From Candidatus Sumerlaeota bacterium (GTDB taxonomy: Bacteria > Sumerlaeota > Sumerlaeia > Sumerlaeales > Sumerlaeaceae): a stretch of 64,000 nucleotides of DNA. Positions within the stretch are counted from its first letter, which is position 1. Every line of letters begins with the position of its first letter. The notes beneath the pieces are model-generated. The model did no database searches. It was not told the DNA's origin and worked only from the letters and a program-made list of their open reading frames with translations. The stretch spans positions 1-64,000 of the forward strand of contig JAAZBM010000009.1 of NCBI GenBank assembly GCA_012513815.1, written 5' to 3'. Shown one piece after another: positions 1 to 64,000 of this stretch. The position numbers and the translations under genes were made by a program.

Positions 1-2
1 CT

Positions 3-128
3 CCTGCTGAAGCAACGACAACAGCTCCTGCTGAAGCGGCGACAACGGCCACGGAACAAGCGGCTCCCGCTGCTGCTCCTGCTGCCGAGACAGCTCCTGC
101 CGATGCCGCGACAACACCTGCTGCATAA
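3..128 (+). CDS. C-terminal fragment of an Ala/Thr/Pro/Glu-rich protein
   Basis: An open frame enters from the left edge and stops at TAA 126-128. Its 41 visible residues are almost only Ala, Pro, Thr and Glu in a loose PAEATT/APAE pattern. Such low-complexity tails are usually flexible linkers or surface-exposed ends of secreted or envelope proteins, but no folded domain is visible and the function cannot be named. The frame is chosen because it is the only one giving a coherent compositional pattern, and because a hairpin with a T-run follows 25 bases after the stop. Confidence 0.5.
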   Translation, partial: PAEATTTAPAEAATTATEQAAPAAAPAAETAPADAATTPAA

Positions 129-152
129 TCAATCAACAAAAATAAGTTTATC

Positions 153-189
153 ATCCCGGAGAGAAATCAAAAGCTCTTCGGGATTTTTC
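153..189. terminator. Bidirectional hairpin terminator
   Basis: ATCCCGGAGA (153-162) pairs with TCTTCGGGAT (175-184) with one G-T wobble, and a T-run follows directly. It lies between the stop of the rightward fragment and the stop of the leftward membrane protein, so it probably serves both convergent genes. Confidence 0.7.
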
Positions 190-1862
190 TATTCAACCAC
201 GGACGGCAACGGACGCCCCGGGTTTTCCTCACGAAACAATTCCAGCGACTTCGCGACAAGCGCCGAACGATCCACGATGCCATTGGAACGCAACCAGATA
301 CTAAACCCATGACCCGCAACCGGTTCGCCGGGCGGAATCCAGTAATAGATATGCGCCCAGTCACTGCCGCCATGACTTGCATCCGTCGCAAGACGCTCAT
401 GCAATTGCGAATCGCGGTTGAGTACAAGAAAATTCACGCCATGCTCGTCCAACAACTCGTGCCAACTCTTGCCAAGCACATTCTCAGACTTCTCCGACGC
501 CGACAAAATGACCTCATGCTCAAGCCACCACTTGCTCCCCCAAATATCAAAACGATTGTCCGTGAATAGCTTGTGTTTCTCGGGAGCGAGACGCCACATA
601 AAATACCCGCAATAGTTGAGCGGACTAAACATATTGTCGGGCAAATCCGCTCGCTCGATAAAGCGCACGACGGCCTCCGGATACGATGCCGCATCCATCG
701 TCTCGCCATGCGAAAGCAAAATGTTGCGCCGAAGAAATGTCTGTGGCGGCGGTTCGCCGACAAGCGTCATCATCGACATCGCCAAGACGCCACCCACAAC
801 GCCAATCGCGCCGAGGACGCGACGACGACCGGATTCGCTTCGCGGCAAACTCTGCACAATCAGCCAAGACAAGGGGCCGGATATCGCAATGCCAAACAAC
901 ACTAGCAAACGCCAGTGCATCAGCCCCTGATAAAGGAAAAACAAACTCAACAATAAATCCGCGACACTGGGCAAACGGCGCTTCCACAACAACAGCGCGA
1001 CAAACAGTGCGGCCGTAAACCAACATGCGAAAAATCCGGGGATGAACGACCACCCGGCGCTTGTCTTAACCAAGAAAAACGGCGACACTTGCATCTCGCT
1101 GATGACCTTGGACAGATACGGGTCGTTCATGAATTTACTGCCAAGGAAGAACAGTTTCCACCCATAAGGATTAACGCAAGCCGCCAACACAAACCCCACA
1201 CCAAGCCCGCACAAAAACAGCACACGGCGCAACGGCAAGGTCTCGCCTTTGCGACGCCGCCAGCACCATTCGACAAACTCGCCGCAGCAATAGGCTCCGC
1301 AAACAACAATTCCCAACAAGTACATCCCGTGGAGATTCGCCCACAATATCATCAGCGGCACGGTCACCGCCGCAAGCACCCACCCGGATAAACGACTGCG
1401 CTTCCAAGCATCAAAGAGACCAAGGTACAGCGCGAAGAGCGCATAGGAGAACAGCGGCGGTCGGACATAGATACCACGCCGCGAAATCTCGGCGGCAAGC
1501 CACGCCACCACTAGCGCGACCACCCAGACGCCACAACGCCGCCACGACAGCCACGCGACTCCCGCAAAGGTCAACGCAACCCAGAAAGCCTTGAACGTTA
1601 GCAAACCGAACAAACCGCCGCAATGCTCATAAATCAGCCAGAAAATGACCTGCGACAACCACTCGTGATTGTACCAAACGGTGTCGGCGCCCGTGTAGGT
1701 GAAAATGTCATAAACAGGTAAACTGCCGTGCTCGACGATCCAAGCGCCCGTCTTCAAATGCCACCAGTCATCTTGACTTGTGCGCAGTGGCACCCAGCCA
1801 TAACTGAAGACGACGAGCAACAGGAGCGCCCCTAAAATGGCGAGGAACAGACGGCGTTTCAT
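189..1862 (-). CDS. Polytopic membrane protein, GT-C glycosyltransferase-like
   Basis: A 557-residue integral membrane protein. The start is put at ATG 1862 (MKRRLF); a TTG three codons upstream is the alternative. An N-terminal membrane segment is followed by a periplasmic-type loop with acidic and aromatic residues (QDDWWHLKTG, residues about 30-40; NHEWLSQ near 65-72), then many hydrophobic helices to about residue 380, and a soluble C-terminal part with a Cys-Gly-Tyr segment (NYCGYFMWR). The DDWWHLKTG...FTYT...NHEWLSQ layout is shared by uncharacterised GT-C-fold membrane proteins that use lipid-linked sugars. The substrate cannot be read from the sequence. It points toward the upstream fragment and shares no operon with its neighbours. 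Confidence 0.6.
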   Translation of the reverse strand: MKRRLFLAILGALLLLVVFSYGWVPLRTSQDDWWHLKTGAWIVEHGSLPVYDIFTYTGADTVWYNHEWLSQVIFWLIYEHCGGLFGLLTFKAFWVALTFAGVAWLSWRRCGVWVVALVVAWLAAEISRRGIYVRPPLFSYALFALYLGLFDAWKRSRLSGWVLAAVTVPLMILWANLHGMYLLGIVVCGAYCCGEFVEWCWRRRKGETLPLRRVLFLCGLGVGFVLAACVNPYGWKLFFLGSKFMNDPYLSKVISEMQVSPFFLVKTSAGWSFIPGFFACWFTAALFVALLLWKRRLPSVADLLLSLFFLYQGLMHWRLLVLFGIAISGPLSWLIVQSLPRSESGRRRVLGAIGVVGGVLAMSMMTLVGEPPPQTFLRRNILLSHGETMDAASYPEAVVRFIERADLPDNMFSPLNYCGYFMWRLAPEKHKLFTDNRFDIWGSKWWLEHEVILSASEKSENVLGKSWHELLDEHGVNFLVLNRDSQLHERLATDASHGGSDWAHIYYWIPPGEPVAGHGFSIWLRSNGIVDRSALVAKSLELFREENPGRPLPSVVE

Positions 1863-2000
1863 TGTTGACAAAGTAGGTTTCCAATTCGTGTTGATACTTG
1901 TTTTTACTCAACTAAACAAGAATTATTACTTACTCGGATAACATTTACATATTATACTGAGATTGCTCAAGAAATCGCACTTTTTGCAAGGAGTAGACCT

Positions 2001-3944
2001 ATGCTGAAATTAGCATCAATACTGCTTATCACGGCAACACTTGCCGCAACGAACACGACTCAGGCAGCACAAGACGAAACGCTACTCGGGTACTACAATT
2101 TTGACAACGACTCTGCCGACATTGTCCACGATTCGTCAACCTACACACGCGACGGAAAGACCACCGGCAATGTCGAATACACCACGGGCATCAGCGGAAA
2201 AGCCGTGCGATTTCCGGGCATCAACGATTCATACATCGCCATTCCCTCAACGGACGGGCACTTCAGCACATCAAACGCGCTCACCCTCTCGGCATGGATA
2301 TTGCGCGAAGATGTCGGCACGGGATGGGACGGTATGATTTGTAACGGCAGCGGCAAAGGCGGATTTCAACTGCTCTTCAACGACAAATCGCAAAATCTTG
2401 TTCTCTACATGAAGACGGCAACAACCGGATATCAACCCGCCAACGGCGCATTTATCCCGACAAATGTTTGGACACATTTGGCGGCAACATATGACGCTAC
2501 ACGCGAAACGGTCGAGCTGTATCAGGACGGCAAACTCACGCAGACAACGCCGTTCAAGGGAAACATCGACACGTTCGACAAACAGCTTTTCATCGGGAAA
2601 TCGTCCTATGCCGGCGCGTTCAGAGGCATCATAGACGAGGTGCGAATCTACAACAAAGCGCTCGACGCAAAACAAATCCAAGCACTCTTTGACGAATTCA
2701 AAGACAAGCGAGGACCGAACGCCGACAAGCCCCACACAGAATTGTTTTTCTCGTCGATGACGGCCGAGCGAATGGCCGACTGCAACGGCGTATCCGTCAC
2801 CATGACGCTCGCCAAAAGCGAACCTCTGACAACGGCGGACATCACCATTCTCCGCGCCGAGTCAAACCGCAAAGATGTCTGCCCTGGAACAAAAAACGCG
2901 AAAGTCGTTTTCAGCGGCGAAATGACATCAAGCAAAGGGCATGCGTTTGTTTTCTTCGATCGCATCCAACAACCGATGAACGGCGTCACGCTCCACTATT
3001 GGGCGAGACCGACAAGCGCCAGCGAAGTCCGCATTTCGCCCGCGCGAGTGAGAATGTATGACTCGCAAATGTGGTGGGCGCCTAACAAAATCAACGACGA
3101 AATCGAACGTATCGCGCACAAGTATCCGGATTCTGCAAAGGTCGTCAAGATAGCCAACACGGTGCAAGGACGCCCCATGAAGGCGCTCTGCATCGGAAAC
3201 CCCGACAAGTTCATCGCGTTCGTCGGCTCAACACATGTCTCCGAATCCGGCCCTGAACTGATTCTTCCCATCATGGAAAGTCTTCTCGAAACACAACCGG
3301 AACTGCTCAAAAAAGTCGGCGTCAAGGCGCTCCCCTGCATCACACTGGACGAGCGGCAGAGACTGCTCAGCACGGGCAATGTTTTTTACTTTCGCGGAAA
3401 CGCGAACCACGTCGACCTCAATCGTAACTACGACGGCTACTGGGAAGACCCCGGCACAAGCTACAACAAACGCAGCTTGAATCCCAAAGACGAAACATAC
3501 GGCGGTGAGTTCGCGTTCTCCGAACCGGAGTCGCGCGCAGTCGCCACCATGATTCGCAGCGGGCAGGCGATGGCCGCGTTCTCCATGCACAGCGTCAACG
3601 GACTGTGCAACGCGGGCATGCTCTTCACCACTCGCGCGAACGACGACAGCAAGTTCAAGGAGAAGGCAACGGCGCTCGCGAAAATCTACGCGGAGGCAAT
3701 GTACGGACGCGAGAACGCGGACAAATACGCCTTCTACCGAGCGGAATGCCCCAATGGCAGCATGGCGTCATGGGCATACAAAGAGCTTGGAGTTCCCGGT
3801 TTTGATTTGGAACTGGACAACAATCCCGACGCCCGCACACCGGCCATCACCGACACGGTATCGCCCACACTCATGGACAAATATCGCAAGTTGCACCTGA
3901 AGGCCGTCGTGGCTGTCCTCGAGCATTTCGCCAATCAAAAATGA
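2001..3944 (+). CDS. Secreted LamG-domain zinc carboxypeptidase (M14 family)
   Basis: A 647-residue exported protein with a GGAG ribosome site before ATG 2001 and a signal peptide ending near TQA-22. Residues about 27-230 form a LamG/concanavalin-A-like domain (YYNFDNDSAD at the start, GIIDEVRIYNKAL at the end), typical of binding to glycans or cell surfaces. A linker of about 140 residues leads to an M14 carboxypeptidase domain (about 375-645). Zinc ligands are seen as H412-V-S-E415 and H530 (SMHS), with a substrate-side HVDLNRNYD stretch between them and a catalytic-type Glu in FDLELD (E604). M14 enzymes remove C-terminal residues from peptides or cell-wall peptides. The product probably acts in the periplasm or outside the cell. 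Substrate unknown. Confidence 0.85.
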   Translation: MLKLASILLITATLAATNTTQAAQDETLLGYYNFDNDSADIVHDSSTYTRDGKTTGNVEYTTGISGKAVRFPGINDSYIAIPSTDGHFSTSNALTLSAWILREDVGTGWDGMICNGSGKGGFQLLFNDKSQNLVLYMKTATTGYQPANGAFIPTNVWTHLAATYDATRETVELYQDGKLTQTTPFKGNIDTFDKQLFIGKSSYAGAFRGIIDEVRIYNKALDAKQIQALFDEFKDKRGPNADKPHTELFFSSMTAERMADCNGVSVTMTLAKSEPLTTADITILRAESNRKDVCPGTKNAKVVFSGEMTSSKGHAFVFFDRIQQPMNGVTLHYWARPTSASEVRISPARVRMYDSQMWWAPNKINDEIERIAHKYPDSAKVVKIANTVQGRPMKALCIGNPDKFIAFVGSTHVSESGPELILPIMESLLETQPELLKKVGVKALPCITLDERQRLLSTGNVFYFRGNANHVDLNRNYDGYWEDPGTSYNKRSLNPKDETYGGEFAFSEPESRAVATMIRSGQAMAAFSMHSVNGLCNAGMLFTTRANDDSKFKEKATALAKIYAEAMYGRENADKYAFYRAECPNGSMASWAYKELGVPGFDLELDNNPDARTPAITDTVSPTLMDKYRKLHLKAVVAVLEHFANQK

Positions 3945-3966
3945 CACCCGGCTCTGAACGATAGTT

Positions 3967-5577
3967 ATGAATAGCATGGCTCGTTTTTCGCGCAAAATCA
4001 ACTCATGGCAACTCGTCGTGTTCGTCCTACTCGGGATGGCGGCGGTTGTTCGCTACGTCGCATTAGGACAAATCCCTCCGGGATTGTGGTACGACGAGGC
4101 CCTCTATTGCATGAGCGCGTTAAGCATCGGCGACCCCGGTTATCCGATTTTCTTCATGACCGGCGGCCACCCACACGAGCCGCTATTCGTCTACTCCCTG
4201 CGTGCGTGGTTTGGCCTCTTCGGCATCTCCGTCATCTCCGCCCGATCGTGCATGGCGACGTGGGGACTCCTGACCGTTGCCGTCATGTGGCCACTTGCGC
4301 AGCGTCTCCTTGGCAGTCGTCCATGGGCTACCGCTGCCGTTGCCGTCATTGCCTTCATGCGATGGCCACTCCACTTCAGCCGCACCATCTTCCGTGCCGG
4401 ACTGGCGCCGCTTTTCATCTCGCTAACCTTCCTGCTTTTCCTACGCTGGCGCGAACGCAAACGCGCCGTCGACGCGATTCTTTGCGGCGTTGTCATGGGC
4501 ATCGGCAGCTACACCTACCTGTCGTTTCGCCTTGTCCCCGTCATATGGACACTCTGGGTCCTATGGCTACTGAAAAGGAAATGTCTGTCATGGAAAGAGG
4601 ACGCCGCCCACCTCATGCTCATTGTGCTGTGCGCAGTCGCGACCTTCGCTCCACTCGGATGCGACTGGCTGCGCCACCCAGACCACTTCTCGGGAAGAAC
4701 TGACGAAGTCTCAATGTTCGTCACTCACAACGACGATGGAACGACAACCAACAAGACCACGCTGCAAGTCGCCCATGATATCGCGGCCAACACGGTTGCT
4801 GTTGCGGGCGCTTGGTTTGTCAAAGGCGATCATGTCGGCAAACACAACCTCCCGCTCGAACCGGTATTCGACCCCATCACCGGCATCATCTTTCTGATTG
4901 GATTCCTGTGGTGCGTGCGTCGCTGCCCCAAAAACGAAACAGCGTTCCTTCTGCTCATCTGGTTCCTCATTCTCTGCGCCACAAGCGTACTCTCCTTCGG
5001 CGCGCCCAACATCCTCCGCATGCAGGGAGCCATTCCGCCCGTCATCCTCATGTTCATCATTGGCCTGCGCATCATCTACACGCAAATCCACAAGCGCCTC
5101 GGCACCTCACAAGCACGTCTCATCATCGGCGGCGTTCTTGTCATCTTCTCATGTTGGCAACTCGACACCTACTTCCGCAGATTCCCCAAGCATCCCGATG
5201 TCAGACGCGAATTCCTCGCGGACTCCTTTATTCCGCCTGCGCAAACGACGATGCAAGCGCTCAGCTCGGACCTCGCGAAAACCATCTGGGTTCCCGAAGA
5301 GATTGCCGAGCACACAACGTTTGAGTTCATCACATGGACTCGCAAAAGCGATGTCAAAACGTATACGCCGCAAGAAAAAAACATCACGACGGACACAAAA
5401 GCGCTCGTCATTGCCACACGTCATTCTCTGGACTCGGCCGCAGAACAACAGCGGGAAGCCATTCAAAAGATGCACCCGGTGTTCACGTGGACTGTCCCGA
5501 TAACGGACGAAAATGGCAACGAAAAGCGGATTCCATGGGGCTTCTTCTTCAGACCTATCAGAGACAACGCAAACTAA
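3967..5577 (+). CDS. GT-39/ArnT-like membrane glycosyltransferase
   Basis: A 536-residue membrane protein starting 22 bases after the M14 gene, so probably in the same transcript. The first helix is followed by PGLWYDEALY (residues about 37-46), whose Asp-Glu pair is the hallmark of the first extracytoplasmic loop of GT-C enzymes of the PMT/ArnT type. They transfer sugars from polyprenyl-phosphate donors. A GGHPHEP motif, repeated hydrophobic helices and an extracytoplasmic C-terminal tail (from about residue 410) also fit. The acceptor (protein, lipid or glycan) cannot be told. ATG 3967 is used; ATG 3976 is an equally possible start. Confidence 0.7.
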   Translation: MNSMARFSRKINSWQLVVFVLLGMAAVVRYVALGQIPPGLWYDEALYCMSALSIGDPGYPIFFMTGGHPHEPLFVYSLRAWFGLFGISVISARSCMATWGLLTVAVMWPLAQRLLGSRPWATAAVAVIAFMRWPLHFSRTIFRAGLAPLFISLTFLLFLRWRERKRAVDAILCGVVMGIGSYTYLSFRLVPVIWTLWVLWLLKRKCLSWKEDAAHLMLIVLCAVATFAPLGCDWLRHPDHFSGRTDEVSMFVTHNDDGTTTNKTTLQVAHDIAANTVAVAGAWFVKGDHVGKHNLPLEPVFDPITGIIFLIGFLWCVRRCPKNETAFLLLIWFLILCATSVLSFGAPNILRMQGAIPPVILMFIIGLRIIYTQIHKRLGTSQARLIIGGVLVIFSCWQLDTYFRRFPKHPDVRREFLADSFIPPAQTTMQALSSDLAKTIWVPEEIAEHTTFEFITWTRKSDVKTYTPQEKNITTDTKALVIATRHSLDSAAEQQREAIQKMHPVFTWTVPITDENGNEKRIPWGFFFRPIRDNAN

Positions 5578-5689
5578 AAACGCGAAGCTTCCGCGACCGC
5601 TGACATTTGTCAATAATCGAGCCGCACCATACCATAAGAAAAGACCACGCACTGTAACTTATCTATACAGAAGAAACAAACAAGGAACA

Positions 5690-7261
5690 ATGATGAAATA
5701 TCAAGCGTTAACTATTCTTTTTACTGTCATTGCGTTCACAGCCATGACATCACTGCCCGAAACAGCCATCAGCGCACCGGCGAAGACAACACAACAACAA
5801 GTCATTAAGCACAAACGCGAGTCGTTCACCTTCCACAGCAAAGCGCTCGACGCCATCTCCACCTGCACAGTTTTCACGCCCGACCCCATGGTCAAAGGCG
5901 AGAGATACCCCGTCCTCTATCTCCTTCACGGATACTCCGGAGATAACAACGACTGGGCAGATAGAACGAGTTGCACACTCGCGCTGACCAACAAAAAAAT
6001 GATTGTCGTACTCCCTAACGGAGACTACAAAGGATGGTACGTTGACAGCCCTCTCATCAAAGAATATCAATATGATTCGCTCGTCGCGAAAGATGTCGTC
6101 GCCGAGATTGACCAACGCTACCCGACCATCGCCAAACGCGAAGCCCGCGCGGTTGCCGGCTTGAGCATGGGCGGACACGGAGCAATCACTCTGGCGGAAA
6201 AACATCCCGATGTTTTCTGCTCGGCGTCATCGCTCAGCGGCGTGCTCACTCTGCACGACTGGTTGCCGAAGTACTACCTAGAGGAACTCCTCGGCCCCAC
6301 ACGCAAAGAGAAAGCATGGGCGGATAACTGCGCGTACTGCCTCAGCGATACACTGACGACCGCGAACATCGAAATCATGTTCGACTGCGGAACCAGTGAC
6401 ATATGCTACAACGGTTCCGCCGAACTCGACGAGAAACTCACAGCGCTCGGCGTCAAGCACACCTTCAACAGAACCTATCCCGGCGTCCATTCATGGGCAT
6501 ATTGGGACGAGCACTTGCCCGAGCATGTTCTCTTCCACTACAACAACATGACAGAAAAACTGAGCGGCAAGAATATGAAAATTGACAATAGCACAATGAC
6601 GCCGCAACAGAAGCTCTATAAGAAGAGATGGCTACAGTTCGAGAAAGAAACAGCAACCTATTACGATGACCCCAAGGCCACAAGCCCAATCGTTCTGCTC
6701 GGAAGTTCGACACTACAGATTTTTAACGAAAAAGAACTCATGCCCGGTCTGCCCGTCGTCAACCGCGGCATCAGTGGTGACCGCATCGGCATCGATAATC
6801 AGCCCGGCATCTCGCACAGAATTTACAACACCGTCATCAAGCTTAAACCCCGCGCCATCATCATCAACAACGGCACAAATGACCTTGCGCACACCGCGAA
6901 AACCGGAACACCAAAGACAAGAGAAGTGATTGACGAATACAGATGGGTCGTCGCGAGACTGCTTAAGGAACTGCCAAATTGTCATATCTTCATCAACTCC
7001 TGCCACCCAACTAACGATTCCAGTGCCACAATCGCTCCTTTCATCTGGCAATACAACATCCTTCTTCAGAACCTTGCAAAAGAGATGGGTGACCACGTTC
7101 ACTACATTGACCACGCAAACGCGGTGAAGGACGAGAACGGACTTCTCAAAAAGGAATTCGCCGCCGATGGTCTGCATCTGAACGCCAAAGGCAACGAAGT
7201 CTTGCGCGATAAAATCATGGAAGCGCTCAAGGAACAAGGAATCTTGGATGGCCTCCAATAG
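5690..7261 (+). CDS. Two-domain secreted esterase: CE1-like plus SGNH hydrolase
   Basis: The start is set at ATG 5690 (MMKYQALT), which follows AAGGA and opens a signal peptide ending near ISA-PAK; the frame is open upstream but lacks a better start. Residues about 35-290 are an esterase-D/antigen-85-like alpha/beta hydrolase: YLLHGYSG, the nucleophile elbow GLSMGGHG, and a late His in GVHSWAYW. Residues about 320-520 are an SGNH/GDSL hydrolase: block I LLGSST, block II NRGISGDR, block III NNGTND, and block V DGLHLNAKG with Asp and His. Both folds deacylate sugars or esters, so a carbohydrate esterase removing acetyl or feruloyl groups is plausible. The joined architecture is the notable point; the substrate is not readable. 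Confidence 0.85.
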   Translation: MMKYQALTILFTVIAFTAMTSLPETAISAPAKTTQQQVIKHKRESFTFHSKALDAISTCTVFTPDPMVKGERYPVLYLLHGYSGDNNDWADRTSCTLALTNKKMIVVLPNGDYKGWYVDSPLIKEYQYDSLVAKDVVAEIDQRYPTIAKREARAVAGLSMGGHGAITLAEKHPDVFCSASSLSGVLTLHDWLPKYYLEELLGPTRKEKAWADNCAYCLSDTLTTANIEIMFDCGTSDICYNGSAELDEKLTALGVKHTFNRTYPGVHSWAYWDEHLPEHVLFHYNNMTEKLSGKNMKIDNSTMTPQQKLYKKRWLQFEKETATYYDDPKATSPIVLLGSSTLQIFNEKELMPGLPVVNRGISGDRIGIDNQPGISHRIYNTVIKLKPRAIIINNGTNDLAHTAKTGTPKTREVIDEYRWVVARLLKELPNCHIFINSCHPTNDSSATIAPFIWQYNILLQNLAKEMGDHVHYIDHANAVKDENGLLKKEFAADGLHLNAKGNEVLRDKIMEALKEQGILDGLQ

Positions 7262-7285
7262 GACGCTTGGCGGAATGTAACCCGA

Positions 7286-9265
7286 ATGAGCAACGTGAAG
7301 AAATCGCCTGAAGAAACATTGTCCCAAACTGAATCGGAGACACAGTCCGCTGTGCCTCCGATTCGTGACAAAGGCCCACTCTTCGACCCGGAAACAATCG
7401 CCGACATGCCGACCTCGCCCGGTTGCTACCTGATGAAAGACGTCAACGGAAAAGTCATCTACGTGGGCAAGGCGGTCAATTTGCGCAACAGAGTGCGCAA
7501 CTACTTCACCAAATCCGGCGATGGAAGAATGATGATTACCTTCCTACGCAAACACATCGCGAGCATCGAGAATATCGTGACCGCAACCGAGAAGGAAGCA
7601 TTCATTCTCGAGAACACGCTCATCAAAAAACACATGCCGCGCTACAATGTTCTCCTGCGCGACGACAAAACGTATCTCTCCGTTCGGCTGCGCATGAACC
7701 ACGCGTTCCCGCGACTGGAAACCGTCAGAATCAGGCACGCCGCGCAAATCAGACGAAATGAATCCGACGTTTATTTCGGGCCGTTTGTGGACGGCTATGA
7801 GGTCAAGCAACTCCTGCAATTCCTCTTAAGAATCTTCCCACTCAGAACATGCAAAGACTCCGTCTTCAGCAACAGAACTCGGCCGTGCCTCCTCTACGAA
7901 GTCGGCAAGTGTGCCGCCCCATGCACCGCGAAGATCACACCCGAAGACTACGCCACACTCATGCAGAAAGTCATTCGCTTTTTCCGAGGAAACCACAACG
8001 AAGTCAAACAACTTCTGACGCAGAGAATGCTCGAGCTTGCGCAACGCGAGCAATACGAACGGGCAGCGCTCATCAGGGACAGACTGGCGGCGATGGATAT
8101 GGCATTGGAAAAGCAAAACGCCGTCACGCACAAACGATTCAACAGGGACATTATCGCCGCAGCGCAAGAGCAAGGACGAACAGCCATCGTTGTCATGCAG
8201 TATCGCGACGGAACACTCATCGGGAAGAACGAGTACTACCTCAAGAATCTGAGCATGGAAAACGAACAACTATTCTCGGCCGTCATCAGTCAGCACTATG
8301 ATTTGCACATCCCGCCCGAAGAGATTCTCCTGCCCGTGATGCCGTCCGACCTGACGGTTCTCACTGAATGGCTCCAAGAGAGAAGAGAAGGCAAATCGTG
8401 CGCTCTGTCTGTGCCGCAGCGAGGCGACAAGAAACTCGAATTGGACAACGCGATTCAGAACGCGCAAGTCTATCTCACGAGAAATCTGGCCAAGGAAGAA
8501 AACGAACTTGAACAAGCCGAAATCATTGCCAAGCAACTCGACCTCCCGGCAGCGCCCAAAACAATCGAATGCGTTGACATCTCGAACCTGATGGGGACGA
8601 ACGCTGTTGGGTCGGTCGTCCGCTTCGAGAATGGTCAGCCGGATAAAAAGCATTATCGCCTCTACAAAATCAAAACCATACAGGAAAGCAACGACTATGC
8701 GATGATGCGCGAAGTTCTCATCCGCCGCTTCCGCCCATCCAATCCGGCAACGGCACCCATGCCAATCCCCGACCTTCTGCTGCTAGACGGAGGACGGGGG
8801 CAACTCAACATCGCCATGGAAGTGCTCAAGGAACTCGAACTCGCCGACAGCGTTGAACTGGCGGGCATCGCCAAAACACCCGTCGATGGTCACGCCATGC
8901 GCTCGGCTGGTGGACGGGAAGCAAATGACGCACAGGAAAGAATTTTCCTGTATGGACGAAAAAATCCGGTGATCTTCCCGAAGAATTCCCCGGGACTTTT
9001 TCTGCTTCAGAGAGTTCGAGACGAAGCGCACCGTTTCGCCATCACGTATCACAAAAAACTGCGTAGCAAAAGTGCGAAAAAATCCGCGCTGGATAACATC
9101 CCGGGAATCGGACTCCAACGCCGCAAAGCGCTCCTCAGACGATTCGGCTCAATGACAGCGCTACGCGTCGCGTCAATCGACGCAATTGCGCAAGTAGACG
9201 GAATCGGCGCGACTCTCGCGCAGACCATCGTCGACTACATCAACAATGAACTCCCGCCATCATAG
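7286..9265 (+). CDS. uvrC: Excinuclease ABC subunit C
   Basis: A 659-residue UvrC, which makes both incisions in nucleotide excision repair with UvrA and UvrB. A non-conserved N-terminus of about 38 residues precedes a GIY-YIG domain (PTSPGCYLMKD...VIYVGKAVNLRNRV, about 40-125). A Cys-rich stretch (CKDSVFSNRTRPCLLYEVGKCAAPC) lies near 195-220, then a UVR UvrB-binding motif with a coiled region (about 240-280), an RNase H-like endonuclease domain (ECVDISNLMGTNAVGSVV, LLLDGGRGQL; about 425-560), and tandem helix-hairpin-helix motifs at the end (DNIPGIGLQRRKALLRRFGS). Length is normal for the family. It begins 24 bases after the esterase, in the same direction. Confidence 0.97.
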   Translation: MSNVKKSPEETLSQTESETQSAVPPIRDKGPLFDPETIADMPTSPGCYLMKDVNGKVIYVGKAVNLRNRVRNYFTKSGDGRMMITFLRKHIASIENIVTATEKEAFILENTLIKKHMPRYNVLLRDDKTYLSVRLRMNHAFPRLETVRIRHAAQIRRNESDVYFGPFVDGYEVKQLLQFLLRIFPLRTCKDSVFSNRTRPCLLYEVGKCAAPCTAKITPEDYATLMQKVIRFFRGNHNEVKQLLTQRMLELAQREQYERAALIRDRLAAMDMALEKQNAVTHKRFNRDIIAAAQEQGRTAIVVMQYRDGTLIGKNEYYLKNLSMENEQLFSAVISQHYDLHIPPEEILLPVMPSDLTVLTEWLQERREGKSCALSVPQRGDKKLELDNAIQNAQVYLTRNLAKEENELEQAEIIAKQLDLPAAPKTIECVDISNLMGTNAVGSVVRFENGQPDKKHYRLYKIKTIQESNDYAMMREVLIRRFRPSNPATAPMPIPDLLLLDGGRGQLNIAMEVLKELELADSVELAGIAKTPVDGHAMRSAGGREANDAQERIFLYGRKNPVIFPKNSPGLFLLQRVRDEAHRFAITYHKKLRSKSAKKSALDNIPGIGLQRRKALLRRFGSMTALRVASIDAIAQVDGIGATLAQTIVDYINNELPPS

Positions 9266-9314
9266 AGAAAAACCGGGCGGGCGGGGTTAAGAACCACAAC
9301 GACTGAGCGTTGCG

Positions 9315-9542
9315 TTATTCCCCATCGTCTCCGATAGCGCCAACCGGACAACCGTTCAAGGCTTCATGGCAAAGAGCGACATCCGACTCTGAGATTGGTT
9401 GTTTGCCAACATAAGAATGTCCGCCACCATCCATGAAAAACTCCGGAGCCGTCCCGCGACATGCGCCACAATCAATGCAACTCTCGTCACAATAAAACAT
9501 GCCATCGATATTCTCGGCGGCCTTTGCTGTTCTATCTGCCAT
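9315..9542 (-). CDS. Small [4Fe-4S] ferredoxin
   Basis: A 75-residue soluble protein with one CIDCGAC motif (residues about 21-27) and a single distant CPVGAI (near 65), giving four cysteines for one [4Fe-4S] cluster. The arrangement matches monocluster ferredoxins that carry electrons at low potential. AAAGGA lies about 12 bases before ATG 9542. It is the last gene of a leftward series and its redox partner is not visible nearby. Confidence 0.85.
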   Translation of the reverse strand: MADRTAKAAENIDGMFYCDESCIDCGACRGTAPEFFMDGGGHSYVGKQPISESDVALCHEALNGCPVGAIGDDGE

Positions 9543-9606
9543 CGTTCATAATTCCTTTCGATAATAAAATGCGAACGTTCTTTCAAACAGCCGCAAAAAC
9601 TCAATC

Positions 9607-10512
9607 TTACTTTCCGCTCTCTTCACTCGCGGCAAGCGCCTCAGCCTTCTTGGCCACGGCCTGATACGAAACCTTTTCTCGTTGACGCAATTCCGTGATA
9701 AGCGACGCCGGAATCTCATTGCCCTTCGAATCCTTCGGCAACCGAGCATTATCTTCGGTCTTCGGTGCAGGCAGCGCGCGATCCTTAGCGACACCCGCGT
9801 AAAGCGCCACAGCCTCTTTCTGCTTACCAACCTGCGCCTGCATCATACGCCCAAGGCCAAGCGCCGCTTCGGCAGAAAGCCAACTACCGGGAACCAGTTC
9901 AATGATGCTCTTATAATTATTAATCGCGTCACTCACAAGCTGCTTGTCATTGTTCAAGAAAGCCATACTCTCCTGCGTTTGCGCCAGTGCCAAACGAGCC
10001 TCGGCCTTGTCAACACTCGTGATGGATGAAGCATAAGCATCATCAAATGACGCACGAGCTTCCTTGAAAGCAGCGTCACGACGAGCCGTGAACTCCGTAA
10101 TCGAAGTCTCATTGTCAATCTGCGCGGGGTCCAACGACAACGCTTCATAATAGCGAACATTGCCCTTAAGCAAGCGAGCATTACGACCAACAGGCATATC
10201 ACCATATTCGTCAATCAACTCTGTCGCAGCCAGAACGGTCGCATTGACCTTTTCCTTCAGCTTATCAGCAGGAGCCATCACAGCTTCGTTATAGGACTTC
10301 ACCAATTCAGCATACTCCGCCGAGGCAGCCGCAGTGCGTGAATCCTGCCAGCGATTGAAAACCATATACGCCGCAAAGACGCAGAGCAATACCGTCAGAA
10401 CGGTACCTAACGACTTCGAGTGATTCTGAAACCACTCCGCAATATGCTCACTAAAATCCTTCAGTTCATCCTGCTTGACTTCACGACGAGTCATGCTATA
10501 TTTCTTGGCCAT
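9607..10512 (-). CDS. Membrane-anchored TPR-like protein (YfgM/BamD-like)
   Basis: 301 residues: a charged cytoplasmic N-terminus (1-30), one membrane helix (about 35-55, SLGTVLTVLLCVFAAYMVF), then an Ala-rich all-helical extracytoplasmic domain with repeated pairs such as ARASFDDAYASS and AEAALGLGRMMQAQVGKQKEAVALY that fit tetratricopeptide repeats. Single-anchor TPR proteins of this form (YfgM-type) attend the Sec translocon or envelope assembly, but sequence alone does not prove that role. It lies 64 bases upstream of the ferredoxin gene and follows the DksA-like gene in the same direction. Confidence 0.6.
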   Translation of the reverse strand: MAKKYSMTRREVKQDELKDFSEHIAEWFQNHSKSLGTVLTVLLCVFAAYMVFNRWQDSRTAAASAEYAELVKSYNEAVMAPADKLKEKVNATVLAATELIDEYGDMPVGRNARLLKGNVRYYEALSLDPAQIDNETSITEFTARRDAAFKEARASFDDAYASSITSVDKAEARLALAQTQESMAFLNNDKQLVSDAINNYKSIIELVPGSWLSAEAALGLGRMMQAQVGKQKEAVALYAGVAKDRALPAPKTEDNARLPKDSKGNEIPASLITELRQREKVSYQAVAKKAEALAASEESGK

Positions 10513-10678
10513 AACTTTAGTACTCTAATTATCCTAACACTAATATTATTATATACTTCTGATATTATACCACTGAACACATAAGAAGTCTTCACAAAAA
10601 AAGCAAACTATATTGACAATGCGAACCGGGGGCAACCGTCGAGGATGCCCTACCGATTCGCAACATATGTTTCTTAAA

Positions 10679-11764
10679 TTACTTTTTCTTGGCTTCTTGT
10701 TGGCGCAGATAAGCCATCGAATACTTCGCCCACGGTTCAAAGCGCAACCGTTCAAGTTCAATTGGTTGGCCCGTCCCAAGACAATAGCCATACTCGTTGG
10801 TCTCCATAGCCTTCAAGGCTTGAATAATCATCGTATAGCGCTGTGCCTCAAGCGAACGCATTTTCAATGCTATATCTTGTTCAATATCATCCGAAGCTGT
10901 ATCAACTAACTGATTCGAAAAACCGGGCTTATGTTCTGTGTTATCTGCATCATAAACACGATTCTCCAATGCGCGTAATTCATAAATCATACGATCACGC
11001 TCATCAACGAGCAATTGACGCAACTCTTTCATGATTTTGACTGGGTACGCCGGCTTGGAAAAACTCTTCTTCTTTTCAACAAAGATGTTTTCTTCCAATT
11101 CCGAAGCTTCCAAAATCCTAGCACGATTACGAAGTCGCATACGGTGGTGCCGCACCGGCGACGTGGTAGATTCACCCGGAGGAGATAACGTCTGAGGAGT
11201 CTTCGCTGACTCAGAGGTCTCTTCCTTGGGCTTATCTGTCTTAGTTGGAACGGCTCCGACCGCGACACCCTTGGGTTTCTTGAATGATACCGTTGAGGAA
11301 GCTGTCTTGCGAGAAACCGGAGCGGCGGCTTTCTTTTTCGCGGGAACAACTGTCTTTGATGATACTTTCTTTACTGGTAACGAAGCCTTGGGGACGCTTT
11401 TCACTGTCGATTTTGCAAGCTTAGTCGAAGCCTTCTTTGTAGGAGCAGGCTTAGTTTCTTTTTTTGCCGGCGCAGCTTTTTTGGCAGGAGCAGCTTTCTT
11501 AGCAGGTGCTTTTGCAGCAGCCTTCTTCGCTGGTGCAGCCTTCTTAGCGGGAGCTGCCTTCTTTGCAGGTGCCTTTGGAGCAGCCTTCTTAGCAGGGGCG
11601 GCTTTCTTTACAGGAGCAGCCTTCTTAGCGGGAGCGGCTTTCTTTGCAGGTGCCTTTGGAGCAGCCTTCTTCGCAGGGGCGGCTTTCTTTACAGGAGCAG
11701 CCTTCTTCGCAGGGGCGGCTTTCTTAGCAGGTGCCTTTGGAGCAGCCTTCTTTACTGTTGACAT
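10679..11764 (-). CDS. DksA/TraR-like protein with histone-H1-like N-terminal tail
   Basis: 361 residues with a perfect AAGGAGG 10 bases before ATG 11764. Residues 1 to about 130 are lysine/alanine/proline repeats (KKAAPAKKAAPVKK, KAPAKK) like eukaryotic H1 and bacterial Hc1/Hc2 tails, so binding to DNA or RNA is likely. Residues about 240-361 resemble the DksA/TraR coiled coil and zinc-finger end (LRQLLVDERDRMIYELRALE, YGYCLGTGQPIELERLRFEPWAKYSMAYLRQQE). The zinc finger is degenerate: only one cysteine remains (YGYC) where DksA has four, so zinc is probably not bound. Its start overlaps the end of ileS by 41 bases, suggesting coupled expression. A role at RNA polymerase or as a nucleoid protein is inference. 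Confidence 0.75.
   Translation of the reverse strand: MSTVKKAAPKAPAKKAAPAKKAAPVKKAAPAKKAAPKAPAKKAAPAKKAAPVKKAAPAKKAAPKAPAKKAAPAKKAAPAKKAAAKAPAKKAAPAKKAAPAKKETKPAPTKKASTKLAKSTVKSVPKASLPVKKVSSKTVVPAKKKAAAPVSRKTASSTVSFKKPKGVAVGAVPTKTDKPKEETSESAKTPQTLSPPGESTTSPVRHHRMRLRNRARILEASELEENIFVEKKKSFSKPAYPVKIMKELRQLLVDERDRMIYELRALENRVYDADNTEHKPGFSNQLVDTASDDIEQDIALKMRSLEAQRYTMIIQALKAMETNEYGYCLGTGQPIELERLRFEPWAKYSMAYLRQQEAKKK
11456..11764 (-). repeat. In-frame tandem repeats encoding KKAAPA units
   Basis: Repeats of about 15 bases encoding KKAAP(A/V) are nested in larger near-identical units spaced by KAPAKK. Phrases such as GGAGCAGCCTTCTTCGCAGG recur with only synonymous changes. The array lies wholly inside the coding region and is expected to vary in copy number by slippage. 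It is not a CRISPR array, since there are no spacers. Confidence 0.8.
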
Positions 11765-14657
11765 CGGGGTAAAACCTCCTTAAGACTTGTGCACAACGGT
11801 CACAGACCGCTGTGTTTTGTTGATCTTTTCCGACCGAAGGAAGAACACGCCAACACCGCTCACATTTTGCGCCTTCTGCCTTCAGAACGAAAACTTTTGC
11901 GCAACGACCATCATACTCACTGATCAATGTCCCTTGCGCTTTTTTATCATTTGAGGAGTTCGTGACATCAACCGATGACACGATAAATAATTCCGCCAGC
12001 GCGGTGTTGCCAAATGCATTCAGTATCTTTGCATCGGCTTCAGTTTTTGCAATCATGACAACTTGAGCTTCCAGAGGTGAACGAATGGCTTTTTTGTTCT
12101 GCCGTGCATCTTCCAATGCGACCAGAACATCACCACGAGCCTCCAACAATCGTTTCCAGACTGCTGCCAACTCGGGCTGACGCCACTCATCGGGAACCTG
12201 TGGGAACCCGGAGAGATGAACACTGCCAAGACCATCAATGTCTAAATAGGAAAAAGCTTCTTCACTAGTGAAAACGAGTATCGGAGCAAGGACGCCAATC
12301 AGCGCGCTCGCGACATGCCATTGAGCAGTCTGAGCACTCCGACGAAGGTCGCTCGTGTGACCGGAGCAATACAACCGATCCTTGAGCACATCACAATAAA
12401 TCGAGCTTAACTGAACAATGCAAAACTCATTGCACTTCTGATAAACGCGATGGAATTCATAACCTTCATACGACCGACGGCAAATGTCAATCAAGTCCGC
12501 GGTCTCATTCAAAATCCACTTGTCGATATCCGTCAACTTATCATAAGCGACGGCATCCGTCTTCGGGTTATAGTCGGACAAGTTGCCCAACAGATAACGA
12601 ATCGTATTCCGAATGCGACGATAAGCCTCACCAACACGAGCCAGAATATCCTGCGAAATGCTGACATCATTACGATAGTCCTCGCTCGTAACCCAAAGAC
12701 GCAAAACATCCGCGCCCTTGTCCTTGATGATAGTCTCGGGCGGAATCACATTGCCCTTGCTCTTGCTCATCGCTTCGCCCTTGCCATCCAGAATGAAACC
12801 ATGCGTCAGCACGGCACGATACGGAGGACGCTTGCGGGCACCCATCGAAACTAAAAGCGAAGTATGGAACCAACCACGATGCTGGTCACTGCCTTCGAGA
12901 TACAAATCAACCGGCGAACCGTTAATCTCTTCGCGCGATTCACAAACGGAAATATGCGTCGAACCGGAGTCAAACCAAACATCAAGAATATTGCTCTCTT
13001 TGTCAAACTCTGTCCCACCGCATTCCGGACAAACAAATCCATCGGGAAGGAAACTGCTAATCGGGTCTTCAAGCCACGCGTTTGTGCCACGTGTGCGAGC
13101 GGCCTGCGCCAACAAATCAATCACGCGAGCATCAAGCGTACTCTTGCCGCACTTCTTACAAATGGCAGCCGGAATCGGAACACCCCAAACACGTTGCCGA
13201 GAAAGACACCAATCGGGACGGGCGCTCATCATATTATAAATGCGGTCATGACCCCAAACGGGGATCCACTGAACGCCGCTATCAATCTGCGTCAGCGTCT
13301 TCTGCCGCAAATCATCATGGTCAACACGCATAAACCATTGCTCAGTCGCGCGATAAACAATCGGCTTGTGGCAACGCCAGCAATGAGGATAGGAGTGGCG
13401 AATGTTCGCGCGCGAAACAAGAATATCCTGCTCGTCAAGAATACGAACGATCTGCTCATTCGCGTCCCAAACACTCATCCCTTCCATCACACGATAATCG
13501 GACGTGAAACGCCCATAGTTATCAACGGGCATCACTGTCTCAATGCCATAGCTGCGGCACGCGACAAAATCTTCCATACCATGACCCGGAGCAGTATGCA
13601 CTGCGCCTGTTCCTGCTTCGAGCGTCACATGCGTTCCAAGAATAATCATCGAGGTGCGACCATCAAACTGCAAAGGATGCTTCAGCTGCAAACGCTCCAA
13701 ATCGCGAGACAAAATCGAACGAACAATCTCGTACTTCTCGATATGCGCATCCTTCGCGAAAGACTCAACCAACTCCTTCGCGACAATCCAATCCTGCGTC
13801 TCGGGCTTATCATTCACATCAGCAACAACACGCATCACGACATACTCAAAATCCGGATGAAGCGCCACAGCCATATTCGCCGGTAATGTCCACGGAGTTG
13901 TCGTCCAAATAATGACGGCCGGATTAATCAAATCTTTCACGGCATCATCTTGCGGATTGACAAACGGGAACTTCACGTAAATCGCCAACGAAGTATGGTC
14001 GGCATACTCGACCTCCGCATCCGCCAGAGCGGTCGCGCAATCGGCGCACCAATAAACGGGCTTCAAACCCTTATAAACATAACCACCGCGAACGAGGTCA
14101 CCAAGCGCCGACAAAATACCGGACTCAACCTCGGGCTGAATCGTCAGATAAGGCTTATCCCAAAAAGCATTAACGCCCATACGTTTGAATTCTTCGCGTT
14201 GTGTATCAACCCACTTCAGTGCGTACTTCTCACACTCTTTGCGAATCTCGAGCGCCGACATTGTTTGCTTCTTCGAACCAAGCTGTTGACCAACCTTCTG
14301 CTCAATCGGCAAACCATGACAATCCCAACCGGGAATGTAAGGACTCGAATAACCGTTCATCACATGATAACGAATCACGATGTCTTTCAAAATCTTGTTC
14401 AGCGCATGACCAAGATGCAAATGACCATTCGCGTAAGGAGGACCATCATGTAAAATCCATTTGCCTTTCGGCGATGGCTTGTCGTTGATTTGTTGAAGTA
14501 GATTTATCGAAGACCAGTGCGAGAGCATCTCAGGCTCCCTCTGCGGCAGATTCCCGCGCATCGGGAATTGTGTGTTTGGCAAACACAGTGTTGGTTTATA
14601 ATCGGGTTTCTTACATTCGTCACACATTGTGGGGAGTTGCATTTTCCTCTTTTTCAT
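11724..14657 (-). CDS. ileS: Isoleucyl-tRNA synthetase
   Basis: 977 residues, class I aminoacyl-tRNA synthetase charging tRNA-Ile. The HIGH-type motif is in PYANGHLHLGHA (about 73-84), the KMSKS loop is MSKSK at residues 630-634, and the editing (CP1) domain lies between them (WTTTPWTLPANMAVAL, GTGAVHTAPGHG). The C-terminal zinc-binding module has two CxxC pairs (CERCW and CDRC), as in the bacterial form. The start at ATG 14657 is close to the conserved region and no better start is seen. The stop overlaps the DksA-like gene. The ileS-DksA-like order is seen in several PVC-type genomes, which supports the placement of this flank. Confidence 0.97.
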   Translation of the reverse strand: MKKRKMQLPTMCDECKKPDYKPTLCLPNTQFPMRGNLPQREPEMLSHWSSINLLQQINDKPSPKGKWILHDGPPYANGHLHLGHALNKILKDIVIRYHVMNGYSSPYIPGWDCHGLPIEQKVGQQLGSKKQTMSALEIRKECEKYALKWVDTQREEFKRMGVNAFWDKPYLTIQPEVESGILSALGDLVRGGYVYKGLKPVYWCADCATALADAEVEYADHTSLAIYVKFPFVNPQDDAVKDLINPAVIIWTTTPWTLPANMAVALHPDFEYVVMRVVADVNDKPETQDWIVAKELVESFAKDAHIEKYEIVRSILSRDLERLQLKHPLQFDGRTSMIILGTHVTLEAGTGAVHTAPGHGMEDFVACRSYGIETVMPVDNYGRFTSDYRVMEGMSVWDANEQIVRILDEQDILVSRANIRHSYPHCWRCHKPIVYRATEQWFMRVDHDDLRQKTLTQIDSGVQWIPVWGHDRIYNMMSARPDWCLSRQRVWGVPIPAAICKKCGKSTLDARVIDLLAQAARTRGTNAWLEDPISSFLPDGFVCPECGGTEFDKESNILDVWFDSGSTHISVCESREEINGSPVDLYLEGSDQHRGWFHTSLLVSMGARKRPPYRAVLTHGFILDGKGEAMSKSKGNVIPPETIIKDKGADVLRLWVTSEDYRNDVSISQDILARVGEAYRRIRNTIRYLLGNLSDYNPKTDAVAYDKLTDIDKWILNETADLIDICRRSYEGYEFHRVYQKCNEFCIVQLSSIYCDVLKDRLYCSGHTSDLRRSAQTAQWHVASALIGVLAPILVFTSEEAFSYLDIDGLGSVHLSGFPQVPDEWRQPELAAVWKRLLEARGDVLVALEDARQNKKAIRSPLEAQVVMIAKTEADAKILNAFGNTALAELFIVSSVDVTNSSNDKKAQGTLISEYDGRCAKVFVLKAEGAKCERCWRVLPSVGKDQQNTAVCDRCAQVLRRFYPDVNSKEGCSKGTC

Positions 14658-14760
14658 TCACCATTTGTGAATTAATATTTTTTACCAAACAAACTATATA
14701 GTGTTCGCAGAATTCATTTTATCACGCATGTTTTTTCACGTGAATTACTTGCGACTTTCA

Positions 14761-15402
14761 TCAACCACCAACGGGAATTAACCCCGTGCTGCGCGTGCCG
14801 TTTGTCGAATCGTATTGTGTAATCCATGGATTATGCAAACAGACATCATTCGTCCCGGGACGATACCAATAACCATCTGGACCTTTACTGTATGCCATCC
14901 AAATCGCTCGCGGATAATCGCCACCACCTGTCGGCACGGGATTTGGTTCTGTCGGAATCCCCCACTTCCAATCGGCGTTATTGTTGCCGCCCCACGACTG
15001 CTTGCGGCAATACTCCGACGTCCAGTACCAGTAGTCATGCGCCGAGTTCCATTGAGCGTATGGATCATCGGCGTGTGTCCCTTTTGGACCAACGTTAAAC
15101 GGATCTTTCGGAATGCTTGAGATGTAAGCAATCGGAGACGTCAGACCCATCGCGTAACGACCCGAACCGGACTGACCACCTGGAAGCGAATAACCCTCGG
15201 TTGTATTCACACACGGAGCGGCGTTATTGTCAACACGATAACACTCGACCGCCGTCTTCACTGTTCGCAAATCATTCTTCGCGCGACTGACTTTTGCGCG
15301 AACCTGAGCCTCAAGGAAATTCGGAACGGCGATGGCTGCAAGGATCGCGATAATCGCGACAACTATCAGCAATTCTATCAAGGTGAATGCTTTCATCATC
15401 AT
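14761..15402 (-). CDS. Type II/IV pseudopilin-like protein
   Basis: 213 residues starting MMMKAFTLIELLIVVAIIAILAAIAVPNFLEAQ-: a class III prepilin leader with cleavage expected between Ala and Phe, Glu at position 5 of the mature protein and one hydrophobic helix. The body has PRDPF-like and YSKGPDG motifs (IPKDPFN, YSKGPDGYWY) seen in GspG/H-like pseudopilins that are heavily expanded in Lentisphaerae, Sumerlaeota and Hydrogenedentes. No other secretion or pilus gene is adjacent, so the machine it joins is elsewhere. Three ATG codons in a row make the exact start uncertain by two residues. Confidence 0.85.
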   Translation of the reverse strand: MMMKAFTLIELLIVVAIIAILAAIAVPNFLEAQVRAKVSRAKNDLRTVKTAVECYRVDNNAAPCVNTTEGYSLPGGQSGSGRYAMGLTSPIAYISSIPKDPFNVGPKGTHADDPYAQWNSAHDYWYWTSEYCRKQSWGGNNNADWKWGIPTEPNPVPTGGGDYPRAIWMAYSKGPDGYWYRPGTNDVCLHNPWITQYDSTNGTRSTGLIPVGG

Positions 15403-15583
15403 CTAGTGATGCCTCTTTTCTTAACGCAATTTTATACAAGAAACTTAGGAGACCTTATATCAATTATTCATGATTACGTGACAACAATCAACATCATCAA
15501 AAATGTGCTCATCACACACCAACGTGAAGTGGTTCATCATTTGCCGTTTTGCTTTGTAAACTATCTTGAGCGACAATCTGAAG

Positions 15584-18055
15584 ATGACAACACAAACAAA
15601 TAACTCCGGCAAGATGCGACGTTTTTTGACAACCATTATCTACTGGTTCGCTTGCCTATTCGGAATCGGACAATGGGTTTGCATCGAAGCGCAAATTGCC
15701 TCGCCCATCATCACACAATCGGACAAATGGCAATGGGCATGGCTGTCCTACGCGCGTTTGCCGCTACTTTCCCAAGCCGCATTACCACTGCTCGCCGGCG
15801 TCATCGTCATGACCGCGTTCATGCTCATGTTAGCGGCACTGCGACTCGTGCAAAAAAACAAAATACCAAACGCGAAAACACACCTCTTCACAAAACTTTC
15901 GCGATTGAGATTCTACGGCGCGACGTTCTTTTGCGCATGGGCACTCTGTCGTCTTGCGCCCTTCGTGACACACGACTGCCAGTGGGGACCCGCGCTTCGT
16001 GCGGCGCTCATCGCGGCGGGACGCATCATGACACTTGCGATGATATGGGATGCGCTCAACATCCATGAACTCATCTCCAACATCTCCGCCTTCTGCGCGA
16101 ACAAAGAACGCTACTACTTCTGCGCCGGTGCCGCGCTTATCATCGCGGTCATCGCCTGCACAAACATCAAACTCACAGGCGACGAACCGTCCTACGTATT
16201 CATGGCAGGCAGCATACGCAACGACCAAAATCTTCTCGTTGACGCAGGCGAAACATTCCTACTCAACCAACTTGCGCAAATGCCGCAAACCCATCGCGCG
16301 CACCAAGTCAACATTAAAGGCGCCGACAACATCGAACGCGAAGTCCCGTGGCATTTTGCCGGACCCGCCATCGCCATTCTCCCCGCGTGGTTCGTTAGCG
16401 AATGGACAGGCACGCCCCTCACGCCCACAATGCGATTCTACATGCTTGCCATGTTCCTCCTCTGGATGTACGGCTCATACTGGCTCACAAAGCGCCTAAC
16501 GTCATGGCCCATGGTCGCCATCATTTCCACATTCATCGTCGCCATCTCCTGCCCGATGCTCGGCCTCAGCAAATCCATATTTCCCGACAACATAACCGGC
16601 TACCTCCTCCTTGCCGCGCTATGCATCGCCGCGAACATCTTCGCCGGAAAAACAAAACGCCTCACACTGTCACAAGCAGCCGGCATCATCGCCATCGCCT
16701 GCGTCATTCCGTGGATGCACTACAAATACGCGCTCCTGTCAATCGTACTTGGCGGATTCGTCATCGTCTACCGCCCACGACTCTCCGCGAAAAACATCGC
16801 CACACTACTCGTCATCCTCGCCGCGGGAGTCGCTGCCTTCGCCGCCTACTACTACAAAACATACGGACTCAACCTCATCGGCGAGCCATCCGAAGCCCCC
16901 ACAGGCAGCGGATACTTCGGCCTATTCTTCGACAACGACAGCGGCCTCATACCCTACGCGCCATGGATTATCCTCATCCCCGCAGGCATCATCGCGCTCG
17001 CACGCAAACGCAACACCTACGCCTACGGCATCACATGGACACTCCTATTCCTCGCCGTCTACCTACCCACCGCAAGCACACCCTTCTGGGGCAGCCCCGG
17101 CTCACCCGTCCTGCGCTACCTCAGCCCCGCCATCGCCTGCGCCGCGCCACTACTCGCTAGCGCCATCACAAGCCTACGCTACCGCGCCTTCGCCATATTC
17201 ATCCTCATGCTCATACCCGCAGCCGCAGCCGTGACATACATCCACAGCAACTGGCAAGTCTACGGCGCGACACTCCAAACAGGACGAACACTACTCGACA
17301 ACACCATCGACACATTCGCATGGAACGAATTCTTCCCCTACTACATCTTCAGCATGCGCACACTCAACAAAACCGGAAACACAACACAAACAATTCTCAT
17401 CATCCTCATCATCTTCGCCCTGCTCCGCGGACTCAACAAATTCCGCAACAACCGACGCAAATGCGCAGCCATCCTCATGATGACACCGCTACTCCTCGCC
17501 ACCGCCGCACGACTTTCCTCCGCGCCGAACTACGGCATGAACGCCATCAAACTCTTCACACAACAAACACATCAAATCGCGAAAGTACAAAACAAAACAC
17601 CGCACAAAAACATCACAACGGCCGCGTACCTACCACTCACCACAAAGCCATTCAACACCGAAGGATACAGAACACTCGCGCCCAACAACGCCCTCGACCT
17701 CGACCAACGCAGACCACAGAGCAACTTCGCCACACTTGCCACGCCATACGAACTCAGCGCCGGACGTTACACCTTTACCCTCTACGGCATCGCCACAGCA
17801 GACAACCCCACGACAGCCCACCTCAGCATGAAAATACAACAGCTCCCCACAGCCAAAGTACTCGCCAACATACAGACACAACCCCTACCGCAAAAAGACC
17901 CACAACTGTTCGCGACACAAACCGACACTGCCCTCCTCACATCGACACTCACACTCGACACAAACGCCCGCCTACGCATCGTACTACAATCCACCGAAGG
18001 CCCCTGCGTCTACGCCACCCGCTTCAAAATCCAATACCACGGAATCTCACAATAG
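15584..18055 (+). CDS. Large GT-C-like membrane protein
   Basis: 823 residues from ATG 15584 (MTTQTNNSGK); a TTG at 15566 and ATG at 15614 are alternatives. About a dozen hydrophobic helices are visible to residue ~640, with a GDEPSYVFMAGSI motif (about residue 205) after helix 5 that resembles the acidic loop motif of GT-C glycosyltransferases. The last ~190 residues form an extracytoplasmic beta-rich tail (AGRYTFTLYGIATADNPTTAHL). The function is probably transfer or polymerisation of lipid-linked sugars, but the donor and acceptor are unknown. Codon use is extreme: codons ending in C or A dominate, especially after 16800. Confidence 0.6.
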   Translation: MTTQTNNSGKMRRFLTTIIYWFACLFGIGQWVCIEAQIASPIITQSDKWQWAWLSYARLPLLSQAALPLLAGVIVMTAFMLMLAALRLVQKNKIPNAKTHLFTKLSRLRFYGATFFCAWALCRLAPFVTHDCQWGPALRAALIAAGRIMTLAMIWDALNIHELISNISAFCANKERYYFCAGAALIIAVIACTNIKLTGDEPSYVFMAGSIRNDQNLLVDAGETFLLNQLAQMPQTHRAHQVNIKGADNIEREVPWHFAGPAIAILPAWFVSEWTGTPLTPTMRFYMLAMFLLWMYGSYWLTKRLTSWPMVAIISTFIVAISCPMLGLSKSIFPDNITGYLLLAALCIAANIFAGKTKRLTLSQAAGIIAIACVIPWMHYKYALLSIVLGGFVIVYRPRLSAKNIATLLVILAAGVAAFAAYYYKTYGLNLIGEPSEAPTGSGYFGLFFDNDSGLIPYAPWIILIPAGIIALARKRNTYAYGITWTLLFLAVYLPTASTPFWGSPGSPVLRYLSPAIACAAPLLASAITSLRYRAFAIFILMLIPAAAAVTYIHSNWQVYGATLQTGRTLLDNTIDTFAWNEFFPYYIFSMRTLNKTGNTTQTILIILIIFALLRGLNKFRNNRRKCAAILMMTPLLLATAARLSSAPNYGMNAIKLFTQQTHQIAKVQNKTPHKNITTAAYLPLTTKPFNTEGYRTLAPNNALDLDQRRPQSNFATLATPYELSAGRYTFTLYGIATADNPTTAHLSMKIQQLPTAKVLANIQTQPLPQKDPQLFATQTDTALLTSTLTLDTNARLRIVLQSTEGPCVYATRFKIQYHGISQ

Positions 18056-18101
18056 CACTATCTCGTAGGGCAATCAATAACGCTACACGAAAATAAATAG
18101 A

Positions 18102-19733
18102 TTACGCGTTGTGCTTTTTGGTCAGGCGGATGTATAGGTCGCTCAGACGGATGAAGTGCCGGAAGCCTTTGCGCATGTGCAAATCGTGCAGTAGGATGCG
18201 TAGGGCTTCTTCGCGACGAATGCCCGCATCTATATCTTCGCGCAAACTGATGTTTTCGGCATGCTCGTCCGCACCGTGGCGCACAGCTTGGTATGTCTGT
18301 TTCGCCATCCACTCTAACATCTCGGGCGCATGCTTTAGGCCTTCGTCCGCGAGTAGATGCTGTGCCATTTCATCCGAAATCTCTGTCGTTGACGCAAGCT
18401 GATAGAGCGAATTCCAATAGCGATATGCGAAATGGTCAACCTCGGGCAAATGCTGCTCATCACGCATGCGTGTTATCCGCAAGTTCGGATAAAAATTGAG
18501 CACTGCTAATTGCAACTCATATGGCTTCGGCAAACTCCGCAGTAAATGGAATGTCGAAATGCGGTCTTCATCGGTTTCGAATGGATTGTTGGATATCAAA
18601 TCGTAAAATGGGCGCAGCCCCGAAGCGTGGATATTCGTCGCAGCCTCAAGAACTCCGGCATTGCCGATGTGCCGATTGAAAATCTCTTTCGCAATGCGGT
18701 CACTGCCGGACTGGATTCCCATCACAACAAATGAGCAACGATGCGAGCGGAGCAAGTTCAACATCTCGGGTTTCGCGTAGCGAGGATGCGTGTAGCACCA
18801 GTAGGGCATGGCGATTCGCTCGCTGTATAAATCCAAAAACGCCTTCATACGATTATAGTTAATCGTGAAAACATCGTCCTCGATTTCAACGAAAAACGGA
18901 ACCCCGCGGCGAGCCTTTTCTTCTTCCAATTCCGCGATAACATTCTCGACCGAGCGCATCCGAACATGGGAGCACTCGGGCATGATTTCCTTTTGATACG
19001 AAAGCATGCAATATGAGCAATCAAACGGACAACCACGACTTGTCATGATGCGATAATTGCGCGCATACAAGCTGTTCTCCGGCACGCGATTCTCGTACAG
19101 CGTATCATCATCAATGTAGAACAGTCGCTCGTAGCGATGCCACGGGAACGGCAAGCTATCCAAATCATCAATCACCGGCGCAAGTGGATTGCGTTTGATT
19201 TGACCGGAAGCATCTCGCCAGACAAGCGACGCAACCGAGTCGACACTCACCCCCGCACCAACCCGCGAAGCCAAATCGACCAGTGCCGTGTCGCCCTCGC
19301 CCACCATCGCGTAATCCGCATATTCCAAGCACGAGTCGGGCAAACAAGTTGCGTGGGGGCCACCCCACAAAACGGGAACGCCGGGCAATATTTGACGAAC
19401 CAGACGAGTGAAGTCTGCAGCCTGACGAACCTGTGGGGAGTACACCGAAAGTCCGACTAAATCGGGGCGCAAACGCTGCATCAATTCGCAAGCCAAACCG
19501 ACTTCCTTATCCGTCGGCGCAAACGGGTACGGCAGAACAGCACGACCGCCACCGGCCTGAATCTCAATCTGCCATTCCGGAGCCGAAGGCTCATCTGAGC
19601 CTAATTCCTTGCGGCGATGAAGCTTGAAGACCAGCAACCACGCGTCATGACCCGATTGCAACAATTCCGAAAGAAGCTGCCGAGGACCACGACAAAATTC
19701 ATCATATAAACTTACTAATAATACCCGTGACAT
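18102..19733 (-). CDS. B12-binding domain radical SAM protein
   Basis: 543 residues. The N-terminal half has a cobalamin-binding Rossmann layout (VGLSVYSPQ, PVLWGGPHATCLPD, VGEGD; about 85-155), though the classical DxHxxG motif is not obvious. A radical SAM barrel follows with the cluster motif CPFDCSYC (near residue 240), then FFVEIEDDVF and GIQSGSDRI, which are conserved in class B enzymes. Members methylate or rearrange unreactive carbons in cofactor, lipid (hopanoid) and natural-product pathways. The long C-terminal helical part does not tell the substrate. It stands alone, convergent with the upstream membrane protein. Confidence 0.85.
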   Translation of the reverse strand: MSRVLLVSLYDEFCRGPRQLLSELLQSGHDAWLLVFKLHRRKELGSDEPSAPEWQIEIQAGGGRAVLPYPFAPTDKEVGLACELMQRLRPDLVGLSVYSPQVRQAADFTRLVRQILPGVPVLWGGPHATCLPDSCLEYADYAMVGEGDTALVDLASRVGAGVSVDSVASLVWRDASGQIKRNPLAPVIDDLDSLPFPWHRYERLFYIDDDTLYENRVPENSLYARNYRIMTSRGCPFDCSYCMLSYQKEIMPECSHVRMRSVENVIAELEEEKARRGVPFFVEIEDDVFTINYNRMKAFLDLYSERIAMPYWCYTHPRYAKPEMLNLLRSHRCSFVVMGIQSGSDRIAKEIFNRHIGNAGVLEAATNIHASGLRPFYDLISNNPFETDEDRISTFHLLRSLPKPYELQLAVLNFYPNLRITRMRDEQHLPEVDHFAYRYWNSLYQLASTTEISDEMAQHLLADEGLKHAPEMLEWMAKQTYQAVRHGADEHAENISLREDIDAGIRREEALRILLHDLHMRKGFRHFIRLSDLYIRLTKKHNA

Positions 19734-19875
19734 ATGCTCTTGTTACATACCCACAGCGGTGCTCCTGTGTTCGAAAACATGACGTTTTTTCAGCCCACCA
19801 ACATTTCTCTCTGAATCAAAAACGATATGCCGTGAAGTTACTTCTAACGATTACAAAAACTCGCCGAGGATTATA

Positions 19876-21105
19876 ATGACTAACTTTCCTTTTCAAGTTT
19901 CGACAACAGACAAAAAAAGACTGATCGCATGGCAAAACAAATATCAGTCGATGATGTTTGACGACGTCATCCCCTTCTGGACACGACTCTGTCCCGACAA
20001 CAAATTTGGAGGATATCTCAACTACATCGACCGAAAAGGAAACATCTTCTCCGGCATCAAATCCGTCTGGATTCTCGGGCGCGGGGTATGGCTTTTCGCT
20101 CACCTCTACAACACCCACAAACCCGAGCCGCAATGGCTTGACTTGGCAAAACTCGGGGTCGACTTCATCGACAAATACTGCTTCGACAAGGACGGCACCG
20201 CGTTCCTTGCCACAACGCGCGACGGCAAACCAATCAACAAAGGACTCGGATTTTTCAGCGAAGCGTTTATCATGATGGGCTACGCCGAACTGGCGACAGC
20301 GATGAACGACAAAGCGCGATACGAGCAAGCGAAGAATCTCTTCGCGCAAATCCTTAAGATTTACGACACGCCCGCCGTCATCGAGCCTGTCATGATTTTC
20401 CCCGCGTTCCATCAGATGAAAGGGCAAGCCGCGCCGATGATTATGCTCTCGACGGCGCAGGTACTGCGCGACGCCGCGAACAGCTTCAAACTCGATGACG
20501 ATATCAAGTGGCTCGACAAACTCTGCGCGCGATTCGTCACTGAAATTGGCATCTTCTACAAACCCGAACTCGGCTGCCTCATCGAGGGACTCACGCCCGA
20601 CACCAACGAGTTCATCGACGAACCGGATGGCCGCATCACCTGCCCCGGGCACTCGTGCGAATCAGCGTGGTTCATCATGGACGAAGCGCGGCATCAGAAC
20701 AACGAACAGTGGAATCAGCTCGCGATCAGTATCGTCAAGGGCGCGATGAATTTCGGATGGGACAAGGAATGCGGCGGCATGCTGACTTTCGTCGACTGCA
20801 AACACCTCCCGACCGATAGCCTCGAACACGACATCAAAATCTGGTGGCCACACAACGAAGCTCTCGTCGCGACTCTCGCGGCATGGCGCGCAACCGGTGA
20901 TTCACAGTGGCTCGACTGGCACGAGAAAATCTTCGACTGGACAATGAGCAAGTTCCCCGATCACGAATACGGCGAATGGTACGGCTATCTGCGCCGCGAC
21001 GGAGCCGTCTCGAACGACGTCAAGGGAAATATGTGGAAAGGTCTTTTCCATATCCCACGCGCGCTCTACAAAGCGGCATCGCTCATCGAAGACACACTCA
21101 AATAA
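19876..21105 (+). CDS. N-acylglucosamine 2-epimerase family protein
   Basis: 409 residues, GAGG before ATG 19876. The alpha6/alpha6-barrel pattern of AGE-family isomerases is present throughout: FWTRLCPDNKFGGYLNYIDRKG, WILGRGVWLFAHLYN, GHSCESAWFIMDEA, IKIWWPHNEALVATLAAW and GEWYGYLRRDG, including the His residues in PGHSCE and WWPHNE used for catalysis. Substrates in this family include N-acetylglucosamine/mannosamine, glucose/mannose and cellobiose, and the exact one is not decided here. No transporter or kinase is adjacent, so it is probably a stand-alone sugar isomerase. Confidence 0.88.
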   Translation: MTNFPFQVSTTDKKRLIAWQNKYQSMMFDDVIPFWTRLCPDNKFGGYLNYIDRKGNIFSGIKSVWILGRGVWLFAHLYNTHKPEPQWLDLAKLGVDFIDKYCFDKDGTAFLATTRDGKPINKGLGFFSEAFIMMGYAELATAMNDKARYEQAKNLFAQILKIYDTPAVIEPVMIFPAFHQMKGQAAPMIMLSTAQVLRDAANSFKLDDDIKWLDKLCARFVTEIGIFYKPELGCLIEGLTPDTNEFIDEPDGRITCPGHSCESAWFIMDEARHQNNEQWNQLAISIVKGAMNFGWDKECGGMLTFVDCKHLPTDSLEHDIKIWWPHNEALVATLAAWRATGDSQWLDWHEKIFDWTMSKFPDHEYGEWYGYLRRDGAVSNDVKGNMWKGLFHIPRALYKAASLIEDTLK

Positions 21106-21111
21106 CGCCGG

Positions 21112-22638
21112 TCACGACTCGTTGAAAACGGACGTCCCTTGCACGCACGGACACTCCGCGCACGGATGATTCGCGCAATAGGTTTGATCCAACCAGTACA
21201 AGCCCTGCTGATGTAGTTCCAGACGAACCTTGGTGGGCGCCGACGCTCCAAACAACCGCTCGCGCATGCGCCGCATTTGCGAGCTGTCGGACAGCGGAGG
21301 CCAGTGCGACAGCAGACGAAATACGAAGTCTTCCAACACGCTGTCACCCTTGGCGCGAGCATGAATAATCACATACGGCAACACAACATTGAACAACAGC
21401 GACGACGCAACGGAACTCCCAATCAACTGCTGCGGCGTCGGCAACTTCTTGCCGCCAAATGAGAAGTGGTCGCCCCAGAAGGAACCCTCGCCCTCAACCG
21501 TCAAGGCCTGTATCAGGCCCTTGCAGGTCTTGCGAAAATCGGAAGCCGTCGTGGGTTGCGCTTGGCGAAAAGCATGGACCTCCGACACGAAACCGGCCAA
21601 CAAACCGTTATACCGCCGACGCCGCGTCAGCAGCCGCGCGACGCCAGCCAATCGCCGCTCGGGAAATGTCGCCGGACGCATCCCGCCATGCCAAGACTTC
21701 GAGGGCTTCATCACGCGGTCTCCATACCAGCCCGAAAAATCACGCCACCGCTCGCGCAACGCATCCAGATACGCAAGCGATTCGCCATCAAACGAATCCG
21801 CCTCCGATGGCAACAGATTGGAAACGTGAAGCAGAATGCTCTCGACGGCAAGCGTCAGTTCCTCGTTGTTCTCGATACCGCAAACATATGACCACAACTC
21901 GCCAATCGCGACATGACTCCCAAGGATGAACATCAACGGCCGCGAACGTCCCGGCGTCAGGCCGCTCAGGAACGAAGACCAAAAACACTCCGGCAAACCC
22001 ATGTCTCCCGCCGATGACATAAACCGGCTAATACGCTCCTCGACACGCCGACGACCTGCCCGACGCAACACACCCTCGCGCCGTGCCGGGTCCCAATCGC
22101 GAATCAACTCATGACAGACATAACTCGTCACGCCATCCGAATTCCCTAAAGTCGCGCCGCCCGCCGTTGCGGCCATCGCGTCTTTCGGACTCGCCGGAAA
22201 ATCAAGATAATCGTCCTCAAAACAACGCCACAAGGTATCCAAATCCGGTTCCAAAAAAGAACTCAGTTCCAGCCGCGGCACACGAATCCCGTTATGCAAC
22301 TCATCCGTCAAAGCCTCATCGCCGCTACTCCAAAGAAAAACATGCAGCACAACGCGATTGTACGCATGATCCCCCGAATGATGATGACCTCGCCAATCAC
22401 GGCTCTCAACGTGAATCTCCACATCGCCCTGCAACCGAAAGCCGCCGATTTCCAGCACAGCATCTCGGAAATCCGGACCGGCGCCCCCAACATAATCGCC
22501 CGCCTTGAGAACCTTCACGGGACGCCCATCCATACAACGCAAACAATCGGTATCCAGAAACTGCTCGCGCCAAATCCACTGAACAAAATCCTCGTTTAAA
22601 CCAACACACCCAGACAGGCTTGCATCCTCTTGATTCAT
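21112..22638 (-). CDS. DUF2851 family protein
   Basis: 508 residues. The N-terminal signature of DUF2851 is clear: GDYVGGAGPDFRDAVLEIGG, then GDVEIHVESRDWRGHHHSGDHAYNRVVLHVFL (residues about 47-110). The C-terminus has PQQLIGSSVASSLLFNVVLPYV and ends with a cysteine cluster (CANHPCAECPC) that could bind metal. The conserved D/E and H residues suggest a nuclease-like core, but no function is established to my knowledge. The family is common in Bacteroidetes/Chlorobi and PVC genomes. AGAGG precedes the start. It is convergent with the epimerase gene, six bases apart. Confidence 0.8.
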   Translation of the reverse strand: MNQEDASLSGCVGLNEDFVQWIWREQFLDTDCLRCMDGRPVKVLKAGDYVGGAGPDFRDAVLEIGGFRLQGDVEIHVESRDWRGHHHSGDHAYNRVVLHVFLWSSGDEALTDELHNGIRVPRLELSSFLEPDLDTLWRCFEDDYLDFPASPKDAMAATAGGATLGNSDGVTSYVCHELIRDWDPARREGVLRRAGRRRVEERISRFMSSAGDMGLPECFWSSFLSGLTPGRSRPLMFILGSHVAIGELWSYVCGIENNEELTLAVESILLHVSNLLPSEADSFDGESLAYLDALRERWRDFSGWYGDRVMKPSKSWHGGMRPATFPERRLAGVARLLTRRRRYNGLLAGFVSEVHAFRQAQPTTASDFRKTCKGLIQALTVEGEGSFWGDHFSFGGKKLPTPQQLIGSSVASSLLFNVVLPYVIIHARAKGDSVLEDFVFRLLSHWPPLSDSSQMRRMRERLFGASAPTKVRLELHQQGLYWLDQTYCANHPCAECPCVQGTSVFNES

Positions 22639-22808
22639 AGAAATACCTCTGCTGCCAGTTTGATTCCACTCAAAATTAGGTTACAAAATGTAAGTAGTAG
22701 TCACTCGAAAATCATTAGCATACAGATAATTTTATGAAATGAATTGCCCTAAAAATGAATATATACTAGCATATTCAAATTTGTCGATAGTCATCAGGAG
22801 ATATTTAT

Positions 22809-23021
22809 ATGACAACCAAATTTGTATGCTTGACGTTCGCCGCGCTCAGCGTACTACTCTTTGCGGGCTGCTCAGCTTGCAGATCGCAACAACCCGTATA
22901 CCCAAGGCAGGCTGCCTACTATTCAATCGAAAACCCCGCCCCATACTATGCGACGGACACGACAAAGAAAGTCCTTATTGAAGAAGCAACTCCCTGCACA
23001 ACATGCGGATATCGCTACTAA
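22809..23021 (+). CDS. Small lipoprotein
   Basis: 70 residues with GGAG nine bases before ATG 22809. The lipobox LLFAGC puts the lipidated cysteine near residue 21. The mature part of about 50 residues is Tyr/Pro-rich and ends with CTTCGYRY, a CxxC pair. It has its own strong terminator directly downstream. No family is recognised. Confidence 0.75.
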   Translation: MTTKFVCLTFAALSVLLFAGCSACRSQQPVYPRQAAYYSIENPAPYYATDTTKKVLIEEATPCTTCGYRY

Positions 23022-23042
23022 TTTTGGATAGTAACATAGATT

Positions 23043-23076
23043 AAAAGCCCCCCGTGTTCTGCGGGGCTTTTTTTTA
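23043..23076 (+). terminator. Strong intrinsic terminator after the lipoprotein gene
   Basis: AAAGCCCC pairs with GGGGCTTT around a short CGTGTTCTG-type loop and is followed by a long T-run (about 9). The next gene uses GGAG immediately after the T-run, so it needs its own promoter or read-through. Confidence 0.9.
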
Positions 23077-23088
23077 TTGGAGACACAC

Positions 23089-23823
23089 ATGACACGCACC
23101 ATCACAACACTCCTGATATGCGGTATTGCCATCGCGCAAGTCTGCGCGCAACCCGTCACAACGCCGACCCAACCCGACGACAATGTGACCACCGATCGCT
23201 TGCGCTCGATACGCACATCGAGACCTGCCAACGCAGGACCGCAAATAGACACAAAGCAACCTGTGCCCATTCCGACAATGCTGCCGGCTAACACCAACAT
23301 CAAGCAAACAACCGCGACAACGGTCATGTCATATCAATACCTGACAACGCTCATCACAAATAGCGTGTCGCTCCAGACATCCGAATCCGAAAAATTAATC
23401 CGACTCGAACGCAAGTACAACCCGGATATCAACGGAAGACCGGCACTCGAAGCGGCCATGTTCGAATTCAAAGACGCGCTGCCTCAGGAAAAACAAATCA
23501 AACTCCACAGAGTTCTGTCAAAGCTGCCCGTCCCGATTGACATCTTCAAGCAGGACAGTCCATACGCGGACGCGCCCTATGACACGCTCCCCGAAAAGCT
23601 CGCTGCGCCACTCTCGCTGTCGGCGTCGCAAATTAAATACTGCGACAACTTGCTCCGGCGCTACAACCCCAAGCGCAACGGCGCCTCGGCGTATCAGCGC
23701 GCAATGCGCGAGTTCAAGCGCGGAATCAACGCCACGCAAAAACTGAAACTCGAGGACACGCTCACAAGCATCTCCGACAAATTCCCGCCCTTGGAACCAA
23801 CACCACTCCCCACGAAACAATAG
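23089..23823 (+). CDS. Exported protein with duplicated helical repeat
   Basis: 244 residues. ATG 23089 is preferred over TTG 23077 because GGAG sits just upstream. A signal peptide ends near QVCA-QP (residue about 22). The mature protein contains two related segments of roughly 50 residues: SEKLIRLERKYNPDINGRPA...LHRVLSKL (about 105-148) and SASQIKYCDNLLRRYNPKRN...LEDTLTSI (about 180-232). Both share R-(K/R)-YNP-(D/K) followed by an amphipathic helix. This looks like an internal duplication. No known family is recognised. Confidence 0.7.
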   Translation: MTRTITTLLICGIAIAQVCAQPVTTPTQPDDNVTTDRLRSIRTSRPANAGPQIDTKQPVPIPTMLPANTNIKQTTATTVMSYQYLTTLITNSVSLQTSESEKLIRLERKYNPDINGRPALEAAMFEFKDALPQEKQIKLHRVLSKLPVPIDIFKQDSPYADAPYDTLPEKLAAPLSLSASQIKYCDNLLRRYNPKRNGASAYQRAMREFKRGINATQKLKLEDTLTSISDKFPPLEPTPLPTKQ

Positions 23824-23862
23824 AGCGGCGCGAACAACACATCTATACGATTTAGTTGCGGG

Positions 23863-25668
23863 TTATCGTCTGTGTTTGTTGCAGATGATGCCCTGTATCA
23901 GGACGGCGCGCATCCCGTTCTTGCTGCGTGGAGCCGGCGCTTCGTCGGGTTCTGCCGACGCCGCGTTCTCGTCCTCTTCGGCGACCGCGACTGCCTGCAC
24001 AATCAATTCGCCGCCGTGATGTTGCTTGTTCTCGGCCGCGGGGTTCAGGCGGCATTCCATGCGCACTTTGGCCAGTGACCCCAGCGCCAATTCGATAAAA
24101 TTCGCGAGCAATATTTGTCCGTCATTCGGATGCAAATTCCGGATTAGCACCGCGACGGTCGTCTCTGTCGCTTCCTCGACAACGCCCAACAAGCGCCGAG
24201 CTCCGGCAGACAACTGAAGCGTGTCCGACAGCAGCACCGGTTTGCCCGGCACAATGCGCAACGTGAAAGGCCCACCAATCAGGCTCGAGTACGCCACATC
24301 GAGCAGCGCGCTCGCATGCGTAATCTTCCCGCGCAATTCCTCGCTAGTGCTGACGTCCTGTACGATGCCGATTATCTGCGACGGGTACCCCTCGGAGGTG
24401 AAGCGGCATACGGCCTTGAGGCAGTAATGCTCGGCGTTGCTGCTTGCGCCGCGGGTGGCCTGCAACATGATTCGCTGAAAATTGAACTCGGCAGTCGGTA
24501 TCTCGCCGCCCACCAGACGCATCAGTATCTGCATCAGTTTAGCGTAGTCCTCGCGCGACATCACACGCTGCCAAAACGACACGACGGGGCGGAATGAGGT
24601 CTCGCGTTTGCGGTCGATGTGCAACAGCTCGTAGAGTTCCGGCGTCAGCATCATCGGCGTGAAGTCGCTCACTTTGTGGGTGCGATCGATCGGGATACTC
24701 CAGATGCCGAATCCGCCCGTCTGCTGCGCCAACGACTGCCGCGCCAGTTCCTCCGTCAGCACGTGATGATTCTCGCAAATCGACGTCACGTTACACATCA
24801 CGCACAACGCGCAAGTCGGCAGCATTCCTTCCTCGCCGACGGGCACTGTATGAAAACTGTACGACCCACCCAGAGCCGGTTCTTCGATGGTCGCGCGTAC
24901 AAAAGTGTTCTGCTCCATCGCGGGCATCAGCGGGCACTGCGGATGCGGCGAATTCAGATGATGCACCAACCGATAGCAAGCTTGCCCCACGCAGTCCTCG
25001 GCCTTCTCCAGACCTAGCGCCTGCAACATCGCCTGATTCACGCAACGCACACGCATATCAATCCCCAACACAAACATCGGCAACGGCAGCGCCGCAAACA
25101 ACTTCTCCCACGACTCCAGAGCACGCATCGCGCCATTCTCGCCACTGACCGACAACACCGACTTGAAATAAATCCCGGCAATCTCAATCGCCATGCCATC
25201 CGGCCCAATCTGCTGCGCGACAACAATATAGTTTGCGACCTGCGATTCGCCGCTGCCCAGATTGCGCACATACACGCGCATATCCTCGTTGCGCAAACCC
25301 TGCCGAGGCTTCATGGCGTCTACGTTGCTATCCTGATACAGCACATCAAAAGCGTCCACCATCCGGCGATATGTCTCTGGGTTCGACGTCTGGTCCGGCC
25401 CCGCCGTCAGCGCCTGTCCCACGCGCATCCCAAACAACTTCTCGACACGCGGATTGACATACGTAAAGCGACGCAACACCCGGTCGAAAGTCCACAAGAC
25501 CTCGCTCTGTTCCTCGGCCTGTGCGCTACCACCCGACGACTCACACGGAAACGAATCTGACCGCAACTGCGCAAGCTGAGCCTTCAGCTGAGCGATTTGA
25601 TCCTTCAAAGCATCATAACGTTCAGCCTCCTCGGGGGTCATATTCGGTGGCGGACTTTGGGCGTTCAT
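23863..25668 (-). CDS. PAS-domain protein without output domain
   Basis: 601 residues. A short coiled coil (residues 12-38) is followed by PAS-like modules: one near 55-165 (VLWTFDRVLRRFTYVNPRVEKLFG), one near 190-290 (LPLPMFVLGIDMRVRCVNQAMLQALG, with a Cys-rich insert LPTCALCVMC), and one near 310-430 with FGIWSIP and IIGIVQDVS. The last part (about 435-540) resembles a degenerate sensory or ATPase-like fold but shows no His kinase, GGDEF, EAL or methyl-accepting motif. The protein is soluble. It may sense a ligand or redox state through protein contact. It stands alone, with weak start evidence. Confidence 0.6.
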   Translation of the reverse strand: MNAQSPPPNMTPEEAERYDALKDQIAQLKAQLAQLRSDSFPCESSGGSAQAEEQSEVLWTFDRVLRRFTYVNPRVEKLFGMRVGQALTAGPDQTSNPETYRRMVDAFDVLYQDSNVDAMKPRQGLRNEDMRVYVRNLGSGESQVANYIVVAQQIGPDGMAIEIAGIYFKSVLSVSGENGAMRALESWEKLFAALPLPMFVLGIDMRVRCVNQAMLQALGLEKAEDCVGQACYRLVHHLNSPHPQCPLMPAMEQNTFVRATIEEPALGGSYSFHTVPVGEEGMLPTCALCVMCNVTSICENHHVLTEELARQSLAQQTGGFGIWSIPIDRTHKVSDFTPMMLTPELYELLHIDRKRETSFRPVVSFWQRVMSREDYAKLMQILMRLVGGEIPTAEFNFQRIMLQATRGASSNAEHYCLKAVCRFTSEGYPSQIIGIVQDVSTSEELRGKITHASALLDVAYSSLIGGPFTLRIVPGKPVLLSDTLQLSAGARRLLGVVEEATETTVAVLIRNLHPNDGQILLANFIELALGSLAKVRMECRLNPAAENKQHHGGELIVQAVAVAEEDENAASAEPDEAPAPRSKNGMRAVLIQGIICNKHRR

Positions 25669-25802
25669 CTATTTAATTCTTACAACAAAATACAACACCA
25701 TACACATCAAAAACAGCATCCAACCACAAACCAATAATCATCATGTTTCGAGATTGACTCACACAACTCATTGTAATGCTCTTTGATAGGAAACTCACAA
25801 TC

Positions 25803-27260
25803 ATGGAACCAAAGAATAGATCTAACATTGCAGGCAAAAACACCGAGATTGAAGTCGACATCGATTCGCTCGCGTTCGGCGGCAAAGGATTGGGACGCCT
25901 CAACGGCGAATTCGTCGTTTTCGTCACGGGAGCACTCCCCGGCGACCGCGTCCGGGCGCTCGTCACCAAACGCAAGCCACAATACGCCGAAGCAAAACTC
26001 CTGCAAATCATCACGCCATCGCCCGACAGACAGGAACCCAAATGCCCGCTCTTTGGACTGTGTGGTGGATGCCGCACCCAAGATCTTGACTACGCCAAAC
26101 AATGCGAATGGAAACAACAACAGGTCAGCGACTCGCTGCGACTCGCCGCAAACCTGCAGCAAACGCCATTCACCGCGCATCCTATCATCCCGTCGCCCAC
26201 CCCATGGCGCTACAGAAACAAAATGGAATTCTCCTTTGGCACGCAACCCGACAGCAACGGCCACATCGACATCGGACTCCACAAAACCGGCATGTGGTCG
26301 CAAACGCTCGACTGCGCCGACTGCTTTATCGCGCCGGAAACTTTCACGCGCGTCACCGACGCCATGCGCACAATCCTCAACGACATGGCGGCGACCGACT
26401 CGCGCATCTGCGCCTACAGCCAGAAAACGCATCAGGGGCTGCTGCGCTCGCTCGTCCTGCGCCACAGCGTCGCGACAGACACTTTCCTCATCGCCCTGCT
26501 GACCAACGACGCCCCATGGTTCGCCCCCAAAGCAGAGAGCATCGGACAACAAATCCTTCGGCAGTTCCCCAATTGTAAAGGCTACCTCTGGGGGACAACA
26601 ACCGCCCTATCCGACGTCGCCGTCCCCGAAGTTACACAACTCGAACTCGGCGATGGCATCATCGAGGAAACCCTCGGCGCGCGCACCTACCGCATCTCGC
26701 CCTTCTCGTTCTTCCAGACAAACTCACGCGGCGCCACCATACTCTACGACAAAGTCCGCGAGTACGCGCAGCTCGACACCGACCAACCCATCACGCTCCT
26801 CGACGCCTACTGCGGCACAGGCACCATTGGCATCCACTGCGCCGACAAAGCCGCCCGCGTCATCGGCATCGAACTCATCGAAGACGCCGTCATCGACGCA
26901 CGCCACAACGCCCAACGCAACGGCTTCGACAACTGCGAATTTCACGCAGGCGACATGCGCCAAGTCCTCGGCAAACTGCGCGCCGACGGGCAATTGCCCG
27001 CCTTCGACCGCGTCATCGTCGACCCGCCCCGTGGCGGCATGGAAGCCAAAGCGCTCAAGCTACTGCTCGACCTCAACGCCCCACTCATCGTCTACGTCTC
27101 CTGCAACCCCACCACCCTTGCGCGCGACGCGCAACAGATGATCGAGGCCGGCTACAGGATTCAGCAAATCCAACCCGTCGACATGTTCCCCCACACATTC
27201 CACGTCGAGACGGTATGTTTATTGTCCAAGCTTCAAAGCGAAGCAACATATCGAGATTGA
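25803..27260 (+). CDS. rlmD: RNA m5U methyltransferase, RlmD/TrmA type, with foreign last residues
   Basis: 485 residues from ATG 25803 (MEPKNR, after AGGAAA); ATG 25776 is an alternative without a ribosome site. An N-terminal TRAM domain (about 12-70, GGKGLGR) precedes the iron-sulfur cysteines C81, C87 and C90 (CPLFGLCGGC), with a fourth in DCADC. The SAM-methyltransferase core shows FSFFQTNS, DAYCGTGTIGI, DPPRGGM and the catalytic YVSCNPTT. It methylates a uridine in 23S rRNA (U1939-type) or tRNA, and family resolution is uncertain. The body has the codon style of the left flank, but after FPHTFHVETV the sequence becomes clostridial, so the last dozen residues (SKLQSEATYRD) are read out of frame from another gene. 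Confidence 0.85.
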   Translation: MEPKNRSNIAGKNTEIEVDIDSLAFGGKGLGRLNGEFVVFVTGALPGDRVRALVTKRKPQYAEAKLLQIITPSPDRQEPKCPLFGLCGGCRTQDLDYAKQCEWKQQQVSDSLRLAANLQQTPFTAHPIIPSPTPWRYRNKMEFSFGTQPDSNGHIDIGLHKTGMWSQTLDCADCFIAPETFTRVTDAMRTILNDMAATDSRICAYSQKTHQGLLRSLVLRHSVATDTFLIALLTNDAPWFAPKAESIGQQILRQFPNCKGYLWGTTTALSDVAVPEVTQLELGDGIIEETLGARTYRISPFSFFQTNSRGATILYDKVREYAQLDTDQPITLLDAYCGTGTIGIHCADKAARVIGIELIEDAVIDARHNAQRNGFDNCEFHAGDMRQVLGKLRADGQLPAFDRVIVDPPRGGMEAKALKLLLDLNAPLIVYVSCNPTTLARDAQQMIEAGYRIQQIQPVDMFPHTFHVETVCLLSKLQSEATYRD

Positions 27261-27505
27261 CCTCAACATGAATGAACTGGATTTGACAGCAGCAGAGAGC
27301 AAAGCGACCTATGATGAGATTAAGGTTGGAAAAGCACGGGTTGAAGGTCAGTAATTTATATATCGCTCAGGTCAAGCAAAAGTATGGTATCATTGAACGG
27401 GAAAATTACAATAAGCCGAAGTCTAAAAACGCCAGACAGCCGAAATGCCCACCTGAAAAGGAGGCAGCGATTGTGGAGGCACTAAAGCATTTTGGGATGA
27501 TTTAA
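27212..27505 (+). pseudogene. Frameshifted C-terminal extension of a clostridial RlmD-type gene
   Basis: Read across frames, the segment gives AKQHIEIDLNMNELDLTAAESKATYDEIK, then KHGLKVSNLYIAQVKQKYGIIERENYNKPK and PPEKEAAIVEALKHFGMI before TAA at 27503-27505. From memory this is the C-terminal extension found on many clostridial RlmD-like methyltransferases. Two frame breaks are seen, near 27225-27235 and near 27325. The second looks like a short deletion before GGAAAAGCACGGG. Only the tail of the gene is present, and its 5' part is replaced by the left-flank rlmD at the conserved HVETV segment. As it stands it cannot encode a working protein. Confidence 0.7.
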
Positions 27506-27516
27506 GGAGGGCGGAT

Positions 27517-27748
27517 ATGACGCATTTGATTTCTTGTGAGTTCAACATGGATACTGCCTGTGTGGAACTGAGATTCACCGATGGGAGCATGATTGCGATT
27601 GATACTATCGCCGTTGAGAACGAGATTGCCCGTAATTATGTACGAACGGTCGGAGCTTGATTATTTGATTTACAATGCTCCTTTGGAATATGCTGATCTG
27701 ATTTTGAACAGTGACCCGGAAACTTATCTTAAAACTGTGACCGAGTAA
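27517..27748 (+). pseudogene. DUF6061-like small protein, frameshifted
   Basis: A perfect AAGGAGG lies six bases before ATG 27517. The first 47 residues (MTHLISCEFNMDTACVELRF...TIAVENEIARNY) end at TGA 27658. In the next frame MYERSELDYLIYNAPLEYADLILN continues to TAA 27746. One extra T in AATTATGTACGAA (about 27635-27640) explains the break: without it AAT ATG TAC GAA would run on in frame. Together they match DUF6061, a short protein frequent on clostridial mobile elements (recalled, not searched). It follows the rlmD tail by 11 bases, as if in one transcript. Confidence 0.65.
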
Positions 27749-27813
27749 AAAACGCTTGATTAGTACATTTCCGCGCTGTATATGAACTTTTTGTAACATT
27801 CTTCAGATATCCA

Positions 27814-27843
27814 TTGACATTGCAAATCAAAACGCGCTATACT
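27814..27843 (+). promoter_or_regulatory. Sigma-70 type promoter of the trp operon
   Basis: TTGACA (27814-27819) and TATACT (27838-27843) are separated by 18 bases, close to consensus. Transcription should begin near 27850, just ahead of the T-box leader. Confidence 0.75.
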
Positions 27844-27850
27844 ACACCAA

Positions 27851-28147
27851 AAATTAAATACACTAAACCGCTGAAGCGGAGATAACGGCAATGATGCCTT
27901 TACAGAGAGCCTGCGATGCTGAGAATCAGGCAAGAAACAAGTTGTCAAATGGACCGCTGAAGGCGCAGTCAAATGTGATTATCACAAAGTATGCTGCGAC
28001 GTTGCAGGCAGACGTCATTTGCCGGGGATATGTTGGTATCCTACTAAGTGCACAGGTCATGCTGTGAATCAAGGTGGCACCGCGGATAAGTGTTTTTATT
28101 CGTCCTTGACAGAAAGTATATTTCTGTCAAGGGCGTTTTTGTTTTTT
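27851..28147 (+). promoter_or_regulatory. T-box leader riboswitch, tryptophan-type
   Basis: The leader between the promoter and trpE has the landmarks of a T-box: AGAGAGCC and GCTGAGA in stem I (27905-27923), a specifier loop with TGG at 27950-27952 (the Trp codon), the conserved T-box sequence AAGGTGGCACCGCGG (about 28071-28085), and a terminator hairpin with T-run. In Firmicutes, uncharged tRNA-Trp pairs with the specifier and with the T-box bulge, which stabilises the antiterminator and lets transcription enter the operon. The specifier assignment rests on position, codon and operon content. Such leaders are rare outside Gram-positive bacteria, which supports a clostridial origin. Confidence 0.9.
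28103..28147 (+). terminator. Attenuator terminator of the T-box leader
   Basis: CCTTGACAGAAA (28103-28114) pairs perfectly with TTTCTGTCAAGG (28121-28132-33), followed by GCG and a broken T-run (28135-28147). It is the expected alternative fold to the T-box antiterminator. Confidence 0.9.
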
Positions 28148-28315
28148 ATGAGACTTTTTTGACGGAAGATATAACGTCAAAGGAGTTTTTCTTTTTCAAA
28201 GGAGGTTACGGTACGGTGTTTTCAAAACGATGGTGGCGCTCCCAGCGCCTAATAAATTTGAGTATCAGAATGCAAATGCAGATGAACGTTACTTCATCCT
28301 TTGGAGGTGCAACGA

Positions 28316-29782
28316 ATGAAAATTCTGCCAACTTTAGCTGAAGTAAAAAAGATTGCTTCAGATGCAAAATACAACGTGCTCCCGGTGAGCTATGAGATAC
28401 TTTCCGACTTCACCACGCCCATTGAAACCATGAAGATACTGAAAAACGTATCTACCCATTGCTATATGCTGGAATCCGCCCAAACAAACGAAACGTGGGG
28501 AAGATATACATTCCTCGGCTTCGACCCGAAAATGGAGATCAGCTGCATGGACGGTAAAATGAAAATCGGAAATCTTAAAGTAAAAACGGAGAACCCATCA
28601 GGCTATCTCCGACAGATTCTTGCGGATTACAAAAGTCCCCGATTTGATTATCTTCCGTCCTTTACGGGTGGACTAGTTGGATATTTCTCCTACGATTATC
28701 TGGGATACAGCGAACCGAGTGTGAAATGTGATGTGGCAGATACTGAAAATTTCAAGGATGTCGATTTGATGCTTTTTGACAAGGTTATTGCTTTTGACAA
28801 CCTGAGACAAAAAATTATTCTCATCGTCAATATGCCGCTGAAAGATGTGGAAGTGGGATATAACAAAGCAGTCATGGAATTGAAACAGCTTGTAGAACTG
28901 CTCAAAAATGGCGAAAAGAAGAACGAGCCCAGCGGCAGGCTGCTCGGTGAAGTAACGCCGCTGTTTGACAAAGCGCATTTCTGCGATATGGTGGAAAAGG
29001 CGAAACACCATATCCGTGAGGGCGACATTTTCCAGATCGTGCTTTCAAACCGTCTGTCTGCTCCCTTTGAAGGAAGTTTGCTCAATACCTATCGTGTACT
29101 CCGAACCATCAATCCTTCGCCCTATATGTTCTATTTCTCTGGGACAGATGTTGAAGTGGCAGGTGCTTCTCCCGAAACGCTGGTGAAGCTGGAAAACGGT
29201 GTATTGCACACCTTTCCACTTGCCGGAACAAGACCGAGGGGAAAGACCGTGGAGGAAGACAAAGCGTTGGAAAACGAGCTGCTTGTGGATGAAAAAGAAC
29301 TTGCCGAACACAATATGCTGGTCGATCTCGGCAGAAACGACCTCGGCAAGATCAGTAAATTCGGCACCGTGCAGGTCGAGAAACTTCACTCGATTGAACG
29401 CTTTTCTCACGTCATGCACATCGGCTCTACAGTTCGGGGAGAGATTGACGAAAAACACGATGCACTCGACGCCATCGAAGCGGTATTGCCTGCGGGAACG
29501 CTCTCCGGCGCACCGAAGATCAGAGCTTGCCAGTTGATCGGAAAACTTGAAAACAACAAGCGTGGTATTTACGGCGGTGCGATCGGGTACATCGACTTCG
29601 CCGGGAATATGGATACCTGCATCGCCATCCGCATTGCCTATAAGAAAAACGGTAAGGTGTTTGTGAGAAGCGGCGCTGGCATTGTAGCAGATTCCGTCCC
29701 TGAGAAGGAATTTGAAGAATGCCTGAACAAAGCAAAATCTTCCCTCAAAGCATTGGAACTTGCCCAGGAGTCGGAATTATGA
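28316..29782 (+). CDS. trpE: Anthranilate synthase component I
   Basis: 488 residues, GGAGG nine bases before ATG 28316. It converts chorismate and ammonia (from TrpG) to anthranilate, the first step of tryptophan synthesis. The C-terminal chorismate-binding domain is intact: IREGDIFQIVLSNR, PSPYMFYF, GASPETLV, PLAGTRPRGKT, LVDLGRNDLG, LPAGTLSGAPKIRA and YGGAIGYIDF. The N-terminal domain carries the tryptophan-feedback region (LLES-type motif seen as MLESAQTNETWGRYTFLG). Length is normal. The stop overlaps trpG in ATGA. First gene of the T-box-controlled operon. Confidence 0.97.
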   Translation: MKILPTLAEVKKIASDAKYNVLPVSYEILSDFTTPIETMKILKNVSTHCYMLESAQTNETWGRYTFLGFDPKMEISCMDGKMKIGNLKVKTENPSGYLRQILADYKSPRFDYLPSFTGGLVGYFSYDYLGYSEPSVKCDVADTENFKDVDLMLFDKVIAFDNLRQKIILIVNMPLKDVEVGYNKAVMELKQLVELLKNGEKKNEPSGRLLGEVTPLFDKAHFCDMVEKAKHHIREGDIFQIVLSNRLSAPFEGSLLNTYRVLRTINPSPYMFYFSGTDVEVAGASPETLVKLENGVLHTFPLAGTRPRGKTVEEDKALENELLVDEKELAEHNMLVDLGRNDLGKISKFGTVQVEKLHSIERFSHVMHIGSTVRGEIDEKHDALDAIEAVLPAGTLSGAPKIRACQLIGKLENNKRGIYGGAIGYIDFAGNMDTCIAIRIAYKKNGKVFVRSGAGIVADSVPEKEFEECLNKAKSSLKALELAQESEL

Positions 29783-30348
29783 TTTTATTGATTGATAACT
29801 ACGACAGTTTTTCCTATAATCTTTTTCAGCTCGTCGGCGAGATTGAGCCGGATATCAAGGTAATACGCAACGATGAAATGACAATAGAGGAAATCAAAAG
29901 TTTAGGTCCCGACCGCATTATCCTTTCACCCGGCCCGGGAAGGCCAGAGGACGCAGGGGTTATTATGGAAGTTGTCAAAACGCTTGGCAAGGATATTCCC
30001 ATTTTGGGTGTCTGCCTCGGTCATCAGGCAATCTGCGCAGCATTTGGCGCAACCGTTACCTATGCAAAAGAATTGATGCACGGCAAGCAGTCGAACGTGA
30101 AGTTCGATACTTCCTGCCCGTTATTTACAGGTTGTCCCGAAGTTGCTCCTGTTGCACGTTACCATTCTCTTGCAGCAGACGCCAACACCATACCAGAATG
30201 CTTGAAGGTCACAGCGCTTACCGATGACGGAGAAATCATGGCGGTTCAGCATAAAGAATATCCCATCTATGGCGTACAGTTTCATCCTGAATCTATTATG
30301 ACACCGAACGGAAAACAGATGCTCAGAAATTTTATCAGTGAGATATAA
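29779..30348 (+). CDS. trpG: Anthranilate synthase component II (glutamine amidotransferase)
   Basis: 189 residues starting at ATG 29779, inside the trpE stop. It supplies ammonia from glutamine to TrpE. Class I amidotransferase motifs are complete: LIDNYDSFSYNL at the N-terminus, SPGPGRPEDAG, the nucleophile Cys in GVCLGHQAI, and the His-Glu pair in VQFHPESI. Length is that of a stand-alone TrpG, not fused to TrpD. Translation is probably coupled to trpE. Confidence 0.97.
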   Translation: MILLIDNYDSFSYNLFQLVGEIEPDIKVIRNDEMTIEEIKSLGPDRIILSPGPGRPEDAGVIMEVVKTLGKDIPILGVCLGHQAICAAFGATVTYAKELMHGKQSNVKFDTSCPLFTGCPEVAPVARYHSLAADANTIPECLKVTALTDDGEIMAVQHKEYPIYGVQFHPESIMTPNGKQMLRNFISEI

Positions 30349-30351
30349 GTG

Positions 30352-31383
30352 ATGATTAAAGAAGCTATCGTAAAGATTGTAAATAAAGAAGACCTCACCT
30401 ATGACGAGGCGTACGCCGTCATGAACGAAATTATGAGCGGCGAAACGACAGCCACACAGAATGCCGCTTTTCTTGCCGCCCTATCCACAAAGAGCGCAAG
30501 CGCCGAAACCACCGACGAGATTGCAGGCTGTGCGGCTGCTATGAGAGCACATGCAACCAAGGTTGAAACCGGTATGGAGCTTTTCGAGATCGTCGGAACG
30601 GGCGGTGACAACGCCCACAGCTTCAACATTTCCACTACCTCGGCACTCGTTGTCGCGGCAGGCGGGATGAAGGTTGCGAAGCACGGCAACCGTGCCGCTT
30701 CTTCCCTCTGTGGAACGGCGGATTGCCTGGAAGCGCTGGGCGTCAATATTCAGCTGAGTCCGAAAAGATGTATTGAGCTGCTGAACGAAGTCGGTATGTG
30801 CTTCTTCTTCGCACAGAAATACCATACCTCCATGAAATATGTGGGCGCTATCCGCAAGGAGCTGGGCTTCCGTACTGTGTTCAATATTCTTGGCCCGCTG
30901 ACCAATCCGGGCACGCCGTCCATGCAGCTTCTCGGCGTGTACGATGATTATCTGGTTGAACCGCTGGCACAGGTATTGATCAGCCTCGGCATCAAACGTG
31001 GGATGGTCGTATACGGGCAGGATAAGCTTGACGAAATTTCCATGAGTGCGCCAACGACGGTCTGCGAGATTCGTGACGGCTGGTTAAAATCCTCAGTAAT
31101 CAAGCCCGAAGATTTTGGTTTTGGACGCTGCACAAAAGATGACTTGAAAGGTGGAACTCCCGAAGAAAACGCCAAAATCGCCCTTGCCATTCTGAACGGA
31201 GAAAAGGGACATAAGCGAAACGCGGTGCTGCTGAACGCCGGTGCAGCGCTGTATATCGGCGGCAAGGCGGACAGCATGAAGGACGGTATCGCACTTGCGG
31301 CGGAGATCATTGATTCTGGCAAAGCCCTTGAAACGCTGAACAAACTGATCGAAGTCAGCAACCGCCCGGAGGTGGAGACATGA
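30352..31383 (+). CDS. trpD: Anthranilate phosphoribosyltransferase
   Basis: 343 residues from ATG 30352, three bases after the trpG stop; GTG at 30349 is the alternative. It joins anthranilate with PRPP. The phosphate/PRPP site [24 protein letters not shown] and KHGNRAASS are intact, as are the anthranilate-binding GADCLEALG-like stretch ([12 protein letters not shown]) and the [11 protein letters not shown] loop with the metal-site region DEIS. Its stop overlaps trpC in ATGA. No defects are seen. Confidence 0.97.
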
Positions 31384-32171
31384 CGATACTCGATCAACTT
31401 GCAGACCACGCACGAAAACGTGTGATAGTAGATATGGAAGAAAACAGCCTTGACATGATGCGGGAATTAGCAATGTTGAAAAGTTCAGCAACGGGGAGTC
31501 CTTTTGCTTTTGAGCAAGCATTGAGAAAAGAAGATGTGAGTTTTATCTGCGAGTGCAAAAAAGCATCCCCTTCTAAAGGTTTGATTGCACCGAACTTTCC
31601 TTATCTGGAGATTGCAAAGGAATATGAAACGGCAGGAGCAGATTGTATTTCCGTCTTGACTGAACCGAAATGGTTTTTGGGAAATGACGAATATCTTAAA
31701 GAAATAACCGAAGCAGTTTCAATCCCGTGTCTTCGCAAAGATTTTACGGTGAACGAATATCAGATTTATCAGGCAAAGGTTTTAGGAGCATCAGCAGTTC
31801 TGCTGATCTGTTCCATTCTGACAGAAGATCAGATGAAGGACTACATTAGAATTTGCGATAACCTTGGTCTTTCCGCTTTGGTTGAGGCACACGACGAGCA
31901 AGAAGTGCAAACGGCACTTAATACCGGAGCACGTATTATCGGGGTCAATAATCGCAATCTCAAAGATTTTTCGGTGGATACCGATAACAGTCGCAGACTT
32001 CGGGAGTTGATTCCTCCGAATGTACTGTTTGTTTCCGAAAGCGGCGTGCGGACTGCTGAGGATGTGGCGGCACTTCGTAAAATCGGCGCTGATGCCGTTT
32101 TGATCGGAGAAACGCTGATGAGGGCGTCTGATAAAAGAGCAAAGCTGGCAGAACTGCGGGGTGCAGTATGA
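31380..32171 (+). CDS. trpC: Indole-3-glycerol phosphate synthase
   Basis: 263 residues, (beta/alpha)8 enzyme closing the indole ring from CdRP. Signature elements: [13 protein letters not shown] with the catalytic lysines, [61 protein letters not shown], and [11 protein letters not shown]. Monofunctional, with trpF as a separate gene that overlaps its stop by four bases. Confidence 0.97.
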
Positions 32172-32776
32172 CGAAAATCAAGTTATGCGGACTATCCCGA
32201 ATGGAAGATATAGAAACCGTCAACGAACTAAAACCCGAATATATCGGATTTGTATTTGCCCCCAAAAGCAGACGTTATGTTACACCGCAGACAGCAGCAG
32301 AGCTAAAACAACTGCTTTCCACAGAAATACAGGCAGTCGGTGTGTTTGTCAATGAAAGTCCGAAAAAGATCGCGGAACTGTTGCACAGCGGCGTCATTGA
32401 CATTACCCAACTTCACGGGGACGAGGATGAGGGCTATATCAGGCGACTGAAACAACACACCGATAAACCAATCATCAAGGCTTTTCGGGTAGAAACGGAA
32501 AATGATATTGCTGACGCAGAACGGTGCTCCGCTGATTATATTCTGTTGGACTCCGGTGCAGGAACGGGTACGGTATTTGATTGGAAACTTTTGATGAACA
32601 TACGCAGACCGTATTTCCTCGCAGGCGGACTCTCACCCGATAATGTTGAAAAAGCTGTTACAACACTACATCCCTTTTCTGTTGATGTCAGCTCCGGGAT
32701 AGAAACGGGCGGAACAAAGGACAAAGAAAAAATGGCGGCATTTGTTGCCGCTGTCAGAAAGAAAGAAAAATTATGA
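32168..32776 (+). CDS. trpF: Phosphoribosylanthranilate isomerase
   Basis: 202 residues, small TIM barrel catalysing the Amadori rearrangement before TrpC. The N-terminal [11 protein letters not shown] carries the catalytic Cys; [17 protein letters not shown] carries the catalytic Asp; [14 protein letters not shown] and [14 protein letters not shown] form the phosphate site. ATGA overlaps link it to trpC upstream and trpB downstream. Confidence 0.96.
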
Positions 32777-33963
32777 CGAATCCGAACGGACGCTTCGGCA
32801 TTCACGGCGGTCAGTACATCCCAGAAACGCTGATGAATGCAGTCATCGAGCTGGAAGAAGCGTATAACCATTACAAAAACGATCCCGAATTTAACCGGGA
32901 GCTTACCGAGCTTTTCAATGAATACGCAGGCAGACCGTCAAGGCTGTACTACGCCGAAAAAATGACGAAGGACCTCGGCGGTGCGAAGATTTATCTCAAG
33001 CGTGAAGACTTGAACCATACGGGCGCACACAAGATCAATAACGTACTCGGTCAGGCACTTCTGGCAAAGAAGATGGGTAAAACACGTCTGATCGCCGAAA
33101 CCGGAGCAGGTCAGCACGGCGTTGCTACGGCAACCGCAGCAGCCCTTATGGGTATGGAGTGTATGGTTTTCATGGGCGAGGAAGATACCATTCGTCAGGC
33201 TCTCAATGTATATCGTATGCGCCTTCTCGGCGCAGAGGTTATCCCCGTAAAGACGGGGACAGCAACACTCAAAGATGCGGTTTCCGAAGCCATGCGTGAG
33301 TGGACTTCCCGCATCAGCGACACCCACTATTGCCTCGGTTCGGTGATGGGCCCCCATCCGTTCCCCACCATCGTCCGTGATTTTCAAGCGGTTATTTCCA
33401 AAGAAATTAAGGGGCAGATGATGGCAAAGGAAGGCAGATTGCCCGATGCGGTAATCGCCTGTTTGGGCGGCGGCTCCAATGCCATCGGCAGCTTCTATCA
33501 TTTCATCGACGACAAATCCGTAAAGCTCATCGGCTGTGAAGCGGCAGGCAGAGGCATTGATACCTTTGAAACGGCAGCAACCATTGCCACAGGCAGACTC
33601 GGTATCTTCCACGGAATGAAGTCCTATTTCTGCCAGGATAAGGACGGTCAGATTGCCCCCGTTTACTCCATTTCCGCAGGACTTGATTATCCGGGTGTGG
33701 GACCCGAACACGCACATCTTCACGATATCGGACGGGCAGAATATGTCCCGATCACAGATGATGAGGCGGTAAATGCTTTTGAATATCTGGCAAAAACCGA
33801 GGGTATTATTCCTGCTATCGAATCGGCACACGCTGTTGCCCACGCAATGAAGATCGCACCGATAATGGAGAAAGATAAAATCATCGTCATTACCATTTCC
33901 GGCAGAGGCGACAAGGACTGCGCCGCCATTGCCCGTTACAGAGGGGAGGATATCCATGAGTAA
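32773..33963 (+). CDS. trpB: Tryptophan synthase beta chain
   Basis: 396 residues, PLP enzyme that condenses indole with serine. The Schiff-base lysine is in [33 protein letters not shown] (phosphate loop), GYPGVGPEH-like [12 protein letters not shown], and the final SGRGDKD are all intact. Residue pattern is that of TrpB1, the partner of TrpA. It overlaps trpA by eight bases (ATGAGTAA). Confidence 0.97.
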
Positions 33964-34810
33964 TACTCAGAAAGCATTTGAAAATGGCAAGGCATTTATC
34001 GCCTTTATCACCTGCGGGGATCCAGATCTGGAAACCACCGCCAAAGCGGTCTGTGCCGCTGTGAAAAACGGGGCAGACCTTATTGAACTTGGTATTCCGT
34101 TCTCTGACCCTACCGCAGAGGGTCCCGTTATTCAGGGCGCAAACCTGCGGGCGCTGACCGGCGGCATCACGACTGATAAGATATTTGCCTTTGTAAAAGA
34201 GCTTCGACGTGATGTGAAAATCCCGATGGTCTTTATGACCTATGCAAATGTTGTGTTCTCCTATGGTGCAGAAAAATTTATTTCTACTTGTTGCGATATT
34301 GGTATTGACGGACTCATCCTACCCGATCTTCCGTATGAAGAAAAAGAGGAATTTCAGCCGCTATGCAGACAATATGGCGTTAATCTGATTTCACTGATTG
34401 CTCCTACCTCGGAAAACCGTATCGCCATGATTGCAAAAGAAGCGGAAGGCTTCATCTACATCGTTTCCAGCCTCGGTGTGACAGGCACACGGAGTGAGAT
34501 CAATACAGACCTTGCCTCTATCGTCAAGGTGGTTAGAGAAAATGCCGATGTACCGTGTGCTATCGGGTTCGGTATTTCCACACCGGAGCAGGCAAAGAAA
34601 ATGGCGGATATCTCTGACGGAGCCATTGTCGGTTCAGCGATTATTAAGCTGCTTGAAAAATACGGCAAAGATTCACCGAAGTATGTGGGTGAATACGTAA
34701 AATCCATGAAGGATGCCTTGACGCTTGTCAGCACTTCTCCTTCGGTGGCTCCCGCAAATCTGCAGAAGCCCATACCGCGTCCAAAGCCCCAACCTAAGCC
34801 ACATCCGTAA
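33956..34810 (+). CDS. trpA: Tryptophan synthase alpha chain with replaced C-terminus
   Basis: 284 residues from ATG 33956. It cleaves indole-glycerol phosphate and channels indole to TrpB. The catalytic Glu and Asp are present in [45 protein letters not shown] and [10 protein letters not shown] follow as usual. The normal protein should end just after YVKSMKDA. Here, from 34709, the frame enters a 110-bp repeat read antisense to a DUF5320 gene and adds about 30 Pro/Lys-rich residues ([20 protein letters not shown]) before TAA 34808-34810. Only a few native residues should be missing, so activity may survive. Confidence 0.92.
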
Positions 34811-34917
34811 CCGGTTCCGCACCATGGGCACTTCCAGTCTGCAGGCAGGTTTTCCCGCGGCCCATCCTTGGCCTCGTCATAGACATAGCCGCAAACGGAA
34901 CAGATATATTGTTTCAT
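34456..34917 (-). CDS. Rubredoxin, C-terminally truncated and fused to a DUF5320 fragment
   Basis: The first 34 residues ([20 protein letters not shown]...WKCPWCG) are a rubredoxin with both CxxCG knuckles, enough to hold one iron. The usual last 15-20 residues are absent; the frame continues through the 110-bp repeat ([21 protein letters not shown]) and then antisense through trpA to a stop at 34456. Only the part from 34816 to 34917 is native. Whether the hybrid folds is unknown. Rubredoxins pass electrons in oxygen defence and metallocentre pathways, fitting the cluster upstream. The 5' neighbour on this strand is a NifX-like gene. Confidence 0.6.
34709..34818. repeat. 110-bp perfect direct repeat, copy 1
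   Basis: Every base from AAGGATGCC (34709) to CCGGTTCC (34818) recurs at 39472-39581. In copy 2 the segment is the internal to C-terminal part of an intact DUF5320 gene. In copy 1 it is sandwiched between the 3' end of trpA and the 3' part of a rubredoxin gene, so copy 1 is the derived one. The trpA side shares at least nine bases (AAGGATGCC encodes its native KDA end), a microhomology. Confidence 0.95.
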
Positions 34918-34991
34918 CGCTTACCATCGCCTCCTTTTGTTCTGATCGTACACCTTGCAAGAGAATAGTTCTGTAATGTTGTCACCTTGAA

Positions 34992-35345
34992 TCAGTGACA
35001 TTCATCTGCATGTTCATGCTCGTGGCAGATGGAGCCGGTGGATTCCAGTTCACCGCGCAGATAGGCTTCTACAGCAGACTTGGCATCTCCTTGGGCACCC
35101 AGGACGACTTCTACACCACGCTCGTTGAAGATGTCCACAGCACCACCGCCCATACCGCCGGAGATGATAACCTCGACACCCATATCCGCAAGGAAATTGG
35201 GGAGGAAACCAGGTCTGTGGCCGGGATTTGGAACGGACTGCTCGTTGACAATACTGCCGTTTTCAGCGTCGTAGATCATAAAGTTTTCACAGTGACCGAA
35301 GTGCGCCCAAATCTGTTTTCCGTTACAAGATACTGCAATTTTCAT
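34992..35345 (-). CDS. NifX/NifB-C family (ORP-like) metallocluster-binding protein
   Basis: 117 residues: MKIAVSCNGKQIWAHFGHCENFMIYD at the N-terminus and VIISGGMGGGAVDIFNERGVEVVLG in the middle are typical of the dinitrogenase iron-molybdenum cofactor family (NifX, NifY, NifB C-terminus, orange protein ORP). The C-terminus is His-rich (CHEHEHADECH), a likely metal-binding tail. No nif structural genes are present, so a role outside nitrogen fixation is likely. It starts 15 bases after the Mrp-type gene ends, in one operon. Confidence 0.85.
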   Translation of the reverse strand: MKIAVSCNGKQIWAHFGHCENFMIYDAENGSIVNEQSVPNPGHRPGFLPNFLADMGVEVIISGGMGGGAVDIFNERGVEVVLGAQGDAKSAVEAYLRGELESTGSICHEHEHADECH

Positions 35346-35360
35346 GTGTCATTTCTCCTT

Positions 35361-36185
35361 TTATTGATTTTGTATTTTCTCAAAGATTCCATCTAACCAT
35401 GTTCCGTCAAATAGTTCAATCATACCGTGGTCACAAGCTGCTACAAGCTTCGGATCAATCGGCAGTTTGGCAATAGATTCAATGCCATATTTTTCTGCGA
35501 TACCGTCAATGTGGCTCTCACCGAACACATGAAGTGCTTCGCCGCATTTGGGGCAGATTACATAACTCATGTTCTCTACCAAAGCCCACACTGGGATATT
35601 CATCTTATTGGCCATCTTAACAGCCTTTTCTACGATCATTCCCACCAACTCCTGTGGGGATGCTACAATGACGATGCCATCTACCGGTGTCGACTGAAAT
35701 ACGGTTAGTGGCACATCACCAGTTCCCGGAGGCATATCAATAAACATATAATCAACATCGCCCCAGAGCACATCCGACCAGAATTGCTTCACCACACCAG
35801 CAATCATAGGGCCACGCCAAAGGACGGGGTCAGTTTCGTTATCGGTTAGCAAATTCAATGACATTACAGAGATTCCGGTCTTTGATTTTGCAGGTATGAT
35901 ACCGCCATCCGTTCCATCTGCCCGTTCATGGATACCAAACATCTTTGGGATGGAGGGGCCGGTAATATCGGCATCCAATATGGCGGTATGGTAGCCGTTT
36001 CGCTGTGCCGTAACCGCCAGGAGCGAGGTCATCAGGCTTTTTCCGACGCCGCCTTTGCCGCTGACAACAGCAATCACCTTTTTGACATGGCTGCCCTCAT
36101 GGAGCCGTGCCAACAGGCTCTCTTTTGTGCGCTCACTGCATGTTTCATTGCAATGTTCGCAGTTGTGTGAACAATTTTCGCTCAT
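35361..36185 (-). CDS. mrp: Mrp/NBP35-type P-loop ATPase (Fe-S carrier)
   Basis: 274 residues from ATG 36185, chosen for AAGGAAGG upstream; the longer frame has no ribosome site. An N-terminal Cys-rich stretch (CSHNCEHCNETC) precedes the deviant Walker A VVSGKGGVGKS, then LDADITGPSIPKMFG, MPPGTGDVPL and ENMSYVICPKCGE with the CxxC that binds a bridging Fe-S cluster. Mrp/ApbC proteins carry and transfer [4Fe-4S] clusters. In this operon it is the likely assembly factor for the NifX-like and MinD-like partners. Confidence 0.93.
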   Translation of the reverse strand: MSENCSHNCEHCNETCSERTKESLLARLHEGSHVKKVIAVVSGKGGVGKSLMTSLLAVTAQRNGYHTAILDADITGPSIPKMFGIHERADGTDGGIIPAKSKTGISVMSLNLLTDNETDPVLWRGPMIAGVVKQFWSDVLWGDVDYMFIDMPPGTGDVPLTVFQSTPVDGIVIVASPQELVGMIVEKAVKMANKMNIPVWALVENMSYVICPKCGEALHVFGESHIDGIAEKYGIESIAKLPIDPKLVAACDHGMIELFDGTWLDGIFEKIQNQ

Positions 36186-36209
36186 ACGATACCTTCCTTT
36201 CCGATAATT

Positions 36210-36900
36210 CAGTGATTTGCAAAGGCAATAAACAGAGAAACTCCGATTCCAGCAATAAAGGCAAGGGAGGAATGCTCTTTTCATGTTCGCTTGCTTCCGG
36301 AAGCAAATGTGCAGCGGAAATGTAAATCAAGACACCTGCAACAAAGCCAAGCATAAGGCCAAGCGTATCATTACTGACACGGTTCACCAATGGATAGGCA
36401 ACAAAAGCACCAATGGGTGTGGACAGTGCCGCCACAAGAAAGGCAAAGAACCCGGCCTTTTTTCTGCTGACATTGCTTTTTTGCAGTGCAAGGAAGGTGA
36501 TCATACCCTCCGCAAGTTCATGGACAACCAACCCCAAGCCACTTAAAATGCCAACTGCGGCGCTGACATTGAAAGTGACTGTGTATATCACGCCATCCAA
36601 TAGCGAGTGAATTAAGATTCCTTCGACGGCGGTAACGCCAAATGCCAGTTCTTTCTGTTTTGTCTTATACTTGATAACTTTGTTGCTGACATACATGAAC
36701 AGGAACCCCACCAGTGCGACATAGCCTGCTGATGGATTCTTCTGCAATGCCTGTGGAAATGCCATAATTAATGGCGATGTAATCAGCATTCCGGCAGCAA
36801 AACACATACAGTATTCCTTCATGCGGTCTGCCCAACGCTGGTTTTTATAAATTGCCAATATTCCAATGGTGTTAACAAGCATTGCACTAACAGAAAACAA
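36210..36900 (-). pseudogene. ZIP-family metal transporter, frameshifted near its C-terminus
   Basis: Eight-helix ZIP layout: NTIGILAIYKNQRW, ITSPLIMAFPQAL, the metal-site helices HSLLDGVIYT and VVHELAEGMITFLAL, then AAHLLPEASEHEK. After this the reading frame breaks. One base is missing from an A-run (T-run 36278-36281 on the given strand). In the next frame the expected last helix SSLAFIAGIGVSLFIAFANH ends at TGA 36210, leaving 24 bases before the Mrp start. No ATG begins the N-terminal frame; TTG 36900 is used, and codons from the previous gene's stop are open, so a second indel or unusual start is possible. It would import Zn, Fe or similar for the cluster. Confidence 0.75.
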
Positions 36901-36960
36901 TGCAATCCATTGGAATGAAGTAAGTTCTTTTATGCCGGTACCTTCTTGCTTTTCTTGGAG

Positions 36961-37833
36961 TTATGCGTCATTTGTGCGGAGGATATCTTGAACGGCAGCA
37001 AAAATCTTCCGAATTGCCATCCCCGCAGGGCAATCCAGCTCTGCGACGGTTCGGCCCTCATTGGCGGCTTTCACCGCCATGGGATCAAATGGGATTTTCC
37101 CAACAAACGGAATCTGCTGCTCCTTACAGAAATTCTCAATTTCTTCAGCGTGATTGGGGCTTGTATCATACTTGTTGACACAAACTGCCAGCTTTGCCTG
37201 GAATGTTTCCGCTGTCTTGCATAGCCGTTTCAGGTCGCTGATTCCACTGCCGCTGGGTTCTGCCACTACCAGCACCAGATCCATACCACTGACCGAGGCA
37301 ATGACAGGGCAGCCGATACCGGGAGAACCGTCTACAATGGCGAGGTCACACGTTGGTGCATTCTTAATCATTGCCAGCTTCACTTCTGTGACCAGTTTGC
37401 CGGAGGTGCCACGCCCCATTTTCAGTGTAGCAGTGGAGAACACCGCATCGTCATGATACAGTTCCCGTTTTCCTGCTAAATCTTCCCGCATGGCAACCGC
37501 TCCTACAGGACAGGAGTAGCTGCACACACCACAGCCTTCACAGGAATATTCATTGACAGCAGCGGTACCATTGATGATATGGATGCAATCAAAGCGGCAT
37601 AGCTTTTCGCAGGAACCACAGCCGATACACTTGTCGGCATCCACTAGGGCTTTCTCACCACCCAAGAAGTCAAAGACTTCCGGTGCTGTTGTTTGCTTTG
37701 TTACCAAATGCAGATTGGGGGCATCCACATCGCAGTCGGCTACAGCCTTCGCCTGTGCCAGATAAATCAGCGCTGCTGAGACGGTGGTTTTCCCTGTGCC
37801 GCCTTTACCGCTTAAGAGAAGCAATCGTTTCAT
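36961..37833 (-). CDS. MinD/ParA-like ATPase with inserted 2x[4Fe-4S] ferredoxin domain
   Basis: 290 residues. Walker A variant LLSGKGGTGKTT at the N-terminus, CDVDAPNLHL, then an inserted ferredoxin domain with CIGCGSCEKLC and CEGCGVCSYSCP (about 67-112), and GSPGIGCPVIAS (switch) further on. This is the ORP-complex type of ATPase (as in the DVU2103/2104 pair of Desulfovibrio vulgaris), always found as two adjacent genes. Overlaps its twin upstream by four bases (ATGA), consistent with a heterodimer. The role may be ATP-driven electron or metal-cluster transfer to the NifX-like protein. Confidence 0.9.
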   Translation of the reverse strand: MKRLLLLSGKGGTGKTTVSAALIYLAQAKAVADCDVDAPNLHLVTKQTTAPEVFDFLGGEKALVDADKCIGCGSCEKLCRFDCIHIINGTAAVNEYSCEGCGVCSYSCPVGAVAMREDLAGKRELYHDDAVFSTATLKMGRGTSGKLVTEVKLAMIKNAPTCDLAIVDGSPGIGCPVIASVSGMDLVLVVAEPSGSGISDLKRLCKTAETFQAKLAVCVNKYDTSPNHAEEIENFCKEQQIPFVGKIPFDPMAVKAANEGRTVAELDCPAGMAIRKIFAAVQDILRTNDA

Positions 37834-38654
37834 AGGCAGCCTCCGATCTTCTGGAGAATGGCTTCAAAGAGTCCCTTTTGTTCGCCGATACACTCCGCCG
37901 CAATCTCATTGTTCGCAAGGTGCTTGGCAAGGGTCGGGTCATAAGGAATTCGAGCCAGAACAGACAGTCCCTTATTTCTGCAGAAATGCTCCAACGGTTC
38001 GTAATCTTCCGTCTGTTTGTTGATGACTACTCCGCAAGGCTTGCGGAGCAATGTTGCCAACTCCCATACCATCTTGAAGTTGTGGAAGCCAAAAGCAGTA
38101 GGTTCCACCACCAGCACACAGTAATCGCTATCCATAATGCTCTCCATGACGCTGCAGGCACTGCCGGGAGGGCAGTCCAGGATGGTCAATCCCTCTGCTT
38201 GCTTTAGCGCCTGCCGAATCACTGGTACACCGGACGCTTCGCCCGGATTGAGAATTCCCGTCACCACACGAATACCGCCATGGTATCCGATTTCCAGTAC
38301 ACCCACGGCTTTCTCTGTTTCCGAAACAGCACCCGCAGGGCAGACCATTTGGCAGAGACCGCAGCTATGACAAACCTCAGAAAAGACTACGGGCTTTTCC
38401 ATGATGTACATCAGCGCATGGAAACGGCAGGCGTTCACGCATTCCTTACAACCGCTGCATTTGGCGGCATCAAAGGTGGGAAGCCGCGTGCTGACTACGG
38501 ATGTTCGGATTCCTTCCGGCTTGAAAAATAGTTGTCCGTTAGGTTCCTCCACATCGCAGTCGATGTAGGTGCAGTTTCCGGCAGCCGCCGCCAGATTGAC
38601 TGCCACAAAGGTTTTCCCAGCGCCGCCCTTTCCGCTTAAACAGGCGATCCTCAT
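37830..38654 (-). CDS. MinD/ParA-like ATPase with inserted ferredoxin domain, twin copy
   Basis: 274 residues; start ATG 38654 (MRIACLSGKGGAGKT) overlaps the stop of the NifX-like gene in ATGA. The architecture is the same as the following gene: Walker A, CDVEEPNGQLF, ferredoxin CSGCKECVNAC and CHSCGLCQMVCP (about 65-110), and DCPPGSACSVMES. It differs enough from its twin to be an old paralogue rather than a recent duplicate. A pair of such ATPases with NifX-like proteins defines ORP-like loci of anaerobes. Confidence 0.9.
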   Translation of the reverse strand: MRIACLSGKGGAGKTFVAVNLAAAAGNCTYIDCDVEEPNGQLFFKPEGIRTSVVSTRLPTFDAAKCSGCKECVNACRFHALMYIMEKPVVFSEVCHSCGLCQMVCPAGAVSETEKAVGVLEIGYHGGIRVVTGILNPGEASGVPVIRQALKQAEGLTILDCPPGSACSVMESIMDSDYCVLVVEPTAFGFHNFKMVWELATLLRKPCGVVINKQTEDYEPLEHFCRNKGLSVLARIPYDPTLAKHLANNEIAAECIGEQKGLFEAILQKIGGCL

Positions 38655-39001
38655 CGGATGCCGTGAAAGCCGCCGTGAAAATTCGTCAACGTTTCCAGCG
38701 TTCCGTTTCGGCAAGCGGCAAGATCATCTGCTGCGGCTTGATTGGCAGATTTGTAGATTTTCATACCTGCTGCATGAAACACATCAGCGGCATTCTGTCC
38801 ACAGCGGGGCGTGATAAGGACGGTAACAGCGCTGTCAACCAAAAACTGCGCAGCCTTCACACCGGCACCACCCTGCGCAGCCGCTGCAGGATTTTCGACA
38901 ACCGTCTCAACACCATCATTCCAAAACAGGAAATAGGGTGCCCGTGCCAACACCATACAGACATCGGTTTTGTTTTCATCCAATGGAATTGCGATTTTCA
39001 T
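38651..39001 (-). CDS. NifX-family (ORP-like) protein
   Basis: 116 residues from ATG 39001 with AAGGAGG upstream; the longer frame is only the shadow of the DUF134 gene. MKIAIPLDENKTDVCMVLARAPYFLFW, GAGVKAAQFLVDSAVTVLITPRCGQNAADVF and a Gly-His-rich tail (NFHGGFHGIR) place it in the NifX/ORP family. It is the second such protein of the locus, as in ORP systems where two related subunits occur. Coupled by overlaps on both sides. Confidence 0.85.
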   Translation of the reverse strand: MKIAIPLDENKTDVCMVLARAPYFLFWNDGVETVVENPAAAAQGGAGVKAAQFLVDSAVTVLITPRCGQNAADVFHAAGMKIYKSANQAAADDLAACRNGTLETLTNFHGGFHGIR

Positions 39002-39366
39002 AGTGTTCCTCCTTCCGATTGCTGACAACGACGATGCCTGTGGCATCCACCGCAGCCGCAATAGCTTTCCTTTCCATCGCACAAGCGATAATCTCCTCCG
39101 GAGATTTGGAGGGGGCGGCCCTCCACCAGTGCGTCTGCCAGCTTCTTTCTGGCACTGGTATAGATCTGCTGTACCGTTGCCCGCGCAATGTACATATATT
39201 CGCCGCATTGTTCCTGCGAAAAGCCCTCACGATCAATGAGGCGCAGGGATTCGTACTCGTCCACATTCAAAATGACTGGTTCCACGCCTTCTGTTACATT
39301 CACGGGCAGGAAGCCATCATTGTCCGGCAGACGGCATACTTTTCTACATTTCCTTGGTCTTGGCAT
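38998..39366 (-). CDS. DUF134 helix-turn-helix protein
   Basis: 122 residues; ATG 39366 is eight bases after GGAGG and gives the usual MPRPRKCRKVC start. Residues 40-95 form a sigma-4-like helix-turn-helix (EYESLRLIDREGFSQEQCGEYMYIARATVQQIYTSARKKLADALVEG). A C-terminal CGCGGCHRH stretch could bind metal or an Fe-S cluster. DUF134 proteins accompany NifX/MinD loci in anaerobes and are probable transcriptional regulators; this one is a good candidate to bind the paired palindromes ahead of the operon. Confidence 0.85.
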   Translation of the reverse strand: MPRPRKCRKVCRLPDNDGFLPVNVTEGVEPVILNVDEYESLRLIDREGFSQEQCGEYMYIARATVQQIYTSARKKLADALVEGRPLQISGGDYRLCDGKESYCGCGGCHRHRRCQQSEGGTL

Positions 39367-39425
39367 TTGATTCACCTCCGTATCACAGGCAGTACCCGAG
39401 GCGTCCCCCGGGCACCGCTTTGCTT

Positions 39426-39683
39426 TTACAGTTTCTGCAAGCGCTGTTCAATGGTTGCGAGTCGAGCCTGCAAGGATGCCTTGACGCTTGTCAGCACTTC
39501 TCCTTCGGTGGCTCCCGCAAATCTGCAGAAGCCCATACCGCGTCCAAAGCCCCAACCTAAGCCACATCCGTAACCGGTTCCACCAAAGCGAGCACCGCCA
39601 TTGTAGCGCATTCTGCACCCATGACCTGCTTGTGCTCCCATACCACGGGGGCCTGTTCCATCCATACCCGGCATTTTGCTCAC
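39426..39683 (-). CDS. DUF5320-type Gly/Met-rich small protein
   Basis: 85 residues. MPGMDGTGPRGMGAQ at the start, a Gly-Met-Arg-rich middle ([19 protein letters not shown]) and a short C-terminal coiled coil (LQARLATIEQRLQKL) are the hallmarks of DUF5320 proteins that occur next to NifX/MinD genes. The function is unknown; a metal or scaffold role is guessed. It is the first gene of the leftward operon, with AAGGAG before ATG 39683. The source of the 110-bp repeat lies inside it. Confidence 0.8.
   Translation of the reverse strand: MSKMPGMDGTGPRGMGAQAGHGCRMRYNGGARFGGTGYGCGLGWGFGRGMGFCRFAGATEGEVLTSVKASLQARLATIEQRLQKL
39472..39581. repeat. 110-bp perfect direct repeat, copy 2 (parent copy)
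   Basis: It lies inside the intact DUF5320 gene and is identical to 34709-34818. Flanks diverge completely on both sides: here the sequence continues as DUF5320, there as trpA and rubredoxin. Confidence 0.95.
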
Positions 39684-39696
39684 CTCCTTATAGTTT

Positions 39697-39765
39697 ATAG
39701 CATATGCTATTAACTATATTATACTCCGCACATCAAGAAATTCAACAGAATAAATAGCATATGCT
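39697..39765 (-). promoter_or_regulatory. Promoter flanked by two identical palindromic operators
   Basis: On the minus strand TTGAAT (39745-39740) and TATAAT (39723-39718) are 16 bases apart and point to the DUF5320 operon. A 14-bp perfect palindrome, ATAGCATATGCTAT (39697-39710), overlaps the expected start of transcription, and its 10-bp core AGCATATGCT recurs at 39756-39765, just upstream of the -35. The centres are 57 bases apart. Two copies bracketing one promoter suggest repression by a dimeric regulator, perhaps with looping. The rest of the gap to 39942 shows no gene. Confidence 0.75.
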
Positions 39766-39942
39766 GCAAATAATCTGTGAACACGTGTAAATGTGAGTAT
39801 TTTCTAAACAAGCAGATTGCGCAAGAGGAACGCATAAACTCAGAACTTACAATTTTTGCTACATTTATACGCTGTTGGCAATGTCTTTGAGTCTTTCTTT
39901 GTTGTCCTATTTCAAAATTTCTGTCATAGACCGACGCCCGAC

Positions 39943-39977
39943 AAAAAAAGCAGCCTTAAACCGAAGTCTAAGACTGC
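39943..39977 (-). terminator. Intrinsic terminator after lgt
   Basis: Read on the minus strand, GCAGTCTTAGAC and GTTTAAGGCTGC pair (two G-U pairs) around a TTCG tetraloop and are followed by seven T. It lies 14 bases past the lgt stop at 39991. Confidence 0.9.
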
Positions 39978-39990
39978 AATGTAAGGCTCG

Positions 39991-40769
39991 CTATTTATTT
40001 TTCATTTTTTGGCGAGACCTCATAATTCCGTATATTGTTATCCCAAAGAACACTAACATAATAGAAACGACCTGTGATACCCTTATGCCTGGAATTAAGT
40101 AAAGGCTGTCAGTTCTTAACCCTTCAATGATAAATCTACCTAATCCATATCCAACAAAATAGGTAGCAAGTAATTGCCCATCAAATCGTTTTCTGCGACG
40201 CAGGAAAAGGAGCAGCCCAAAAACAGCAAAGTCCCACATACTTTCGTAAAAGAAAGTTGCTTGGTGCCACTCTTGGAGGCATCTATATACACTGCATACG
40301 GGAAGAATTGAAAATTCGGATTTGCTACCAAATTCCCAAAGGCTTCCTGGTTGACAAAATTTCCCCATCTTCCAATGGCTTGCCCTAATACCAAACTTGG
40401 AACGGCAATATCCAGGAATTTCAACAGAGGTATGTTTTTCCTCTTGCAAAAAACGCAAGCGGTGAGAAAACCTCCAATGACACCTCCGTAGATGGCTAAG
40501 CCACCATTCCAGATTTTGATTATGTCCATGGGGTTATTCTTGTAAGAACTCCATTCAAAAATCACATAATAGGCTCTGGCACAAAGAATCGCTACTGGCA
40601 ATGCAATGAGAATAAAATCCAAGATGGCATCTTTGTATAATCCCTGTCGTTTTGCTTCCCGCATTGCAAGCAGAAGCCCTAACACCATACCGCTGGCGAT
40701 AATGATACCATACCATGCAATATGGAATCCTTCTATTCCAAAGATGTTTTGAAAAGCATATTTACTCAT
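39991..40769 (-). pseudogene. lgt: Prolipoprotein diacylglyceryl transferase, frameshifted
   Basis: The first frame (40769 to about 40275) encodes an Lgt N-terminus and core: FHIAWYGIIIASG, GGLAIYGGVIGGF and the signature IGRWGNFVNQEAFG. It then goes out of frame near VYIDASK. The next frame resumes EWHQATFFYESMWDFAVFGLLL, GLGRFIIEGLRTDSLYL and runs to the stop at 39991, giving the complete family length of about 260 residues. The break (about 40272-40285, GCCTCCAAGAGTGG) is an indel or a sequencing error. Intact, it would attach diacylglycerol to lipobox cysteines. GGAGG lies close before its ATG. Confidence 0.85.
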
Positions 40770-40780
40770 TGTTCCTCCTA

Positions 40781-40895
40781 TCAGACAATATCAACATCAT
40801 CCTCATGGTACATTCTGTAAGCAAGTATGTAAAGCAAGCTGACATAATCGAATGTGGAATGGGTGGTCACAAGAATCTGGGGCATACACGGCATA
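40781..40895 (-). pseudogene. C-terminal stub of an unrecognised clostridial gene
   Basis: A short frame (MPQILVTTHSTFDYVSLLYILAYRMYHEDDVDIV) ends at TGA 40781, seven bases before the lgt ribosome site, as the last part of an upstream operon member would. Its 5' part is missing because the sequence changes to an EAL-domain remnant near 40892-40900. I do not recognise the family. Confidence 0.4.
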
Positions 40896-41213
40896 CCGGT
40901 AGCCTTGCGCGTAGTCGCACTAGATTTCCCGGAGGAATTCCTCTTGCTCTTTCGTCTCGACGCCCTCGCAGATGACGCTGATTTCGTGTGTCGTGATGAC
41001 GCGGACGAGCGCCTTGAGCAAGTCACGCTGCAAGCAGCCGACACCGCTGTCGGTCTCGACGAAACTGCAATCCAGTTTCAGCATGTCAATCGGCAGGCGC
41101 TGCACGATGCCGAGTGACGAATAACCAATATCAAAGAGGAGGTCGTCTGACAACTCGAATAACTCGCCAACAATACATAGAACACTGTCAGCAAAGCAAC
41201 TGCTGTACGACAA
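40893..41213 (-). pseudogene. EAL-domain remnant
   Basis: The frame from 41213 reads IGYSSLGIVQRLPIDMLKLDCSFVETD, VITTHEISVICEGVETKEQEEFLREI, then TAG at 40920, then CDYAQGY in the same frame. These are the last 90 or so residues of an EAL c-di-GMP phosphodiesterase (K in LKLD, E in EGVET, Q in AQGY). The N-terminal two thirds with the EAL motif, and everything after QGY, are missing, and DDFG is corrupted to LLFD. It cannot work. Composition matches the right flank. The next 200 bases to the tRNA are AT-rich and empty. Confidence 0.75.
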
Positions 41214-41411
41214 AAGAAATGCTTTACATCACGATTCTCTGACTATATTGTTTCTCTCAAAATCTAAATTATTTAACCTCAAAATTCAATATTCAACCAA
41301 ATCTATTTTGACTCTGTTTTATGCAAAAAACTTATGTACAAAAAATCGCGTTTTATCCATGAATACACATTCGCCTCATAAGTAAACTTACCTTGCTTGA
41401 TAAGCTAATGC

Positions 41412-41487
41412 TCCTCTGTAGCTCAATCGGCAGAGCATGCGGCTGTTAACCGCAGGGTTGTTGGTTCGAGTCCAACCGGGGGAGCCA
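41412..41487 (+). tRNA. tRNA-Asn (anticodon GTT)
   Basis: The acceptor arms TCCTCTG and CGGGGGA pair fully with two G-T pairs. TAGCTC...GAGCA forms the D arm, GCGGCTGTTAACCGC the anticodon arm with GTT, GTTGGTTCGAGTCCAAC the T arm, then discriminator G and an encoded CCA (41485-41487). The TCCTCTG start and G73 are those of bacterial tRNA-Asn. It lies directly right of the clostridial block, but no att-like repeat of its 3' end was found at the far junction. Confidence 0.95.
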
Positions 41488-41537
41488 TTTTTTTTGCCCA
41501 AAAATCGCAAGCACACACACGCAACGCTTTTTGCTTT

Positions 41538-44500
41538 TTATCCCTTTTTCGTGAATACCTTGGCCAGTGCCTGCGCAAGCAAATCCGGACTAATCGGCTT
41601 TGCGACGTGCGCATTCATTCCACTCGAAAGAGCCTTCGAGATATCCTCATTAAACACATCGGCCGTCTGCGCGATAATCGGAATGGTCTTGGCCTCCGGA
41701 TGCGACGAAGCGCGAATCGCCCGCGTCGCCTCAAAGCCATCCATCACAGGCATCTGAATATCCATCAGAATCGCGTCGTAATAACCCGGTTCGCTGGCAA
41801 CGAACTTATCAACGGCAATCTGACCGTTCTCCGCAAGCTCAATCGCCACATTAAACTTCCCAAGATACCCCTGCGCAACCAACTGATTGAGCATATTGTC
41901 CTCAGCCAGCAGCAAGCGTTTCCCACTAAAATTCCACGTTATCTTGATTTCTTGTTTGGGCTTGGCGATTGTGCCACCCCTCAGCGACATAAGCAAATCG
42001 AACAACGACGACGGGAACAAAGGTTTGTAGACAAAAACATCGATATTCGAATCCTTGCCCTGCGTGACGCCCTGCTGGTAGTCATAAGCCGAGATAACCA
42101 TCAGCAGAATACTCTTGCCGTATTTATCGCGGATACGCCGAGCAACCTCTTCTCCGGACATCTCCGGCATACCCCAATCGAGCAGGCACAACCGATACTG
42201 GTCATTCTGCGCCGTCGCAGCCTCAAGCTCCGCCAGTGCCGCGGCCCCGCTGCCAACGCACGTATACCGCACGCCAATACTCGACAGTACAAGGCTCAAA
42301 TACTCGCGCTCCGACTCCTCATCGTCAATCGCAAGCACACGGAACTTCGCGACATCCTCCGACACAAACTCAGTCTTCTTTTCATTGCTACGCATAAACG
42401 GCAAATCAACGATGAACTTAGTGCCCTGATTCTGCACACTCTCAACGCGAATACTGCCATTCATAATCGATACCAGACTCTTGACAATCGACATCCCCAG
42501 ACCACTGCCGCCATACTTGTTGGCTGTCGTCGCGCTCTCCTGCTCAAAAGGCTTGAACAGACGGCTCTTCATTTCTTCGCTCATACCGCAACCCGTATCA
42601 GCGACCTCAAAACGTATAAAGATTTTGTTTTCGGTAACGGACGTTTGCGAAATCGTCAACCAAATATGACCCTCGGACGTGAACTTGATGGAGTTTCCAA
42701 GAAGATTCATCAAAATCTGATTCACACGCAACTCGTCGCCAACCAGCCAATCCTCCGCAACGAACTTCATCTTGATATCAAACGACAAACCTTTCTGCTT
42801 GCACTGAACGCCATAGATACCCATCAACGACGAGAGCAAATGCTTGAAGTTGAAGGGAACACTCGCAATCTTCAGCTTGCCCGATTCAATCGAGGACATA
42901 TCGAGAACATCATTGATGACCGACAGCAAATGACGCGCGGCAATTGACGAATTGGACAGACAATTTGCGATCTGATCTGGCTCGGCATCCTTCGCCAACT
43001 CAATCATACCAATGATGGCGTTGAGTGGCGTCCGCATATCATGTGACACACGCGACAAAAACTGTCCTTTCGCGATATCAGCCTTCTCCGCCGCAGCCAG
43101 CGCGTTACTTAACAACTCCGCATGAAGTACCTCATCGCGACGAACTTCCGTCACATCCAAAATCGCAACCGCAATCAGACTCAACTTCGGGTCAAGATAG
43201 AAAAAACGTAGCGACTTGTCGATGCGTTTTCCGGCTTTATCCGTCAAAACTGCGAAGACCTGATAAGACTCGTCCGTTTCGAGATGCGCCAGAACCTCAT
43301 CCAACCCAATCAAGCGATTAAAGTCCGTTCCATCCTGAACCTTCATCTCATCAAGCATTTGATGAAGATCATCATCGACACCATACGTAGCCAAAGAACG
43401 AGGAGTCGAGCCATCCTCCAAGACATGATACTGCAGGCAATGCTTCGTCTTGACATCAATACTCATATAGCCATCGCAATTCCCCAATGCCAGCTTCCGA
43501 ATGATACTCCCGGACACCTGTTCGTCTGTCACATCCCACACATAATCAAAGCACATCAAATGATTCGATGTCGGATTATGCCGCAAAACCAAATCGCTCC
43601 GCAGCCACTGCCACTCGCCATCGCGCCGACGAACCAGCAGGAAACTGTGTTCCAGATTTCCACGCTCATAGGCCGAGCGGCAATGCTCAACAGAAAACTC
43701 CGCACGCAATTCACGAAGTTTCTCTTCGCTCTGCTGATCGCTCAACTCGGGGAGCAACAACTCCACAAAACGATCCACGCTGATACCCCCATCCATCCCG
43801 GGAATATCAATACTGGTACTGACAAGAATCTGCTGATCAATATCGAAACAAGCCGTATACAATAGCCCGTCCTTCTGAAATTCATTACGGTTCAACTCAC
43901 TGATATAACGCTTTTCGATTTGTTTCGCATGCAATTCGCGATCCGTAACATCAATAAACACTTCTTGGAAAATCTTCCGGTCGTCTGTCTCAACAATGTC
44001 CATCAGACATTCGACAATGCACTCGCTTCCATCCGCGCGCGTAATGGGGCATTTATAATTGATTGCCTCGTGGCGAAGTTCGCAAGTCACAAATTGATTC
44101 TCAAAATCAAGAGCAGTCCCACGCTTCACCACTGAAGAAGGCTGCTGACCTACAAATGATTTATCCGGGGGATACCCATATATCTTCGCCGCCATCGCGT
44201 TCGAATTCAGTATCTCGTGCGGCTTCTCATAAGCATATTGAAAAATGCCGCAGGGCATCGTTTCAAACAAGTGCTTCAAATACTCATGTTGCTTCTGCGT
44301 TGTCTTGAACACCGCCAACTGCTTAGCCATTTCTTTCTTGCGCAAGATATAGAAGATGACACTAAAAAACAGTAGCACCAACAGCCCCAGAGCCACCCAC
44401 CGATAATCCCAGAAGATGTCTAATAACGTGCGAACCGGACGCGCCAAAGACGTATTGATGACGACCATCTCATTGATTTCGTAATCCGAAATGGAATCCA

Positions 44501-45923
44501 AACTCTTGTTCATAATCGACAGAAGCAGAGGGTCACAATAGTTCGACACACCAAAGCAAATCTTGTATTGTGTTTCACGCATGACCATCGTCTGCAAGTT
44601 CGCGTAATAAACATGATTCAGCAGATAATTCTCGCACATACTGATAATGTAGGTGGCATCCGCTTTACCATACGCAACGGCTTCAACACAGTCATCCATC
44701 GAAGGATACTCATGAAAATTCGTAAAACCCGCGCGACGTGTAGCCTCATGAAACATCGGGTAACCCGCAGGTAAGGCGATGACAGAATTGGAAGTTAGTC
44801 GCGAAATATCTCGCGAGACAACCGAAAACGTTCCATCATAATAAACATCCGTTTGCGTCAAATTGAGATTCTGTTCAACGCCTGGACCCTTGGCCAGAAC
44901 ACCAACGAGTTGAACTAGACCATGTTCCATCTGCTTCAGCAAAGCTTCGGTATTTTCACGCCTAATAAACTTGAACTTCAAACCCGTCATCTGAGAAATC
45001 CGCTCAAACAAATCAATCGTGATGCCGCGATAGCTCCGGCTATCCTCGTTGAAATATTCAAACGGACCCATATCTTCGGCAACCGCAACCGTGAGTGGTT
45101 GCGCATGGGCGACATAGCTGGCCTCCGCACGCGTCATTATCGCGCCAAACAAGCTCTTCTTCTTGTTATAATACTTCTTCTCAAGCTCATAGGAGAAAAT
45201 GGGATTCTCAAAGTATAACTGTTCTTGAGCCTTGTTGAACTCGACCATGCGCTGGCTGCCTTTTTTGCTCATCATAAAAGCAGGCGAAACACCAAAGTTC
45301 CCAATCATCTTGTACTTGTGGTCGACCGAATTTTTGACAATCGCGATAGCATCCACATCACCGGAATCCAGAGCGGCGACTGCCGCGCCATTCGTCAGAA
45401 ACTCAACAATGGAGCACGTCAAACCACGGTCGGCGGCATAAGTGCGGAAATGAACAATCTCCTTACTATTCGCGAGCATCCCAATACGCATGTTGTCAAA
45501 AGCACCATAATCCTCGTAATAGATATCCTTATTCGGGAGCGTATAGATGTTCATTTCCTCGTTGCAAATGGGATACTGCGAGAAATCAAAATACGGGGCG
45601 CGGTCGCCTGTCGAACGCGCTACACAATAGAAATCAACGGACCCCTGTTTGACCGCTTCGTAGGCGCTCGGCCAGTCCATATCAAGAAACTCATACTTCC
45701 ACCCGGTGTACTCCGCAATCTTATCCAGATACTCGGCGCCATAACCCGTATAACTGCCATCATTCGAGCGAACAAAAAAGTTTTGATAATCAATATACGC
45801 GACAGTGACCTTATCCCCTTTAGCGGCATAAGCGGATGTCGGCGACAACTGCGTCGCAAACACCAAAACAAGAAGCACTATGAAGAAACTTTTCTTCGCG
45901 AATGAGTACTGTCTGTTAGTCAT
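41538..45923 (-). CDS. Hybrid sensor histidine kinase with two periplasmic SBP domains
   Basis: 1461 residues from ATG 45923. Signal peptide (1-34), two tandem bacterial solute-binding-protein type 3 domains (about 37-265 and 275-505), one membrane helix (about 515-538), a PAS region (about 555-675) and further PAS-like sensor segments. Then HisKA with phospho-His H961 (SHDMRTPLNA), HATPase (NLLGNSIKF, DTGCGM, GGSGLGMSI), and two receiver domains with Asp D1249 (LLDWGMPEMSG) and D1388 (LMDIQMPVMDG). It probably senses an amino acid or similar solute in the periplasm, as BvgS-type kinases do, and passes phosphate on. The HPt protein at 49917 is the obvious relay partner. Confidence 0.93.
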   Translation of the reverse strand: MTNRQYSFAKKSFFIVLLVLVFATQLSPTSAYAAKGDKVTVAYIDYQNFFVRSNDGSYTGYGAEYLDKIAEYTGWKYEFLDMDWPSAYEAVKQGSVDFYCVARSTGDRAPYFDFSQYPICNEEMNIYTLPNKDIYYEDYGAFDNMRIGMLANSKEIVHFRTYAADRGLTCSIVEFLTNGAAVAALDSGDVDAIAIVKNSVDHKYKMIGNFGVSPAFMMSKKGSQRMVEFNKAQEQLYFENPIFSYELEKKYYNKKKSLFGAIMTRAEASYVAHAQPLTVAVAEDMGPFEYFNEDSRSYRGITIDLFERISQMTGLKFKFIRRENTEALLKQMEHGLVQLVGVLAKGPGVEQNLNLTQTDVYYDGTFSVVSRDISRLTSNSVIALPAGYPMFHEATRRAGFTNFHEYPSMDDCVEAVAYGKADATYIISMCENYLLNHVYYANLQTMVMRETQYKICFGVSNYCDPLLLSIMNKSLDSISDYEINEMVVINTSLARPVRTLLDIFWDYRWVALGLLVLLFFSVIFYILRKKEMAKQLAVFKTTQKQHEYLKHLFETMPCGIFQYAYEKPHEILNSNAMAAKIYGYPPDKSFVGQQPSSVVKRGTALDFENQFVTCELRHEAINYKCPITRADGSECIVECLMDIVETDDRKIFQEVFIDVTDRELHAKQIEKRYISELNRNEFQKDGLLYTACFDIDQQILVSTSIDIPGMDGGISVDRFVELLLPELSDQQSEEKLRELRAEFSVEHCRSAYERGNLEHSFLLVRRRDGEWQWLRSDLVLRHNPTSNHLMCFDYVWDVTDEQVSGSIIRKLALGNCDGYMSIDVKTKHCLQYHVLEDGSTPRSLATYGVDDDLHQMLDEMKVQDGTDFNRLIGLDEVLAHLETDESYQVFAVLTDKAGKRIDKSLRFFYLDPKLSLIAVAILDVTEVRRDEVLHAELLSNALAAAEKADIAKGQFLSRVSHDMRTPLNAIIGMIELAKDAEPDQIANCLSNSSIAARHLLSVINDVLDMSSIESGKLKIASVPFNFKHLLSSLMGIYGVQCKQKGLSFDIKMKFVAEDWLVGDELRVNQILMNLLGNSIKFTSEGHIWLTISQTSVTENKIFIRFEVADTGCGMSEEMKSRLFKPFEQESATTANKYGGSGLGMSIVKSLVSIMNGSIRVESVQNQGTKFIVDLPFMRSNEKKTEFVSEDVAKFRVLAIDDEESEREYLSLVLSSIGVRYTCVGSGAAALAELEAATAQNDQYRLCLLDWGMPEMSGEEVARRIRDKYGKSILLMVISAYDYQQGVTQGKDSNIDVFVYKPLFPSSLFDLLMSLRGGTIAKPKQEIKITWNFSGKRLLLAEDNMLNQLVAQGYLGKFNVAIELAENGQIAVDKFVASEPGYYDAILMDIQMPVMDGFEATRAIRASSHPEAKTIPIIAQTADVFNEDISKALSSGMNAHVAKPISPDLLAQALAKVFTKKG

Positions 45924-46047
45924 CACACTTTCTTTATTTCCGTTTATAAGTCTTCACTTCTTGACGCGGCACATCCATCCGTGGGGAATCCAAATATTGA
46001 GCCGAATCATGCTTGTCAAGTAACAAATCAAACTCTCTTTGCCAAAA

Positions 46048-49000
46048 TCAATAGTTATAAGGTTCCCGATTCTTTTCGTATTCCGCAATTTTCTCCATGT
46101 TCAATGACTTGAACAAATTGCGACGCATCAACAAAATCGCGATAAAGTCGCTGATAACCTCAAGATGATTAAGTTGGTTGGTATGCATCGACGGATTATC
46201 GATTCCAACATAACCCATCAGCCGCTTCGAACCAAATACGGGCGCGCATATCAGAGAATGGATATGCCGCGACTGCAACAACTCACGTAATTCTTTCTCA
46301 TCATCGCCGAGCGCCTCAACATCATCTATTCTGATATACTCATTTTGATTGAGCGTTACAAACCACGAATCGGTGACACTATAAGGAGCCCCTTGAAGTC
46401 GCTCCATCTCTGAGCTTACGCCATCACGGCAAACCTCATAAGTTATGTTCGAGACTTGCGAATCAATATCGATTTCAACCACGTATGATCGATCCGCGTC
46501 AAAGAACTCCCGCAAGCGGTGCAAGGTATCATCGATTGCGACGGAGCTATAAGGCTGAGCCAGAATATCGCGAGCAATGCCATTCACAAAGCAGAAATAG
46601 TCCTCGACCATTTGCTCGTCTGTGATATCTGTCAAGACCGAAAGATAAACATTATCTTTGACACCTGCAATCCGACAAATGGAAGTATGGTTGCGAACAT
46701 GAATAATCTGCCCGTCTTTTTTCCGACAACGGTAATCAAAGCTACCCTTGCCACCACTGCGCATAATCCGTTGCATATCTCTTATACCTTGCGCACGGTC
46801 TTCCGGCAAAATCATCGCCAGCATATCAAAACCGTCCTTCCAAGCTGTTTTGGGAGAATAGCCAAACATTTCGAACAACGCATCGTTGGTGAAAAGATAA
46901 TCCTGTTTATGTTCGGGAAGGTTAGTCACTGCCATAACGCCGCTGTTGATATTCTTCAACACCGACGCAAGCTTTTGAGCCGTAATCTTTTCTTCGAGCT
47001 GAACTTTGCGTAACTCCGTGACATCGTTCGTCACCGCGAGATGCACCGGCTCATCAATACCCGCCAGATGACAAACCTTGACATTGCTGAACAGCCACCC
47101 GATGCTCCCATCCTTGCGAATAACACGGAACTCGCAACGGTATGGTTTCTCATCAATCGTAGCCTGACGAATCATGGCCATGACACCAGCCTGATCATCG
47201 GGATGAATCGAGGTGAAGCGACCCTTGAACTGAGCATTGTATTCCTCACGGGTATAACCAATATGTTCAAAATACTTGTCATTGACCAACAGATTTTTAA
47301 TCTTGCCATCACGAACAACGGAAACGGCAACACCGCCATTGATATTCTCAAGCACGGCTTGCAACTGCGACGCGGAGCGACTGCTCGCTTCCTGCGTCCT
47401 AACCAGTTCGGTAATATCCGTCACAACGGAAACCATAACATCACCATCAATACCGTCGATTTGCGTCACTGACCCATAGCAACGCACATGGAGGGGACTG
47501 CCATCCCGCTTGACAATCCGATACTCAAAGACTCCCGAACTCCGAGTCCGCATAAGCTTCGCTATATTCGTTTCCACAGAGACACGGTCTTCGGGGAAGA
47601 CAAGGTCAAGAGCATTGGAGACCTCCGACTCAAACTGCTCACGGGTGTACCCCATCTGCTCGTAGTATTTATCATTGGAAAAGACAATAGCAACTCCACC
47701 GTCATAATAACGCATGGCGGTGATTCCACCATTCGCGCTGCCCATGATTGCCTCAAGAGCACTCGAAAGCTCACGCTGTTTCTTCTCAGCCAAACGTTGT
47801 TTGGTGATATTACTAATGACACAATAGAAGAGATAATGATCGCCGGTACGCGCGATAACACGAGCCGTCGCTGTCAGATAGATACCAGCTGGATTCTCTT
47901 CACTCGCACCGACAAGAAACAACTCACACATCGACTCCTTACCGGTCTCAATCGCCTTGCGCAGATTCGAGTGCATTTTCTCTTTATTCTCATCATCCAT
48001 GTACTTCTCCGGCTCGACATCACTGAGCGGAACCGAACCAAACTGAGCGCCGCCAAACTCCTGGACATAACGCTCATTGATGCGCAAAAGTTCCACCTTG
48101 CCATTGTGATACTCAAAAATGCAAGCGCCACCAATATAGCTGTTGAAGATGAGCGTTTCAGTCGACTTCGGATCCCAGAACGCGCTATTGTCAAGGTTAT
48201 CCACAGTCATCAAATGTACGAGTTTCTCCTCAACATGATTCTGAACAATCAGTTTTTCATACTCTTCTAACGGAATAGGCCGAGAATAGAAGTAACCCTG
48301 AACATAGAAGCAACCAATCGACTTGAGGAAATCCGCATGCTCGCGAGTCTCAACACCCTCGGCGATAACGGCCATCCCGAGCCACTTGGCCATTCGAACA
48401 ATGGACTCAAGAATATTCCCGCCACGCTGCGAATCTTCGGCGCCCTCCAAGAAACGCATATCAAGCTTCAACACGGATGCCGGAACATTCTTCAATGTAT
48501 TGAGCGAAGAATAACCACTGCCAAAGTCATCAATCTCAACCGTAGAACCAGCGGAAATCAAAGCTTTGATGGCGCCAACGATTTGAGTCGTAGACTCCGA
48601 GAACGCCGACTCCGTTATCTCAAGACGCAAAAGATCCCGCGATAAATGATACTTGTCGACAAGGTTGATAATATACGAAACACAATCATGACGCAAAATA
48701 TCATAACGAGAAATGTTCACCGACACAGGCAATACTTGACGACCAGAATCAATCCAAGAACGTATAATCTGGCAAACTCTTTCCCAAATAAATTTATCTA
48801 ACTCGTAAATAAATCCATTACGCTCAAAGATAGGGAGAAACTCGCAAACCGGAATAAACGACCCATCGGAATGATGCCACCGAACCAGTGCCTCCGAACC
48901 AATCAAAGCACCTGTCGCATGATTATACTGCGGCTGAAACCATGGCTCAAACTCACCGCTCTCCAAAGCCGTCCGCATCTCATTAACGATGCGCTGTTCA

Positions 49001-49890
49001 AGCAGCATCGCCGCACGCATCGATTCATCATACACCGCAAGACGAGTATCAAAATGACCCTTGATTGACTCCTGCGCAAGAATGGCACGATCCAACATCG
49101 CGTTACACGAAAGCGTCGGATCATAAATTACGTAGCGACCAAACCGAAGATTTAAAGGACGGTCAAAACTCGGCGGACGCGCGGCAACATAGGCGAACTC
49201 CTTGAGATCCTCCGAATTGACATATCGGTTCGGATACAAATACCCAAAAACATCACCCGCGACACGACAACACAAACCGCCCAAGCGACTCATAACCTCA
49301 TGAAGATGTTGCGCGATATGACACAACGCGACATCACCGGCCTCGATGCCATACACATCATTAATCGCCTTGAAATGGTCAACATTCAAACAGTCAATAA
49401 CATAAAATCCTGCCATCTTGTGTGTCACAAGACGAGAAGCCTCGAACAAAAAAGTCTCGCGATTATACAAACCCGTCAACTTGTCCTTGCGCAAGTGATT
49501 CGCGAACGACGCGCGCTCACACAACTCAATCGTATTGCGCAACATCTGCAGTAGCAAAGCCTGATTAAACGGCTTCGAGATAAAAGCGGCGGCACCGAGC
49601 GACAACGCGCGCGTCTGGGCGGTCTCATCCGACATACCGGTGATGACAATCACAGGAATCGTGTTCCAAGCCGGATTCTTCTTGATTTGCTCTAGCACCT
49701 GATAGCCATCCATGCCGGGCATCATAATGTCAAGCAATATTGCCGAAACCGGAGACGTATCACGCCCAAGCGACGCAAGACACTTCTCACCACAATCTAA
49801 TTCTTCAATGACGTATTCTTTCTCAAGAAGCCCACACAGAAGGACTCGCTCCACCTTACTGTCATCAACAACGAAAATCCTTTTTTTCAC
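46048..49890 (-). CDS. REC / degenerate GGDEF / EAL / PAS4 / GAF c-di-GMP protein
   Basis: 1280 residues; GTG start at 49890 with AGGAGG upstream. Receiver domain 1-120 with D54 (LLDIMMPGMDG), a GGDEF-like domain (about 130-290) whose active site reads AGDVF and is therefore dead, and an EAL domain (about 300-555) with all catalytic elements: SEALVRW, VSVNISR, LEITES, IDDFGSGYSSL, LKLD, AEGVET and VQGY. Four PAS modules follow (about 590-1095) and a C-terminal GAF (about 1110-1275). The prediction is a phosphorylation-controlled c-di-GMP phosphodiesterase. PAS/GAF sensors placed after the output are unusual but recur in clostridial proteins. It lies 121 bases upstream of the kinase. Confidence 0.9.
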   Translation of the reverse strand: MKKRIFVVDDSKVERVLLCGLLEKEYVIEELDCGEKCLASLGRDTSPVSAILLDIMMPGMDGYQVLEQIKKNPAWNTIPVIVITGMSDETAQTRALSLGAAAFISKPFNQALLLQMLRNTIELCERASFANHLRKDKLTGLYNRETFLFEASRLVTHKMAGFYVIDCLNVDHFKAINDVYGIEAGDVALCHIAQHLHEVMSRLGGLCCRVAGDVFGYLYPNRYVNSEDLKEFAYVAARPPSFDRPLNLRFGRYVIYDPTLSCNAMLDRAILAQESIKGHFDTRLAVYDESMRAAMLLEQRIVNEMRTALESGEFEPWFQPQYNHATGALIGSEALVRWHHSDGSFIPVCEFLPIFERNGFIYELDKFIWERVCQIIRSWIDSGRQVLPVSVNISRYDILRHDCVSYIINLVDKYHLSRDLLRLEITESAFSESTTQIVGAIKALISAGSTVEIDDFGSGYSSLNTLKNVPASVLKLDMRFLEGAEDSQRGGNILESIVRMAKWLGMAVIAEGVETREHADFLKSIGCFYVQGYFYSRPIPLEEYEKLIVQNHVEEKLVHLMTVDNLDNSAFWDPKSTETLIFNSYIGGACIFEYHNGKVELLRINERYVQEFGGAQFGSVPLSDVEPEKYMDDENKEKMHSNLRKAIETGKESMCELFLVGASEENPAGIYLTATARVIARTGDHYLFYCVISNITKQRLAEKKQRELSSALEAIMGSANGGITAMRYYDGGVAIVFSNDKYYEQMGYTREQFESEVSNALDLVFPEDRVSVETNIAKLMRTRSSGVFEYRIVKRDGSPLHVRCYGSVTQIDGIDGDVMVSVVTDITELVRTQEASSRSASQLQAVLENINGGVAVSVVRDGKIKNLLVNDKYFEHIGYTREEYNAQFKGRFTSIHPDDQAGVMAMIRQATIDEKPYRCEFRVIRKDGSIGWLFSNVKVCHLAGIDEPVHLAVTNDVTELRKVQLEEKITAQKLASVLKNINSGVMAVTNLPEHKQDYLFTNDALFEMFGYSPKTAWKDGFDMLAMILPEDRAQGIRDMQRIMRSGGKGSFDYRCRKKDGQIIHVRNHTSICRIAGVKDNVYLSVLTDITDEQMVEDYFCFVNGIARDILAQPYSSVAIDDTLHRLREFFDADRSYVVEIDIDSQVSNITYEVCRDGVSSEMERLQGAPYSVTDSWFVTLNQNEYIRIDDVEALGDDEKELRELLQSRHIHSLICAPVFGSKRLMGYVGIDNPSMHTNQLNHLEVISDFIAILLMRRNLFKSLNMEKIAEYEKNREPYNY

Positions 49891-49916
49891 AGCTCGGTCT
49901 CCTCCTTTCCTTTTTC

Positions 49917-50276
49917 TTACTTCAGAGCAGACAAGATTGTCTGCTGTGAGCCGGAATACGATTGCTCAAAACGCTCAAAACGCTCCGACAGCTCCGCGTC
50001 GCTAAAGCCACCGGCTCGCAACAAATCCACAAGAGCACAGGAATCCGCGTAAACATTATTCAGATTCATATTGCCGGACGAACCCTTGGCCTCGTGCACC
50101 GCCGCCAACAACGCCGCGCAATCACGCTTATCAAAGGCCGCACGAGCGCGAGCTACAATATTATCCGCCGCGTAAACACGCAAAACACGCTCATAAAGTT
50201 CCGCGTCTCCAAGAAAACGCTCAACTCCAGCATTATAATCAATGCCATTCTGATTTAAAATCTCAGCATCAACCAT
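49917..50276 (-). CDS. HPt phosphotransfer protein
   Basis: 119 residues, all helical. H61 in VHEAKGSSGNMNLNNVY matches the HPt motif HxxKGxxxN, in which the His carries phosphate between receiver domains. It is the first gene of the leftward signalling locus and starts 26 bases before the REC-EAL gene, so it most likely links the hybrid kinase (41538-45923) to the REC of the phosphodiesterase. Confidence 0.85.
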   Translation of the reverse strand: MVDAEILNQNGIDYNAGVERFLGDAELYERVLRVYAADNIVARARAAFDKRDCAALLAAVHEAKGSSGNMNLNNVYADSCALVDLLRAGGFSDAELSERFERFEQSYSGSQQTILSALK

Positions 50277-50601
50277 TAAATGTATCCTTTTGCAAAATCC
50301 ACAACACGGGAAAAGGACGCTCCGACAAAGACAGACGAGCGACTTACTACAAAATTATTTATTGTACTAAGTGTTTGCATAAAACCTTATCATCAAAAAT
50401 GTCGTACCTGACACTGTATAAAATCCTATACATGAACTCGAAATAGAATAGTCTCCCTTTTTGCGTAACCATCCACTTGTATTGCATAATCAAAAGCGAA
50501 ACAAACAACCACCAAAAGACACATCCAATTACATGGAATGACCCGACCAAACCTCTGGTATATCCTTGTACACTAAACCTAATTTATTAAGGGGCAACAA
50601 C
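50277..50601. other. Intergenic, divergent promoter region
   Basis: 325 AT-rich bases between the leftward HPt gene and the rightward SpoIID-like gene. No convincing gene or strong hairpin is seen. It should hold promoters for both directions, but no box matches consensus well enough to name. AAGGGG lies 11 bases before ATG 50602. Confidence 0.4.
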
Positions 50602-51999
50602 ATGAAACATATCCTCACCGCTGCCGCCATCATTAGCGTAGCCATCCTCGCTATAACCACCACAACGGCATACGCCAAAGAAGTGGAAGGCATCGCGAAC
50701 AAAACAATCAAAATCGACAAAAACCCCGGCATCAAAGTTCTACTCATGAACTCCACAACAACCATCACACTCACACCGCAGACAACCAGAATCGTCTACG
50801 ACAAAAACGACAAACAACTCGACAAGTTCCCGCTCGGCTCGCCCATAACGCTCACGCTCAAAAACGGCAAATTCACCAAAGACGACGGCAAAGCATTCGA
50901 CGCCGACATGCTCAAGCTCGTCGCGGCTGACCCCGAAGGCAAAACAACCGACAACCCCGACGGAATCATTGCAATCAAACAAGTCCCATTCGGTGTCGGC
51001 TGGTGGTGGGAATCCGCCGAAGACAGAATCTACCGAGGAAACCTCGAACTCTACCCCAATGACAAAAACAAAATAGACGTCGTACTCACACTGCCTCTCG
51101 AAGAATACCTGCGAGGCGTCGTCCCATCCGAAATCGGCGGAAACTCACCCGTCGCAGCCCTCGGCGCGCAAGCAGTCGCCGCACGCTCCGCTGCCGTACT
51201 CGCCCTCACCACTAAAATCTACGCCGGAAGCCATCACCACATCACATCCGACGTCGACAGCCAAGCATTCTCCGGACTCACAAAATGCACCGACGCATCC
51301 GACACCGCAGTCAAAGAAACCGCAGGCGTCATCCTATCCTTCGAAGGCAGACCCGTCTCGGCCTACTACGCATCAAACTGTGGAGGATACACCGAAGACA
51401 TCCGCAACGTATGGGACAACCGCGCCAACGACAAAGCATACTGGGATGCCGCAAGATTCGACGGCGAACCCGCCAACAACCCCAAAATCGACCTGACCAC
51501 CGATGCGGGCGTCAAACAATGGTTCGACAACCCACCCGACGCATACTGCAAACCCGCCAACGCCAAAGTCGACTGGGCAAAATCAAACTGGCGCTGGGAA
51601 CGCCAAACCACCATCGACGAAATCACAAAACTCGTCGCCAAACACAAAGACATCGGCACCATCAAAGAAATCAAAGCCACCAAACGCGGCCCATCCGGAC
51701 GCATGATCCAATGCCAATTCATCGGCGAAAAAGGCACCTTCGAAATCGGGCCTGAACTCAAAATCCGCTCCGTATGGGAGCCACCCCTCAAGAGCTCCGT
51801 CTTCACCGCCGAAACCACCGCCACCCTCACCGACAAAGACAAAGCCGGCAAACCCGGATTTATCCTACGCGGCGCCGGCTGGGGCCACGGCGTAGGCATG
51901 TGCCAAACAGGCGCCGTCAGCATGGCCCGCCTCGGCAAAACATACAAACAAATCCTCAACCACTACTTCCCCAACTGCACCCTCGAAAAACTATACTAA
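50602..51999 (+). CDS. SpoIID/LytB-domain protein
   Basis: 465 residues with a signal peptide ending TTAYA-KE (residue about 26). Residues about 165-300 hold the SpoIID/LytB domain: LPLEEYLRGVVPSEIGGNSPVAALGAQAVAARS, SDVDSQAFSGL, AVKETAGVILSFEGRPVSAYYASNCGGYTE. The C-terminus ends with RGAGWGHGVGMCQTGAVSMARLGKTYKQILNHYFP, the conserved SpoIID end. In spore formers SpoIID is a lytic transglycosylase acting with SpoIIP; in non-sporulating bacteria LytB-like proteins act on peptidoglycan in division. Codons end strongly in C or A, as in the 15.6-18 kb gene. It sits alone between divergent genes. Confidence 0.9.
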   Translation: MKHILTAAAIISVAILAITTTTAYAKEVEGIANKTIKIDKNPGIKVLLMNSTTTITLTPQTTRIVYDKNDKQLDKFPLGSPITLTLKNGKFTKDDGKAFDADMLKLVAADPEGKTTDNPDGIIAIKQVPFGVGWWWESAEDRIYRGNLELYPNDKNKIDVVLTLPLEEYLRGVVPSEIGGNSPVAALGAQAVAARSAAVLALTTKIYAGSHHHITSDVDSQAFSGLTKCTDASDTAVKETAGVILSFEGRPVSAYYASNCGGYTEDIRNVWDNRANDKAYWDAARFDGEPANNPKIDLTTDAGVKQWFDNPPDAYCKPANAKVDWAKSNWRWERQTTIDEITKLVAKHKDIGTIKEIKATKRGPSGRMIQCQFIGEKGTFEIGPELKIRSVWEPPLKSSVFTAETTATLTDKDKAGKPGFILRGAGWGHGVGMCQTGAVSMARLGKTYKQILNHYFPNCTLEKLY

Positions 52000-52034
52000 A
52001 CGCAACACAAACAAAAAACGCACAGCCCAAAGAG

Positions 52035-54227
52035 TTATTCTTTGTCGAGTTTCCATTCATAAAATTCAAATTCAGTTGTTTGGTTTGCAGGCGGGCCAAT
52101 TGCTTTGGGATCTCGCCTAAAGCTATTATAGTATAAAGCCAATTCACTATATGAATTATTAAGGACAACTTGCGTTTCTCTTATACCGGTCTTATTGTTT
52201 TTTGCATCAAATAATAATGAATTAAACTCTTTGCTTCCATTAAAAACACGAACACGAACAGGACCTGGCAAATCTTCACGTGCCTTAACAGTTAGTTTAT
52301 ATGTTCCGGGTTCAGTCACAAAAGCATACCGAAAGGTCGAATTATATCTGGTGGAAAGACAAACTTGCCCCTCGTGTAAAGGTAATGATAACCCTCCCAA
52401 ATCTTTTTGATAAGTAAAGTCTTCAAACTCAAGAGGACTTTGCCACTGCCCAGGAGTCAAATGTTTATATAAAACCAAGGTCGTTGGCTTATCTACCTGG
52501 GATAAATCAAAATGATAAATCCCTTCTCGTAATTTGACGGATGGATAAGGATTTTCCAAAGTATTGAGGTCGAAATTCAACTGTCCATCAACTCGTATCA
52601 TTCCAGCAGGAAGCGGGCGCCCCCCCTTGCTAGCAAGTGTAAAGACTCCGTTTTGATTGAGAGAAATAATAGCTGTCTGTTTTCGCAAGTCATCTGTTGC
52701 GTTTTCACGCGATGGGATATATACCAAAAACGCTTTATAGAATGGGATCCAACTGGCAACATTTCGTTTGCTCGAAATGAATTCTGATAATGCTCCATCT
52801 GGTCTGTCTGTAATAAACATCACCCAGATGTTTTTTGTTGGAACAGAATTCAGCTGCCCGAAATTTGAAGGTCCCCAAATGGATATCGAAGAAGGATAAT
52901 GTTGTTTGTAATATCTATAATGTAAACCCGCCCATGAATGATTCGGAAGAACTAAAATATCACCAGGGGTCGCGTGCTCAGAGATGTATTTTGCCATGCC
53001 CTTCCAATCTGCTTGTCCGGACTCATCCTTCCATCCATAAGCATCATATTCACGCCATGCACCATATGTTATCACTAAGTGACAAATAACTAAACAAACG
53101 GACAAGATTCCTAGTATCTTTCGAATCGTCTTTTTTCTTCTAACAAACTTATAGGCAAATACTGACGGTAAAAGACACCCCAACGCGATCAGGTAAAGAT
53201 AAAAAGGCAATGCTCCAATATTGCGGCGAGCATCAAATGGAAACCGAAAACAATGATATGCCATGAAAGTGGCAAACAAGTAAAGGACAAACCAGCTGAC
53301 AAGCAAAAGATGTTTTCGCCAATTAATCAAACATCCAGCAATGATCCCAAGAATAATCAGTAACCAATAATAGGCTACTACATAGGGATAATCCCAGGCA
53401 GTGCCTTGGCGCCATAAGGAAAAAGCTCTCAGTTGAAATGAAAGTAAATCCTTTGAGCCACTTTCATAAAGTTTACGATCGGCTGATAGTGCGCCTTCTG
53501 GCACCAAATTCTTCATATCATACAGACGTAACAGCATTGGGATATAAATTAATGCAACCACGACAGGCAACCCAAAGACAGCAAGAAATCTTGTTTTATA
53601 GGAATACCTTTTGTCCGATAAAAGGTGAACCGCCCAATAAATATACGCAAGGGATAAAATAACACCACCAAAAAGATGAGTATAAACCAATAATGAAGAT
53701 GTCACAAATAACCAAAGCCAGCGCTTCCATGTAAACTCGATCCAAATGAGCGTTATCGCGTCAAAAAATAACAACGCCATTAACATCAACATCGAATAGG
53801 GACGATATTCCTGTGAGTATTGAATAGCGAAAGGTGAAATGGCAACAAGAAAAGAAACAAATAATCCTATGCGAGGATTACTTATTCGCCTAAAAACTCG
53901 ATATGCAATTGGAATGCATATTATACCAAAAAGAATGCAGGGAAAACGCAAGCGTAAATGTGAGTACAATTCCGTTGAAGAGGAGGCATTATAATACGCG
54001 ATGATAGGAAACAATGCTGGATCATAAACAGTGCCGGGATAAGTAGACCAATGCTTAAGACAATCCGTCAATGAATCAAAAGTATTCGAACACTCATAAG
54101 TATGGATTTCATCGCCCCAAAACTGCTTGACATCCGCATGATATAATCGTAAAAACGATCCCAAAACAATGACTATAAGCAGCAAACTCAAAATACGCAG
54201 TGATTTTTTATGGCAAAAGAGAATCAT
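52035..54227 (-). CDS. GT-39-like membrane glycosyltransferase with C-terminal beta domain
   Basis: 730 residues. The first helix is followed by FWGDEIHTYECS (about 36-47), whose Asp-Glu pair is the GT-C catalytic loop. QYSQEYRPYSMLMLM (about 135) is the SQExRPY motif of family-39-like enzymes, and about ten helices follow. Residues from about 440 form a soluble extracytoplasmic domain with a nucleoside-free beta-sandwich look (PGTYKLTVKAREDLPGPVRVRVF). The likely substrate is a polyprenyl-phosphate sugar. The upstream gene, a GT2 dolichyl-phosphate-mannose-synthase-like enzyme, overlaps by four bases and could make that donor. Confidence 0.8.
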   Translation of the reverse strand: MILFCHKKSLRILSLLLIVIVLGSFLRLYHADVKQFWGDEIHTYECSNTFDSLTDCLKHWSTYPGTVYDPALFPIIAYYNASSSTELYSHLRLRFPCILFGIICIPIAYRVFRRISNPRIGLFVSFLVAISPFAIQYSQEYRPYSMLMLMALLFFDAITLIWIEFTWKRWLWLFVTSSLLVYTHLFGGVILSLAYIYWAVHLLSDKRYSYKTRFLAVFGLPVVVALIYIPMLLRLYDMKNLVPEGALSADRKLYESGSKDLLSFQLRAFSLWRQGTAWDYPYVVAYYWLLIILGIIAGCLINWRKHLLLVSWFVLYLFATFMAYHCFRFPFDARRNIGALPFYLYLIALGCLLPSVFAYKFVRRKKTIRKILGILSVCLVICHLVITYGAWREYDAYGWKDESGQADWKGMAKYISEHATPGDILVLPNHSWAGLHYRYYKQHYPSSISIWGPSNFGQLNSVPTKNIWVMFITDRPDGALSEFISSKRNVASWIPFYKAFLVYIPSRENATDDLRKQTAIISLNQNGVFTLASKGGRPLPAGMIRVDGQLNFDLNTLENPYPSVKLREGIYHFDLSQVDKPTTLVLYKHLTPGQWQSPLEFEDFTYQKDLGGLSLPLHEGQVCLSTRYNSTFRYAFVTEPGTYKLTVKAREDLPGPVRVRVFNGSKEFNSLLFDAKNNKTGIRETQVVLNNSYSELALYYNSFRRDPKAIGPPANQTTEFEFYEWKLDKE

Positions 54228-55222
54228 GTCAAGTCCTTTTGTTTAGAGACACAATTGTTTGTTCGGCGTAGAATAGATTTTTCTGGTTTTGGGGTACTTA
54301 ATATCTCAATCAATACCCCTTGCAAAAGCATTTGAAAACCAAGAATCAAAGGAATGGTTGCCTTCATGATTGTTCCGGTAGGCGTTGGAATATTCCTTGG
54401 AGCATTCTGACACCACGCAGAAAGACCACTATACAGACCATAAAACACAAATATACTTCCTAAAATATATAGTGGCGCAATCAATGAAAAGTCGCGAACA
54501 ATAAATCGTTGGAAAAGGCGCCAAAAATACCCTTTGATAAGTAAAACAGGAAAAGTAAGTAAAACATTTTGAATGCTCATGGTCGACTTTTCGTCCGCAT
54601 ATATGGCGGGAATAGGCACATCAAGAACGCGTGCCTCCTCGACATTCAGCTGAATCAACATTTCGTTTTCGAAGAAAAATCGACGACGACTAAGACGATC
54701 GAAATCCAGTGCCCCAAGGAAACTCCCTGCAATTGCCACATAACCATTCTGTGGGTCTGTTACATTCCAATAACCACTCGCCATCTTCGTTAAAAAAGTC
54801 AACCCGATACTGCCCAACAAACGGATCTTCGGCATGGACGACAGCGCACGAGTATGACGAAACCGATTTCCTTTAGCATAATCACATAGGTTATTCGCGA
54901 TTGGGTCAATAAGCGATTCCAAATACTTTGGTTGCATCTGTCCATCGCCATCTAATTTAACAACAATATCGGCGCCTTCTTTCAAGGCCTCCTTGTATCC
55001 AGTTGCCATTGCCGCACCCAAACCAAGATTCTGCTCATGCGATATAATCAACAAACGCTCACAAGATAAAGACTGTAAAATAGCCAAAGACCCATCCGGG
55101 CTGCCATCAACAACAGCAATGATGCGGTCAACAAATGCTGGCACACTGGCGACAACATCCGCAATGTGCCGTTCAACCTTATAACAAGGAATCAAGACCA
55201 CTATTTTCAAGTCATGAAGCAT
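54224..55222 (-). CDS. GT2 glycosyltransferase, polyprenyl-phosphate sugar synthase-like
   Basis: 332 residues. The GT-A domain (1-230) has IPCYKVERHIADVV, VDGSPDGS, NLGLGAAMATGY and the metal site KLDGDGQM (DxD). TDPQNGYVAI and RRRFFFENEM resemble the acceptor region of DPM1/GtrB-type enzymes. Two helices near the C-terminus (about 245-310) anchor it to the membrane. It probably loads a sugar from a nucleotide onto polyprenyl phosphate. ATGA overlap with the GT-39-like gene indicates a donor-making and donor-using pair. Confidence 0.85.
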   Translation of the reverse strand: MLHDLKIVVLIPCYKVERHIADVVASVPAFVDRIIAVVDGSPDGSLAILQSLSCERLLIISHEQNLGLGAAMATGYKEALKEGADIVVKLDGDGQMQPKYLESLIDPIANNLCDYAKGNRFRHTRALSSMPKIRLLGSIGLTFLTKMASGYWNVTDPQNGYVAIAGSFLGALDFDRLSRRRFFFENEMLIQLNVEEARVLDVPIPAIYADEKSTMSIQNVLLTFPVLLIKGYFWRLFQRFIVRDFSLIAPLYILGSIFVFYGLYSGLSAWCQNAPRNIPTPTGTIMKATIPLILGFQMLLQGVLIEILSTPKPEKSILRRTNNCVSKQKDLT

Positions 55223-55609
55223 CTATGATTTATGAACACTTATGTCAAATCTGTTTCTAGATAGTTACCGCCACAATTTCGCTATTATTTCAGTAATAAC
55301 TAGCTGCTCAATGAACATGAAAGAATTGACTATTTACATTGTTGTCGCTTATGCCTATAGCAACAATAATAAAGACGATTATAGCACCCTTGAGGACATC
55401 CTGAAAAATCGCACAATAAGGTACAGACCGCTCATTTACATCACCGTACGATACTTTTGTAAATAACGATACAGATGCCTTCTATCATAAATGATTCTCT
55501 GTTTTTGTTATACTTTGTAGGTGTTCAATTTAGGGTTAGCAATCTTCATGCTACAAATATAGCATCATAGAACCTGTACCTTTTTCCGAAATCCAACCTG
55601 AAGCCATGA
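55223..55609. other. Intergenic region between divergent genes
   Basis: 387 AT-rich bases. A frame of 74 codons (55242-55466) has no ribosome site, no family match and the composition of spacer, so it is not called. No repeats or strong hairpins seen. Promoters for the leftward GT2 gene and the rightward membrane protein are expected here. Confidence 0.4.
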
Positions 55610-57625
55610 ATGCGAATGAACCTTAGAAACCGAACAACCATATATCTGTTACAACTATGCTTACTGTTGTTTTGCATAGCATTAATCCCGGGACTCCACG
55701 GGAATTGTAGCGCACTATGGGATCAAATGGTCAATTCTAAATCTCCATTACGACTGATTCAGCCACCTCTTCTCATGCTGGTTTTTGTCGTGATTATTTA
55801 TGTAATCGCGTTTTGCGGCAAAGTAAGGATAAAAGACAGAACATTCGTGATAGGCTCCTTGATTCTTTATGGTTTTGTCCAATGTTATATCATATTCAAT
55901 TCAGATGCAATCTCCACCTATCACAGCGATTTTATGGCACTTAGCAACATCACAAAAGATGTTGCGCAAAAACCATTTCTTGATTTTTTCGACACGCTGA
56001 GAAATGCTTCGGGGTTGGAATCCATTCATCTTAAGAGAGCATTCCCGTACACTTACCCGCTCTATCATTTTGTCAGTTCGGAATTACTCTATACTCAATT
56101 ACTTAACATGGTTTTAGTCGGAGTGACCGGACTCTGTATTTTCGATATAGCAAAGCTTCTTGTCAACAGCACCGTAGCAAGATGTGCGTTATTGTTCTTC
56201 CTGTTCGCTCCAATACAAGCGACATATCAGTTGATGCCAAATTACGATGTATCAGGTCTATTCTGCATTGCAATCTTCCAATGGGGTTTGATTCGCATCC
56301 TTGTAAAATACCCATTCTTTAGAATGAAATCTTTAATATACGCGTGCATTTTTGTGACGTTAGCTTTATTCCTCGCTGGACTCGCAAGAACAGTACATAT
56401 ACATTTAGCTCTCGTGATTCTCCTCGCCATCGTTTATGTTGTCCTCATCCAAAAAAAGCCACTAAAGTCGCACTTGGTTATGTCAGGCCTCGTCTTCATC
56501 GCCCTTTTTATCATCCCGGTTATGTTTACAACATTAGGGATGAAGCACGTTTTCACATCAGTTCCTGTCAATCAAACTGATTATGTAATGATGATATACA
56601 ATGCTCCGTCTTATAATCCCACAGGCTCCTATATTTCCGGTTCTTTTCGCGAGTTTACCCCATCTATCGGAAAAATGAATCAACTTAACTATTGCCGAGT
56701 TTTGCCCCTCAGTGAAATGTTTTACAACCCACAAAGCATGTTTACGATGTATCTGAAAAAAATCTCTTACGTATGGTCATTCGGTGGCGAGAAAGGTTAC
56801 GTGCCTTTCGTTTACTTCAAACAAAATTTCATCTTTTTTGCGTCTTGGGGACTCCTGTATTCTTTTTTATTCCTTTGGGGAATAGTCAGGTTGAGGCATT
56901 TATTACCGACCAATCAATTGTTAGGACTACTTGTGTTTTTCCCCTTTTCTTATGGGGTATTGCACATGTTTGCGGAAGCAGGAATACGGTATAGTTACTT
57001 AGTTTTTTTCAACTCGTCTATCATTGTAGGTCTCGCAATGGAGAGTTTGATTAAGCTTAAAGAAAACAGATTAAAGACACAGTTCAATCAATGGCTTGTT
57101 TTACTCTTGGGATACTTTGTTCTGTATTATTCAGCGCCACCCATCTATAGTTATTTCATGAAACACTCAAGCATGTTGTACGTTGGCCTAAAGCATATGC
57201 CATCCAAAGATGAGGCTTTGACAAAGGCGAAATTCAATGACAGTAAAACAGTGTATTCCTCATTCGAAGTGCCGCTGAGCGATGCCATGTCATCGCAAAC
57301 CCTGTCATGGGAAGGAAATCGCTCATTCAGGCCCGGCAAGTATGACATCACAGCTTTATTGAGCATCGAGGACACTCGCGAACATGTGTTTGATTATCAA
57401 CTGCAATTCCTCGGAGCACCGATTGATGAACAAACAACGTGCAACATCCCCATCAAACGATTCATCGAGAAGGTCACGGTTAATCTGAATCAGGAGACAA
57501 CGCCGACGTTCTCGCTTGTCCTCACGCACCAACCCGTGACACACGACGATGGCACATCCGACCCCTGCACGATGAAAGGGCGACTCGAATGCGTCTGGAT
57601 CAGACCTGCGAAAGCCTCTGACTAA
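55610..57625 (+). CDS. Polytopic membrane protein, possible glycosyltransferase
   Basis: 671 residues with about 11-12 hydrophobic helices from residue 10 to 520 and an extracytoplasmic C-terminal beta-rich domain (FEVPLSDAMSSQTLSWEGNRSFRPGKYDITALLS), as in the GT-C-like genes of this window. A clear DE or SQExRPY motif is missing (there is IFNSDAISTYHSDFM in the first loop), so the catalytic role is uncertain. Codon use is more AT-rich than the neighbours. It ends four bases inside the convergent GNAT gene. Start ATG 55610 has no good ribosome site. Confidence 0.5.
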   Translation: MRMNLRNRTTIYLLQLCLLLFCIALIPGLHGNCSALWDQMVNSKSPLRLIQPPLLMLVFVVIIYVIAFCGKVRIKDRTFVIGSLILYGFVQCYIIFNSDAISTYHSDFMALSNITKDVAQKPFLDFFDTLRNASGLESIHLKRAFPYTYPLYHFVSSELLYTQLLNMVLVGVTGLCIFDIAKLLVNSTVARCALLFFLFAPIQATYQLMPNYDVSGLFCIAIFQWGLIRILVKYPFFRMKSLIYACIFVTLALFLAGLARTVHIHLALVILLAIVYVVLIQKKPLKSHLVMSGLVFIALFIIPVMFTTLGMKHVFTSVPVNQTDYVMMIYNAPSYNPTGSYISGSFREFTPSIGKMNQLNYCRVLPLSEMFYNPQSMFTMYLKKISYVWSFGGEKGYVPFVYFKQNFIFFASWGLLYSFLFLWGIVRLRHLLPTNQLLGLLVFFPFSYGVLHMFAEAGIRYSYLVFFNSSIIVGLAMESLIKLKENRLKTQFNQWLVLLLGYFVLYYSAPPIYSYFMKHSSMLYVGLKHMPSKDEALTKAKFNDSKTVYSSFEVPLSDAMSSQTLSWEGNRSFRPGKYDITALLSIEDTREHVFDYQLQFLGAPIDEQTTCNIPIKRFIEKVTVNLNQETTPTFSLVLTHQPVTHDDGTSDPCTMKGRLECVWIRPAKASD

Positions 57626-58098
57626 TCGACCGTGAATGCCCCGGTCTCATCGCAAGTTTTACACATATAAATCTTATCAAGCTGCGATTCTTTTTCGTAT
57701 GTGAAGCCGCACTTTAGATATAGCTTGATGGCAACACGATTGTTTGCGCTGACTTCAAATCGGATACTCTTCATTCCACAGGATTCAGCGACTTGAAACA
57801 TCGTTTTCATCAATGCCAGTCCATAGCCCTTGCCACGAAATGCTTCGTCGACAACAAGCAGAGTTAAGTATCCGGTTCTTCCGGCAACATCATTGCAATA
57901 GAACGCTATGCATCCAGCAATCTCTGAGCCTTCCTTAAGGCAATACAAAGTCGCGTTTTGTTGCAACTTGGCCGCATACAAGTGCAGATCGCCAACTCGC
58001 GATGTGATGGGGGGAGTAAAACAATCACTAAACTTTTGAACTAGTCCGAAGATTGTTGACACATCTTTGCACTGAACGATTGTTACATCATCTTTCAT
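57622..58098 (-). CDS. GNAT family N-acetyltransferase
   Basis: 158 residues. YLTLLVVDEAFRGKGYGLALMKTMFQVAESCGM contains the acetyl-CoA loop (RGKGYG), followed by IRFEVSANNRVAIKLYLKCGFTYEKES, the usual NxxAxxLYxKxGF end. The acceptor is probably an amine of a sugar or amino acid. It overlaps the ATP-grasp gene in ATGA and is the third gene in the PLP/ATP-grasp/GNAT series. Confidence 0.85.
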   Translation of the reverse strand: MKDDVTIVQCKDVSTIFGLVQKFSDCFTPPITSRVGDLHLYAAKLQQNATLYCLKEGSEIAGCIAFYCNDVAGRTGYLTLLVVDEAFRGKGYGLALMKTMFQVAESCGMKSIRFEVSANNRVAIKLYLKCGFTYEKESQLDKIYMCKTCDETGAFTVD

Positions 58099-59117
58099 GC
58101 TTTGCGATTCGCAATCCTTAAAATCGAAATATCTTTATGCGCTTTCACACCAAACTCGACATTGAGTAGAGTATCAGCGGAACGGGCACATTGCCAGTTG
58201 ACAATTGCCTGCGGCAAATTGCATCCTGCGATATGGCTAAAGGGATAACCGCCGCCAAAGCGGGCGTTCATTTCCAAAACATAAATACGATCATTGACGA
58301 CCAAAACATCAACATCCAAATTGCCGAGATGCTTCAGACATTGACTGAGCCTCGCTCCAATTTGCCGAATAGGTTCATTGTCTTCGGTCACGGCGCAATC
58401 CGTTTCGCCCGAGCGCATGGCAAACTTCCGTTTGACAATCGTCGTCTGATAAACTCCGTCCAAATCATTGATAACATCAAGGCCGTATTCTTGCGCATCA
58501 AGCTTTTCCTGTACAAGAACCGACTGTTCCCTATCCTCAGCCGACTCATACTTCAAGTAAGTCTTTTGGATATCCCGCTTGATTTTCTCATACAGCACAA
58601 ACAGTTCTTGTTTGTTTTCGGCTTCATAAATTCCAATCGAACCCATTCCCCAACGCGGCTTCAGAATCAATGGAAACCGCAATTCATTCGCTTCAAGCTT
58701 CCGTGTGACTTCATCCATACTGACAAAAGTCTGTGGAGCATTGAAACCATTCTCGGTGAGGAAATGATAAGTCGCCCACTTATCATTGCAGATTCTGATG
58801 ACAGCCTCATCCGAAACAACAACACGCACGCCAATGTCTTGAAATTTCTTTTTGTTTTGAGCCAGTATCAACAAATCAATATCGAACAAAGACAGAAGCA
58901 ACCCGATTTGATGTTGCTTGCAATACTCCAAAAGAAAAGGAATATACCCATCGTCATAAATCAACGGCGTCACAACGCCTTCATCCGCTTCTTGAAACGC
59001 AGGGGTAACATCCGAACTATTGGCAACGTGAACCTTCCCAATGCCCTTGAGCGCATCACGAAAATACTTCACCAAATAACTGCGACGGCCAACCGAGGTT
59101 AACAAAAGATTAAGCAT
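58095..59117 (-). CDS. ATP-grasp ligase (CarB-like)
   Basis: 340 residues from ATG 59117 (MLNLLLTSVGRRSYLVKYF); the longer frame is the shadow of the next gene. The N-terminal pre-ATP-grasp half ends with CNDKWATYHFLTENGFNAPQTF, then the ATP-grasp core: FPLILKPRWGMGSIGIY, VLVQEKLDAQEYGLDVIND, and the Mg site VYVLEMNARFGGGYPFSHIAG. Such enzymes form amide bonds between a carboxylate and an amine through acyl phosphates. Here it lies two bases after the PLP enzyme and could attach an amino acid to a sugar in the glycan. Confidence 0.88.
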   Translation of the reverse strand: MLNLLLTSVGRRSYLVKYFRDALKGIGKVHVANSSDVTPAFQEADEGVVTPLIYDDGYIPFLLEYCKQHQIGLLLSLFDIDLLILAQNKKKFQDIGVRVVVSDEAVIRICNDKWATYHFLTENGFNAPQTFVSMDEVTRKLEANELRFPLILKPRWGMGSIGIYEAENKQELFVLYEKIKRDIQKTYLKYESAEDREQSVLVQEKLDAQEYGLDVINDLDGVYQTTIVKRKFAMRSGETDCAVTEDNEPIRQIGARLSQCLKHLGNLDVDVLVVNDRIYVLEMNARFGGGYPFSHIAGCNLPQAIVNWQCARSADTLLNVEFGVKAHKDISILRIANRKA

Positions 59118-59118
59118 A

Positions 59119-60093
59119 CTACTGCGACACCTTCCCGCCAAAGACTGTCTGCAACGAATTGAAAAACAATGGCGTGCCGCCTGTGTGAATGAACAAGACA
59201 TTTTTGTTTTTGATTTGATTCTCTGACAAATACTGAATCATTCCACAAAAACCTTTTCCTGTATAAGTCAAATCCATAGGAATACCATTCTTTTCAAAGA
59301 CATCTCGTATTGTCTGAACGACACGAGAATCGTACTGCCCATACCCACCACACACATACTTATCCTCAAATAAGAGCGCACATCGAACATCTCCTGTGAC
59401 ACTCAAAGAAGAATTCAAATACCGACAAATAGCCGCTGTGCCATTCGCCTGATTACGGGCAATCGAAAGCCCAACAATATGCTTACGGCTTTTATACTTC
59501 AACTTCCCCAACAGCAAACCACTTTGCGTCATCCCCGTTCCTGACGCATGACAAACATAATCGAACTCAATCCTCAGAGCCTTTTCTTGTGACAATATTT
59601 CGTCAAAAACTTTCTCATAGGCACGGACAAGAACACTCTCGTTTCCATTGCCATCTTCATTGCCATAAATGTAGTACGGCTTATAGCCCTGAGCAGTCAA
59701 CTGATTTAGCAACCCTCGAACGGTTGCCCTCACATTATCTTTCGCGCATGTAACAATGGTTGCCCCGAGCGCCTCAACCAGTATCGAGTTGTTCGACACA
59801 GAACATTCCGAGTCCGCAACCGACGAAACAACATAACATGGGATACCTTCTGTCCGACAAATATTCGCGACAACTCGATTGAGGTTCGAGCAACTACTAC
59901 CATAAGAAACAAAACAATCACATTGCTTTATCCTGAAATCTGCCAATAATTCCAGTGCAATGCGCAGCTTATTCCCACCGAAAGAATAGGGCAACAAATC
60001 ATCTCGCTTGATATAAAGATGATTCTCACAATGATAATTCAGCTTCGTAATAGGTGTTGTCAACAACAAGTCTTGTATCTGCGAACAACCCAT
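59119..60093 (-). CDS. PLP-dependent ACC deaminase / D-cysteine desulfhydrase-like enzyme
   Basis: 324 residues, fold type II PLP enzyme. KRDDLLPYSFGGNKLRIALEL carries the PLP lysine, and SYGSSCSNLNRVVANICRT, CHASGTGMTQSGLLLGK and VLFIHTGGTPLFF build the phosphate and substrate site. Related enzymes remove the amino group of ACC or sulfide from D-cysteine. In surface-polysaccharide loci such homologues sit next to ATP-grasp genes, where they may make or isomerise an amino acid for attachment. Stops two bases before the ATP-grasp start. Confidence 0.82.
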   Translation of the reverse strand: MGCSQIQDLLLTTPITKLNYHCENHLYIKRDDLLPYSFGGNKLRIALELLADFRIKQCDCFVSYGSSCSNLNRVVANICRTEGIPCYVVSSVADSECSVSNNSILVEALGATIVTCAKDNVRATVRGLLNQLTAQGYKPYYIYGNEDGNGNESVLVRAYEKVFDEILSQEKALRIEFDYVCHASGTGMTQSGLLLGKLKYKSRKHIVGLSIARNQANGTAAICRYLNSSLSVTGDVRCALLFEDKYVCGGYGQYDSRVVQTIRDVFEKNGIPMDLTYTGKGFCGMIQYLSENQIKNKNVLFIHTGGTPLFFNSLQTVFGGKVSQ

Positions 60094-60096
60094 TGT

Positions 60097-61026
60097 TCAG
60101 TGCTTCCGATAAGCAGTACGAATAATGTAAGCCGGTTCTTGGAAAGAGCGCGTAAATATGCGGATGATGTATTCACCCAACACGCACAACAAGCCCAAAA
60201 TAACGAGGGCGCAGCCCATGATGACATTGAGCAGCAAACCATTGCCGACATGACGAAGAATAGAAAACGGAGTGAAGTTCATGAAGAGCACACGAAGAAT
60301 CAACAGCAGAGCAAACGCAAGGAATACGCCTCCAAGCACTTGGAAGGGGCGTTGCGAGCACCGCACCATATTGTCCATGTTGTAGGTAAACAACTTCTTG
60401 AAAGTATATCCGGATTTGCCGTACTTACGCTGACGATGCGACACCGGAATCTGAACACGACGGTTGGAGAACGCAATGGCGCGAACTGTTGTCCACGGAC
60501 GAAATGGACCAATCCCAAAACCTTTCACGATGGCTGAACGGAAAAGCTTGTAGGTGCACCCAAAATCCCTAAAATCGCTTTCGGAAAGGCGGCGCATAAT
60601 CACATTCGCGATGCGTGAGGGAAGGGTTCGATAGAGTGAGTCCTTTCGCTCTTCTCGATAGCCCACGACAACATCGGCACCCTTGTCATATTCTGCGATA
60701 AAGTTCGGCAGCTCTTCGGGCGAAAGCTGAAGATCACTGTCCATAATGATATAGGCATCGCCGCTCGCTTCGCAAAAGCCCGCAGTCATGGCGCGGTTCT
60801 GCCCAAAGTTACGTGTGAAATCGAGAATCGCCGTCACATGCTCATCGTTCTTGTAGATGTCCTGAAGTCTGTCCCAAGTTCCATCAGTACTGCCATCGTT
60901 CACGAAAATGATTTCGTAAGTCCGATTCAGACCTTCAAGCGATTTGGACAAACGCCCATAAAACTCGTCAATGCTTTTCTCTTCAAAGTAGCAGGTGATA
61001 ATAACGCTAAACTCCGGATGGCTCAT
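60097..61026 (-). CDS. GT2 glycosyltransferase, ArnC/GtrB-like
   Basis: 309 residues: a GT-A domain with VIITCYFEEKSIDEFY, VNDGSTDGT, RNFGQNRAMTAG and the metal site MDSDLQLSPEEL, an amphipathic QRKYGKSGYTFKKLF linker, and two C-terminal membrane helices (about 225-290). It is the type that moves a sugar from a nucleotide to undecaprenyl phosphate. It follows the aminotransferase by three bases, so its sugar may be the amino sugar that enzyme makes. Confidence 0.9.
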   Translation of the reverse strand: MSHPEFSVIITCYFEEKSIDEFYGRLSKSLEGLNRTYEIIFVNDGSTDGTWDRLQDIYKNDEHVTAILDFTRNFGQNRAMTAGFCEASGDAYIIMDSDLQLSPEELPNFIAEYDKGADVVVGYREERKDSLYRTLPSRIANVIMRRLSESDFRDFGCTYKLFRSAIVKGFGIGPFRPWTTVRAIAFSNRRVQIPVSHRQRKYGKSGYTFKKLFTYNMDNMVRCSQRPFQVLGGVFLAFALLLILRVLFMNFTPFSILRHVGNGLLLNVIMGCALVILGLLCVLGEYIIRIFTRSFQEPAYIIRTAYRKH

Positions 61027-61029
61027 CGT

Positions 61030-62196
61030 CTATTGTCCTTTACTCGCGTGTTCCTCAGCGATGCGCTTGATGATTTCACTGATTGTGTCAACGGTTTCCA
61101 TCGGCAACGTCCCAAACAGAGGCAGACAAAGCACTTGTTCCGCGACACGTTCCGCGACGGGCAGCAGTTGCGCGCTAGCGGATGGCAACGCGGAATAGCA
61201 AGGATAATGACTGCAAAGCGGATAGAAGTATTTCCGCGTATTGACATTACACTCGGCAAGCAGTGCGAAAAGTTCATTACGTCCCACCCCAAACTTTTCC
61301 GCATCAATCAGTATCGGGAAGTAAGCGTCATTAGGCGTGAGGCCTTCAAAGCCACCAAAGACGGTGATACCCGCAATGCCCGACAGCAACTCACGATACC
61401 TGTCCGCCAGAGCATTACGCTTGCGAATCTCATCATCCATCTGATTCAACATCAACAACCCGTAAGCGGCCTCGAACTCGTTCATTTTGCCATTGATTCC
61501 CGGGCCGACAACTGTATCCGCGTTCGCGATGCCAAAGTTGCGCAGATAGGCAATCCGTTGCCGCACAGCGTCACTATGCGAGACAAGCGCGCCGCCCTCG
61601 ATGGTCGAAAACAACTTCGTCGCGTGGAAGCTCAGCATCCCAATGTCGCCATAGTCACACAACGCGCGACCCTTGTACTTGGCGCCAAACGTATGCGCCG
61701 CGTCATAAATCACCTGAAGCCCATAAGTGTCCGCAATTGCTTGAATCTCTTCAATCGCGCAAGGAAACCCATAAACATGAACAGCCAGAATCGCCCGCGT
61801 CCTCGGCGTAATCAAAGGCGCAATCTTCGACGCGTCAATATTCAATGTCTTCGGGTCGATATCGCAAAAAACCGGCGTCGCCCCATTCCAATCCAGCACA
61901 TGGGGAGTCGCCGGGAAAGTGAACGGGGTCGTAATCACTTCGCAATTCTGAATCCGCAAAGCCTGCAACGCGACAAGCAACGCAATCGCACCATTACAAA
62001 AAGGACTGATGCGCTCCACACCCAGATACTGACCTAAGGAAAGCTCAAACTTTTTCAGAAACGGACCGTCATTCGTCAAATGCTTCGACTGCCAAATTTG
62101 CTCCAAACACTTTGTATAATCTTCAAACTTGGGCAACGAAGGCGAAGTCACAAAGACGGGTTCTTTCAGTTTCAAATCCAAAATACTGCGTTTCAT
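61030..62196 (-). CDS. DegT/DnrJ/EryC1 sugar aminotransferase
   Basis: 388 residues from ATG 62196 with GAGGAAAG upstream. FTFPATPHVLDWNGATPVFCDIDPKTLNID, the PLP lysine in SFHATKLFSTIEGG and NFGIANADTVVGPGINGKMNEFEAAYG identify the family, which puts an amino group on keto-sugars bound to dTDP or UDP. The NGKMNEFEAA and ESEE-like features resemble the dTDP-keto-fucose/VioA branch; the exact sugar is uncertain. First gene of the five-gene leftward glycan operon 57622-62196. Confidence 0.9.
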   Translation of the reverse strand: MKRSILDLKLKEPVFVTSPSLPKFEDYTKCLEQIWQSKHLTNDGPFLKKFELSLGQYLGVERISPFCNGAIALLVALQALRIQNCEVITTPFTFPATPHVLDWNGATPVFCDIDPKTLNIDASKIAPLITPRTRAILAVHVYGFPCAIEEIQAIADTYGLQVIYDAAHTFGAKYKGRALCDYGDIGMLSFHATKLFSTIEGGALVSHSDAVRQRIAYLRNFGIANADTVVGPGINGKMNEFEAAYGLLMLNQMDDEIRKRNALADRYRELLSGIAGITVFGGFEGLTPNDAYFPILIDAEKFGVGRNELFALLAECNVNTRKYFYPLCSHYPCYSALPSASAQLLPVAERVAEQVLCLPLFGTLPMETVDTISEIIKRIAEEHASKGQ

Positions 62197-62317
62197 AATC
62201 AATCTTTCCTCAGATACTTTTACTGCTTTCCATATCACATAATCGGTACTAATTCACAATATCGGCGAATGAATATCAACAATCATTATTTGTTACAAAC
62301 GGACAGACACCTACAAT

Positions 62318-63313
62318 ATGAAATCGCTCAAAGACATTCTCTATCGCCATCGCGTCCTGTTCTTTCGCCTGACCATCACATGTCTCCTGTTCTGGTTTCT
62401 CTTCAGGAGCGGTGCCAACCTACGCAAAACATTCGACCAGATGATGCAGGCCTCGCCCCTTTGGCTTCTGGGCGCATTTACGGCGAAGATTCTCACCGAA
62501 TATTTCACGGCCTTCAAATGGCATTACCTGATGCAACGAGCCGGACTATCAGTCAAATTCATCCGTGTACTCTATGTCTACTTCACCGGCTTCTTCTACG
62601 GCCTATTCATACCCGGTGTCATTGGCGGCGACATCCCCCGCCTCTTCATGCTCGCACCCGACTCCGGAGGAAAAGCAAAAGCACTCGCGTCAATCTTCAT
62701 GCAACGCAACACCGGATTTGCGGGAATGTTTATTCTTGTTGACATCTTGCTCTTCTTCTATCCAATACAACTTCAGATTTTCACAGAGCCTTTTGTCTTT
62801 TTGAATGACGTAAAGCGGTGGTTTTTCGTCCTCACTTTGGGCTATATTTTCACAAACATATTGATACTAACCCCATATGTCACAACACACCTTACTCATT
62901 ATATGCAATGTGGTGGAAAGTTTCTAGCTAAGATTGCTTCTCTTGTAACCAAAGGGCACAACTCCCTGTTGCTATTTAGAAATAGCATTTTCCCATCCGT
63001 CATATTATCTATATTCGCACAACTACTAACAGGACTAAGCTTTTGGTGTTTACTCTGCTCGGTTGGCCTTTCCATAGGATTCTGGCATAGTTGCATATAC
63101 ATGACAGTCCTAACATTGGTCTTTCTCATCCCCATCTCTTTCAATGGTTTGGGTCTGCGCGAAATCATGTATGCAGCAATGTTTGCAGAATTCGGATGTG
63201 ACAAATCAACCGCCGTCGCTTTAGGACTTCTTCAATTCGGGCTGATTGTCTTATTCTCTCTTTGTTGCGGCCTTTGGCATTTTTCCAATCTAAAACTAAA
63301 AACTAATTCTTAG
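62318..63313 (+). CDS. Flippase-like LPG-synthase TM-domain protein (UPF0104)
   Basis: 331 residues, seven to eight helices. GLFIPGVIGGDIPRLFML and FMQRNTGFAGMF are the conserved motifs of the lysylphosphatidylglycerol-synthase TM region (GGDxxR), followed by SFNGLGLREIMYAAMF near the end. Without the soluble synthetase domain, such proteins are thought to move or present lipids or lipid-linked sugars. It lies alone between convergent genes and overlaps the 3' end of the next gene by 11 bases. Confidence 0.8.
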   Translation: MKSLKDILYRHRVLFFRLTITCLLFWFLFRSGANLRKTFDQMMQASPLWLLGAFTAKILTEYFTAFKWHYLMQRAGLSVKFIRVLYVYFTGFFYGLFIPGVIGGDIPRLFMLAPDSGGKAKALASIFMQRNTGFAGMFILVDILLFFYPIQLQIFTEPFVFLNDVKRWFFVLTLGYIFTNILILTPYVTTHLTHYMQCGGKFLAKIASLVTKGHNSLLLFRNSIFPSVILSIFAQLLTGLSFWCLLCSVGLSIGFWHSCIYMTVLTLVFLIPISFNGLGLREIMYAAMFAEFGCDKSTAVALGLLQFGLIVLFSLCCGLWHFSNLKLKTNS

Positions 63314-64000
63314 CTTTGATATTGTTGATAACCGTTCTAAGTTTTCCGTTGGCATCTTGTGGCAAAGATTCTTTCCAAATAAACTCTATTTTCTTGGGAT
63401 GCTCGGAAAATATATCATTTGCCTTTTCGGTGAGAATCTGTTCGATTTCCATTTCCGTTTTATCAGTAAACGGACTCTTAACGGCCAACATCTGCAATTG
63501 ATTATAATCATTTTGGATAATACGGAAATGGGCAAGAGAATATATCCCTTTGAACAATTTGCTAAAGTGAATCCAACTGTAAGCAGAACCATCTTCATTC
63601 AGAATTCTGTCATTACGGCGTCCATAAATCTTTTTCAGATATAGAATATCATTTTGGGAATAAACTTCCACAAGGTCATTTTGATCATAATTAACCAAAG
63701 GAAAACCTTTGCGTGTAATAGTGGTAACCGTAAATTTGCCTATTCCACTCGTGCAAGGATTATCATTTCCATCCAGAATGTTAACACATATAATATCATG
63801 CCAGATGACATATTCGGATGGGGAACCAATTTTCGAAGCCGCTAAAAATCCGCTCTCAACAGTCCCATATAAATCAACCACATGTTCTGTCCCAAATGCT
63901 TTTTCGATTATCGTTCGAGCATTTTCATCTAACTGTTCACTACCAATACACACACATTTTGGGGTATGTAATTTAACTCCCAATTTTATTGAATACTCAG
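63303..64000 (-). CDS. PaaK/CapK-like adenylate-forming enzyme, C-terminal part
   Basis: The frame is open to the right edge; only the last ~232 residues are visible. VCIGSEQLDENARTIIEKAFG and DLYGTVESGFLA match the A5-type motif (YGxxE), and LVNYDQNDLVEV and KIYGRRNDRIL match the adenylation-domain hinge region (YDxxD...GRxxD) of phenylacetate-CoA ligase/CapK-like enzymes. A C-terminal PQDANGKLRTV has the lysine that enters the active site. CapK-like proteins recur in capsule loci with unproven roles, perhaps acyl activation for glycan decoration. The start is beyond the window. Confidence 0.82.
   Translation of the reverse strand, partial: EYSIKLGVKLHTPKCVCIGSEQLDENARTIIEKAFGTEHVVDLYGTVESGFLAASKIGSPSEYVIWHDIICVNILDGNDNPCTSGIGKFTVTTITRKGFPLVNYDQNDLVEVYSQNDILYLKKIYGRRNDRILNEDGSAYSWIHFSKLFKGIYSLAHFRIIQNDYNQLQMLAVKSPFTDKTEMEIEQILTEKANDIFSEHPKKIEFIWKESLPQDANGKLRTVINNIKAKN

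Follow-up and report, generated by a model that had tools for sequence, protein, structure and literature searches.

Native tryptophan biosynthesis (trp) genes can be displaced by trp operons acquired laterally, as described by Xie et al. (2004, BMC Biol 2:15; cited in PMC2395257). T-box leaders, the type of element that precedes the operon examined here, were the subject of a 2008 survey (PMC2494555): most came from Firmicutes and Actinobacteria, two Proteobacteria had leuA T-boxes, and the single planctomycete and the ten chlamydiae covered had none. The locus described below shares with the displacement outlined by Xie et al. a complete foreign operon in place of native trp genes. Relative to that outline it differs in that the native genes lay at four scattered loci, two of which are readable as clean deletions, and in that donor and host belong to different phyla and the passenger genes are half decayed. 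With respect to the clostridial T-box trp operon, the order of rlmD tail, small ORF, T-box and trpEGDCFBA matches that of clostridial loci L009 and L005, whereas here the genome is not clostridial, the rlmD tail and small ORF are broken, and trpA has lost its stop. We regard the block as an unusually well-preserved case of the known trp displacement, and no published report of it was found in the literature searched.

The window, which is the whole stretch of 64,000 nucleotides analysed, corresponds to bases 1-64000 of a contig of 122,977 bases (C5). The host genome comprises 1,882,275 bases on 17 contigs and is 66% complete with 0.05% contamination; it was compared in its entirety, together with parts of the genomes of same-family relatives. 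A preliminary description of this DNA had proposed a clostridial block at 27205-40900 in a backbone that it read as PVC-like, and composition edges, gene content and trp synteny bear the block out, giving a length of ~13.7 kb. Specifically, an order-4 Markov score contrasting other clostridial DNA with the rest of the host genome (trp regions were left out of the training) is positive from ~27.15-27.3 kb and negative from ~40.75-40.8 kb, and the block accounts for 12 of the 15 2-kb windows that score as most clostridia-like in the 1.88-Mb genome. A further run of the score gave a similar picture. Tetranucleotide distance also ranked the block high, though not uniquely, and the Markov score was the sharper of the two measures. 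The contrast drawn earlier between block and flanks is likewise upheld: in addition to the change of sign in the Markov score at both edges, an RlmD and a SpoIID-domain protein link the two flanks with the class of the host, the RlmD proteins of relatives being 47-54% identical to the rlmD-like product of the window. The features are collected in Table 1.

Table 1. Features of the block and its edges, in window coordinates.
Feature	Position	Strand	Basis or remark
Hybrid rlmD-like 23S rRNA uracil methyltransferase gene	25776..27260	+	Pfam tRNA_U5-meth_tr and TRAM
Left joint, crossover within CACGTCGAGACGGT	27201..27214	+	Identical in clostridial L005; homologous rlmD codons
Decayed 3' tail of clostridial rlmD	27215..27505	+	Alignment to L009, L005
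Broken small clostridial ORF (putative DUF6061, as named in the preliminary description)	27517..27750	+	Alignment to L009, L005, L003
T-box leader of trp operon	27862..28110	+	RF00230, 86 bits, E 7.7e-18
trpE-trpG-trpD-trpC-trpF-trpB-trpA	28301..34810	+	All seven frames open
First copy of 110-bp repeat	34709..34818	.	trpA/repeat joint shares AAGGATGCC
Rubredoxin, 33 codons left, fused to repeat	34819..34917	-	50% identity to clostridial rubredoxin in L149
ORP-type Fe-S cluster operon	34992..39375	-	NifX, Mrp, Zip (broken), two MinD-Fer4 (MinD-ferredoxin) ATPases and NifX2 (34992-39001); DUF134-like regulator
Zip transporter, C-terminus frameshifted near 36280	36145..36900	-	Compared with clostridial Zip in L150
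Small Gly-rich ORF with second repeat copy (39472-39581)	39426..39683	-	
Frameshifted clostridial-type lgt	39991..40769	-	Two ORFs match LGT model 3-155 and 158-238
Right joint and EAL-domain gene fragment of host composition	40890..41213	-	Pfam, composition

The clostridial origin of the Firmicutes-type genes noted in the preliminary description (trp with its T-box, NifX/MinD and lgt) is confirmed, for the trp part by synteny and by the TrpB tree; the Fe-S/lgt part is clostridial in composition. The trp part is collinear with clostridial metagenome-assembled genomes at ~79% DNA identity. Its TrpB shares 90-96% identity with clostridial TrpB and 56-62% with TrpB of the host's class; in the tree it lies within a clostridial clade with 100/100 support, and the TrpB proteins of relatives are placed elsewhere. 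Where dS was estimable, dN/dS of the trp genes was 0.016-0.125, and these values argue for strong purifying selection, though with dS close to saturation any selection in the new host is inseparable from what came before. Together with the open reading frames, such ratios fit a function of the trp genes in the new host.

The T-box leader matches RF00230 over its full length (model positions 1-219), and its T-box motif and terminator are conserved with the clostridial loci. A search at the Rfam gathering score missed it because its score lies below the threshold of 93, which the two closest clostridial leaders pass with 94; it was recovered by E-value. On these sequence features we consider the element to be a real T-box. 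T-box control is not foreign to the host's class: one T-box each is present in 29 of the 41 genomes of the class searched, the host included, so that most relatives carry one (L270 and L272 are among these loci). In the host genome the foreign trp T-box is the only one. At two T-box loci of the class the downstream gene was read as leuA-like, a reading made from ORFs antisense to the gene.

In terms of the joints, the edges placed previously at 27.2 and 40.9 kb can now be specified: the left edge falls inside a hybrid rlmD gene and the right edge in an EAL-domain gene that is cut at ~40.9 kb. The hybrid rlmD has a host body, and its last ~15 codons are clostridial and joined in frame; the stretch shared by both partners at this joint is ~14-17 bp. 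Within the block, which is a mosaic, further joints lie at 34709 and 34818. At the former, trpA passes just before its stop into a 110-bp copy of part of the small Gly-rich ORF, by which it loses its own stop and acquires an extension of ~28 residues derived from the joint; at the latter, the repeat passes into the truncated rubredoxin. The two copies of this direct repeat are exact, and a perfect repeat of this length looks recent or artefactual. Because assemblers can go astray at exact repeats, the succession of trp, 110 bp and Fe-S operon is where the structure is least certain. The repeat, which surrounds the Fe-S operon, could allow duplication or loss by recombination, or mark an ambiguity of the assembly. 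The site before the transfer cannot be reconstructed because gene order around rlmD and tRNA-Asn is not conserved among the relatives.

Several of the genes that accompany the trp operon carry lesions. The clostridial rlmD tail has a 1-bp insertion near 27234 and an 8-bp deletion near 27328, and the small ORF has a 1-bp insertion near 27636 and a TAT to TAA stop near 27746. To the frameshifts in the Zip transporter and lgt may be added the Zip start codon, which has apparently been lost. By calculation, five indels placed at random over ~11.8 kb of block coding DNA would leave the 6.4 kb of trp genes untouched with a probability of ~0.02, which is supportive but by itself not decisive. A scan of 72 host genes (26,132 codons) turned up neither frameshift nor stop, so the lesions in the block are not due to poor sequence quality in general. 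The broken lgt is the only lgt found in the 66% complete genome. An intact lgt is present in every relative tested, and the host's native copy may lie in the missing third.

The native trp genes of same-family relatives are distributed as trpGE, trpDC, trpFB and trpA over four separate loci. In relative G003, trpDC lies between two genes that we take to be nadE and hisH; in the host these two overlap by 4 bp and trpDC is absent. Similarly, the genes flanking trpFB in relatives G001, G002 and G005, presumably ribH and an amidase gene, are 12 bp apart in the host with no trpFB between them. The neighbours of trpGE are ~100 kb apart in the host, and trpGE is at neither place. When Trp proteins of the relatives were compared with the host genome, no native remnant was found save an orphan TrpB on contig C16. 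Given the 66% completeness, the absence of trpA and trpGE is weaker than that of trpDC and trpFB. TrpA, TrpC, TrpF and TrpE are encoded only by the block in the whole host genome, and the tested same-family relatives have their own. The block is thus predicted, from gene content, to supply the whole pathway lost by the host. This modifies the suggestion that the transfer gave the host tryptophan synthesis: a transfer is supported, and what it did was replace a native pathway. The orphan TrpB itself (G000 C16:36645-37808; L135:8636-9853) is intact and 56% identical to block TrpB. It was considered as a native copy and rejected, as it does not group with the TrpB of relatives in the tree (its branch is long and support is weak); it is probably another acquired copy.

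Of the two readings left by the preliminary description, a real transfer is much better supported than a chimera made during assembly or amplification, in which a clostridial piece would have been misjoined into a host contig and the host would be a tryptophan auxotroph. Such an artefact would account for joints at short shared stretches, for the exact 110-bp repeat, for the absence of mobility genes and att sites, and for the fact that the joints occur in no second genome of the host's genus. We nevertheless hold it to be improbable. A random clostridial piece of 13.7 kb would contain a complete trp operon in only ~0.2-0.4% of cases (an estimate for a donor of 2-3 Mb), and this one carries exactly what the host has lost. 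The stretch shared at the left joint is shorter than usual assembler word sizes. A real transfer is favoured because neighbourhoods that are otherwise conserved have lost their native trp genes, and because passengers have mutated while trp genes, and the host genes tested, have not.

A transfer could have occurred in more than one step or on a vehicle of its own. Separate arrival of the trp and Fe-S/lgt segments, at differing times or from differing donors, is a tentative alternative that we find rather unlikely: in none of the clostridial loci compared does trp adjoin the Fe-S cluster, and a microhomology joint separates the two at 34709, but both segments are clostridial in composition with no host DNA between them, and a single rearranged incoming molecule involves fewer steps. 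Delivery by a mobile element, such as an integrative element or island, we regard as very improbable. A tRNA-Asn does lie 0.5 kb to the right of the block, but the block is on its 5' side, the left part of the block is an ordinary clostridial chromosomal neighbourhood, and the hybrid rlmD joint speaks against this route. Consistent with the earlier statement that integrase, transposase and a clear att repeat are lacking, the Pfam hits of block ORFs included no integrase, transposase or relaxase, and the two edges have no direct repeat of at least 11 bp in common; a single 13-bp inverted match between them is probably due to chance.

We are therefore confident, if short of certain, that a clostridial stretch entered the host chromosome in a living cell, that its trp operon displaced the native genes and that its passengers decayed. 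Chromosomal DNA from a donor resembling Lachnospiraceae or other Eubacteriales would have entered the host chromosome with its left end fused into rlmD, which both partners possess, as the hybrid gene attests. This entry may represent homology-facilitated illegitimate recombination (PMC3240628), a likeness that we draw from the anatomy of the ends, one in homologous rlmD and the other apparently illegitimate. The right end and the two internal joints would be of illegitimate type with microhomology, which is seen at the internal joints, and probably arose from template switching. Genes for ComEC, a sign of natural competence, are present in relatives and were not found in the incomplete host genome, which is uninformative. 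Once established, the T-box-controlled trpEGDCFBA operon would have rendered the native trp genes at their scattered loci superfluous, and their loss, visible in their absence, would have followed the gain. The passengers would decay from then on as the trp genes stayed under purifying selection. In view of its conserved elements, the operon most likely functions in the clostridial manner, with uncharged tRNA-Trp binding the T-box, preventing termination and switching the pathway on. That we are seeing a cross-phylum transfer part-way, in which a self-contained operon, equipped with a tRNA-sensing leader of its own, came in by a crossover in a housekeeping gene unrelated to it, has displaced the native genes from the four loci mapped and is at present losing its passengers, we put forward with less assurance, as the somewhat likelier description of its present state.

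To our knowledge, pathway replacement has mostly been argued from trees and nothing else. In the present case donor synteny, an entry crossover, emptied native sites and half-decayed passengers are visible together in one genome, so that the order of gain, redundancy and loss becomes testable with a few related genomes. If correct, a transfer caught part-way would amount to a natural, readable experiment on the selfish-operon idea. The case also indicates a way of assessing suspected chimeras when reads are lacking: one asks whether the genes carried by the block are those that the host is missing, and whether decay is confined to the passengers.

Other parts of the genome stand out in composition. 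The clostridia-like stretches C1:9-13 kb and C16:18-26 kb were considered as further pieces from the same donor and rejected, as they hold restriction genes, which we take to be McrBC-like and type I, respectively. The clostridia-like McrBC-like pair (G000 C1:9200-12830; L120) has a copy of the start of one host gene, MRMNKLNIIALAA..., on either side, as if inserted with target duplication. The second stretch (G000 C16:18-26 kb; L152), also clostridia-like in composition, is a type I restriction-modification region. Within the genome, composition deviates most in the window itself, at 52000-57600 (GC 0.39-0.40), where glycosyltransferase genes probably mark a surface-polysaccharide region.
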